Assembly (NCBI GenBank): GCA_947184155.2
Contig: CAMXCT020000247.1
Span: 880,170 to 944,169 of the forward strand
DNA from: Cladocopium goreaui
Taxonomy: Eukaryota; Sar; Dinophyceae; Suessiales; Symbiodiniaceae
Length of the DNA: 64,000 nt
Reading direction: 5' to 3'
Part shown: one piece after another, positions 1 to 64,000 of the stretch
Layout: the number at the start of each line of letters is the position of its first letter
Position numbering within the stretch: position 1 is the stretch's first letter
Position numbers and translations under genes: made by a program
Notes under the pieces: model-generated
What the model was told of the DNA's origin: nothing
Database searches by the model: none
What the model saw: only the letters and a program-made list of their open reading frames with translations

Positions 1-703
1 TGTCAAAACACTATGACCCCATTTGCAGGGAAATTCATGAATTGGGTGCTGAACATACGGTAACCGTAAGTTTGCCGGCTCTTTTGCTGTACAGGATATT
101 GAGGTCTTGAGCCACGGCTATTTGAGGTCATTTGGCTGTGGTTTATTCCCTTACCGATGGGCCATAAAGATGACTCACCTTTTCCCAGGTGAGTCTTCAA
201 ATAATAGATTAACCAACAGGCTGGATCAACTAAAACAAATCACTAAGCCTGAAATACTGATATTTTAGGATACTCAGTTCCCAATCCAAACCATCATTCC
301 ATTGACGTCGCGACGGGAGGTCGTGATCAAATTTATCCAGACCATCCCCATGAAATCCACATTCTACCACCATTCTTGTTGGTTCAGTCACCATTTTGAT
401 GGCTAAATCACCACTATAATCACTTCATCCCATCAATATCACCATTTACTGGCATTCAACCACCATTAAATCACCGTTTCACTCCCATGAATGTACCACC
501 CTTTTTTCACCAAGGTGAAGTTCACCAAAAACATCACCACTTTTTTCGGCCTCCCAGCTCTCCAAGATCTAAGTCCAAGTCCTGGAAAGACACACCTGGT
601 CGGATCTGCCCGTTGGAATTCGTGGCTCATGGAATAGGTTTTTAATGGTTTAACCATGGGGAGATCATGAAAATGGGATATTGATGGTTAATGATCTTAA
701 TAC

Positions 704-991
704 CTGGTTGGTGCTATACCAACCCCTCTGAAAAATGATGGAGTGAGTAAGTCAGTCGGGATGATGACATGTCCAATATAGCTATTCATAACAATTACAT
801 CGTTTTTGATGGTTACCCTCTGGTAAACTAACATAGCTAGGAAAATAGCCATATGATATAGGTAAACAGCTATAAATCACCCATTTTCCATAGCTATTGG
901 TTTCAACCCCTCTGAAAAATATGAAAGTCATTTGGGATGATTATTCCCAATATATGGAAAAATAAATTTCATGGTCCAAACCACCAACCAG
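704..991 (+). mobile_element. MITE family 1, interrupted by a MITE family 2 copy
   Basis: A family 1 left end (CTGGTTGGTG at 704, then AACCCCTCTGAAAAAT) is followed from 815 by the family 2 left end (ACCCTCTGGTAAAC, ACATAGCTA). From about 894 a second family 1 body (TTTCAACCCCTCTGAAAAAT) runs to the right end AAACCACCAACCAG at 991. This reads as a nested or chimeric pair. The left terminal repeat of the second body and the right end of the family 2 copy are missing. Confidence 0.55.
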
Positions 992-1911
992 CAGACCTAT
1001 TCCCAATGGACTATTATGGAATATTCATCAACATTTACCCCAAACATCATCCAAATGTAAATAGATCGCACATGGAGCATCTGGGATGAATGGGAAAGAG
1101 TAGATGGGAAATTTCAAGGCACAATGAAACTACAAAATTCCAAGCAAGAGTTACGTTGTAGTATCCTCATGTCATCCTCATCTTCTCCCCATTTTAGGAC
1201 CACTCAAATGGTTGAATACCACGCTATTCCTTTGCTCCGGACAAATCCACTACAAGGGTCATCAACCCGCAGACTTTGAGGGTCCCAAGTTGTGAGGTCG
1301 CCGGGAAAACCGGGCATTGGTTATGTCACCATCAAAACACTATCGTGTAATTATATGAGTCCACCTGAAACATTGAACAAGCACATTCCCTCCTAGTTTG
1401 ATACTGATTTATGTTTTTCTGGGCCCACGTTTTACCCGAAACCGATGATCTTAAAAACGGTTGACTGTATTTATTCATTGAAAAAACACATTATGCCAAT
1501 TAGATTTTCCAGATGTTCCCAAACATCCAATCCACAAAACTGTCCCACCCGCAGCCTGAGACCGACGCGAAAGCGTCCAAAATCAAGTGAGCCTGGTTCG
1601 ATTTTCGGCCAGGTAATGGGTATAGCAACAATCACGGGGTATCTCTGGGGCAACCAAGAGAGTTGTAAGTTGGATTGGAACCACCATATACAATAGCTAT
1701 GATGTATGGAAAGATTGTAGCTGTATGGAATTGCTATAATTTATAGCCACAACATGCCACGACAATGATATTCATAGTTCACTATGTGGGGACCAAAATG
1801 TGTATATCCAGATTGAAACAGAAAAACATACTCTATATAATGTCCTTTACAAACTCGGCCATAACTGGAAATGTTTATTATCGGAAAAAAGTGTTTACTA
1901 AGGGTTCATTA

Positions 1912-2000
1912 CTGATTGGTGGCTTGAACCCCTCTGAGAAATATGTATGACATTCCCAATGTATGGTTAAAAAAACAACTTGTTGCAAACCACCAACCAG
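1912..2000 (+). mobile_element. MITE family 1 copy with ATTA target duplication
   Basis: An 89 bp element begins CTGATTGGTGG and ends AACCACCAACCAG, so its ends are inverted repeats of about 13 bp. It is flanked by ATTA on both sides (1908-1911 and 2001-2004). The body shares CCCCTCTGAGAAATATG and CATTCCCAATGTATGG with the other copies. There is no coding capacity, so it would have to be moved by a transposase from elsewhere. Confidence 0.75.
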
Positions 2001-3929
2001 ATTAACTATAAAAACATCATAAAGTTCCATCAATGGCTGGGCAAAGATTTTTGGCAGGTCACATCGAAAGACCAGCCTATTGAGGCGATGATGAAAATGA
2101 CCATTGAAATAGTGGATTTCCCCATTAAAAACGCATGGTGATTTTCGATCGTTTTGTGTATGTTCACCAGAGGGTAATTTTATAAGGTTCTGGGCAGTGA
2201 ATCTGCACACCTTTTCCATGGACACCTACTGATTACTGATCTTGGTAGAAGAACCAAGTCGTCCAAGCCCACTGTAGCAAGAGTCATGCACAGAATCCGC
2301 ATCCGACAACATGGAAAACAAACACATCATTTAATGATTCTCGTGCTTCAAGTACCGCCTCAGCTGTGAACCTCAAAACCAGCCCCAGCTGTCCAAGTGT
2401 CTGAGGTGGAGCTGCAGCCGTGGATGTGAAAAAAACATGTGAAAAGGTCAGTTGCTGGATGTTGGGGGTCCTCAAGTCATCTCAAGTCATCTCAAGTCCA
2501 CAAATCATCGCGTTTATCCAGCCTCCGGAGTGGTTTGCTCCGCCAATGTAGAGCTGGTATAAATCAGGATGTGAGTGAAGTTTCCTCGTGTCACAGGCTT
2601 TCCCGTGGCTAAGCAGCCTGTAAGGCATTGATGACACCTATTGAAAGCAGAGAATCACCAAACAGAAATGGACAATTGAATAATGTTGGTAAAACAATAA
2701 TAAACCATCCCCCAAAACACCAGAAATAGGTTGTATAAACCAATCCCAAATGGGTGGTTTATTGTTGTTTTACCCGCATTATATGAGATGAAGCTGTGCA
2801 CCTGCTATTGTGCTGGAAGATGATTGCAGTCGAGAGAATTTAGGTGGGTCATTGTCGGTCATTGTGAAATATGCCTGTTCAGGCTGGGAACTTACCATGT
2901 CTCCACCATCACTCTGATTCGTACCTCAAGTTAGCACAAGTCAAGTAGTGGGCTGGATCAGACAAGTCCCAAACAAAATGCGCATGTACAAATTCCTATC
3001 AATGACCATCCCCCAATCTGGGAACAGAGTGGAAGAGTTGCTTTCCTCTTTCAATTGCGGTAGAAGTGTGCTCGTCTCCTACAACAAAACCAGGCAGTTT
3101 CTGCCAAACCACATGCAAATTTGAACGTGTCTCACGCCCAAATAGTGACTTTCCCCGTTGGAACACACATCCAAACAAGGGTAAGTGACGTTCCCCCGTT
3201 GGAACATCACCCAACCACTGAGGCTATATCCAACTAAGTGAATTTCCATGGAACTTCACATGGGATTTCCGCCACCACGGTTTTTTTCGTCCCAGCGTCT
3301 CAGTGGGGTATCCACCAGAATGTCCATACTGGTCTCGTTCACCTGACCGTTCACCCTTTCCAGCCAGGAAAAAAAACACCTGAAAGTCAAAGTGGATCCA
3401 AAAACATGGGTCTGTCTGAAAATAATAAGGTACCCCCAGAATTTGATACTACTAGAATAACCATCTCAGAGGCATATGTCAGTTTCAAACAAAGCCACAC
3501 TGCAAAATGGTTCTCTTAAAGCCTATGACATATATCTGCAGATATCTCCAGATATCCCCATATGAAGCCCACTATGACATAGATCTCCATGTATATATAT
3601 ATATATTTATATATGTATATATGGTCCCGTCCTCCGTCTCTCCACCCCCCCCCCCCATGGGTTGGGTCCCCAGGTAGTAGCCCCAATTCCCTTCTATTTG
3701 CAAGCTATTGGCAGCATTTCTGAGGTCCAGCGTCGTATTTGCTAGGTCTTTGCAGCATTTCTGACTACCAGCCTCGCATTTACTAGGTACATGCTACCTT
3801 TTAGGCGACCTACGTAGCACACATACTCCTTCAAAGTACCTACGTGCTACCTATAGTCATACATACATGTGCTATGTATCTACTGTATCTACTTCCTGTT
3901 TACTACCTGTGTACTCTGACAACACTACC

Positions 3930-4340
3930 TCTGTTGAACATATACCGTACCTACCATACATGTCAATGATGCCATGCATACCATACCTATCATATCTATC
4001 ATACATACCATACATACCATACATATGAAATGTAATTACCACACCTACCATACATACAATAGCATACATACAATAGCAAGCATACATGCCATACATACCA
4101 TACCTACCTTAGATAGGACATATTCCATACCCATCATAGTAACCATACATACCATACAGACCATACATACTGTCATATCAAACATACCATATCCAACAGA
4201 CTTACATACCATACCTACCATCCATACAATACCAACCACTCATGCCATACATACCATACCTACCATACATACCAAACATACCATACTTTCCAAACATGCC
4301 ATACCAGACCGACCATACACACCATACATACCCACCATAC
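3930..4340 (+). repeat. CATAC/ACC-type degenerate microsatellite
   Basis: Dense repetition of CATACCATAC and CATACATAC words with drifting period of about 5 to 9. Open frames across it on both strands are translations of the repeat and are not genes. Confidence 0.85.
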
Positions 4341-4351
4341 CATACCACACC

Positions 4352-4655
4352 CCCACCACACCACAGGGGGGGGAGGGGGACAGTGCCACACCCCCACCAC
4401 ACCACAGGGGGGGGAGGGGGAAGATCTCATATGGGACCAGTATATGGGACCCATCCACCACACCACAGGGGGGGGAGGGGGACAGTGCCACACCCCCACC
4501 ACACCACAGGGGGGGGAGGGGGAAGATCTCATATGGGACCAGTATATGGGACCCATCCACCACACCACAGGGGGGGGAGGGGGACAGTGCCACACCCCCA
4601 CCACACCACAGGGGGGGAGGGGGAAGATCTCATATGGGACCAGTATATGGGACCC
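4352..4655 (+). repeat. 102 bp minisatellite, three copies, with G-runs
   Basis: The word CAGTGCCACACCCCCACC recurs at 4381, 4483 and 4585, an exact 102 bp period. Each unit has two runs of the form GGGGGGGAGGGGG and a segment AGATCTCATATGGGACC. The third unit is slightly short in its G-run. The G-runs could fold as quadruplexes. Six-frame open reading through the array is a by-product of the repeat. Confidence 0.85.
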
Positions 4656-4779
4656 ATCCCATATGGGGGGGGCCTGGTGCATATATATATATATCCCATA
4701 TATCCCATATATCCCAATGGATTTCCCAATGGATTTCCCACTGGTTTTCCCACTGGTTTTCCCCATTCTAGGCCCCCCA

Positions 4780-4895
4780 GATCCCCCACCGTGGCGTTGC
4801 CCAGGACTTCCGCGTGGCAAATCCACAGCGGCACCGAAGTCGGCGACGAGGCCAGGCGCCGGGTGTCCGAGGTGTTGGAATCTGGGCCCAGCAGC
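4780..4895 (-). other. Candidate exon, FN3-like module fragment
   Basis: A GC-rich island in AT-rich DNA. On the minus strand one frame reads through with the word ATVGDLGGLEW, which resembles the DLGDLGGVVQW and LTNLGGSLTW cores of the better-supported FN3-like exons at 15-18 kb. Exon ends were not resolved. Treat as a possible exon of that gene or of a relative. Confidence 0.35.
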
Positions 4896-4899
4896 TGGT

Positions 4900-7460
4900 A
4901 AACATACAAAAAACGCTGGAAAATCACCATTTTTGATGGGTAAATCCTTTTTCAATGGCCATGTTCAATAGATATATAACATTTATAGATGATTTTCCCA
5001 GCTATAAACCTCTATTTAATAGGGATTTTCCATGGCTATGTTAGTCATAACCAGAGCCTAAACCAACATAACTATGGAAAGATCCACCATTTTATAGCTG
5101 GGTAAATCCACTATTTCAATGGCCATGTTCAATAGCTATCTTAAATTGCCAGAGGGTATAAACCATGGTTTTATGGAAAAAAAGGATAGTGAACAATCTA
5201 TAAGTATAAGATCGAAAGATGGATTTGTTTGGAAACGTGTCTTATAAAACAGTGTATACGATCTATAATCCATGGTTTTTGGATGTTGAAAACACTTGGC
5301 TATGCTTAAGCAATTTCAACGAGCAACTCAGATCCACAACCTATGATGGGGCACGGAGAAAACACATCATGATATTTCACAGTTCAGGGCTGTACTCTAC
5401 ACATGGTTGAAATTGCTGTGCTTTGCGTACAGGGTATGATAATCTACTGTCATCGTGTAATATGTCAACTCGATAGTTCAGAACTGGATGGTAGAAGGCA
5501 ATTTCTTGCAGCCCAAAGGTTCTTCCAAAGTACAGTAGCGTGACCTGTTGAACATGTTCAACATGGTGAGTTCTTGTATTTCCATTGCAAAGCTTATCTG
5601 CAGTCAGTACCCAATGTTTTTCTTGTTGGATTATGATAGTCCCAAACATATTGGGTAGTATATATACATGTATTAATCTATATATATATATACGTATAAT
5701 CATATCATATTGGGTGGTGATAATCCCATATATTATATAACACAATCATACAATATACTTATTGGTAATCTATCTATATATATATATCATTATTATTACT
5801 ATTATCATTAGTATTATCATCATTATCATTATTATCATGATTATCATTAGTATCATTATCATCATCATCATCATCATTATTATATATATATATATTCATA
5901 TTCATATATAATCCCATATAAACATATATAATCATATAATCATCCCCCAACAGGCATTCTGTTGCCAGCGCTCATCTTGCACACCAAGGTGCCACCAGAG
6001 TCGCTGTCATCCGTGCTGTTGGCCCTGGGTAGCTGGTGGTAAATGTTTGCGTGACCTGCTGTTGGGTGCCTAAGGATGCCATTAAAAGATGTAAAACCTC
6101 TACTTGGTAATCAAACATGGCAGGGGAAATGCCCGAACTAAATTGGCATTTCAGAAAAAAACATCTATATAATTGGGGGATTGTCCATTGCCATGTTTGA
6201 GTAGTGGAAGGTAGTCCCAGTAGATTATGATTAACCAAGGGAAGAAATAAACGATTATAAGTGCAGTGTCAGCAGTGGGAACCCCCATTTTGTCCATAGA
6301 CCAACACATGGCAGATCTTTGTGTTTTTACAATATCCAATATCCCGATGTTTGAAGGCTGGTGAATCTATGGACATTCTGATTCCGACGTGGAAATGTTG
6401 CAATTTCCATGTCTGAAACACCCAGGGGAACACAACCCCATTGTATATGAAATTCCTATTGAGGTGGGTCTTCCGCCAAGCCACAGCCTCAACAACACCT
6501 CATCCCATCCTAATCCGATTTAAATTTCAGAGATATCTAATGGTTAATGATGATTGATTAAATGATATTAATGGTTAATCAATCATCAATATCATTACTG
6601 TATCATTGATGGTTTGATTAACCTGCAATATGGGTTAATTTATATTTCAGAGATCTAATCTAATGGTTAATCTGGGTAAATTACAATATTTCACCAATCT
6701 AAAATCAGACCTGGGGATGATTCCCATCCCAATCATCTAGAGTGACGTCGCTTTTGTTTACCTAAAACGATCCGCACTTTGGCTGGTGCAAGATCCATTT
6801 CCGTTGGCGTTGGCCCCATTTTTCGCTGGATCAACAATGATGAAAACTTGTTTCTTTTTCTGTTGATCAAACATCTAACCTAATCATCTTTCGCTTGGGG
6901 ATGGTTTCAACTCTCCTGGAAATATAGTAGTCACTTAGTAGTCATTGGGTAACGGCATCCCGAATGTGACAGATTTTTTTCTCACCAACCAGTCTTTGGG
7001 TTTATCTGAAAATGTGGTATCCCCAATTAACCCATGGATTGAATGGCTCTTTTCTATTGGATATCCAATGGTATCCCCTATTTTCAGACAAACATCAAGT
7101 GGGTGATTTATCCCATTGAATTCCACCATAGGTCCTGATAAATCCCTACATCTCCCAAAATATCTTCATTGATATACCATGAAAATCCAATGTTTGATGG
7201 TTAAGTCAACATTAGATCTCAGGAATATCGAATGAATATCCCAAGATATTCCCATTGCAGTAACTGCCCGTCAAATACCAACGTTTGATGGTGAAAATTG
7301 TAGAACTATCCACTACAGTAAACCATCAATGGTATTAAACATGCAATTAAACATCATTAAACCTTAATAATCTCCACTACTATGGTATCTATACCTACAT
7401 ATTAGTAGCTATATTAAATATGCCATTCCTAATAATATGCCATTAAATCGCCATGATCCC
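4900..7460. other. Non-coding DNA with degraded MITE family 2 and microsatellites
   Basis: Degraded family 2 words (ATAGCTAT, CCATGGCTATGTTAG, CCAGAGGGTA) occur at 4960-5160. A TA-rich and ATT/ATC triplet microsatellite covers about 5765-5910. A small island at 5975-6070 has an open minus frame but no recognisable motif. Nothing else could be supported. Confidence 0.5.
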
Positions 7461-7464
7461 AGGC

Positions 7465-7547
7465 ATTTTCCGTCCGATCTCCAGCTCTTCGCCAAGCCAC
7501 AAGTCGTTGACCACAATTCTCACGCTGGCGGTCGAGAAGGACAAGAG
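7465..7547 (-). other. Candidate exon, FN3-like module fragment
   Basis: On the minus strand a strong acceptor-like sequence (CACCTCATTGCAG, ending at 7548) precedes an open frame containing TASVRIVVNDLWLGEELEIG. This aligns by eye with the ASVSGIDFVDD-DLDLTNLGG segment formed by two spliced exons at 15-16 kb. The donor was not identified. Probably an exon of the same or a related minus-strand gene. Confidence 0.4.
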
Positions 7548-7854
7548 CTGCAATGAGGTGACAGCTGCACCTTCAAGGGCGATTTACTCAGCAACATCTT
7601 AGGATTTCACAGAGGAAGATGGTGTTAACCTGCATAGGTCAATACAATATATTATTATATAAGTAGATTTGAGGTTTGTTTCATTGATATGTCAAAAAAA
7701 TAGATAGGATTACAAACAAACTTACAACCCGGGGGCGGCCTTCCTGTACCAATCAATTTGGGATCTCAAGTGATCAACGGTACACGACCAAACCTGAGCA
7801 CCGTGAGCACCGTGGGATCTTAGCTGTCCCCATCCATCACCCGCTAAACATCAT

Positions 7855-7957
7855 CTGGTTGGTGGTTGACCTACCCCTCTGAAAAATATGAAAGTCAATG
7901 GGAAGGATGACATCCCATATATTATGAAAAATAAACATGTTCCAAACCACCAACCAG
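7855..7957 (+). mobile_element. MITE family 1, intact copy with TCAT target duplication
   Basis: A 103 bp element with 13 bp perfect inverted ends (CTGGTTGGTGGTT and AACCACCAACCAG) flanked by TCAT at 7851-7854 and 7958-7961. The body contains CCCCTCTGAAAAATATG and CATCCCATAT. This is the best intact copy in the window. Confidence 0.85.
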
Positions 7958-9000
7958 TCATGAGACTACCTAGACATTGCCCTGATTTTTAGGATTCTAC
8001 TTCCAACTATATGAGAGCGGTCCAAAAATTGCTAACCCCAATGTACAGAGCCCAAGTGTGACCCAGATCGAGGAACTGTCAACTCCTTGATGCAAGAGCT
8101 CTTCCCTGCGCCAGGAGGGACAGCTGAGCGACGTTCCAAACCATATCCATGTCATTCTATGAAATAACGCGACATGTACATGTAATATCATGTAATTACA
8201 GTAATCTCACATGTACATTCTGCAAATAAGAGCTATGGGAACATGTTTTAAATAAGGCTTGGTTTTCATAGGGATTCCCAGCTCATGGATTATCACCAAT
8301 TGCAAAATGAATCAACCATCATGGGAAATCGTATCAAGACCACCACTTGATAGGTGTTTGGTAGTCACCCCTAAAACAACATGGAACCCTGAATGTAGAG
8401 GTCATTTCCACATCAAACATCTGCCAGACCAGACCTTATCGAATTTCATTGGCTGGTTTACCTCCACTAAAACACACGCCCGTCAATTTCATCATCCCAA
8501 ATAGGAGGCGAATGGAGGCGAACATAATCCCAAAATTTGAAACCAGCCGGACCTGTTTCAGTACATTTCAGCCGATGACAATTTTAGTTCAATAATCAGC
8601 CGGAATATCAGCCGGAACCAAAAAAGACGAAACCACCAGCCAGGCTCATTGGTTAAGAGATACCCAATGTCATTAATTATTGTGATATCCAATGGTTCAT
8701 TATTACATATTCTTACTATATAAATGGTTCAATCCAATGGATAACACAATGGGATAACAATCATTAATGGTTCATATTATCCGGTGATTTGCTTCAATAA
8801 ATTTGTGTTACCTCACTGGAAGCCCCGCATCTTCTGGTGAAAAACCTCCAAATTTGACCGGATTTCAAGTGTCAATTTTTAGCAATAACAAACCATCTCC
8901 AGGTTTACCATAAATGGGTGGATCATACCATCAATCCATAGCTTTATGACATTGTTTTACAATCATCACCACGATAGACCTCCAAGTTTGAATCCACATG
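7958..9000. other. Non-coding DNA
   Basis: AT-rich sequence with no recognised coding motif, RNA gene or tandem array. It carries the same AT-rich words (CATCAATCCAT, TAAATGGTTC) seen in the surrounding introns. Confidence 0.5.
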
Positions 9001-9011
9001 TTACGGACCAT

Positions 9012-9115
9012 ACCCTCCGGTAAATTAATATAACTATTGAAAATCACCATGTTTTATGGGTAAATCAACCATAAATGGCCTTTTTTAATAGCTTTTTCTA
9101 TGTTTACCAGAGGGT
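9012..9115 (+). mobile_element. MITE family 2 copy
   Basis: Inverted ends ACCCTCCGGTAAA and TTTACCAGAGGGT enclose about 78 bp that includes CTATTGAAAATCACCATG and CTTTTTCTATG. TA lies directly outside both ends, compatible with a TA target duplication. It is non-coding. Other copies start at 815 and lie at 44205-44303. Confidence 0.7.
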
Positions 9116-9177
9116 AAATCCACCCGTTTTCCCATGGAAAAACTCCAAAAAATCCTCTGCCATCCACCTCAAGGTGG

Positions 9178-9226
9178 CCACGAAGCTAGTGGCATCCACA
9201 TTGATCGCAGCTGTCAAAGCCACCAA
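9178..9226 (-). other. Candidate short exon, FN3-like
   Basis: On the minus strand GGCCTCGCAG is followed by an open 49 bp segment reading LVALTAAINVDATSFVATL and then GTGGATGG, a possible GT donor. The pattern of small hydrophobic residues resembles the strand that precedes the DLDL core in the FN3-like exons. It lies in a GC-rich island within AT-rich DNA. The opposite strand is also open here, so strand is not certain. Confidence 0.3.
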
Positions 9227-9344
9227 CTGCGAGGCCTATGCAGGTCCAGCTGGATGTAAGGAGATGTTCTGGCCCACAGAAGGTTGAACAAATCCCATTA
9301 GATTCCCGAAAAAAAACAAAACCCATGGGAATATTCCATGTTAT

Positions 9345-9436
9345 ATAGCCATGATATTACCATGATATTCCATGATATTACCATGATATTCCATGATATT
9401 ACCATGATATTCCATGATATTACCATGATATTCCAT
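9345..9436 (+). repeat. 21 bp tandem repeat
   Basis: About four copies of ACCATGATATTCCATGATATT. Translation gives a WNIMVIS heptad on the minus strand, which is a repeat artefact. Confidence 0.85.
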
Positions 9437-9487
9437 GTTATATAGCTAATGGTAATGGTAATATCATGTCCATGACTATCCCACCCT

Positions 9488-9551
9488 GTTTGAGGCTGCC
9501 GTCGCCATCCCCTGGCCACACCTGGGCCACTGGCACCTGAGCCAAAGTGGG
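9488..9551 (-). other. Candidate exon
   Basis: A GC-rich island whose minus strand is open with AQVPVAQVWPGDGDGSLKQGG, followed by a possible GT donor (GTGGGATAG). No family could be assigned. It may belong to the minus-strand FN3-like gene, but no phase check was possible. Confidence 0.25.
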
Positions 9552-10290
9552 AATCACAGTGGGACATCACAGCTGGATCATGCTGGGTTTAACAAACCAC
9601 GTTCCACACAAAAACATGATGGGGATTATGGGGATACAGGGATACAATATTCTAAACCCGGCAGCTGGGAAATTAAGATGGGTGAATGTTCATTACCAAA
9701 AGGAAGTTGCGCAACACATGAACGGTTGAATGCCCAAAATTGCCAAACGTATTCCACCACCATTTCAAGTGACTCTGAACCCGGCAACAAAAATAACAAA
9801 TTGGAAAACACATTTTTTGTTTCCTGAGAAACATTCGGAATGCCTGTCTGAAGGGGAACAAATGATAATCCATGGCCCACCAACATGCAAATGCCAAGGG
9901 CGTTCGACTCGCATACGAAGGGTACTTGGACTTCATTCCACGTGGAGTCTATAACATGGTGGTTTTATGTTTAGTTTCCAGAGAAAAAAAGGATTCTATA
10001 CTACCCAGCCAAGGTTGGGGATGTTTAAGAAACATCAGGCGGATATCTAAATGTGAAGGGGAAACTTAAGGTTGAGACTTATACATTTGAGGTTAAACAC
10101 CATGGTGCTGCGTACGATTTCCCAAGAGACCTTCCATTGGGATCAACAACTTGCGAGACATATACATTGTATTGGATGCCACACTGCATTCATGTCAATC
10201 CTGGTCCTTTTCCTTGAAAGTACCCTTGGGAAAACCGATCAACTAAAATTCTAGGATCCGGCATTGAAGGGCGACTTTGCGCCAACATAA

Positions 10291-11754
10291 TCACAAAAAT
10301 GAAAACTTGGCCGAAACTGCCGAACTGTCACCACCATGGTCTGGTTTGCCCCAAGTCACAACTGACCCATCAGCCAGGATCGCAGCAAATGCATAGCGCG
10401 TTGATTGAACCTGCTGGACACCTTTGAGCTGATATTGGACTTCAGAGCAGTTACCACCAAAATATCGTTTGCCCCAAGTCGCGACTGACCCATCGGCCAG
10501 GATCGCAGCAAATGCAAACTTCGTTGCTTGAAGCTGTTGGACACCCTTCAGCTGCCCTTGGACTGGAGAGCTGTTACCACCATGGTCTGGAGAGCCCCAA
10601 GTCACGACTGACCCATCAGCCAGGATCGCAGCAAATGCACACAACGTTGCTTGAACCTGCTGGACACCTTTGAGCTGATCTTGGACTTCAGAGGTGTCAC
10701 CACCAGAGTCTCGATCGCCCCAAGTCACGACCGAACCATCAGCAAGGATCGCAGCGAATGCAAAGCCTGTTGCTTGAACCTGCTGGACACCCTTCAGCTG
10801 ATCTTGGACTTCAGAGCTGTCACCGCCAGAATCTGGTTCGCCCCAAGTCACGACTGACCCATCAGCCAGGATCGCAGCAAATGCACTGTTCGTTGCTTGA
10901 ACCTGCTGGACACCTTTGAGCTGATCTTGGACTTGAGAGCTGTCACCACCAGAGTCTGGTTCGCCCCAAGTCACGACTGACCCATCGGCCAGGATGGCAG
11001 CAAATGCATCCCTCGTTGCTTGAACCTGCTGGACACCCTTCTGCTGATCTTGGACTTGAGAGCTGTCACCACCAAAGCCTGGTTCGCCCCAAGCCACAAC
11101 TGACCCATCAGCCAGGATCGCAGCAAATGCGTAGCTCGTTGCTTGAACCTGCTGGACACCCTTCAGCTGATCTTGGACTTGAGAGCTGTCACCACCAAAG
11201 TCTGGCCTGCCCCAAGTCACGACCGACCCATCAGCCAGGATCGCAGCAAATGCATAGCTCGTTGCTTGAACCTGCTGGACACCCTTCAGCTGATCTTGGA
11301 CTTGAGAGCTGTCACCACCAAAGCCTGGTTCGCCCCAAGCCACGACTGACCCATCAGCCAGGATCGCAGCGAATGCAGACAGTGTTGCTTGAACCTGCTG
11401 GACACCTTTGAGCTGATCTTGGACTTGAGAGCTGTCACCACCATAGTCACCATAGTCTGGTTTGCCCCAAGTCACAACTCGGTCACCTCCAGAGCAATAC
11501 AAGGCAAAAGCTGCGTCGGTTGCTGCTAGCTTTGCCTCTACGGCGATGGCTGTCAGGTGGTCTCCATCTTCAAGTCCCGCAGCTTGCAGAGACACTGCAG
11601 GATCCAACGCGCGATGGTCTGCAGCCACAAGCCTCAAGAAACCACGCTGAAAGGACTTCTGTGCCAGAACCCTCAAGTCCCCTACTTTGGAGGACTGCGG
11701 AATCGAAAACTTCTCACAGCAACCGCTTGGCAAAGCTACAGTAACTTGGAGCAT
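10291..11754 (-). CDS. Ubiquitin-like domain plus RCC1-type repeat protein
   Basis: Single open frame of 487 residues starting MLQVTVALPSG. Residues 1-75 look like a ubiquitin fold (beta start, SSKVGDLRVLAQ, LVAADHRALD, LEDGDHLTAI). From about residue 90 there are nine 41-residue units and a partial tenth, each with the core VVTWGEP-GGDSS-VQDQLKGVQQVQAT-AFAAILADGS. This is the RCC1/HERC-type beta-propeller signature, with an unusually uniform unit. Ubiquitin-like plus RCC1-repeat proteins are abundant in dinoflagellates (from memory). The role is probably protein binding; no catalytic domain such as HECT is present. The units are nearly identical at DNA level, so copy number may vary. The gene has no introns, unlike the FN3-like gene nearby, and has a spliced-leader-like relic 44 bp before the ATG, which suggests origin by retroposition of an mRNA. 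It may lie within an intron of the minus-strand FN3-like gene. Confidence 0.85.
   Translation of the reverse strand: MLQVTVALPSGCCEKFSIPQSSKVGDLRVLAQKSFQRGFLRLVAADHRALDPAVSLQAAGLEDGDHLTAIAVEAKLAATDAAFALYCSGGDRVVTWGKPDYGDYGGDSSQVQDQLKGVQQVQATLSAFAAILADGSVVAWGEPGFGGDSSQVQDQLKGVQQVQATSYAFAAILADGSVVTWGRPDFGGDSSQVQDQLKGVQQVQATSYAFAAILADGSVVAWGEPGFGGDSSQVQDQQKGVQQVQATRDAFAAILADGSVVTWGEPDSGGDSSQVQDQLKGVQQVQATNSAFAAILADGSVVTWGEPDSGGDSSEVQDQLKGVQQVQATGFAFAAILADGSVVTWGDRDSGGDTSEVQDQLKGVQQVQATLCAFAAILADGSVVTWGSPDHGGNSSPVQGQLKGVQQLQATKFAFAAILADGSVATWGKRYFGGNCSEVQYQLKGVQQVQSTRYAFAAILADGSVVTWGKPDHGGDSSAVSAKFSFL
10330..11475 (-). repeat. 123 bp coding tandem repeat
   Basis: Nine and a half copies of a 123 bp unit (41 codons) encode the RCC1-like repeats. 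The first unit is three codons longer (an extra GDY). Conserved words include CATCAGCCAGGATCGCAGC and TGGACACCCTTCAGCTGATC. Divergence is concentrated at the residue pair before AFAAILADGS and around the WG(E/K)P position. Confidence 0.9.
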
Positions 11755-11797
11755 ATCTCAGGAAACTCCAATGTAACGTATGGACCAGATTCTCCAA

Positions 11798-24675: not shown

Positions 24676-24838
24676 TATATGATATATGATATATATATAT
24701 AGATGCATCATATGGGATATCAACCATGTGCCAACCGAGATCCATAACATAGACCCGGGCAAGCCGGCGGCGGAAGTTTCCCAAACATAAATGACCTATA
24801 GTTCAAAGACAACCTGTCCCGACCGTGTCCTTCCCTCG

Positions 24839-25804
24839 ACACTCCACACCTCACACTGCACAGTGCACTCTTCGCACTCCAAACTTCAAACTTCACACTC
24901 CACACTTCACACTCCACACTTCTCACTTCTCACTGCTTCCTTCACACTCCAAACCTCCCACTTCACACTTCACACTGCACACTTCACACTTCACAGTCCA
25001 CACTTCACACTTCACACTTCACAGTCCACACTTCACACTTCACACTTCACAGTCCACACTTCTCACTTCGCACTTCACACTTCACACTTCACCCTCCACA
25101 TTTCACACTTCTCACTTCTCACTGCTTCCTTCACACTCCAAACTTCACACTTCACACTTCTCACTTCGCACTTCACACTCCACACTTCACAGTCCACACT
25201 TCACACTTCTCACTTCTCACTGCTTCCTTCCCACTCCAAACTTCACACTCCAAAACTCACACTTCACACTTCTCACTTCGCACTTCGCACTCCACACTTC
25301 ACTCACACTTCACACTTCACAGTCCACACTTCACACTTCTCACTGCTTCCTTCACACTTCACACTTCACACTTCACAGTCCACACTTCTCACTTCGCACT
25401 TCACACTTCACACTCCACATTTCACACTTCTCACTTCACACTTCTCACTTCTCACTGCTTCCTTCACACTCCAAACTTCACAGTCCACACTTCACACTTC
25501 TCACTTCTCACTGCTTCCTTTCCACTCCAAACTTCACACTCCAAACTTCACACTTCACACTTCTCACTTCGCACTTCACACTCCACACTTCACTCACACT
25601 TCACACTTCACAGTCCACACTTCACACTTCTCACTGCTTCCTTCACACTCCAAACCTCACACTTCACACTTCACTTCACACTGCGCTCTTCGCACTCCAA
25701 ACTTAAACTTCACACTCCACACTTCGCACTTCTCACTTCCCACTGCTTCCTTCACACTGCACACTTCACACTGCACTCTTCACGCCCCACACTTCACACT
25801 GCTC
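24839..25804 (+). repeat. CACTTCA satellite-like array, about 1 kb
   Basis: Continuous irregular repetition of CACTTCACACTTCACACTCC and CACTTCTCACTTCTCACTGC. It yields long Thr/Ser/His/Phe frames in two phases, which are rejected as genes. A longer-range period is visible through the recurring CACTGCTTCCTTC word. Confidence 0.9.
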
Positions 25805-25830
25805 TAAACCTACGTGCAACAAAAAAACAC

Positions 25831-27766
25831 TAGCGCCAAAATGGAGAAAATCTGCTAACAAATCCATGTCGCAGCCTTCATGCAGCCACTCCAAGACGAT
25901 GTACGAGATCCAGCTGCAAAAGACATTACGCATGCAGCTAAAGCAAGAAGCAACCTTGACGCAGCCATTCCAATGCGATCTGCGGAGACTGAGTTGCAAA
26001 ACACAAGAAAACTACGCGCAACGGCGTCGGAAATTGTAGCTCCAAAATCGGATCTCGACGCCAGAGCGAAAAAAAACGATTTTGAAGCACTTTTTAAAAG
26101 GATTTTTAGAAGGAAAATCACTAGCGGCACTAGCGCCAAAATGGAGAAAATCTGCTGACAAATCACTGTCGCAGCCTTCATGCAGCAACTCCAATACGAT
26201 TTACGAGATCCAGCTGCAAAAGACAATAGTATTACGAATGCAGCCACAGCACGAAGCAACCTTGACGCAGCCATTACAATGCGATCTGCAGAGACTGAGT
26301 TGCAAAACACAATAGAACTACGTGCAACGGCGTCGGAAATTGTAGCTCCAAAACCGGATCTCGACGCCAGAGCGAAAAAAAAACGATTTTGAAGCACTTT
26401 TTAAAAGGATTTTTAGAAGGAAAATCATTAGCGCCAAAATGGAGAAAATCTGCTGACAAATCACTGTGGCAGCCTTCATGCAGCCACTCCAATACGATTT
26501 ACGAAGTCCAGCTGCAAAAGACAATAGTAGTACGAATGCAGCCACAGCACGAAGCAACCTTGACGCAGCCATTACAATGCGATCTGCAGAGACTGAGTTG
26601 CAAAACACAATAGAACTACGCGCAACGGCGTCGGAAATTGTAGCTCCAAAACCGGATCTCGACGCCAGAGCGAAAAAAAGACGATTTTGAAGCACTTTTT
26701 AAAAGGATTTTTAGAAGGAAAATCACTAGCGCCAAAATGGAGAAAATCTGCTGACAAATCACTGTGGCAGCCTTCATGCAGCCACTCCAATACGATTTAC
26801 GAAGTCCAGCTGCAAAAGACACTAGTATGACAAATGCAGCCACAGCACGAAGCAACCTTGACGCAGCCATTACAATGCGATCTGCAGAGACTGAGTTGCA
26901 AAACACAATAGAACTACGCGCAACGGCGTCGGAAATTGTAGCTCCAAAACCGGATCTCGACGCCAGAGCGAAAAAAAGACGATTTTGAAGCACTTTTTAA
27001 AAAGGATTTTTAGAAGGAAAATCACTAGCGCCAAAATGGAGAAAATCTGCTGACAAATCACTGTCGCAGCCTTCATGCAGCCACTCCAATACGATTTACG
27101 AAGTCCAGCTGCAAAAGACAATAGTATTACCAATGCAGCCACAGCACGAAGCAACCTTGACGCAGCCATTACAATGCGATCTGCAGAGACTGAGTTGCAA
27201 AACACAATAGAACTACGCGCAACGGCGTCGGAAATTGTAGCTCCAAAACCGGATCTCGACGCCAGAGCGAAAAAAAGACGATTTTGAAGCACTTTTTAAA
27301 AGGATTTTTAGAAGGAAAATCATTAGCGCCAAAATGGAGAAAATCTGCTAACAAATCCATGTCGCAGCCTTCATGCAGCCACTCCAATACGATTTACGAA
27401 GTCCAGCTGCAAAAGACAATAGTAGTACGAATGCAGCCACAGCACGAAGCAACCTTGACGCAGCCATTACAATGCGATCTGCAGAGACTGAGTTGCAAAA
27501 CACAATAGAACTACGTGCAACGGCGTCGGAAATTGTAGCTCCAAAACCGGATCTCGACGCCAGAGCGAAAAAAAGACGATTTTGAAGCACTTTTTAAAAG
27601 GATTTTTAGAAGGAAAATCATTAGCGCCAAAATGGAGAAAATCTGCTGACAAATCACTGTCGCAGCCTTCATGCAGCCACTCCAATACGATTTACGAAGT
27701 CCAGCTGCAAAAGACAATAGTATTACGAATGCAGCCACAGCACGAAGCAACCTTGACGCAGCCATT
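25831..27766 (+). repeat. Seven-copy tandem repeat of about 298 bp
   Basis: TAGCGCCAAAATGGAGAAAA begins units at 25831, 26131, 26429, 26727, 27026, 27324 and 27622 (periods 300, 298, 298, 299, 298, 298). The last unit breaks off at about 27766 in CAGCCATTTACA. Units are highly similar and CpG-rich (CAACGGCGTCGGAAATTG). Hydrophobic minus frames of 125-180 residues (FFALASRSGFGATISDAV) repeat with the unit and lack independent support. Confidence 0.9.
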
Positions 27767-28402
27767 TACACTGCGGGAACGATCCTACAGTTGCAAATCA
27801 CAATGGAATTCCATCGGCAACTCATCCACCAGCACCACTTGCAATCCCATTTACATTGCGGGAACGATCCTACAGTTGCAAATCACAATGGAATTCTGTC
27901 GACCGCACATGCACGAAAAACAGTTGAAACCCCATTTACAATGCGGAACCGATCCGAGCATGATCCGAGACCGATCCGAACATGATCCGACCACACACGA
28001 GACCGTCTCGCACCCGTCGCACCGCAGAGGTAGATCATCGAGGTTCGGGGACGGACTTTGTATGGAAAAACATAGGGTTTCGTGCATCTGCTATCTCTCA
28101 AAAACGCATTTCGTGCGAGACTTCCTTCAAAACTCCATCGGCAACTCCTCCACCAGCACCACTTGCAATCCCATTTACAGTGAGGGAACGATCCTAGAGT
28201 TGCAAATCACAATGGAATTCCATCGGCAACTCATCCACCAGCACCACTTGCAACCCCATTTACAATGCGGGAACGATCCTACAGTTGCAAATCACAATGG
28301 AATTCTGTCGACCACAAATGCACGAAACACAGGTGACACCCCATTTACAATGCGGAACCGATCCGAGCATGATCCGACCATGATCCGAGACCGATCCGAC
28401 CA
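27766..28402 (+). repeat. Duplicated repeat segment; target of the 14.5 kb transposon
   Basis: The block CATTTACA-TGCGGGAACGATCC with ACAGTTGCAAATCACAATGG and GATCCGAGCATGATCCG occurs several times, with two long versions at about 27766-28020 and 28150-28402. The second is interrupted at 28403 by the transposon end and resumes at 42879. A 37-codon-scale open frame on the plus strand (282 residues from 27582) is repeat translation. Confidence 0.75.
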
Positions 28403-28433
28403 CTTACATAGTCCCGTTTTTTATAACTAGTTA
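28403..28433 (+). repeat. Left terminal inverted repeat of element 1
   Basis: Identical over 31 bp to the reverse complement of 42848-42878. It begins CTTACATAGTCCCG, then six T, then ATAACTAGTTA. Confidence 0.9.
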
Positions 28434-28650
28434 GCAGAATTAGCTAGTTACTAACTAATTATAAAACAGTTATAAGTCTTTATAAGGTGTTATAACTCAC
28501 TATAACATAACTTAACTAGTTATAAAGTATGCTAAGTAGTTAAGATTTTTATCTTAATTAATAATTTTAACTAACTTTTAACTAACTAACATAACTCTTG
28601 CTAATTAACTTAATTTTTAGCCAGAGTTAGCTAGAGTTAGCTATTTTTTT
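28434..28650. promoter_or_regulatory. Left subterminal repeat domain (likely transposase-binding)
   Basis: AT-rich domain packed with TAGCTAGTTACTAAC, TTATAACTCAC, AACTAACTAAC, ATAACTCTTGCTAA and GAGTTAGCTAGAGTTAGC. The right end (about 42780-42847) has the same words in inverse orientation (GAGTTAGCAAGAGTTATAAC, AACATAACTCTACATAA). Arrays like this next to the ends of CACTA-type elements bind transposase; that role is inferred here. Confidence 0.6.
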
Positions 28651-28794
28651 TCTCTTTGTATATTCTTATTTAAAAACATATAGTAAATGCTTTGCATTTC
28701 ATGAAAAAATGTGATTTTTATGTACATTCATTGCCTTGGTGGCATTGCATCAATGTGGTTTTGCTTGTTTGGTAAGGTTCCATCAGGTGCCTGA

Positions 28795-29397
28795 ATGGGA
28801 ATACATCCACCATGGTTCAAATTGCAACAACATGTAGCCATTGGACCAGATACAAACGACATGAAGGTAGACATCCAAAGGGTTTGCACCATCAGTTGCA
28901 ATGATGGCAAAGCTATTCCAGTGCCTGCCACCTTGCTGCAAGAACATGGTGGTCGCCTGTGGCTGAAGCTCAGACCCACTTCCCAACCCATTAACCAAAT
29001 GGTGTATGGCAAAGTGGACAAGAATGCTTCCTTTTCCAACCATCCAAAGTTCCAAGACTTCATTGCCAAGAGGAACCAAGTATGGGCCAAAGAAGAAACA
29101 GAGGACCAAGTGTGGGATGCTGCCAATGAAGATGAACCAAAGCCATCAGCCAAGAAGAGAAAGAGGTAGGATCCAGAAGTGGTGTCAGTTCCCCTGGCTG
29201 GAGTGGCCATCTCTTGCTTGATGCAAGGCCAAAGGCCAACCAAAAGTGATGTGGTTGTGCCACTGGAAGCAAGCCAGTTGGAACCCATTTTTGAACTTTT
29301 GCAGGAAGATGCAGACCAACTGAAAGCCAGGAAACCTTACCAGAGAAAGGTTCAAAAGGAGCAAAAGCAACCAGAAGAAGCAGCTCCCAATATGTGA
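28795..29397 (+). CDS. Element 1 protein of unknown function, interrupted by an in-frame TAG
   Basis: The frame runs 124 codons from MGIHPPWFKLQQ to KKRKR, meets TAG at 29167-29169, and continues in the same frame for 75 codons (DPEVVSVPLAGVAIS to EEAAPNM). The basic KKRKR stretch could be a nuclear localisation signal. The coding feel (Lys/Glu-rich, CCA and AAG codons) continues past the stop, so either a nonsense change or a small intron splits the gene. No domain was recognised. It is the first gene after the left end. A hairpin repeat copy lies just upstream (28740) and two lie downstream (29491, 29520). Confidence 0.5.
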
Positions 29398-29706
29398 CAA
29401 TTTTGAAGGCCAAGTGCAAGCCAATGGCTCAGTTGGAAAAAGATCACTTGCAAGTGCTTGCCACCATGGCATTATACATTCAGTGCCTGGTGGCATTGCA
29501 TCAAGTGAAGCAGCCAATATGGCATTGCATCATGATGAATTGAGCACCAAATGAAGCACATCCATTTTGGCATGTGGTTGCACATTGCTTGGTGTGCCAT
29601 TGCTTCATGGATTCTTGAAGCCAAGGAAAGCCACAAGCATGACAGGTAAGACAAAAACTAGTGCAACAGAATCCAGGTACCAAGGTTTGCACCACATAAG
29701 TCAGCC

Positions 29707-30607
29707 ATGGCTGCTGCCCTTGCCAAAGACATGGTTGACCCACAGTGTGTTAAGGCCATCAATGCCTTGCTTGCAAGCAAGCTACCTGTCAACCAGCAGG
29801 TGGACCAAATGGTAGCTAGTTTCAAAAAATATGGCTTGGCTTACACATGCACAGTCAACCCAAGTGAAATCCTTTGCCATCCCCACAACAGAGCCAACCA
29901 AATGTTGTCCTGGGTGGACATGTGGGACAAAGGCACCAAGATGTTGAGCATTGGGATGAAGAAGCAATTCTTGGGAGAATCCATTGCCATAGAGATCAGC
30001 ACTGACAGTACCACCAGAAAGGAGCAGCTGGAGGCCAACCAGAAGCTGATCCAGGAATCCACAGGGGCCATGGCACCCATGAATGGCACAGAACGTTTCT
30101 TTGGCAGCATTTATGTTTTGGTTCTGAAATTAAAATTGCTGTTTTGTTTCAACATGCACCAGCCCAGGCTTTCTGAGCTTGTCCACAAGCCACACCACAG
30201 CTTTCTTGAGGGCCATCAACCATGGGTGTCTCCCAGAAGGGCAACCAGCTTTGGAGCTCCAAAAAGGTGACACGTGTTGGGAACTCATCCAAGATGGGTG
30301 GCCATGGCTGATTCTGAGCCATTTGGTGGAGAAGCAGTGGCCAATGCTTCCCAGCATTATCCAAGGGGCTTTGAACTCAGCCAATGCCATTGCCAAAGCA
30401 GCCAATGAATTGGAATTGGCAGCTATGGTGGCCCACTTGTTTTCCCAAGGCATTGGATTGGATGAAGCCAAGCGGAGGATCCAGGCAACCACCACTGTTT
30501 TACCTGAACAGTTGACCACTCTTTCCCACTTTGTGAAGACATTCTTTGGTGGTGACACTTTCCCCTTGTTGGCTTTCCTCCAGAACTTCAGTTTCTTGGA
30601 ACATTAA
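29707..30607 (+). CDS. Element 1 unknown protein, two coding segments
   Basis: First segment starts MAAALAKDMVDPQCVK and runs to about 30110 (NGTERFFGS). The second, in another frame, runs from about 30163 (after TTTCAACATGCACCAG, acceptor-like) to the stop at 30607 and contains FLRAINHGCLPEGQP and NSANAIAKAANELELAAMV. The frame change implies a small intron of roughly 50 bp or a frameshift; the donor was not identified. The protein looks helical and soluble. No family recognised. Confidence 0.5.
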
Positions 30608-30707
30608 ATGCTGTAGCATTGCCATATATGGCATTCCACCAATTTCTGTGCAGAGTTGTTGAATTGTTTTTTGTTTTTGAAACTAAGGTAGGAACTTCAA
30701 CATTCAG

Positions 30708-31230
30708 CTCCAAGTGGGCCAAGACTTGTTGGAGGCCATCACCTACACCAATTTCAAAGTTCATGGGCAAGTTTTTCCATTGGTGAGGGTTGCCATGTGG
30801 TGTGCTATGCTCACCACCAACAAACATCAATCAGGAATCCAAAAGCTTTTGGTGAAAAATGACATTGATAAACTGAAAGGTCCATGTTCCATGGACAAGT
30901 TGAAACAGAGTGAGGAGCTGCTCAAAGCCAGCTGGTCCATTGTGACACAGCACTCAGATTCCCACCACAGCTACAAATGCTTTGGCAGGCTTTGCACCAG
31001 GTGCATTTTGTATTTGGTAGGCAAGCAGAAGTTTTCCAGGGAGTCCAAGGTGTTTGAAACTTTGGAGAGCATGGTGGAGCTTTTCACCCAGGAGATGTCC
31101 AACACAACAATGCAGCAGGCACAGCAGCCAAAGGAAGACCAGAAGCCAATGGATGTTTTGCATGCCAATCCTCGACAAGTGGCTTTGCTCCAAAATGGTC
31201 ACATTAAACTGGGTCAGCAGCACCTGGGTT
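30708..31230 (+). CDS. Element 1 coding segment, helical protein
   Basis: An acceptor-like AACATTCAG (ending 30707) is followed by a long frame reading LQVGQDLLEAITYTNF, then LVKNDIDKLKGPCSMDKLK, ESKVFETLESMVELFTQEM and GHIKLGQQHLGF. After about 31225 the frame enters a spacer with a hairpin copy (31254-31266), so a donor (GGGTTTTATT) probably lies there. It may be a further exon of the preceding gene. Function unknown. Confidence 0.5.
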
Positions 31231-31321
31231 TTATTAAGTGTTCCCCAGCCTGGTGGCATTGCATCAATGACTTCAGCATACATGCTGTTCTGGCAATACT
31301 TGTTTTTGACCAAGGTACCAA

Positions 31322-32059
31322 ATGCAAAAAGATTACCCTGGCATGGTCTTTGCCTGCACTTCCATGAGTGACACCACCATCACCATGGTGCACAAACCTC
31401 CTTTGGAACAGGAGATCCAAGTTGATGTGCCATTTGCAGACCTTGGCAAATGGAAGGTGACCAGGTGCCACATGGCCAAAGTTTGCCCAGCTCCCACTGT
31501 GGAGCCATTGCTTCCACAGAATGTGCCTTATTGCCAGGAGGAGCGCTTGAGGCTGCAAGCCACTTTGGCCTTGCATGAAGCCCATGACAAGCACCAAGTG
31601 AACCATTTGCAAGTTGCCTTTGTGACCAGCCCCACAGGCTTGTACACATTGCAGCCTTTGAAAAAGGCCAAGGTGCTGAAGCTGGTTCCCATTGGCAATG
31701 TTTCCAAAGCCAAGGAATCACCACCCAAGGGTGCTATCTTGATGGACTTTGGTGGATTGACCTGGCAAATCCAAGGTTGGAAGCAATTCCAAAGTTTTGA
31801 GGATGCCAGTCCCAAGCCCAATGATACATTGGTGCCATACTTTTGGTGTAAAGCAACCAAGGAGGACTCCAACATGGAGTTTGGCCACGTGAACCTGTCC
31901 ACCAACTATGGCACACTGAAGGTCCCAGTTCTCACCAATTCCAAAGCTGTGGAAGCCAACCAGGTTCTCTTGTACCAGAAGGTCGATGATGACACCACTG
32001 AAGCCACTGAGACCACTGAGGGAGCCACACCTAGCAAGAAGAAGAAAGCCAAGAAATAA
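31322..32059 (+). CDS. Element 1 unknown protein, 245 residues
   Basis: Frame from MQKDYPGMVFACTSMSD to a lysine-rich tail (TPSKKKKAKK). The middle has beta-rich stretches (ILMDFGGLTWQIQGW, TLVPYFWCKATKEDS, NYGTLKVPVL) and a Gln/His/Lys helix (RLRLQATLALHEAHDK). An acceptor-like CCAAG precedes the ATG, so an upstream exon may join here. The basic tail suggests nuclear or DNA-binding protein. No recognised domain. Two hairpin copies with compensatory stem changes follow at 32101 and 32141. Confidence 0.55.
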   Translation: MQKDYPGMVFACTSMSDTTITMVHKPPLEQEIQVDVPFADLGKWKVTRCHMAKVCPAPTVEPLLPQNVPYCQEERLRLQATLALHEAHDKHQVNHLQVAFVTSPTGLYTLQPLKKAKVLKLVPIGNVSKAKESPPKGAILMDFGGLTWQIQGWKQFQSFEDASPKPNDTLVPYFWCKATKEDSNMEFGHVNLSTNYGTLKVPVLTNSKAVEANQVLLYQKVDDDTTEATETTEGATPSKKKKAKK

Positions 32060-32975
32060 ACACTCACCACCAGAGGTTGAAAAGAAACAAAAGTGTCATA
32101 TGCTTTGTAGCATTGCATCAGGTGCTGTTGGGAACCACCAGCTACATAGCATTGCATCAAGCAAGGCCCTGTGGCATTCCAACTCAAATTTGTTCACTTG
32201 ATTCTTGTTGCCATTCTAGCATTAAATCCATGATTTCACATGGTCCAGCCATGAGATGTGCACAAGCTTGATCTAAGTATATAATGGGTTGCAGTTACAG
32301 CCCAAAGACCCATGAGGGCCATGCAAGGTGTTTCCTTGCAACCTCCAAGGCTTGGAATCTAGCTCTTCACCACCATTTGCCAATGATGGTGAAGAGCTAG
32401 GTGCCCTGCCATGGGGAGGTTGAGTGGGGAGGGGTGGGGGTGTCCAAGCTTTCCTTTCATGGACCTTGGACCAGGCACCAAAGGGGCATTGCACCAAGGA
32501 TTGCACATGTGGATCTGCCAAACACCTCATGGGGGTCAGATGCAATTCATGCCAGTGCTTTGCCATTAGCAAGACAACATGAAGGTGCACACCTGCCTGC
32601 TGTTTTCCATGGCATGGCTTTGGCCTTTATCCATTCAAGGCAATGAGAAGATGCACCACTATCCAATATCTTGGCTGGTTGTGCAGCTTCTGGTTTCCCA
32701 AGCTTGTTGCCAACTTGATAATGAACAAGTAACACTCATGTTGTGGCTGAAAAAATGATCTTGCAGTTGCTGCATTGAACTTTTGTGTAGTGGTAGTGCT
32801 GGTGCTTAGGTATTGCAAGGAATGCTATTTAGAAGGTGCCATGGCATGTGCTGGTTGCCATATTGGCATTGTAAACATGCATTGGCAATTGTGGCATCCA
32901 GATGTCTAGCAGCCATAATGGCATTACATCAGCAAGCGAAAGTCTAGCAGCCATAATGGTATTACATCACCAAGT
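32060..32975. other. Element 1 spacer with hairpin copies
   Basis: No supported gene. It contains hairpin repeats at 32101-32120, 32141-32159 and two related copies (about 32918 and 32954), and an inverted repeat AGCTCTTCACCA...TGGTGAAGAGCT at about 32360-32400. Confidence 0.5.
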
Positions 32976-32977
32976 GA

Positions 32978-33420
32978 AAGACTTTAGCATGCCACCACCA
33001 TGCCATGGGGGGCTGACCTGTAAAACTTGCAGCTGTGCTTCCAAAGGGTCATTGCCACACTGGACAGCATTTCTTTGCTTCCAAGCCATGGGCCAAGGTT
33101 TGTCTGCACCACCAGCCTCTGCTGAAGCTGCCATGGTGACAACAGGCAATGTGGATCCAGCCACTGGAAAGTACTTTGCCAATGGACCATGGCAACCAGG
33201 GCCTCCCTCCATAGTTGACCTTTGCCATTTCATTCCAGGTGATCCATTTTGGTGGAGTGTCCACTGCAGCACCCCAGGGTGCCAAAGCTGGTTGTGGGTG
33301 GAGAAGACCAGACTCCCACAGTTCCAGCAGTGCACCCAGTGCCAGCAACCCTGGATCCAGAGCTTCCTTACCAATGGGGCAAACAAATGGCATGATGGCC
33401 CACCTGATGACCAGCAGTAG
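32978..33420 (+). CDS. Element 1 zinc-ribbon protein 1
   Basis: Open frame from about MPPPCHGGLTCKTCSC to NKWHDGPPDDQQ. An acceptor-like GAAAGACTTTAG precedes it. Near the C-terminus is CSTPGCQSWLW...CTQCQQPW, a C-x4-C...C-x2-C arrangement followed by PW, as in a small zinc ribbon. A second Cys group (CKTCSC) is near the N-terminus. The ribbon is clearly related to the one in the gene at 33966 (C-x4-C, SW, C-x2-C, PW). The likely role is DNA or protein binding; inferred only from cysteine spacing. A weak internal splice possibility exists at CATTTCATTCCAG (near 33238). Confidence 0.55.
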
Positions 33421-33960
33421 CCATGACCAGCAAATGGTGCCAAAAGGCATGCCAATATGGAGGGAAAGAAAGAATGGCTGAACCAGCAGTATGTTCTTTC
33501 CATGCACTTGGTTATCTAATGTTGGAAGCATTGATAATATAGTTGTTTTTTAAAATAAACATTTGCTTTATATGGAATTTGTTTACCAAGACCATGGTAC
33601 ACTCAGATCATATGATCAAATTATGGTATTGCCATATTGCAAGAATTATTGTTATGTATGTATATATATATATATATTTGTAGCCTTTAATGGCAGTGCA
33701 TCAATGTTCATGTCACCCCAACATGGTTGCCACTAGTGGCATTACATCAAATAATTATCTTTGTTCCCATAAACTCATTAGAACACGTTTTCCACATACA
33801 TATGCCACCATGGCATTACATCAATTTTACCATGTGTGTTTGGTTTGCCTGTTTGTGGCATTGCATCATTTCTTTGCATTCAAGCTTGGTGATTTTTTTT
33901 TGGGGGGCAGCCATTTGTCTCCAAGGTTGCCATAGCTTCCCAAGACTCCAAGCCAATTGC
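33421..33960. other. Element 1 spacer
   Basis: AT-rich with a TA tract near 33660 and hairpin repeat copies at about 33690, 33737, 33810 and 33855. No gene supported. Confidence 0.5.
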
Positions 33961-33965
33961 TCACC

Positions 33966-34322
33966 ATGGCCAAGGTGTCCAAGCCCATGAAGGTTTCCAT
34001 GAAGGCCACCAAGAAGGTGCCAGCCATGAACTCCCAAGAGACCATGCCAGATGAGTCCAAGGGGTTGTACCACGCAGTGCTCCATTGCACCAAGCCCAAG
34101 TGCCCATCTTGGATCTTCATGAGGAAGTTCCATGGTGGCCATTGTGTGGTTTGCCACACACCATGGAGCCAGAGCTACCCAAAGGGTGCCATGTGGTGGT
34201 CAGATGTGACCAAAACCACCAAGAAGAAGGCCACCAAGCCACTTCCAAACGACCAGAAGCCCAAGAAGGCCATGAAGGCCATGAAGGCCATGAAGGCCCA
34301 CAAGACCATGAAGGCCAAGTGA
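33966..34322 (+). CDS. Element 1 zinc-ribbon protein 2 with lysine-rich tail
   Basis: Frame of 118 residues starting MAKVSKPMKVSMKATKK. It contains HCTKPKCPSWIF...GGHCVVCHTPW, with the same C-x4-C, SW, C-x2-C, PW pattern as the preceding gene, so the two are paralogous domains. The C-terminus is strongly basic and repetitive (MKAMKAMKAHKTMKAK), which suggests nucleic-acid binding. The local GCCATGAAG repeat may vary in copy number. Start chosen at the first ATG, which follows a run without other ATGs. Confidence 0.6.
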   Translation: MAKVSKPMKVSMKATKKVPAMNSQETMPDESKGLYHAVLHCTKPKCPSWIFMRKFHGGHCVVCHTPWSQSYPKGAMWWSDVTKTTKKKATKPLPNDQKPKKAMKAMKAMKAHKTMKAK

Positions 34323-34329
34323 GGGGGAG

Positions 34330-34750
34330 GCCACAACCATGGACCAACTCTTCCAGATGCTGATGGAAAGAAAGCTGCTTGACCACCATTGCCATTGTGG
34401 CATTCCATCAGTTGCATTTATGTCCATACCACTTACTTTTGCCATGGCCATTGTGGCCTTACATCAATGTGGATTTTTGTTTTTTTTTGCCATTATGGCA
34501 TTGCATCAGATGTTTTTTTCTTGGGAAACAGGCCCTTAGCAGCCTGCCACCATGGCATTGCATCATTTCCATGAATATTAGTTTCAATAAGGGCAACCCA
34601 TATACTACAATCTATTTTTCAATATATTTGGTTAGGTTTGATTGTAAATCCATTATCTTCAAGTAAATGTTGTTGCCAATAGTTTACACCTGCTTTTATT
34701 GCAGCCAGATTGTCCAGAGTTTCCATTGAATCCATTCCCACTTGGACTAT
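34330..34750. other. Element 1 spacer with four hairpin copies
   Basis: Hairpin repeats at about 34390-34412, 34450-34468, 34488-34508 and 34545-34565. No supported gene. An acceptor-like TTTTATTGCAG lies at about 34692-34703, so a 5' UTR exon may begin here for the next gene. Confidence 0.45.
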
Positions 34751-34760
34751 TGGGTGAGCC

Positions 34761-35153
34761 ATGGTCAACATTTCCATTGATGACTATACCATCAGTGAAG
34801 GACCATTGGGACGCCACTTGGTGCTTTTCTTCAATGATGGCACCAGCCAAAGGTAACTTGGATGTCATGGCAAGTAATCCATGGATTTCATTGCATGCAA
34901 CATCCAAACCACCATAGGGTTTCCATAGTTGAAATGGTGGCTAAGGTACCCAGTGCCTGCTCCCAATCCAGAAGGGTCCATGAGGACCAAATGGACACTG
35001 GTGACCAATATCAATGGAGAGAAGATCCAGCATAGGGTCCACCAAGCTCCAGGCCATGCACTCCAGATGATTGAGGTGGAGTACTTGGCCAAGCTCATCC
35101 ATGGGAAGCCCATTGAGGAGACCACTGCATTGGTCCACCATTGGTTCAATTGA
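34761..35153 (+). CDS. Element 1 small spliced gene, about 100 residues
   Basis: Exon 1 (34761-34852) reads MVNISIDDYTISEGP then HLVLFFNDGTSQ and ends AG|GTAACTTG. Exon 2 (34946-35153) starts after GTGGCTAAG and reads YPVPAPNPEG, TLVTNINGEKIQHRVHQ and EVEYLAKLIHGKPIEE. Both sides are phase 2, so the 93 bp intron removes the stop that otherwise follows exon 1. Beta-rich; no family recognised. It is the clearest small intron in the left half of the element. Confidence 0.6.
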
Positions 35154-35199
35154 AACCATGTTGGATTTCCAGACAAGAGCGTTGAGGTATAAAAAAAAA

Positions 35200-35680
35200 C
35201 ATCTGCGTTGATTTTTTTTGCCATCAATGGCATTGCATCAATATTGGTATATATATATATAATGTGTATATATGGTAATTAAAACTATTTCCTTTTGATT
35301 GTCAGTGATGACATCCAAGAACTTGCCAGTGATGGCATTACATCAGACATACCATAACTACATGTTGCCATATATGGCATTGCATCAGATATAGCATAAC
35401 TAAATGTTGCCATATATGGCATTGCATCAATGTGTGTGTTTTTGTTTTTTTTGGTGTGGTTTGATTTGCCATTCATGGCATTGCATCCATTTATTTTGTT
35501 TCATGGTTGTCATTCATGGCAGTTCAAGGAAATATTTTGTTATGATTTCACTATGGTTTTGCATATTCATGATTGTGAAATTGGTTCATACATGGTTGCA
35601 ATTTGGCTTACCAACATTATTTTTTCCATTGCATGTACAAGCATGCTCAGCGATCAATAATATATAGTATAGCATTAGAA
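35200..35680. other. Element 1 spacer with clustered hairpins
   Basis: Five hairpin copies, including two identical ones (35365-35387 and 35407-35429, TTGCCATATATGGCATTGCATCA in two parts: TTGCCATATATGGCA then TTGCATCA), plus about 35217-35239, 35325-35347 and 35467-35488. No coding sequence. Confidence 0.6.
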
Positions 35681-35684
35681 AAAC

Positions 35685-35876
35685 AGTTAAGTTCAGAATT
35701 CTGAACTTAACTCCAAAATTTCCAGAGTTAGGTTCAGAATTCTGAACCTAACTTCCAAATTTCCAAAGTTAAGTTCAGAATTCTGAACTTAACTCCAAAA
35801 TTTCCAGAGTTAGGTTCAGAATTCTGAACCTAACTTCCAAATTTCCAAAGTTAAGTTCAGAATTCTGAACTTAATT
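35685..35876. repeat. Five 28 bp palindromes at exact 41 bp period
   Basis: Palindromes start at 35685, 35726, 35767, 35808 and 35849. Units 1, 3 and 5 have arms AGTTAAGTTCAGAA/TTCTGAACTTAACT; units 2 and 4 have AGTTAGGTTCAGAA/TTCTGAACCTAACT. The A/G change is matched on the opposite arm. Linkers of 13 bp (CCAAAATTTCCAG or TCCAAATTTCCAA) separate them. The last unit has one mismatch. It lies in the AT-rich centre of element 1 between genes. Confidence 0.9.
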
Positions 35877-35879
35877 CAA

Positions 35880-36125
35880 AAGGTTCAACATAAGTTCAGA
35901 ATTATGAATTTATAATTTTGATTCTTTTGAGATTATATCTTGTGAAATCATTTACAAATAATTTTATTAGTCTGGAATAATTCATGGTTGATTCAGCTAT
36001 GTTTGTTCTCAAATAATTATTTATATTTCAGCATATATAAATTTATATATAGAGTTTAACAATATTACTACTAAATATAAATATATATACACAATTATTT
36101 TATTTACCAATTCGACCACAATCTC
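35880..36125. other. AT-rich spacer
   Basis: Very AT-rich with no gene. It lies just before the ATG of the next gene and could hold its promoter. Confidence 0.4.
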
Positions 36126-36133
36126 CCATAGCC

Positions 36134-37337
36134 ATGGCTTCTTCCCATGATGCTGTCACCAGGTCATTTTTGACCACAGGAAACACCATAGAGAACCAAC
36201 ATATCAGGGAAGGATGGGAGAGGCAAACCATGGCCATGTTTGACAGGCCACCAGAGCCAGATGCAGATGCCTTTATTGCCACAGTAGAAAGAGCCATGAT
36301 GGCAGACAACGACCATAGGGACAGGACTGGAGACCATAGTTGGGAAACCAACCAGATGGAAGCAAAGATTTGGCCAGTGCCCAGACCATGGAGGCCCAGT
36401 GGTACCAGGACCAGGATGAACACATGGAAATTCCAGATGATGCCTCCAGCACATGGGACAGGTATTGGGACCACTACCCAAGACCATTCTCCAATACACC
36501 ATGGAGAGGTGGAGCAAATGTGCCAGATGCCACTTCCACAGCAGCATCTCCTTTGGGAACTACCACTGCTCCCAAAGCATCTGCCATGACCAGTGGTGCT
36601 TCTGCCACACCTGCCAGGTCTACAGCAGCAAACCCAAAGGCCAAGTCCCAGCCTGCTAGCACCCATGCCACTGGTTGGAGAGCCAAGCTGGTTTGGCTGG
36701 TTGCCAAGTACCAGCTGGGTGATTGTGATGGCATCCAGCAATTGATGGATGCCATGAGGTCAGAAATCCAGGGTGGCACCAAAGGTCACCAGTCCTGGAA
36801 GTACAAGGCCCAAAAGTGGTTCCAGTACTGGGACCAAGGCTGGTGGCAGGACCTGGAGCAGCTCCAAGAATGGTATCTAAGCAGCACCTTATTCAAGACC
36901 ATCTAATGAATTGTGGCCAGCATTTGAATGTCATTGATACCAATAATGATCCCATACTTTCAAGCATGCATTGCTTTGTTTCATTGTTTATGTATCTCTT
37001 GGCTTGGCAATCTTCAAAGAAATTGCATCAATTCTCAAAAGCATACATGTTCCCACTTCTTTGCAGCATTGTACAAATATATATTTGCTACACATTTCTG
37101 GTGCCACACATGGCCTTACATCAAAATACATAAGTTTGTTTGTTTTCTTTTGCCATTTGTGGCATTGCATCAAAATGTTGTCTTGCATTTGCAGGAAGGC
37201 AACAATTCCATTGTAAGCTGGCACAAGCACTTGCCAGGTGGTGCAGAGAACCACATTTCCAAGCTGCTCTGGACAAACACAAGAGGGACCTCCAAGCCCA
37301 AGGCTACAGCTCAAACCAGCCCGATTGGGCCAGATAG
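36134..37337 (+). CDS. Element 1 three-exon gene, Trp-rich helical protein
   Basis: Exon 1 (36134-36283) starts MASSHDAVTRSFLTTGN and ends ADAFIAT|GTAGAA. Exon 2 (36340-36872) follows CCATAG and reads LGNQPDGSKDLASAQ, WDRYWDHYPRPFSNTPW, an Ala/Thr/Ser-rich linker, then WRAKLVWLVAKYQLGD, QKWFQYWDQGWWQ and ends TG|GTATCT. Exon 3 (37199-37337) follows GCAGGAAG and reads QQFHCKLAQALARWCREPHF to QPDWAR and stop. Phases match at both junctions (0/0 and 2/2). The first intron would be only 56 bp, so a frameshift is an alternative there. The second intron carries two hairpin copies. No family recognised. A Ser/Thr/Ala linker joins two helical parts. Confidence 0.55.
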
Positions 37338-37960
37338 TTTCACCAGACTGCAGAGCCATATGCTGCCCAGCCAAAAGTATTTTGCCAAGTCATACCTTCA
37401 GCCTAGTGGCAGTACATCAACCAACTAATGACCATTTGCTTCACACTTTCAATATAGAAGCTTAGCCTTTGTGGCATTGCATCACCTTGTTTACAATCAC
37501 AAAATGTTGCCATATATTAGTTTGTAATGTTTAGTGTTTGCATATAAATTATCAACACCAAGACAATCTATACCATCAAGTAGCTTTGGTTGGTTGAAGC
37601 CTCAGTGGCATTGCATCAACATTGCCTTGATGGCATTGCATCAACATTGCCTTGATGGCATTGCATCAAGCAGATTAGCATGTTCATTCATAAAAGTTCA
37701 AATTCCATTTCTTTATTGATTATGTTTGCTCATTATTGTAAATATACTTCAGACATTCCATGTGCATTTAATTATGCACTGTGTCACAGAACAGCTGGAA
37801 TTAGCATTCAGCTTTATCCTTTGCATTTGTTTTCCACAAATGTGGCAGGTACACATGAGGTGTGACAATCTTTCCACTCCAAGTGCAACACTACAATCAC
37901 TAATTGTTTTCCTTTTGGCTGCCAGCTTTGACATCATAGTTTCCACTTGACCAGTGCCTG
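37338..37960. other. Element 1 spacer with hairpin copies
   Basis: Hairpin repeats at about 37399, 37465, 37600, 37622 and 37646; the last three are nearly tandem. No gene supported. An acceptor-like TTTTGGCTGCCAG lies at about 37912-37924. Confidence 0.55.
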
Positions 37961-37966
37961 AGCCAG

Positions 37967-38689
37967 ATGACCAACCTTTGGAAAGTTGCAGACTTTGTTT
38001 CTGAGGTCCAGCATTTGGACAAATTGCTGCAAGCACAGCCAAATGGCCAGCTGGGCCAAAGTATGACCACCAGTTTGTGTACCAAGCTCCAAGCTTCCAA
38101 GAATTGGACCAGCTCTGCCATTTTGACTTTGATCCAGGCACTTGAACAAAGCACATTGCCTCAGAACAATAAGGAGACCATCCAAGGTGCAATCAACAGC
38201 TTGGAAGGCCAGAACCAAGGACACTTGAAGACAGTGTTGCAGGGCCAGATGATTGTTTCCTTCTGCCAATACATTTCCAAATTGGATTGGGAGAAACTGG
38301 AAGCTTCACCCAGCAACACCACAGATACCATGTCCATTTTGGCCAAAAGGCTGAAATGTATGGGTGTGGTTTCCATGAAGGAAAATACCAAAAAGCAAGC
38401 CATGGCTGTTATCTTGTACCTGCTGGTGCACAAAGGTGGCAAGCCCATGCCCATGCCTGTGACCAAGCATTCCATGATGTCAGAATTTGCTGCCATCTTT
38501 TCAGCTACTCCTCAAGGCAGAGCACCAAGCTTAGCAAGGTACCCAGAAGACCCCAGGGACTGTGGACCAGAGTGGTGCCAACTGGCTTACCCAGCAGATG
38601 AACCAGCTATGATGACCATCAGCCCTGCATGGAATAGCTTTGTATCTAAACTGCATTCAAGGATCACATTCAAACCCAGATGTTGTTAA
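37967..38689 (+). CDS. Element 1 helical protein conserved in element 2
   Basis: Frame of 240 residues starting MTNLWKVADFVSEVQHLDKLL. It is largely alpha-helical and ends after SLARYPEDPRDCGPEW in a divergent tail. The minus-strand frame at 54838-55443 is its homologue: NTTDTMSILAKRLKCMGVV corresponds to NTVDATRMLIKRIKVCGLK, ENTKK to EDTKK, and SLARYPEDPRDCG to GLARYPPSPHDIG. In both copies it lies directly before the zinc-knuckle/transposase gene. It may be the first exon of that gene; the copies diverge right after the RYP motif, where an intron could start. No known domain recognised; it may be a partner or N-terminal part of the transposase. Confidence 0.65.
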   Translation: MTNLWKVADFVSEVQHLDKLLQAQPNGQLGQSMTTSLCTKLQASKNWTSSAILTLIQALEQSTLPQNNKETIQGAINSLEGQNQGHLKTVLQGQMIVSFCQYISKLDWEKLEASPSNTTDTMSILAKRLKCMGVVSMKENTKKQAMAVILYLLVHKGGKPMPMPVTKHSMMSEFAAIFSATPQGRAPSLARYPEDPRDCGPEWCQLAYPADEPAMMTISPAWNSFVSKLHSRITFKPRCC

Positions 38690-38698
38690 CCATTAACC

Positions 38699-41600
38699 AT
38701 GCTTTTGTCAGCTGCTATGTCTACCAAGGTAATTTGCAGAGATTCCAACAAGGAAGTGAGGAAGAACATAGGTGCTTCCAGTTCCATCTCTGGCAGCAGC
38801 TCTGCCCAGGAACCAGCCAAGTCCAGTGACCAGATTGTTTTGGGCATGTTGAGCCAATTGCTGGATCGTTTTGTCCCTCAATCCCAACAAACCCAAAACT
38901 TGGACAAACTTGCTTGCAAGCAGCCAGCTTCTGTGAACCACAGCTCTGGCAACCAGCAGGGCCAGGGCTTGGAAGAGAATAAGGAAGCCACAGCTTCCCA
39001 TGGTGCTTCTCCATTGCCTCTTCAAGACACTCCAGCAGAACAGGCTGGCAAAGTTATTGTATCACATTGTTCTGCACTGCAGAGCATGCTTGTTGCCAAG
39101 TGGCATTACATCACAAGTCAGCCATTTATGGCATTACATTATTTTTCTGTTTTTTGCACAGCTAGCCTATCCCAACACATTCCTGTCCATGTCAGGCAAA
39201 AGCCACTGAAGGCAGTGCCTTGGCCCAGTATGAAGAGCAAGCATTTGCAAATTTGTCAAAGACAAAGGCAGAAGCCAAGGGCAAGGCCACCAGTGCCCCC
39301 AAGGCCAAAGCAAAGGCCCAGGCCAAAGCAAGTGCCAAAGCCACAGCCAAAGGCAAGGCTTCTGCCCAGAAGCAAATTCTGAAAAGACCAGCTACCAGAG
39401 TTCAGTTGACCAAACCCTTGGCCAACCCAGAGCAGAATGGCCACTACACCTACCCAGGACCAGCTGGACCATTTGGTTGTATCAGGTGCCGAGGAAACAT
39501 TAAAGGCTGTGATAACTGTGTCCAGCCCACTTTTGAAGGTTTGAGATTCAATTCCAGAGCCAATTGGGTTGCTTGGAAACTAGCCAAGGATGGCCACCTG
39601 TAAGGTTGAACCATCAGCAGTTGGCCAAGCCATTTGTTGGGGAAGCAAAGACATTTGCATGGTGTACAAATGTGCTTGGCTGTGTGCCAAGGAACCAGAC
39701 CAGCCACTGACAATTGGCCAGCCACCAGGAAAAAGTTTACATGTGTTTTCTCAGGAATGCACCACTTGTTCACATGGCCTTCCATGGCTTTGCATCATGA
39801 TTTTGTACCTCTTGCTTGCTTTGCCTGTATGGGCCACTTTGGCATTGAAAGGCATGCAGAACTGCATGCTCTTTTTTTTTACATTAGGCCAATTTTTTGG
39901 CATTGCAAAGGAACTCTTACCAATTGACTTTCAAACAGTATATTGCCAATTCTTTTGCAGACAAAGGCTCCAACCAAGCAATATAGCTGAAGAGAATCAT
40001 AAAGTGATCCAAAGTTTTATACTACATGCTTACAACCCAGAATTGTGTGAATATTAAGTATACATCAAGCACAAGCAAAGCAAATTAGTAACAGCACAAT
40101 ATCATAAAGACTTTAGCTTTACAAGCAATGAGATGGCCACCATGAATAACATGCAACATTTTAGCTTCTTCTTGGCAGTGTGCCAGCTATGGCCTCTTCT
40201 TCCAGGCCACAGAAGTTGGCCAAGTTGCAGAACTTCAAAGCCAGCTTGCCACATCGCAGCCAAGCCAGCTTACATGCAATGGTCCAGGAAGCCAATAAAA
40301 CAGGCTTGCCTGAAGTCAGCTCTGGCAAGCACCAAAGACAAGCCAGAAGAGAGCTTCTGGCCTCATGTGATGGTGGTGCCTTAGGTCCATTGATTCAATC
40401 AGAAAATGCCCAAGATGCCCAAGGTAAGCCAGTGCAGGTGTCCTTCACTAATCTCCTCACCTACCTTGTTGCTTTGTTTGCCAGGGGTGGATCATTCCAC
40501 CAGCTTGTGAAGAAGCAGCATCAGCTCCACCCAAGTTCACCAGCCAGACCATGGCAAATGATTTTGTATTTAGATGAGCTGATACCTGGCAATGTGCTTG
40601 GTAGAGCAGAGAGAAAATCTTGGGCATGGTATGCTTCCTTTTTTGAAATGGGGCCACACCTTAGCAGCACAGATGCCTGGCTGACTCTAGCCATTGTCAG
40701 AAGCAATGTCATGTCCACCTTGGAAGCAGGTGTCAGCCAAGTCACTGCCATGCTGTTGAAAAACATATTTTGCAGACCCATAAGCCACCCCCAAGGTGGT
40801 TTGCTACTGAAGCACCATGAAGGTGATATCAGACTCCATTTCACTTTATCCAGTGTTTTGGCAGATGGAGCTGCCCAGAAGCAAGTGTGGGGAAGCAAGG
40901 GGGACAGTGGCATCAAGTTTTGCTTTTTGTGTGCCAACATCAGGGCCAGTGGCACCACACAAGAGAACATGCATGAGAATACTAGAAAGTATGACCAGCT
41001 AGTATTGACCACAAATGGCCAAGTTTTAGAATCATATGCTCAACTGCATGCTAGAAAAGCCATTTGCACCAAAGCCAACTTTGAGCTTTGGGAAAAGGCC
41101 ACAGGCTGGACCTACAGCCCCTTGGCTTTGATGTTGGATGACCAATTGAAAGCCATGAAGTTACTGCAGCCTTGCTCCCAATTTACTCATGATTACATGC
41201 ATGGTGTCTTGCAAGGCACAGGCCCCATTGCATTGTTTCATTTTTTGTGTGCCATGGACACAGAATTGCAGGTATGGCAATTTTTGGAAGGTTACTTTAA
41301 GCACTGGACTTTCCCAAAGCAGTGGAAAAGCCAGCATGTGGGCACATATTTTTCCAAGAAAAAAATGGTTAGCCACAAAAACAACCAAAAATTTTCTTGC
41401 CAAGCTTCAGAGCTGCTAGCAATCTTTCCAGTGGTTCGACATTTTGTCCATGCTGTGTGTATGCCAAGGGGTCTTTGCTTGCCAGCTAGCCAAGCATTCC
41501 TTGCAATGGCAGCAGTCATTGACCAAGTTCATGATGGAAACCAAGCTGGTGTCATCAGCAGAAATACTCTGCTGCCAGCCATAGAGACATCCATAGAAGG

Positions 41601-42339
41601 TTTCCACACAGCATTCCCTGCCATACCTTTGATAAAAAAATGGCATTGGCAACTGCACTTGCCAGATGCCCATGCCAGATTTGGAAAATTACCAGGTTGC
41701 TTTGCCAATGAGAGAAAGCACAAGCCCATTGGTGCCATGGCAACTTTGCTGCACAACCAGAAAAATTTTGAAAAAAACTTGCTGGAGCAGGTTCTGGCAC
41801 AAGAAATGTGCACCTTGGACACACCAGATCTGTTCCAAGATGGTGTGTTCCTAGTGAACCCAATAAAAGCTTCCAAGAAGACATTGCAGACTCTCTCCAG
41901 CATGCTTGGTGAAGCCATGCCCCATGCTCTCACTAGCCAGCAGGCAAGTGTGAACCACACTGCTTGCCACAAAGGTGATGTTGTTATTTACCAAGCAGGC
42001 AGCACTCTTGGCATTGCAGAGGTGCAACTCCATTTGCTTTTGAATGGTGTAGTGACCACTCTGGTCCAGCCTTGGCAAGTGAAAGAATGGTTTCCAAACC
42101 AGCAATATGCATTGTGTACCATCGACACCGACCCAGGATTTGTCACCACTGCCAGCATCTTGACAGCTGTGATTTGCCATAAAGGTCATCCAGAAGCCAA
42201 AGTGCTTCTGCCATACCCATTTGCATCAAACTATTGGCTTAAACATGTACCAAAAAAAAATACCCAGCTGCTGCCAATTTTGGCATTGCATCATCAGCTT
42301 GGTTTAGCACATTGGCCCCACATGGCAATTAGCATTTGA
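38699..42339 (+). CDS. Spliced DDE transposase, EnSpm/CACTA-KDZ-like
   Basis: Three exons: 38699-39052, 39196-39599, 40179-42339. Intron 1 (GTTATTG...CATGTCAG, phase 0) and intron 2 (GTAAGG...TTGGCAG, phase 2) restore one frame; the retained stop after GHL disappears. Exon 1 is a Ser/Gln-rich linker. Exon 2 has an Ala/Lys-rich stretch and a zinc knuckle (GCIRCRGNIKGCDNC). Exon 3 (719 codons) holds the RNase-H-like core. Counting from its first codon: D132 in LYLDELIPGN, D229 in VLADGAAQKQ, a C-x2-C at 248-251 (FCFLC), HDYMHG at 337-342 and E511 in FANERKHK after KWHWQLHLPDAHARFG. This order fits CACTA/Plavaka-type transposases. A C-terminal beta domain (HKGDVVIYQAGS) follows. Both introns contain hairpin copies or lie beside them. 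All frames are open, so it could be functional. The upstream exon at 37967 may also join. Confidence 0.75.
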
Positions 42340-42780
42340 CATGTTGCCTGATGTGGCATTGCATCATACAAGTGACAGGTCTTATGCTGTTTTTTAGTTT
42401 TTTAGTTGGGAGGCTATTGGAACATTTTGTTTTTGGAAGGCATTCTTTTGCAGCAATTGGTGTGATGTGCTGCATGTGTTGCTTACTCTTACTTTCCTTT
42501 TGCTACAAAATGCGGACTCATTCTTTTTTGAATAAACAGCTTGATTTCAAATGATTCTTGATACTTATTTGGTTTCATTCTTTGTTACACAATGCTCATA
42601 TTGAATTACATACTTTCTTTTTGAACATACCATGACATTCATCCTGGACAATTGTCCCATATATATGGCTCAATGTTTCTCTTTGAAAATTAAAGCTTTG
42701 GTAGCCTCTTGATGCCAGCAAACCTTTTTTTCCTTGAAGTGGAAAGCGTTTTTTCTTACATTCAAAACAACACAAAAACA
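42340..42780. other. Element 1 3' region
   Basis: One hairpin copy at 42345-42366, then AT-rich sequence without a gene, leading into the right subterminal repeats. A AATAAA occurs at 42530, but its role in dinoflagellates is unclear. Confidence 0.45.
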
Positions 42781-42847
42781 GAGTTAGCAAGAGTTATAAC
42801 TAGTTAGCTAACTCAACATAACTCTACATAATTAACATAACTCTACA

Positions 42848-42878
42848 TAACTAGTTATAAAAAACGGGACTATGTAAG
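42848..42878 (-). repeat. Right terminal inverted repeat of element 1
   Basis: Ends CGGGACTATGTAAG. Perfect 31 bp reverse complement of the left end. The CA at 42879-42880 matches the CA at 28401-28402. Confidence 0.9.
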
Positions 42879-42880
42879 CA

Positions 42881-43330
42881 TGATCCAAAACGAGCGACCG
42901 TCTCGTTTGTAGCTCCAAAATCGATGTTTTCCTATACGAGTTTATTCATGAAGCTCAATTTTTTTTTGCCTCAAAATCGATGTTTCGTGCGAGGCTTCCG
43001 TCAATTTTCATCCGCCTTCCACGGAATTTGCCTGACGCAGCCCCGACAATGCGATTCGCAAAAAACACGCAACACGACACGTCTGAAGTGCTGCGCCTGC
43101 CACGCGACATGACAACGGAGGTCTCCAAAGTGTTGCGCCTGCCACGAAAACTGCAATGCATCTTCTGAAAACGTCGCGAAAGTATTGCGCCTGCCACACA
43201 AAAAACTTTCGACACGTTAAGAAACACGTCTGAATGTCACGAAGTGCCACGCCTGCCACGCAAAACGAAGCAACGCGACGCTGGAAACCTGCAAAAGTGA
43301 CTTCTTTCGACGGCGGCATCCATACATGAT
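42881..43330 (+). repeat. Continuation of the target repeat and TGCGCCTGCCAC array
   Basis: Begins CATGATCC and CGACCGTCTCG, matching the left flank, and contains TTTGTAGCTCCAAAAT and CTGACGCAGCC..CAATGCGAT, words shared with the 298 bp repeat. From about 43060 CGCCTGCCAC recurs at 43094, 43136, 43188 and 43250 with irregular spacing. CpG-rich. Confidence 0.65.
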
Positions 43331-43665
43331 CTTCTCACAATTCTGCTTTCGGGTTTGCATCAGGAAAGGGTTAACAGCTATCGGCTCAGGGCTCCCTGGC
43401 TCTTGCAACTGGCATGGAGCCACTGCTGCAGAACTTGCCATAGGCACGGCCATACGGGCCTCGCCGGAACGGTTGCGGACAGTTGCAAACGGTTGCGAAC
43501 GGTTGCGCAACGTCGAGCGAACACAGCCTCAACCCCCAGACCCCCAGAGTGATACGGGAACCCTTGCTACGCATCCGGGAAAAAAACATGATTATCCCAT
43601 GAATATGCCATTCACCACTATCAAACAAATTGCCACGTTTGTTGATTCCCCTATCAAGCCGAGCT
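43330..43665. other. GC-rich unique segment
   Basis: Contains repeated GGTTGCGGACAGTTGC/GGTTGCGAACGGTTGC words. Open on both strands but with no recognised motif. Nothing could be supported. Confidence 0.3.
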
Positions 43666-43669
43666 GAGC

Positions 43670-43762
43670 AGCAAGGGCCAAATGATCGAGTGCCCGCCCG
43701 AGAGATGAACGGCATCCGCCAAACGAAGGTCTTGCACTTGCTGCAGCATCACTTCGCGATTC
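43670..43762 (-). other. Candidate exon, possibly myosin-like
   Basis: Minus strand: after CTCTCAAG the frame reads NREVMLQQVQDLRLADAVHLSGG and continues. Together with the next upstream exon (44439) the pattern WLVCCLRPN ... V-QQV-L-L-DAV resembles the end of a myosin motor (RCIKPN ... QL), but the match is loose. Exon phases were not verified. Confidence 0.35.
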
Positions 43763-44204
43763 CTTGAGAGGAACAAAATATTAAAAAAAACGCCTGGGTC
43801 GGTGTGTTTGGGAAGGCTGCAGCAGGTTGGATGGTCCATCATAGATCCAACCATATCTGATATGGTGTTCAGGGCCGTCATAAAAAATAGGAGAAATCCC
43901 AATTCCATCAAATGGTTAATCGCCGTATTCCCCATGAGAAATTGCCGTTTGGGGCGTATGCCCCATTTGCTGACAGACCCAAAGGGTGTTACATAGACTG
44001 TTCAAGCACCAGAAATCGCCACAAATCTTAGAGGTATTGAGAATTCAAAACCGAAGATGATTTCTTGCCGGTTTGGCGGTTTCAACCCAGCAGTTAAAAT
44101 CGTCCTATCTTGACCGACTGGAAATGGAACTATTATCATAATCATACATACATAGTTGAAACATCTTGAAACTACCAATATATCATCAGTCAGTTCTGGA
44201 CCTA

Positions 44205-44303
44205 ACCCTCTGGTAAACTAACATAGCTATTGAAAATTGCCATTTATAGTGGATTTACCCATATAAAATGGTGATTTTCCATAGTTAACGTTTACCAGAG
44301 GGT
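44205..44303 (+). mobile_element. MITE family 2 copy
   Basis: Ends ACCCTCTGGTAAAC and GTTTACCAGAGGGT are perfect 14 bp inverted repeats around about 71 bp. Inner words CTAACATAGCTATTGAAAA and TTTTCCATAGTTAACG also mirror each other, so the inverted ends extend imperfectly further inward. Confidence 0.8.
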
Positions 44304-44329
44304 AACCCTCTAACCCTGGATATCAGTTC

Positions 44330-44439
44330 TGGAGCATCCCTCCCCTTGCAGTGCCAAGGCGCACACGATCCGCTTGTCCAACATCATTGGGACGCAAGCA
44401 GCAGACCAACCAGGCTTTGGCCTTGGAAGCTGGTCGTCC
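44330..44439 (-). other. Candidate exon, possibly myosin-like
   Basis: Minus strand acceptor CACCCTATTGCAG is followed by GRPASKAKAWLVCCLRPNDV and VRLGTARGG. The CCLRPN word resembles the conserved RCIKPN of myosin motors. A second frame is open across the same span, which weakens the call. Confidence 0.35.
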
Positions 44440-44467
44440 CTGCAATAGGGTGAGTACCTGGGGATAT

Positions 44468-45072
44468 AATAATATAATAGGATATACTAGGGGTATAGCC
44501 AGATTTTTTATTAGGGTATAGCCAGATATAATAGAGGTATAGCAAGATTTTTGATAGGGGTATAGCCAGATATAATAGGGGTATAGCAAGATTTTTGATA
44601 GGAGTATAGCCAGATATAATAGGGGTATAGCCAGATTTTTGATTAGGGTATAGCCAGATATAATAGGGGTATAGCCAGATTTTTGATTAGGATATAGCCA
44701 GATATAATAGGGGTATAGCCAGATTTTTAATAGGGGTATAGCCAGATATAATAGGGGTATAGCCAGATATTTGATTAGGGGTATAGCCAGATATAATAGG
44801 GGTATAGCCAGATTTTTAATAGGGGTATAGCCAGATATAATAGGGGTATAGCCAGATTTTTGATTAGGGTATAGCCAGATATAATAGGGGTATAGCCAGA
44901 TTTTTAATAGGGGTATAGCCAGATATAATAGGGGTATAGCCAGATTTTTGATCTGGGTATAGCCAGATATAATAGGGGTATAGCCAGATTTTTGATAGAG
45001 GTATAGCCAGATATAATAGGGGTATAGCCAGATTTTTGATCTGGGTATAGCCAGATATAATAGGATATAATG
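44468..45072 (+). repeat. GGGGTATAGCCAGAT minisatellite
   Basis: About 13 units of roughly 45 bp, each alternating GGGTATAGCCAGATATAATA and GGGTATAGCCAGATTTTTGAT. The 273-residue minus frame is a repeat translation and not a gene. Confidence 0.9.
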
Positions 45073-45119
45073 AATATTGATGATACAAAAAAGATCAAAA
45101 AAGGTGGTGAACTCGCCGT

Positions 45120-45970
45120 TTCCATCGTGTAATCGCGGCTCCACCTCAGTAAATCCACCAGGCAGGGAGCATCATACGTGGATTTGACCAGCAAGACTTT
45201 TGGGTACCAACTGATCCCAAAAAAATGGATATGATATAACCAAAATTAGAAGAACATCAGGATTAAATCAAACAAGTTGTGGGATATAACCAGCAAGATT
45301 GGGGTTGAATCAGCAAGTCATTGAACTGCCTGGTTGTCACGGAGTCGCAAGTGGCTATGTCTTCTTTAGCAACAAGTTTCAATGAGGCCTACGATATACC
45401 AAATGTACCATATCCACACCTGTCATAGTGTGAGCTGTAATTTGTCTTGAATCGATTATGGAAAAATTATATAGCGCCTCTGGTAATCAAACATGGCAAT
45501 AATCCCGCATGGGATGATTGTCCCATTCGCCATTCGCCCATTAAAAAGAGGGTTTCCCCACCCAGCCCGCCTCACCCTGAAGACTGTGATCCAAAGCCTC
45601 CAGGCCCTAGCACGGCGCGAAGCTCGCGCTTCGGAGCTCGAGAAGCTTGGGGGAATTTGATGTAGAAAACCCATGGGGGAATTCCAGGTCGATTTCACCA
45701 ACAAAAGGATTCAACATGATTCAACTATGTTGAATCATGTTCAAGTATAGCGAAGAATGTCGTCAAATATGTTATTGATATATATATATATATATACATA
45801 TATATGTCATATTATATTATATATATATTTATGTATTGAAATATCTGGCCGTGGCTGGAAAAAGACGGCTGGATCACCGTTGGAAGCCTTGATCCAGACC
45901 AAACATATCTTGGGAGGCTCCCAGGCATCCTTGGGTTTCGTCATACCCACGGTGGGAACCTCAGCCAAAT
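45120..45970 (-). other. Possible scattered minus-strand exons in non-coding DNA
   Basis: Short islands with open minus frames: 45,130-45,195 (LLVKSTYDAPCLVDLLRW), 45,305-45,385 (KLVAKEDIATCDSVTTRQF), 45,560-45,660 and 45,845-45,965 (VPTVGMTKPKDAWEPPK). No splice phases were verified and no family is certain. They may belong with the candidate exons at 43.7-44.4 kb. A TA tract lies at 45,775-45,835. Confidence 0.25.
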
Positions 45971-46139
45971 CCATACAAACCCCATTTTAGGGAAGTTGGA
46001 AGTCCAATTTTGGAGTGTACAAAGCTCATTACGTTCGAGCAAATTCATAAAACACTTCTATTTCGGTTCATCAAAACCATTCGAAACATTTTTGTTGCTA
46101 TCAAATTACTTTACTTCGTGTGATCCCCACCATGACATT

Positions 46140-46880
46140 TATACATGTTCTTACTGGCACATCTTCTGGCATTCTATCTGACATATCTTCTGACATTCTA
46201 TTTGGCATTCCATCTGGCATATCTTCTGGCATATCTTCTGGCATTCTATCTGGCAAATCTTCTGGCATTCTATCTGGCATATCTTCTGGCATTCTATCTG
46301 ACATATCTTCTGGCATTCTATCTGGCATTCTATCTTGCATATCTTCTGGCATATATTCTGACATATCTTCTGGCATTCTATCTGGCATTCTATCTGGCAT
46401 TCTATCTGGCATATCTTCTGGAATATCTTCTGGCATATCTATCTGGCATATCTTCTGGCATATTTTCTCGCATTCTACCTGGCAAATCTTCTGGCACTCT
46501 ATCTGACATTTTATCTTCCTACATGAGGTCCGGCAGGGAACACTTGGCGTGGATACTCGCGGTTGAGGTCCGGCAGGGAACACTGGGCGTGGATGGTCGT
46601 GGTTGAAGTCCGGCAGGGAACACTGGGCGTGGATGGTCGTGGTTGAGGTCCGGCAGGGAACACTGGGCGGGGATGGTCGTGGTTGAGGTCCGGCAGGGAA
46701 CACTGGGCGGTGATGGTCGTGGTTGAGGTCCGGCAGGGCACACTGGGCGTGGATGGTCGTGGTTGAGGTCCGGCAGGGAGCAGGAGGAGAGGAGACGAGG
46801 AGAGGAGAGGAGAAGAGAGGAGAGGAGGAGGAGGAGGACGAGGAGGATGAGGAGGACGACGAGGAGGAAGCAACTGACAT
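46140..46880 (+). repeat. Three adjacent tandem arrays
   Basis: (1) 46140-46510: 15 bp TCTGGCATTCTATCT/TCTGGCATATCT units. (2) 46528-46780: an exact 40 bp unit with GTCCGGCAGGGAACACTGGG at 46528, 46568, 46608, 46648, 46688, 46728 and 46768. (3) 46780-46880: purine tract of GAGGA and AGGAGG. Long frames over these (up to 263 residues) are artefacts; a 40 bp unit cannot keep frame. Confidence 0.9.
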
Positions 46881-47139
46881 AAAATCTAACAACCCTCACC
46901 TGGCAGGTGGGGAAAAAGATTTCCATGTTCGTATTTTTTGTTAGAGATCAAATCATCGAACATCAGGTTCAAATCCCAGCTCTTTGTGTTTTGTTGGGCA
47001 ACACATCATTAAACACCATTAAGCAAACACCAGGCTCAAATCCCAACTCTTGGTGTCTTGTTGCATACCAAGTCATTGAACATCCATTAAACATCCATCA
47101 AAATCCATGGCTATATTTAAATCATCTAAAAAAAACTGT

Positions 47140-47295
47140 ATTTTGTTGGACAAAATCGCCATGCTGGGTTGGCGAAATCCCCCATTTTTCCCGATTGAAA
47201 TCCACCCGCCCCAAAATCGTCCTCCTGCGCCGCATCAGTGCCCGAGGATGGGGGTTTTGACAAGGCCACACTGCGGCAAAGTTTGCCTTGGAAAC
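47140..47295 (-). other. Candidate exon
   Basis: GC-richer island. One minus frame reads VALSKPPSSGTDAAQEDDFGAG. Two minus frames and one plus frame are open, so strand and reading are uncertain. No family assigned. Confidence 0.25.
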
Positions 47296-47299
47296 CGCA

Positions 47300-48715
47300 C
47301 GGAACGTTCCCCCAAAAAAATGGTGAAACAAGGCGATTTGACCATGAAAAATGGCGATTTAACCATGATTTAACGATCAACAGATCAAGAGATCAGCAAT
47401 TTCACCAGGCAAAAGGGTCATTTGAAGAACAAACGATGGGGGAAAATCCTTGGATTTAAGCAACGAAACTTGTGCATACTTTGGGATCAACCAGCCATGA
47501 GATGACCACTATCATGGTTGCTTAAGCGTCCTTGTAGAATGGTTACTTGATGGCTCGATGGTGATGCTACAGGAATGTTAAGCGTTGACAGATTGGAACA
47601 TATTGGGACCTCTAGCTCATCTATTTATAATGCTTGTTCATTTGGATTTAACTGGCTGTATGGGAATATAATGGCATGGACTGAGGATATGATGAGAATA
47701 CCATGCAATACATATATGTCACCAAAAATGCGGGATACTTCATGAGATATAGTAGGGATATCCATGAATTTGGGAGTTTAGGATATTAGGGGATTTTGGG
47801 GCGGTAAATTGAGCAAACGCGAGGTAAAATGCACCCACGACAAAAGGACCCTGAAAATTGTGGATATCAGCATTTGTCCAACCACGAGGTATACCCCAGA
47901 ATTGCCATTACAATAAGAATCATTTTGATAAGCAGATAAGCATCGGAAAAACAACAACATTTGGGGTACCTTACCTTGAAACAGACCCATATTTGACCAA
48001 GCACATTGAGACCTTTGTTCAATCAGCAAAGAAATGGATCGTATGGACACTTGAGCCGGGATCAATACACTGCAACAGTTCTGGATTCTGTGCAGGGGTA
48101 GCTCACCCTGGTTCATTGGCTGGCTTACAAACACTAGGATTTCGCTTGCGCGAGGTCCTTATTGAGGGGGTTTTGGACGTGGCTCATCAAAGAACGGCAA
48201 ATTCTACCCTTTGCCAGTTGGTTTAACTCAGACCCAGATCTTCTGGTTCTTTCTCCCGTGATGTTGTCCCGTGGAATGTCCCACAATGTGGGCACCCCCA
48301 GTAAAAAGTTGCTTATGACCCCAAATGACCCCAATACTATAGCTCTAATTACCATGACCCGTAGCAAAATTGGACTTCTAACCCCACCCAACTTGGCTAT
48401 CTATGGGGGGCCCACATCCATCTTCGATCTCTAGGTGAAACCCATGGATCCGAGCGGCACGAGGATTGTCCCAGAACTTGACACATCTCTGAGGACAACT
48501 TGTTGCCACTCGCGGCGGTCACAAAACCTGGGTGTTTTTTTCGCGTGGAAAAACATGGCTGGCACAAGCTCATAGAGTTTGTTGACAAAGTCATGTTCAA
48601 CACCCCAAGCACATGATATTCATGATACGAGTACTCTGTATATATATATATATATATGATCGAGAGACCTTTAGGTACCATTTTGTTCCGGTTAATTCTG
48701 ATAATTTTTAGAGCC
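47300..48715. other. Unassigned sequence
   Basis: Moderate GC, no tandem repeats apart from a TA tract at about 48635-48660. A 122-residue plus frame (47858-48226) has no recognised motif and a shadow on the other strand; I do not call it a gene. Confidence 0.35.
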
Positions 48716-48717
48716 TT

Positions 48718-51235
48718 TTGGATAATTGAGAGGATTTGAAGAATTAAATGATTTAATCCTTTTAATCCTTTTAATCCTCCAGAGCCTTTTGGGGGATTAA
48801 AAGGATTAAAAGGACTAAATGATTTAATCCTTTTAATCCTTTTAATCCTCCAGAGCTTTTTGGAGGATTAAAAGGATTAAAAGGATTAGATGATTTAATC
48901 CTTTTAATCCTTTAATCCTCCAGAGCCTTTTGGAGGATTAAAAGGATTAAAAGGATTAAATGATTTAATCCTTTTAATCCTTTTAATCCTCCAGAGTCCT
49001 TTGGGGGATTAAAAGGATTAAAAGGATTAAATGATTTAATCCTTTTAATCCTTTAAATCTCCAAGTCCTTTGGGGGGATTAAAAAATAAAAGGAAGTAAA
49101 AATGATTAAATTAATCCTTTAATCTTTTAAAAAAAAATCCTTTTAAATATCTCCTCCAGGGGGTCTGGATTTCCCGGCCCAAAAGCCCTTGAAAATATAT
49201 TTACAATCCTTTAATCTTTTAAAATCCTCCAGAGAGACCTTTTGGGGATTAAAAGGATTAAAAGGATTAATGATTTAATATCCTTTTAATCCTTTAATCC
49301 TCCAGATGAGGCCTTTTGGAGGATTAAAAGGATTAAAGGATTTAAAGAATTAAATTGCTGGGGTGCTATTTTCTTGGATTCTGGAGGGTCTGGAGGATTA
49401 AAAGGATTAAAAGGATTAGATGATTTAATCCTTTTAATCCTTTAATCCTCCAGAGCCTTTTGGAGGATTAAAAGGATTAAAAGGATTAAATGATTTAATC
49501 CTTTTAATCCTTTTAATCCTCCAGAGTCCTTTGGGGGATTAAAAGGATTAAAAGGATTAAATGATTTAATCCTTTTAATCCTTTAAATCCTTTTAATCCT
49601 TCAGGGGGTCCGGAATTCCCGGCCCAAGCCCTTGAGAAATATATTTAAATCCATTTAATATAATAAAACCCCAAAAAATAAAAAAAAATCCTTTTAAATC
49701 AAATCCCTCCAGAGCCTTTTGGGGGATTAAAAGGATTAAAAGGATTAAATGATTTAATCCTTTTAATCCTTTTAATCCTCCAGAGCCTTTTGGAGGATTA
49801 AAAGGATTAAAAGGTTTTAAAGAATTAAATTGCTGGGCTTTTCTTGGGATTCTGGGAGGTCTGGAGGATTAAAAGGATTAAAAGGATTAAAAGGATTAAA
49901 TCATTTAATCCTTTTAATCCTCCAGAGCCTTTTGGGGGATTAAAAGGATTAAAAGGATTAAATCATTTAATCCTTTTAATCCTTTTAATCCTCCAGGGGG
50001 TCCGGAATTCCCGGCCCAAGCCCTTGAGAAATATATTTAAATCCATTTAATCCTTTTAATCCTCCAGAGCCTTTTGGGGGATTAAAAGGATTAAAAGGAT
50101 TTAAAGAATTAAATTGCTGGGCTTTTCTTGGGATTCTGGGAGGTCTGGAGGATTAAAAGGATTAAAAGGATTAAAAGGATTAAATCATTTAATCCGTTTA
50201 ATCCTTTTAAATCTTTAAGCCTCCAGGGGGTCCCCCCGTAATTCCGCCCAAGCCTTGAGAAATATATTTAAATCCATGTAATAATTTACTCCAGCCAGAG
50301 GAGGAGAGGCCTTTGGAGGATCAAAAGGATTAAAAGATTTAAAATAAATTGCTTGGGCTTTTCTTGGGATTCTGGGAGGTCTGGAGGATTAAAAGGATTA
50401 AAGGATTAAAAGGATGAAACGGATTAAATCATTTTAATCCTTTTAATCTCCAGAGCCTTTTGGGGGATTAAAAAGATTAAAAGATTAAATGATTTAAAAA
50501 TCTTGTTAAATCCTTTGAAAATCCTCCAGATCCTTTGTGGGAGGAATTAAAAAGGATTAAAAGGATTAATTATTTAATTATCCTTTTAAAATCCCTGGCA
50601 GAAGTCCTTGGGGATAAAAGGATTACAGGATTAAATGAATTTAAAATCCTTTTAATCCTTTTTAATCGCTTTTTAATCCTCCAGAGCCTTTGGAGATGAC
50701 AAGGATTTAAAAGGATTAAATGATTTTATCCTTTTAATCCTTTTCATCCTTTTTAATCCGCCATGGTCCGATTCCGGGCCCAAGCCCTTGAGAAATATAT
50801 TTAAATCCATTTAGTCCTTTTAATCCTCCAGAGCCTTTTGGGGGATTAAAAGGATTAAAAGGATTTAAAGAATTAAATTGCTGGGCTTTTCTTGGGATTC
50901 TGGGAGGTCTGGAGGATTAAAAGGATTAAAAGGATTAAATGGTTTAATCCGTTTAATCCTTTTAATCCTCCAGAGCCCTTTAGGGGATTAAAAGGATTAG
51001 AAGGGTTAAATGATTTAATCCGTTTAATCCTTTTAATCCTTTTAATCCTTTTAATCCTCCAGGGGGTCCGGAATTCCCGGTCCAAAAGGATTAAAAGGAT
51101 TTAAAGAATTAAATTGCTGGGCTTTTCTTGGGATTCTGGGAGGTCTGGAGGATTAAAAGGATCAAAAGGATTAAACGGTTTAAAAGGATTAAATGATTTA
51201 ATCCTTTTAATCCTTTTAATCCTCCAGAGCCTTTT
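48718..51235. repeat. 2.5 kb array of ATTAAAAGG palindromes
   Basis: Repeated blocks of GGATTAAAAGGATTAAAAGG, then ATGATTTAATCC, then CTTTTAATCCTTTTAATCC, separated by CTCCAGAGCCTTTTGG. Each block of about 70 bp is a near-perfect inverted repeat. A second-order unit containing GGGGTCCGGAATTCCCGG and CTTGAGAAATATATTTAAATCC recurs (49.1, 49.6, 50.0, 50.2, 50.8, 51.06 kb). Arg/Ile-Lys and Leu/Ile frames are artefacts. Confidence 0.9.
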
Positions 51236-51236
51236 G

Positions 51237-51487
51237 GTAGGTTCAACAGGGTTCCGGATAAAGTTCCGGGAGGCTTTGGTGCAGAGCCAGGTCAGGCTCA
51301 ACAGGGCTCCGGGGTTCCGGAGAAGGTCCGGGAGGCTTTGGAGCAGAGCCAGGTTAGGTTCAACAGGGTTCTGGTGAAGGTTCCGGAGAAGGTTCCGGGA
51401 GGCTTTGGTGCAGAGCCAGGTCAGGTTCAACAGGGTTCCGGAGAAGGTCTGGGAGGCTTTGGTGCAGAGCCAGGTCAAGTTCAACAG
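51237..51487 (+). repeat. GGTTCAACAGGGTTCCGG minisatellite
   Basis: Four to five units of 55-68 bp: GGTTCAACAGGGTTCCGG, GAAGGTTCCGGGAGGC, TTTGGTGCAGAGCCAGGTC. Irregular length. It separates the palindrome array from element 2. Confidence 0.85.
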
Positions 51488-51654
51488 GATTTGTGGCCAT
51501 TTAACTCACGGAAACCGAGCTGAAGTGTTTCCAGCGCTTGGCTTGGCAGCAGGCTTCAGAAAGATTAGTAAACATAAAACGTTGCGGCTGTTGGGCATAC
51601 CACCGAAGCTTGTTTTCCAAAGACATTTGCTGTGGATGGAAATTGCATGTCCCT

Positions 51655-53500
51655 TCAAAGTTGCAAGAATGCAGGGGTGAGGCATGTCACCCTGCCTTTG
51701 GCAGCATTGTAAGTGACAGCACACGAGATTTCTTGTAAAGAAGCAACACCCGGATGTTTGTTTGAAATTTCCTGGAACAAATATTTTTCGACAAGGGCCA
51801 CATCACCACATGGGACTTTCAAAAAGCAATGCTCTTGAGCTGCATTGACAGCTGGTGAGCCTCCATCCACATTGTGCAAACAGACAACATCACCAGAAGT
51901 AATTGTTGCCCCAGAAAAAAGTTTACAACGAGAGCTCTGCATGCAAGGCATTCCCACAGGAACCACGCCAGCATTGCATAGGAATGCCGTCATCTTCTTT
52001 GTGGGGCCCCCTTTGCATTTTGTAGGCAGGTGCCTTCTCTAAACAGTCTTGACTCTTCACCCAATGTATAGATGTGCCCTGCAATGACAGACTTCCTCAG
52101 AGAAGTTTCCCAATAGGTAGTGTTGCACAAGACATTCCCATGTTTTCTAGTGCCTTTGTGCTTCCCTTCCATGGTCCAGCATGCAGGTAATTGGCCATGC
52201 CTCTGGAGACTTTGACTATAATATGAAGTGACCAGTGCATCTTTGGCTCGAATTCTTCCGACCAGTCAGCTGCAACAGTTGCCTCCAATGCTGCTTCAAC
52301 AAATGAAAGCAATTGCTTGTAGTCAGGCTTTTCCAAATCAGGGATGGATAGGCGATAGTCCAAAACTTTGCACCAAGCCAAAGAGCAAGTTGACCCCAGA
52401 AGACAAATGCCATTAGGCAAGCAACAAATTTGGACATAGTGTGCCAGCACCTGGTACAGACCCAGAATCTCTGAGGATGCATCTGAACTTCCCAGCTTTT
52501 TTGTGGCCTTCCACTGCTTTGGGCAGAAATAGCCTTTTCAAATTGCATTTGTGAATGGCAGGCTGGGCCCAAAGTTGCACAAAGCCATGTGCCTTCCAAA
52601 TCTCAGCCACACCACTGGAAGCAAGCGGTTGGATCCACAAAAACAAATACCTAGTTCAGCACACCATTTGGGCAGAGCCCATGCATATAATCATGCATGT
52701 ATTGGGTGATTGGTCTCAGAAGGTTCTGGGACTTCAGCTTGTCACTCAGCAAGAGTGAATGCTGGGAATAATCAACCCCAGAAGCCTGGCTCCACCTTCT
52801 TAACTCGGTTTTGTTGCACTCTTGCATCCTTGCCCACGAGGACAGGATTTCTTGGTCTGTTGCAACATCCAACAGAGAGTTTCAGTCTTTTAAGACCTCC
52901 CTGTAAAAGTACCTCAGAATGAGGATGAGCATATTTGTTGTCAAACATGTGCTCCAGGATCAACCTGAAACATTGGCCAATGCTGGCTGCCAGCTGTGAG
53001 ACTTGCTCACTCCTCTTCCCGAGCAATGTCAACCAACTTTCAGAATTTGACAGCGTGGCCCCAAACTGGGCAGATGAACAGTAAATTGCCCATGTATTCC
53101 TAGAATTCCCTGCCAATTGGTTGCCAGGGTGCAGTTCATCTACATAAAGAATGCAAGACCAAGGGTTGTTGAAGGAACCAGGGTTGTTGTCATGTACCTT
53201 GTCAAAATAATCCGCAAAGCAGCCACCAGCTGCATAAGCACCAGCCAAATAGTTAAAGATGTTGGCAAATGCCAATTCCACAGGGTCCTCTCCCAAAATC
53301 ATAGCTGAAGGCCAGCAATGACCTGCTCAACAAACTCTCTGATTTGTTTCCTTTTGTGACTAGCAGGAATGCCTTCCTGGGCTGCCAAAGTCAATATTGC
53401 TTCCGGGCTGACTGGCTGCAAAATGGGATTCTCTGTTTAAAACTTTGCAATTTTGGAAAGTCTGGCATGGCTGGCTGGAAGCATTTCTTTGCAGAAAGGT
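51655..53500 (-). pseudogene. Transposase core of element 2, broken
   Basis: Reads in pieces aligned to the element 1 transposase: SKIAKF then an in-frame stop, IPASHKRKQIREFVEQV, a frame change, CILYVDELHPGNQ (first Asp kept), SESWLTLLGKRSEQV, a deletion, DQEILSSWARMQEC, MHDYMHG, further frame changes, PKMHWSLHI, MEGKHK (catalytic Glu region) and SGDVVCLHNVDGGS. The deletion removes about 50 residues holding the second Asp and the C-x2-C. At least one stop, one deletion and several frameshifts make it non-functional. Some frame changes could be introns, but the catalytic deletion alone is enough. Confidence 0.75.
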
Positions 53501-53978
53501 GATAAAAGTAATCTTGGACAATGTTGGAGTATGACTGTGTGAAAGGCAAAAACTAGTGTTCCATGGCCTGCTGCGGAACCTGCTGCTAACATGGCCTCCA
53601 AATATGTCATTTGCAGATTTGGCACACATTGCCTTGGGCCAGGCCTTGCTTCATGCAGTAGCCTTGCAGAAAGCTGTGCCCACAATGCTGTGCTACTGAT
53701 TCAAACATATTCAAACAAAAAAGCCCTTGCAGGCAAACGGATTTCAAATGATAGCTCTTGAAGCCAAAACTGAAAAACAACAAGCAGAACCAAGGGCAGC
53801 ACTGCAAGTTAGTGGTCACTTACTTTCATGCTGGAAAATATGTCTAGATAAGTATGTCAAGAGAAAGCCTAAGCGTTTCTGTTTTCCCCCACTGCCTGTA
53901 TGATTTACCATTGCTGTGTTTGCATGGTTATTTACCACAAGGCAGCCCACGATCTTTTGTCTGACCAAGGAAATATTT

Positions 53979-54314
53979 ACACTTCCTTTTGTTCCCCTGC
54001 TGCCTTTCTTGTTACCAGTTGTTGTATTCCTGTCTTGAACTGAGACTGAGTCCCCCCAAAGTAGGGAGACTGGCACTTGTCACAGCCACTCACACTGCCA
54101 CGGCATCTCACACATCCATAGATTCCTTTGAGGAAAGCTGGTGTGACATGCTTTGCTTCCTCAGCATTCTTCTTCACAATGGCCTTTTGCTTGGGCTCTG
54201 CTTTGGCTAGGGTTTTCTTAGAAGCTGGCCTCTTCATGGCAGTATCCAAATCATTGCCCTTCCTCTTGGTGAGCATGTGTTTGGCCTCAGCTTCATAATC
54301 CTCAAGGCTTTTGC
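53979..54314 (-). CDS. Element 2 zinc-knuckle exon of the transposase gene
   Basis: Starts after CACCCAG with GCAAAAGCC, the same nine bases as the element 1 exon start (39196). It reads LEDYEAEAKHMLTKRKG, MKRPASKKTLAKAEPK and GCVRCRGSVSGCDKC, then ends GAAGT|GTAAAT with a phase 2 donor at the same place as element 1. So both the acceptor and the donor position are conserved between the two elements. Confidence 0.65.
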
Positions 54315-54351
54315 CTGGGTGCCATCATTTCCTCCAGCAGGTGCAGCACAG

Positions 54352-54713
54352 TCAGAAGGTGCAGGTAGAGGCAAAACAGCTGGAACTGCCGGCAAAGCTT
54401 TGGGAGTCAGGAGTCCCTTGGGCCGGCCCCATCTGAGAGCAAGGAGTTGCTGGAAGGAGGCTTCTCCTGTTCAAGATTTTCTGGCTCAAGGCATCCAAAG
54501 CTCTGGCCTGTTTCTCCATCATGTCAAAGAGATGGGTGGTCACCATACTGTTTGTAGGATCTTTCCCTGTCGAAGGCTCTGCTGGCAACTGCTGAGAGGT
54601 TGCCTGTGGAGTGGCCACAGCCCTGAGTTCCTTGGCAGTTCCGCTCACCGTGACTTTCTTGGCAATGCTTCCAAGGTTTATCATATGACTGGTAGCGAGC
54701 AAGCAGAAAGCCT
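54352..54713 (-). CDS. Element 2 linker exon
   Basis: After an acceptor-like AAACACTTGCAG the frame reads AFCLLATSHMINLGSIAKKV, TVSGTAKELRAV and FDMMEKQARALDALSQKIL with Ser/Gln/Pro-rich linkers. It occupies the place of the element 1 exon at 38699-39052, which has a similar helix (LGMLSQLLDRF) in a low-complexity context. Sequence similarity is weak; position is the main support. Confidence 0.5.
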
Positions 54714-54837
54714 GCAAGTGTTTATGTTCAAATGGAAATATGTATACGTGTCCATGTGTGTGTGTGTTCAGGGATTATGTCATGGCTAAATTTTGACTTC
54801 AAAATTATCAGCTTGAAAGCAGCCATCACCAAAGATT

Positions 54838-55443
54838 CTACAAACCCAGTGCCTCCCCAATGTCGTGGGGGCTAGGTGGGTACCTTGCCAAACCAGCATG
54901 CAGAGGTTGAGCCACCACAGCCTCGAACGTATCCAGCACAAAATTTGTACATGTCAAAAACTGGAGGCAAGACATTGGTGATTTCACCTGAAGGCTGACC
55001 AAAAAGGATGTCAAGTACTTCTTGGTGTCTTCTTTGAGGCTTTTCAACCCACACACTTTGATTCTTTTGATCAGCATGCGGGTAGCATCAACTGTGTTGA
55101 TGCCATTCTGCATCTGCTGCCATTCGCTTTGGGACAGGTAGTTCCAAGGCGTGGTCATGCTTTGAGGTGTAGCCTGCAACCTGGTGGCCCCTTGGATTGA
55201 AGAGGCTGCCCTTGATTCGAGAAATGCTTGCAACTCTGCCTTCGTGTCAGCAGTCAAGATGCAATTTTGAACAGCATCAGGACGCTTCAAGAAGTTAGAA
55301 GCAGCGAGCATTTGGACACCATTCACTTTGGACTGCAAAGCTTCCTGCATTCGTGGCACCAGCTGTGAACCAGCGTTCCTTTGGTAAATCGCTTCCATAT
55401 CACTAATCTCCTTGACTAAGTCCTCAACGTCCCAAGTAGCCAT
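54838..55443 (-). CDS. Element 2 homologue of the helical protein
   Basis: Starts MATWDVEDLVKEISDMEAIY and is open to LARYPPSPHDIGEALGL. Shared motifs with the element 1 protein (37967) are D-T-R-L-KR-K-GL-S-KE-TKK and LARYP-P-D-G. The ATG is preceded by GATCACC. An intron may begin near GGGTTTGTAG after the last shared residues. The frame is intact although the neighbouring transposase is broken. Confidence 0.6.
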   Translation of the reverse strand: MATWDVEDLVKEISDMEAIYQRNAGSQLVPRMQEALQSKVNGVQMLAASNFLKRPDAVQNCILTADTKAELQAFLESRAASSIQGATRLQATPQSMTTPWNYLSQSEWQQMQNGINTVDATRMLIKRIKVCGLKSLKEDTKKYLTSFLVSLQVKSPMSCLQFLTCTNFVLDTFEAVVAQPLHAGLARYPPSPHDIGEALGL

Positions 55444-55634
55444 GGTGATCAAAGGATCTAGGCTAAGGTGAGCCCACAATTCCTATGGGCCCACTGCAGC
55501 AGAAGCAGAAGAGAATTGATTCTGCTAACCTTCAAAGTTAGAATTATGACAGCTCCTTTGGGCATGGGATAAAGGAGTTTAAGCCTTTACATGAAAGCCC
55601 CTTTGGGCAGAAACAATTTAGTTTACAAAATAAA

Positions 55635-57662
55635 ATGAAAGCCCTATCAGCAAAACCTGTAGCAAGAGTCGGTGGGAATGGGTTCTGGGACCCTTTAAGG
55701 TCTCCGGCGCCTACGACGCCCATCGGTGCTGACACACCGGAGGTGAGAGAACGATGGGTCGAGGCGAGACAGTGTCAGCCACGTGCTTGTCACATATCCT
55801 TGTTTGCCTGTGTGGCATTCTATACTCTGATTCTTGGAATCATGCTTCACAGTGATCGTGTATCAAATGAGTTCATTTACATGTTTGTATTGAGCACAAC
55901 AGCTTTTTTGCTGATCCATTTCGTGCAAGCCCTTTTGGGCTCTTCCAAGTCTTGGCGTCTTGGACTCCTGAGACGCCGTGTCCGGACTATGTATATCCAT
56001 ATTTTGCCATGTCGTTTTGTGCAAAGGCAGCGCTATAGAAACATCAGAAAGCGCACCAATAGACAATTGAAATGCAACCTTCGAGTGTGCCAAGCCACCT
56101 TGTTTGGCATCATGTTGTGCAGTTTGGTGTCTTTTTCTACTCAGCAGTTTGGCACCATGTTGGCATCGCACGTTTCTTATCGAGATTCGATTTTCCAGAC
56201 ACCATACCGTTGGGTCAGTAAGATGGACTCAGCAAGGGCTCATATTTCACGGAGAAGTCGCAATCGCCTGATGCATTGCCTTAACGGTAATGGGGGTGGC
56301 AAATCTAAAGGAAAAGGTCGAGGAAAGACCGCTGGTCCAACAGCTGCTCCGCACGAGCAACAAACCCATGTTGTGCCTTCAACTACTGCTGCAGACCCCG
56401 ATGCTGATCTTAGGCAACAAGTTCAGATGGCTGTACCGGATGCTGCCCGATTGAGGGCGCAGACAACACTTTTGGATGCTGAATGGAGTGTCCCAGTGGT
56501 GCCATGGCAGGCGTTAGCCAAGGACAATGCCATAGCTGTGGTTCCAAAATCATTCCTGCCTGAGGTCATAAAGAAGGTTGGATTTAGTGGAAAGAGCATT
56601 GCTGCGGTGCTCACCCAAGATCCAGATTCATTGGGGCTGATCGGATATGACAGAAAATTTCTTCGTGTTGGCCTCAGCACAATGGGGCCAGGAGGTGAGC
56701 GTGTCATCACAAGCGCCAAGCGCTATGTGGTTCAGTTGGGCTGGGGGCCCGCGGTAGAGCAGATTATGGAAGGAGAAGAAGTACCTATGCTGTTCACAAT
56801 GTGCCGTTTTCAATGCAAATTCCCAACTGTGCTGGGATGGCCGGAAGGTCCTCTTCCGGCAGCTCTCATCATGACAGAAATAGAGCGCCACATTCCTGCA
56901 GATGCTGTGGCGGAGATTCAGCCTCGCCACAACGACACGGCCACGTGTCTTGTGCATTCGGAATTTACTAACATTCTGTTGCGAGCGAGTGGGAAAAACT
57001 CTGTTTTCTATAAAGAAAGCTCTCCTGTTCAGGAATATATGCTTCTCTGGCTGGGAGAGGGCACGACTCTTCAAGATGCAGTCAAGCTTGCAGACCACGA
57101 TGACGTATTTGGTGTAGTACGTAAGGGAAATGCTGCTGCTCCCAAATACGCTTTGCGCTTCCGTGACACCGAGCGCCTGAAACAATTTGCTGCTGACCAT
57201 TCCATCTTGGATTTGTCCAACCTGGGACGTTGGAAGATTTACGGCATTGACAATACTGTTGGCACTTTTGGAATGCTAGCATGGCTTACACAGCGTGGCT
57301 TTCAAGATGTTGAGGTGCTTTATGTTTCTGATAGCACAGGTGTGTGGCTAGCATCAGCGGCCGGTAATCTGTCTCCCGGTTACTATGTGCAAAATGGTGT
57401 GAAGATGCAATTCCATATCAAGGCTCTCAACAATGTTGCTCGGGACCAGGCCAAAGCGAAGAATTCCAGTGCAGCTTCATCAGCAAGCAAAGCTGCGCCC
57501 AAGATCAGCACTCGTGCAGCCAAGCAACAGGCCTTTGTCAATTCACTGAGCACTACAGTGCAGCCTGGTTCTCCAAAGAAAGAACCGGTCAAACGAAAGG
57601 AAGCTCAGCCTAAGACAGGAATGACACCGGAAAGCAAGAAGACTGAAGCTTCACATCTGTAA
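55635..57662 (+). CDS. LINE ORF1 protein
   Basis: Open for 675 codons. The first ATG lies inside the host element's repeat (AAAATGAAAGCCC), so translation may start further in. Residues about 54-75, 80-102 and 153-175 are hydrophobic and separated by Arg-rich segments (RRRVR, RQRYRNIRKRTNR), which is unusual. A Gly/Lys stretch (NGNGGGKSKGKGRGK, about residue 222) suggests RNA binding. The central region has two beta-alpha repeats (LQDAVKLADHDDVFGVVRKG, GFQDVEVLYVSDSTGVW) that could be RRM-like. The C-terminus is basic. As in other LINEs it is probably the nucleic-acid-binding partner of ORF2. Stop is 56 bp before the ORF2 ATG. Confidence 0.65.
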   Translation: MKALSAKPVARVGGNGFWDPLRSPAPTTPIGADTPEVRERWVEARQCQPRACHISLFACVAFYTLILGIMLHSDRVSNEFIYMFVLSTTAFLLIHFVQALLGSSKSWRLGLLRRRVRTMYIHILPCRFVQRQRYRNIRKRTNRQLKCNLRVCQATLFGIMLCSLVSFSTQQFGTMLASHVSYRDSIFQTPYRWVSKMDSARAHISRRSRNRLMHCLNGNGGGKSKGKGRGKTAGPTAAPHEQQTHVVPSTTAADPDADLRQQVQMAVPDAARLRAQTTLLDAEWSVPVVPWQALAKDNAIAVVPKSFLPEVIKKVGFSGKSIAAVLTQDPDSLGLIGYDRKFLRVGLSTMGPGGERVITSAKRYVVQLGWGPAVEQIMEGEEVPMLFTMCRFQCKFPTVLGWPEGPLPAALIMTEIERHIPADAVAEIQPRHNDTATCLVHSEFTNILLRASGKNSVFYKESSPVQEYMLLWLGEGTTLQDAVKLADHDDVFGVVRKGNAAAPKYALRFRDTERLKQFAADHSILDLSNLGRWKIYGIDNTVGTFGMLAWLTQRGFQDVEVLYVSDSTGVWLASAAGNLSPGYYVQNGVKMQFHIKALNNVARDQAKAKNSSAASSASKAAPKISTRAAKQQAFVNSLSTTVQPGSPKKEPVKRKEAQPKTGMTPESKKTEASHL

Positions 57663-57718
57663 CGTGTGTCACCCGTCATTCGCAGTGGACACTTTCGCCA
57701 AAGCAAAGAAACAAGCTG

Positions 57719-60700
57719 ATGCATATTCTGATCGGAAACACAGTCAGTAATAATCAACCGCATGAACACATTTCTTTTAATCTCATTGTGGCTAACACCA
57801 ATGGACTCACGGTCAAAGGTAGATGGGAGCAGATTTTGAGTCGCTGCAATGATTTCACTGCTTTGGTTGAAACGCATTGCACTGAGCATATGCAGAAATC
57901 CCTACCTTTTGTTGCCAAAGATTTTCACATTCTCTGGGGAGCTCCGATAAAGCAAGGTGCCAGGACTGGGGTTGCAGCCCTTGTTAAGAAAGGCTGTTGC
58001 TGGAACACCAAAATTGTCTCCCTGACGAATTCCCCCTGTGAAAAATATTTTAACATTGGTCGCCTTCTCTTGGTTCAATTATTTTACGGTAAAGGTAACC
58101 GTTCAATCCTCATTTATATCGTTTATGGCCAGGCTGGCTCCAGGTGGGAGCAATCAAAGAAGGATGAACTTGAATCCATGATCGCCGCTATCACACATGA
58201 CATGAACGGACGTGGATCTGTCCCAGCGCTCATCGTTGGGGATTTTAACATCCAAATTTCCGAAAGTAATCTGCTGCAGAAACTCTTGTTCACCAAACAA
58301 TGGTATGATGCAAATTGCCTCGGATCCGCTGATGAAAAAGTCAAAAATACTTCTCACAAAAATAATGGTTCACGAATTGATTTCGTTTTTGCAAATACCA
58401 TGGCCGTGGGCCTTTTGAAAACATATCAAGTCGTTCCTGGTGTTCTCCCCGACGATCATAGTGAGGTACATGTTACCATTTCCCTACCACGTAGCACTCA
58501 GGTCAGATATGTTATTTCTCAACCAAACCAACATTTATCAACGCCTTATGATGAGATTCCCCACGAATATGTACCACCTACCATCGACAGCATAGCTGCC
58601 GTTTCAAAACATTTGCAGAAGAACAATATTGATTGTGCCTTTCAATCTTGGTGTAGTCTTGCTCAAGAATGGCTATGCAAGATACCTCATACCAGTGGTA
58701 CTAGCGTACAGTTTGACTCAGGCAAGCATCGAGGTCAGGTACGTTTCCAAAAGCAGTGTGCTTTCCCGCGTCAAACCCGCGCGCACACGTTGAACCTTCA
58801 TTCCCGTAGAATTGCTTGTGCATTAGGTCGTGTGCAGGAACTTCAGAAAATTGTCACACATGGTACGCAAAGTCAGAATACTTGGAAAAATCTGCGTAAA
58901 GTTATTCCTAGTCTCAAACCTGAGGATCGTGCATCCTTCATTAAATATATTGATCAGCATATTTCTGTCAGTTCCCTCGAATTTTGCGAACACATACTTC
59001 GTCAGAATCTTATCCATTCTCAGTATCTTGACCATAAGTCCCGGATTGCAGCGTGGAAACAAAAATTAGCTCAGTCGGAAAAACATGCCTATAAGTGGCT
59101 TAAGTCACCCGACTCTCCCGAAGATATCGCCATGAAACTGCCAGATGGCACCTATACAGCTAACTCCGATGAGCAACTTGCTGCTATCCACCAAAATTGG
59201 TTGCCGATATTCCAAAAATTTGCTCACGAATTGCCTGACGTAAAAACTTTTGAGGAACATTTTGTCCCTTTCATGAAAGCTTCTCCTATGCACCTAGAAC
59301 CCCTGACCGGGCCGCAACTCGTGTCCGCTCTATCCAAAAGCAAGCATAGTGCACCTAGTCTGGATGGGTGGACACCACAGTCTCTCATCGCGCTGAGCAA
59401 GTGGTTTCCCACGTTGTTCGATGGTTTAGCCTGTATTTTCAATTGGATTGAAGAACATTCCATATGGCCATCAACATTGTGTCAAGCTTACACCTCCCTA
59501 ATCCCAAAGTCGGGTATGAGTGAATCACCGACACCCCTGGAACACAGACCAATATCGGTTTTAAGCGCGGTTTACAGGTTGTGGGCAAAAACTCGATTTG
59601 GTCAATCACTTGACTGGCAAGAACATTGGTGTCCAAATGAAGTATGGGGTTGTCGTCCAAAGAGAGGTGCCGAAGCCCTCTGTTTACAAATTGCCTTGCA
59701 CCTTGAACAAACTGCAGTTGACCAGCAAAGTGCCGCAGGCGGAATCGCATATGATTTTCGCAAAGCCTTCGACTTGGTGCCATATCAATTGCTCTTTAGT
59801 GCCTTGGCTGCCAGGGGTATGCACCATCGTATTATCAATCCTCTTCGTGCTATGTATTCATCATTGTACCGTGTTTTCAAGTTACGAGGTTCCTGTGGTC
59901 CCTGGTGGACTGCCAACAATGGCCTTTTACAAGGCTGTCCTCTCTCCATGATTGGTTTAAATGCTGTTGTGTCTAGTATCCTCGAGATCGCTAAAGTACA
60001 ATGTCCGGAAGTCATTGCTCGAACCTATGCTGACGATGTGTCAGCCACATGTGTGACATCCTCAACTCAAGCCTTAGTTCATAACATAGCAAAATTTCAT
60101 CGCATTGTTCACGCACTCGAAGAGATTAAATTCGGTGAAATTGCGACAGACAAAAGTTTTACCTTTGGCCATCCATGTTTAAAGCAGCGCATCCAGCCTG
60201 ATTATAAACATCTCCAAAATTTCAAAATAGTCGGCGGTTCTTTCATCTCTGAAGGTCAAAATTCAAACGCCTCAGCAGTGGAAAGAGGCCGTTTTGCAAC
60301 ATGGCATGCCACCGTTTGTAAGATGAGGCATTGCCCTCTCCCCTGGAGGGACAAGGCTAAGATGATGGTTGCTACATCTAGTCAAGCAACCTTCGGTCAA
60401 GGGACCCATTCGCCAGGAATGGATGAGCCGGCCTTAACTAAAATTCGTTCCAACATTATTCGGGCTATGTTTTCTCTTGACTTTTACTCACTCAATCCGC
60501 ATCTCACTTTCGCCATTTTGCTTCCTCCGCAAGTTGATCCGCTCTTCTGTCACATCTATCAGGGGTTGCGCACACTAGCACGATGTTTAACTAATGATAC
60601 ATTCCGACATGATTTTCAACTCTTGCTGCGGGCCCGTCCTAGCAAAAACTTTGACGGCCCCGTCAACAGGGTTCGAAAATTGCTCAAAGGACCTTTTCAA

Positions 60701-61465
60701 GACCTCGTGCTGAGCTTGCTCAACGATGACTCTCTTAATCTTGAACTCTGGGCACACCAATTGCGTGATTGTTGGCGTCATGAACTCCTAAAAAGAGCTG
60801 CCAAAAACCGACCTCAGCATTTTCATGATGTCCATGACCTTGACTTTCGAAGAACCATGATGTTATATAAGGAACTCGATGAGAAAGCCTTGCGCACTGC
60901 TGATGAAAATGTGTTTATGCAACAGGGTGTCCTGCGTCGACTATTAGTTGGCGGATTATTAACCGAAGAGAGTGATTCTCGGCATCGTAAGGATGCAAAC
61001 CCAATAAAATGTCCGTGTGGACAAGACCCCACGGTTTTACACATCTCATGGATATGTCCTTTGTTCTCTGTGATTCGTGAACCCATTGCTCACATTGATT
61101 TCCAAGCACTTCCGACTTGCACACAATATGCTGCCCTCATACCCAGTAATTTGGATATGAGCGATCAACAGATTAAACTTTTGCAGCTAACCCTGGTGTC
61201 TATTTGGCAAGCTTACATACGCGATTATAAATCCGGTAAACGTAATGAGCCATCTCAACAGGTTGAGAACACCGACATCCCTGTGGTAGATCAAAACGGC
61301 CACATGTTGAAACCAAGACTCAACAGTCAACCAGGTGTTTGGTGTTGTAAGTGTGGAAAGTATGTAGCCAGATCCAAGCATATTTCGTTTAAAAATTACT
61401 GGCCAACCTTGCCCGCAAAGAAATTCTACAGTTATTCTCACGCAAGAGGGATTCCATCAGAGTGA
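57719..61465 (+). CDS. LINE ORF2: AP-endonuclease and reverse transcriptase
   Basis: Frame of 1248 residues from MHILIGNTVSNNQPHEH. N-terminal APE-type endonuclease: ANTNGL, VETHC, YGQAGS, GDFN (about 174-177), SRIDFVFAN (about 217) and PDDHSEVH (about 244). Reverse transcriptase: SLIPKSG, HRPISVLSAVYRLWAK, GCRPKRGAEA, YDFRKAFD (about 679-686, first catalytic Asp), GLLQGCPLS (about 733) and TYADDV (YADD about 769-772). C-terminal zinc groups: CPCG...H..W.CP (about 1097) and CCKCGKYV...H (about 1208). All catalytic motifs are present and the frame has no stop, so the copy may be active or young. It makes the nick and copies its RNA at the target. Clade not assigned. Confidence 0.9.
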   Translation: MHILIGNTVSNNQPHEHISFNLIVANTNGLTVKGRWEQILSRCNDFTALVETHCTEHMQKSLPFVAKDFHILWGAPIKQGARTGVAALVKKGCCWNTKIVSLTNSPCEKYFNIGRLLLVQLFYGKGNRSILIYIVYGQAGSRWEQSKKDELESMIAAITHDMNGRGSVPALIVGDFNIQISESNLLQKLLFTKQWYDANCLGSADEKVKNTSHKNNGSRIDFVFANTMAVGLLKTYQVVPGVLPDDHSEVHVTISLPRSTQVRYVISQPNQHLSTPYDEIPHEYVPPTIDSIAAVSKHLQKNNIDCAFQSWCSLAQEWLCKIPHTSGTSVQFDSGKHRGQVRFQKQCAFPRQTRAHTLNLHSRRIACALGRVQELQKIVTHGTQSQNTWKNLRKVIPSLKPEDRASFIKYIDQHISVSSLEFCEHILRQNLIHSQYLDHKSRIAAWKQKLAQSEKHAYKWLKSPDSPEDIAMKLPDGTYTANSDEQLAAIHQNWLPIFQKFAHELPDVKTFEEHFVPFMKASPMHLEPLTGPQLVSALSKSKHSAPSLDGWTPQSLIALSKWFPTLFDGLACIFNWIEEHSIWPSTLCQAYTSLIPKSGMSESPTPLEHRPISVLSAVYRLWAKTRFGQSLDWQEHWCPNEVWGCRPKRGAEALCLQIALHLEQTAVDQQSAAGGIAYDFRKAFDLVPYQLLFSALAARGMHHRIINPLRAMYSSLYRVFKLRGSCGPWWTANNGLLQGCPLSMIGLNAVVSSILEIAKVQCPEVIARTYADDVSATCVTSSTQALVHNIAKFHRIVHALEEIKFGEIATDKSFTFGHPCLKQRIQPDYKHLQNFKIVGGSFISEGQNSNASAVERGRFATWHATVCKMRHCPLPWRDKAKMMVATSSQATFGQGTHSPGMDEPALTKIRSNIIRAMFSLDFYSLNPHLTFAILLPPQVDPLFCHIYQGLRTLARCLTNDTFRHDFQLLLRARPSKNFDGPVNRVRKLLKGPFQDLVLSLLNDDSLNLELWAHQLRDCWRHELLKRAAKNRPQHFHDVHDLDFRRTMMLYKELDEKALRTADENVFMQQGVLRRLLVGGLLTEESDSRHRKDANPIKCPCGQDPTVLHISWICPLFSVIREPIAHIDFQALPTCTQYAALIPSNLDMSDQQIKLLQLTLVSIWQAYIRDYKSGKRNEPSQQVENTDIPVVDQNGHMLKPRLNSQPGVWCCKCGKYVARSKHISFKNYWPTLPAKKFYSYSHARGIPSE

Positions 61466-61472
61466 GAAGCGT

Positions 61473-61865
61473 TTGGATGATGCTTTTGAAAAACTCCAAA
61501 GTGATTATAATGCCAAAAGCAAACATACTTTAACTTGGAATCGTAAACTCGGCAAAGTCGTTGGCAGAGACGACGAAGGGAAAATTAACTGTACTGTTTG
61601 TGGTCGCTCATGGAAATGGAAAGATCGTGCCAATATGAGGAACACTGTTTGCAAACCCATTTCGAAGCCAGAAGCTAGTGCATCCATCGGCAGTGCAAGT
61701 GAAGCTGTCCGACCAACAGTTCGTTTGCGGCAGAAGACCAAGCCACAGAATGCATTGCCAACTTTCACTTCCTCCAATCTAGAACATCCTAGCAGTTCCT
61801 CCTCGTCCCTGCAACCTCCAGGTTTGTCGAACGCTGACGTGGTTCGTCGCAGGGGCATCGGCTGA
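61473..61865 (+). CDS. Small zinc-finger frame after LINE ORF2
   Basis: A frame in another phase is open across the ORF2 stop (GFHQSEKRLDDAFEKLQ) and contains CTVCGRSWKWKDRANM then a Cys, a C-x2-C...C pattern like the zinc group just before it. It ends in a Ser/Pro-rich tail. It could be a separate ORF3, or the C-terminus of ORF2 reached by a frameshift or lost by an indel. No ATG lies at its start. Confidence 0.45.
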   Translation: MDDAFEKLQSDYNAKSKHTLTWNRKLGKVVGRDDEGKINCTVCGRSWKWKDRANMRNTVCKPISKPEASASIGSASEAVRPTVRLRQKTKPQNALPTFTSSNLEHPSSSSSSLQPPGLSNADVVRRRGIG

Positions 61866-62039
61866 GATGCTGCGCAAGGGAGCCTTTGCGCTGCAAAGGG
61901 CAATTGCTCCTTCAAGACCCGACTTCTGGGACCCTTTAAGGTTAGAAGCATATAAACTTCAGTGGGCTCTCATACCCAACCCTGGACCTTTACATGAAAG
62001 CCCCTTGGGCATAAACCACAATAGTTTCAAAATAGCAGG

Positions 62040-62790
62040 AAAGGCCACTGGGCCAGAAAAAACAAGTACACCACATGGTGTTTTTTTAAAATATTTTTTC
62101 TCCCCCCACAGTATTTTGATTCCACCCAAGTATGTTTTCATCCAGGCTTTCCATGCACTATGGGCATACAGCTGCAGCTATCAGGCGCAGATAGCATCGC
62201 CAGAAGGAACAGGGACCCCAGCCAACATGTAACTGATTTTGATCAAGTTCTTCAGGCTGGCAGGCAAAAGATGTGGGCCTTCATTCTGCTTGAAGTGCTC
62301 AAGAGCATCCTGCCTGAGCAAGCGGGCAATTTGTTTACGTCTATCCTCATACTACCTGAGTTCCCGTATGCTTTAAAAACATGATGAATTTCAACCTGGT
62401 AACCAAGAATCAAAACCTGATTGATGAATCTCGACATACCAGAGGCTCTTCCATCCATTGGATGAGGTCCAGGTTTGAAACTGTCGAGATACCATTGGAT
62501 CAGTGGCTGAACCCTGTGCCTGACCCCTATTACTGGACATCCTGACAGCTTACACCTTGACAAGAAAAATGCAAAGGACACATGTCTGATGCACTAATGG
62601 AACACCAAAACCTGAAGCACCAATGTGCTATACTTGTGACAGCTTCAAAAAATGAAAGCATCAATGTGCTTTTTGGCTAAAAAAATGAAAGCCCTAAAGG
62701 CTGCTTATGTAAAAACTACATTATTTTTTTGATAGTTGTGCCAAATAGTAAACCAAATTAATATCAAAATCTGAAAAGTAAACAATATAC
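62040..62790. other. Element 2 right part with hairpin copies
   Basis: Holds minus-strand hairpins at 62611-62629, 62651-62670 and 62683-62702. Frames are open on both strands at 62160-62580 (plus: MWAFILLEVLKSILPEQAG; minus: GVRHRVQPLIQWYLDSF), so an exon is likely but its strand was not settled. Confidence 0.4.
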
Positions 62791-63125
62791 TATTGTAGGT
62801 TCAAGTTAAGGTTCTGAATTGAAATGCCAACTGTTTGTTTTCCAATTTAGATTTCTGAATTGACATGGAGATTGTTTGATTTTCAATTTGGAATTCTGAA
62901 TTGAAATGGTGATCGTTTGATTTTCAAGGTAGATTTCTGATTGAAATGGTGAATGTTTGATTTTCTATTAGATTTCTGAATTTAAATGGCGACTGTTTGA
63001 TTTTCAATTTAAATTTCTGAATTGAAATGGTGACTGTTGGATTTTCAATTTCGATTTCCGAATTGAAAATTGCGACTGCTTTATTTTCAATTTAGAAACA
63101 GAATTGAAATTCTTAGTGTTTGATA
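62790..63125 (+). repeat. 41 bp tandem repeat with TTTCTGAATTGAAATGG
   Basis: About eight units: ATTTCTGAATTGAAATGG, TGACTGTTTGATTTTCAATTTAG. Single-base indels shift some units. TTCTGAATTGAAA and TTGATTTTCAATT are partly complementary, so each unit can fold. Confidence 0.85.
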
Positions 63126-63149
63126 GTTTGATATAAGGTTTTTTTAACC

Positions 63150-64000
63150 ACCCAGGCTTTGCTGGAGTCAGTAAGATCTTAGGCGAGTACAAGTGTTCAA
63201 GCCATACTCACCCTCCAAGTTCTTTTGCCATCCACACTTTTTGACGTAGCCCACCAAAGCTGCCACATACGCCTTCACCCGTGAAATCTCTTCCCATCGT
63301 TATAGTAGGCATCTCATCCTGTGCGCTTCTCCAAGCTTCCAAGCAACTACTAGCCCAGAAACTTTCCTGAACCAACCTCCACTAGAAGTTCCTCGAGGAG
63401 GCACGAACTCTGGTACCTGAGAATGAACAATACTAAATGCATAGATCAAGAAACTTGAATCCCACACAGAAAGCAAAACCATAGAAACATATGATGCTTG
63501 AGAAAATGCATGAATTTCCTATCAGATACATCTTGAGTAGAGGACGGCCCAGTCGAAGCTTGAGAGCCTTTTTGTTTGGTGCAATAAAGAAGTTTCTTCA
63601 CCTGGTCAGGAGTACAGGTCAACCTCCCCCATTGCTTCTGGAACTGGACCAGGTAGTTCTTTGGGGATGCATGCTGCTGAAGCCTCAGAGGGGGTACTTC
63701 AGGAGTGGCAGGTGCCAACAAACCAACATCAGGTTGAACTGGCAAAACCGTAGTTGCACTGGCTGGTGAAGACGCGCAGATACCTGGACTTGGGCCAGGT
63801 GCCATTGCCATAGAAGCTTCAAGTAGTGGTGCACCTGGGTGTTTGGCTTTAGAACCTTCCACTTCTCGCAGAAAACCAGATCCACTACTGGGCTCACCTG
63901 GTGGCTGTTCTGGCAGGTCAGGCATCAGGCCATCCATCTGCAGCCTGTATGCAAAGTTGATCAAGAGGTCCAAGGTCTGCTTTTGCAACTCTTCTTCATT
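63150..64000 (-). CDS. Partial minus-strand gene running off the window
   Basis: From the window edge down to about 63520 the minus strand is open: LQKQTLDLLINFAYRLQMDG, then a Pro/Ser/Ala-rich linker, then YLVQFQKQWGRLTCTPDQVK and KLLYCTKQKGSQAST, ending near a possible GT donor (CAAGAT|GTATCTG). A second likely exon at about 63295-63207 reads ISRVKAYVAALVGYVKKCGW and ends GAGG|GTGAGTATGG, a textbook donor. No family recognised. It could be an upstream gene of element 2, whose genes also read on this strand, or a host gene. The 5' end is outside the window. Confidence 0.45.

What the first reader, a model, noticed from the sequence alone, without database searches (positions are those of the whole stretch)
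28740..42366. A sense-only family of tiny hairpins with a fixed 3' tail fills the spacers and introns of a 14.5 kb transposon
About 30 copies of TGGCATTGCATCA occur between and inside genes of element 1, all on the gene strand, none seen outside it. Nearly every copy is preceded by TGCCA/GCC a few bases upstream, so the unit is a stem-loop (GCC-loop-GGC) followed by ATTGCATCA. Two copies (32101, 32141) have stems changed on both sides (GCT/AGC), which is covariation. A strand bias with structure points to an RNA-level role (processing, stability, splicing, or marking of element transcripts) rather than simple DNA binding. I know of no described equivalent in CACTA-like elements.
Basis: seen in the sequence. 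Interest (0 to 1): 0.9.

Follow-up and report, generated by a model that had tools for sequence, protein, structure and literature searches.

The report
Transposon's one-way hairpin-and-tail repeats
A 14.5-kb jumping element in a dinoflagellate alga carries about three dozen tiny hairpins, each with the same short tail, in its introns and gene spacers and nearly all on the gene strand; they look like a conserved signal in the element's RNA, although what reads the signal is unknown.

Summary
An element with perfect 31-bp terminal inverted repeats (28403-42878) holds 34 sense copies of GCC-N(4-7)-GGC-ATT(G/A)CATCA, all in introns or spacers as I drew them; 33 of 34 have a Watson-Crick stem, the last a G-U. 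Two qualifications: one antisense copy (29219-29239), and one weak sense match with a stem inside an exon (31566). No copy with a stem lies elsewhere in the window. Loops and flanks are random, stem and tail conserved. Of 45 stray exact 13-mers read elsewhere in the 1.17-Gb genome, 2 have a stem. Three further element copies show the same strand bias. DNA around the transposase of a relative (62% identical protein) has 14 sense and 1 antisense near-copies, with a drifted tail end; a 59% relative has 3 and 0; a 45% relative has none in 5.5 kb. The transposase folds like RAG1. Two stems (GCT/AGC) covary, but covariation is thin. Best reading: a cis-acting hairpin-plus-tail in primary transcripts, read by a protein or RNP while a multigene RNA is processed. 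RNA action is inferred; a DNA signal is not excluded.

The parts
28403..28433 (+). left terminal inverted repeat, 31 bp
   Evidence: 100% complementary to 42848-42878; 2-bp duplication CA at the ends, read by eye from the flanks printed
42848..42878 (-). right terminal inverted repeat, 31 bp
28733..28752 (+). hairpin-tail copy 1
29485..29503 (+). copy 2
29513..29532 (+). copy 3
30621..30641 (+). copy 4, intron-like interval of gene 2
   Evidence: relative P0052 compatible by eye but not significant
31248..31266 (+). copy 5, intron-like interval of gene 2
   Evidence: relative P0051
32102..32120 (+). copy 6, covarying stem GCT/AGC
32141..32159 (+). copy 7, covarying stem GCT/AGC
32912..32931 (+). 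copy 8
32950..32969 (+). copy 9, G-U in stem; Watson-Crick in the C353 copy
33683..33703 (+). copy 10
33729..33749 (+). copy 11
33804..33823 (+). copy 12
33847..33868 (+). copy 13
34391..34410 (+). copy 14
34447..34466 (+). copy 15
34489..34508 (+). copy 16
34546..34565 (+). copy 17
35220..35240 (+). copy 18
35325..35345 (+). copy 19
35367..35387 (+). copy 20
35409..35429 (+). copy 21
35468..35488 (+). copy 22
37103..37123 (+). copy 23
37152..37172 (+). copy 24
37401..37419 (+). copy 25
37465..37484 (+). copy 26
37599..37618 (+). copy 27 (25-bp tandem with 28, 29)
37624..37643 (+). copy 28
37649..37668 (+). copy 29
39095..39113 (+). copy 30, intron-like interval
39121..39141 (+). copy 31, intron-like interval
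39777..39797 (+). copy 32, upstream of transposase
   Evidence: relatives P0036 and C1902
42273..42293 (+). copy 33, 3' of transposase
   Evidence: relatives P0004, P0027
42346..42366 (+). copy 34, 3' of transposase
29219..29239 (-). the one antisense copy, loop 3, in a coding-like ORF
31556..31578 (+). weak sense match with stem inside an exon of gene 2; 7.2 bits; left out of the 34
30690..32059 (+). homology-supported exons of gene 2 around the intron at about 31222-31331 (splice sites assigned by eye)
40189..42241 (+). transposase, RAG1/RAG-like fold

Best explanation
The copies are a real, selected cis-acting element of this transposon family. SHOWN: a 3-5 bp stem with free loop sequence and loop length 4-7, a purine-T before the 3' stem, a fixed tail ATTRCATCA (in one 62% relative only ATTRCA is fixed); strong orientation with the genes; near confinement to introns and spacers; retention in relatives about 60% identical. 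INFERRED: it acts in the element's primary transcripts, where a protein or RNP reads stem plus single-stranded tail, and helps to process a multigene RNA (removing introns and separating genes by splicing, trans-splicing or 3' end formation). Most likely each noncoding interval needs at least one copy and extra copies add strength. Who reads it, host or element protein, is unknown; the drift of the tail end between relatives would fit a reader that co-evolves with the element.
For: Stem in 33 of 34 kept copies, 34 of 37 by rule, against 9% and 16% in two local nulls and 2 of 45 stray exact 13-mers elsewhere in the genome. Loops 42-45% identical, tail 85-92%, flanks 25-32%. Core pair GCT/AGC in 2 copies; 85.6% of cells paired against 29-60% in slid controls. 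Sense/antisense with stem 34/1, 36/1, 10/1, 10/1 in four close element copies. 36 of 37 sense matches outside coding segments. All 13 noncoding intervals of 85 nt or more hold a copy, P 0.01-0.03 under random placement. Relatives as DNA, up to 3 mismatches with stem: C1902 (62%) 14 sense, 1 antisense, none inside the transposase, simulations mean 0.76, largest 2; C4101 (59%) 3 and 0, simulations mean 0.76, largest 4. Relatives as read-through proteins: 3 of 20 peptides exceed all 95 coding controls in sense; GGCATTRCAT-compatible sites 19 sense, 6 antisense, of which 13 and 0 lie in noncoding extensions (my count). C539 and C2136: 0 changes in 150 stem and tail positions against 1.7% in other noncoding DNA.
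Against: No RNA was seen. One antisense copy, kept in all four aligned element copies, and one in C1902. One weak sense copy in an exon. In 100-nt context 10 of 34 hairpins pair with probability 0.5 or more. Covariation rests on two core pairs. Between window and C353, tail changes (4 of 306) are as frequent as other noncoding changes (58 of 5839), although at all 5 differing stem or tail positions C353 has the consensus base. Two copies lie 3' of the last gene, where no splice acceptor is needed. The 45% relative C57 has 0 copies in 5.5 kb, and C4101 alone is within simulation range at 3 mismatches. 16 of 20 read-through peptides are not significant in sense; P0052 reaches 0.047 in antisense, and P0036 antisense (10.9, p 0.056) exceeds the antisense controls (largest 8.1).
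Confidence: 0.5

Rival explanations
1. A DNA signal: a binding site read by the transposase or an accessory protein, on double-stranded DNA or on a single strand as a hairpin (as REP hairpins are read), marking the element's own DNA.
For: CACTA elements carry many short repeats bound by an element protein, and soybean Tgmt* repeats form stem-loops (PMC2613891, passages). REP hairpins preceded by a conserved motif are processed as single strands by TnpAREP (PMC8266576, abstract). 5.7-kb deletion derivatives keep 10 sense copies. ATTGCATCA equals a known bZIP site (recalled).
Against: Outermost copies lie 337 and 512 bp inside the element ends, and other AT-rich repeats lie next to the ends (seen). 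Duplex-DNA sites need not be oriented; variable loop length and GCT/AGC covariation do not suit a duplex dyad. Near absence from coding and presence in each short intron-like interval are unexplained.
Confidence: 0.27
2. A neutral dispersed micro-repeat: copies arose by local tandem duplication or micro-transposition and survive only where coding constraint is absent.
For: Local tandem copies at 37606-37668, 35333-35429 and 32919-32969. Absence from coding would follow. Window-C353 tail changes are not rarer than other noncoding changes.
Against: Loops and flanks are randomised while stem and tail are kept; orientation bias; near-copies with stem and mostly sense orientation in a 62% relative. 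Odds lowered from 0.13 to 0.10 because.
Confidence: 0.1
3. A splicing signal of the host (branch region or intron-definition element) that the element uses in concentrated form.
For: All three intron-like intervals under 150 nt hold copies (P 0.075 under random placement); several copies lie shortly before a pyrimidine-rich stretch and AG (read by eye).
Against: No copy with stem outside the element in the window; 2 of 45 stray exact 13-mers elsewhere have a stem; copies 3' of the last gene.
Confidence: 0.1

Closest known systems
Subterminal repeats of CACTA elements (TNPA/TNP1 sites; soybean Tgmt*)
   Same: many short repeats in a TIR element, GC-rich plus AT-rich part, able to form stem-loops (PMC2613891, passages)
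   Different: here copies are internal, in introns and spacers, nearly all in one orientation; ends lack CACTA; different AT-rich repeats lie near the ends
Bacterial REP sequences with TnpAREP/RAYT
   Same: small hairpin plus conserved motif, high copy number, linked to a transposase (PMC8266576, abstract; titles in listing)
   Different: bacterial, dispersed over the host genome, HuH transposase; here a eukaryotic element with a RAG1-like transposase fold and copies confined to it as far as read
Nematode Ur element before SL2 trans-splice sites
   Same: stem-loop followed by a short fixed sequence between genes of one transcript (recalled; the term was not found in two papers checked)
   Different: other sequence; not known to me from introns or transposons (recalled)
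Introner elements of Amoebophrya
   Same: dinoflagellate-lineage introns with RNA hairpins (PMC7789003, passages)
   Different: their inverted repeats of 8-20 nt join the two intron ends; here a tiny internal hairpin plus tail that also fills spacers

Membership tests
CACTA subterminal repeats | located next to the TIRs | tested here: not met
   outermost copies are 337 bp from the left end and 512 bp from the right end of the element
CACTA subterminal repeats | CACTA at the ends | tested here: not met
   TIR begins CTTACATAGTCCCG
CACTA subterminal repeats | bound by an element-encoded DNA-binding protein | not testable with these tools
   no assay
CACTA superfamily transposase | recognised by a Pfam profile of that superfamily | tested here: not met
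   no such match in 19 members at E up to 1; fold nearest RAG1 (E 3e-7, TM 0.44 by query), BbRAGL 4e-5, Transib 5e-3
Introner | repeat spans the intron, with inverted and direct repeats at its ends | tested here: not met
   conserved part is about 20 nt, flanks random, and copies lie in spacers too
REP/REPIN | HuH transposase partner | tested here: not met
   the transposase model matches RAG1; other element proteins were not modelled
SL-related repeat | matches the dinoflagellate spliced leader | tested here: not met
Known RNA family | Rfam gathering score | tested here: not met
   0 matches in the window
Selected RNA hairpin | compensatory changes in the stem | tested here: inconclusive
   4 two-sided cells against 0.5 shuffled, 2 in the core, 1 shown to be a private change
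Selected RNA hairpin | one orientation in other family members | tested here: met
   C1902 14 to 1, C4101 3 to 0 at up to 3 mismatches; only 9.0 and 5.5 kb read; C57 has none

The most novel reading that the evidence does not exclude
The transposon family tags every intron and gene spacer of its own multigene transcript with a hairpin-plus-tail read by a dedicated RNP, so that a large foreign transcript is cut and spliced into separate mRNAs inside a dinoflagellate: an element-borne RNA-processing code whose tail drifts with its reader.
Probability: 0.28. Interest if true: 0.85.

Novelty: new variant of a known kind. Interest (0 to 1): 0.64.

Why it matters
Cis-signals for splicing and gene separation in dinoflagellates are poorly known: one paper on Amphidinium carterae states that trans-splice acceptors show no simple consensus beyond AG (PMC2488372, passages). 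An element that carries some 35 copies of one recognisable signal would make such signals testable. If it is instead a DNA signal, it would be an unusual internal, oriented recognition code of a transposon with a RAG1-like transposase.

Tried and rejected
Chance or composition: rejected. Larger hidden repeat around the copies: rejected, information ends at stem and tail. Spliced-leader relics: no match to the leader with up to 3 mismatches; 5 two-mismatch matches to a shorter piece, all outside the element. Rfam families: none. Stray 13-mers as other family members: of 100 places listed, 51 lie in four element copies, 4 in C1231 (no stems) and 45 are singletons; 2 of 45 have a GCC stem. One with a near-copy was read over 6 kb: no homology to the element or its proteins. 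Another (C154) proved a TTGCATTGCA repeat. One search counted 145 places; 45 were not listed and not read, and C2600 and C6060, which hold further close transposase copies, were not read. Relatives in IMG/VR and GTDB contigs: none; the hairpin pattern in IMG/VR gave 8 single matches, not studied. Interval and coding borders were drawn by me from ORFs, homology and codon scores and are approximate; gene 5 is doubtful. The list was chosen partly by eye; one search repeats the test by rule. Target duplications were read by eye.
Full report
What is there. The element spans 28403-42878 with perfect 31-bp inverted ends. Its last gene (40189-42241) has 45 database homologues; 3 of the 45 carry a name, all Symbiodiniaceae labels ('Symbiodinium sp. 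CCMP2592' twice, eukprot 'Skav' once, which I read as S. kawagutii), and one is 99% identical. The window lies in a 1.17-Gb assembly, which holds 65 scored matches to the transposase, 62 of 837 candidates having been scored. Pfam finds nothing in the transposase or among 19 aligned relatives beyond scattered single weak hits. The AlphaFold model (mean pLDDT 83.5) matches RAG1 at E 3e-7 (TM 0.44), BbRAGL at 4e-5 and Transib at 5e-3; separate matches at about 5e-3 to 2e-2 are to DNA methyltransferases and isolated BAH domains. Two-base repeats flank three of four copies (CA window, TG C353, TA C2136; C539 none; read by eye).

The repeats. 17 exact 13-mers, all sense, in this element only within the window. 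At up to 2 mismatches there are 37 in the element; by rule 34 of 37 have a Watson-Crick stem and 1 of 37 (31566, with a stem) is in a coding segment but scores only 7.2 bits. I dropped that one and two without stems by eye and used 34. Information lies only from about -9 to +12 around the 13-mer. Unit: GCC, 4-7 nt ending in purine-T (the T belongs to the search word), GGC, ATTRCATCA. 33 of the 34 have a Watson-Crick stem. Isolated RNA hairpins average -5.15 kcal/mol, but in 100-nt context 10 of 34 pair with probability 0.5 or more. A covariance model built from the 34 recovers them plus one antisense copy at 29219-29239 (23.1 bits); the next match has 14.9 bits.

Chance. Order-4 Markov simulations of the masked element give 0 to 0.1 such copies per 14.5 kb and strand. 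The best control is the genome: of 100 exact places listed (145 counted), 51 lie in four element copies, 4 in one array (C1231) without stems, 45 are singletons, and 2 of those 45 have GCC at loop 3-8, against 17 of 17 exact copies in the window.

Strand and place. Exact copies in the other elements all run with the element: C353 18 of 18, C539 8 of 8, C2136 8 of 8. With stems, sense/antisense: 34/1, 36/1, 10/1, 10/1; the antisense copy is one inherited site. C539 and C2136 are 5.7-kb deletion derivatives with shared breakpoints, so the four are not independent. All 13 noncoding intervals of at least 85 nt, as I drew them, hold a copy.

Selection. Loops of equal length are 42-45% identical, tails 85-92%, flanks 25-32%. 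Stem changes: two copies GCT/AGC; in all 4 two-sided cells against 0.5 in shuffles. Against this, the outer G-C pair at 34454 is private to the window copy, and the window differs from C353 at 5 of 510 stem and tail positions, each time with C353 at the consensus; that rate is not below other noncoding DNA (58 of 5839). C539 and C2136 show 0 of 150 changes against 1.7%.

Relatives as DNA. The protein search of the own genome was answered late, and only three stretches could be read. C1902 (62% identical transposase, 9.0 kb): 14 sense and 1 antisense matches with stem at up to 3 mismatches, none inside the transposase; 5 and 1 at up to 2; order-3 simulations give 0.76 (largest 2) and 0.12 (largest 1). 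Stem, loop length and TGGCATTRCA are kept, the last bases CATCA drift. C4101 (59%, 5.5 kb): 3 sense, 0 antisense at up to 3 (simulation mean 0.76, largest 4), 2 at up to 2 (mean 0.08, largest 1). C57 (45%, 5.5 kb): none. So the signal is shared within about 60% identity and was not found further out.

Relatives as proteins. Where predicted proteins run through introns or spacers, sense translations of the motif appear: P0036 upstream of its transposase, P0004 and P0027 downstream, P0051 in the intron matching 31222-31331. By codon degeneracy 4 of 20 peptides are significant in sense (P0036 and P0051 0.003, P0004 0.010, P0027 0.043) and 1 of 20 in antisense (P0052, 0.047); 3 exceed the best of 95 coding pieces in sense; P0036 also exceeds the antisense controls (10.9 against 8.1, p 0.056). 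By rule, GGCATTRCATCA-compatible sites in P0001-P0054: 5 sense (one in the window's own protein, three in near-identical copies, one in P0036), 0 antisense; for the 10-mer 19 sense and 6 antisense, of which I count 13 and 0 in noncoding extensions, 6 and 6 in coding parts. Eight of eight motif-like peptides allow GCC at the right distance, control 23-26%.

How it works. A stem-plus-tail signal, nearly all on one strand, kept in introns and spacers, fits recognition of RNA or single-stranded DNA. I favour RNA, because the strand is that of the genes and each noncoding interval has a copy; processing of a multigene transcript is the simplest role. This step is inference. A DNA-level mark of the element and a host splicing signal remain.

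Novelty. The 13-mer is in no paper of the held library. Seven further answered searches on related subjects listed no paper whose title or abstract start describes such repeats; beyond listings I saw passages of PMC2613891, PMC7789003, PMC2488372 and PMC5029490, the abstract of PMC8266576, and no matching passage in PMC1657053 and PMC3687364. On checking, the neutral rival was lowered from 0.13 to 0.10 and interest raised from 0.62 to 0.64, both because.

Noticed in passing
40189-42241: Dinoflagellate transposase family without a Pfam match whose predicted fold is closest to RAG1 and RAG-like proteins, with weaker matches to methyltransferase and BAH chains. At least 65 matches in the own genome, many with open frames. 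Worth its own study.
   Followed up: partly
L041 and L043-L044 (C539, C2136): Two 5.7-kb deletion derivatives of the element with the same internal deletion breakpoints. Their left flanks share some letters, so they may be one insertion in duplicated sequence; not settled. C6060 may be a third.
   Followed up: partly
35685-35912: Array of a 41-bp unit with GTTCAGAATTCTGAAC palindromes inside the element.
   Followed up: no
28417-28660 and 42780-42860: AT-rich repeats such as AACTAGTTA and AGAGTTAG next to both ends; these, not the hairpins, look like subterminal repeats (read; word counts).
   Followed up: no
48710-51200: Long arrays of 9-bp TTTAATCCT/AGGATTAAA units in both orientations.
   Followed up: no
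55542-61465: Long reading frames, one with a reverse transcriptase domain (RVT_1): a non-LTR-like retroelement.
   Followed up: no
10325-11448: 123-bp tandem repeats within an RCC1-like reading frame on the minus strand.
   Followed up: no
42215-42339: The end of the transposase reading frame differs from that of the 99% identical protein P0002.
   Followed up: no
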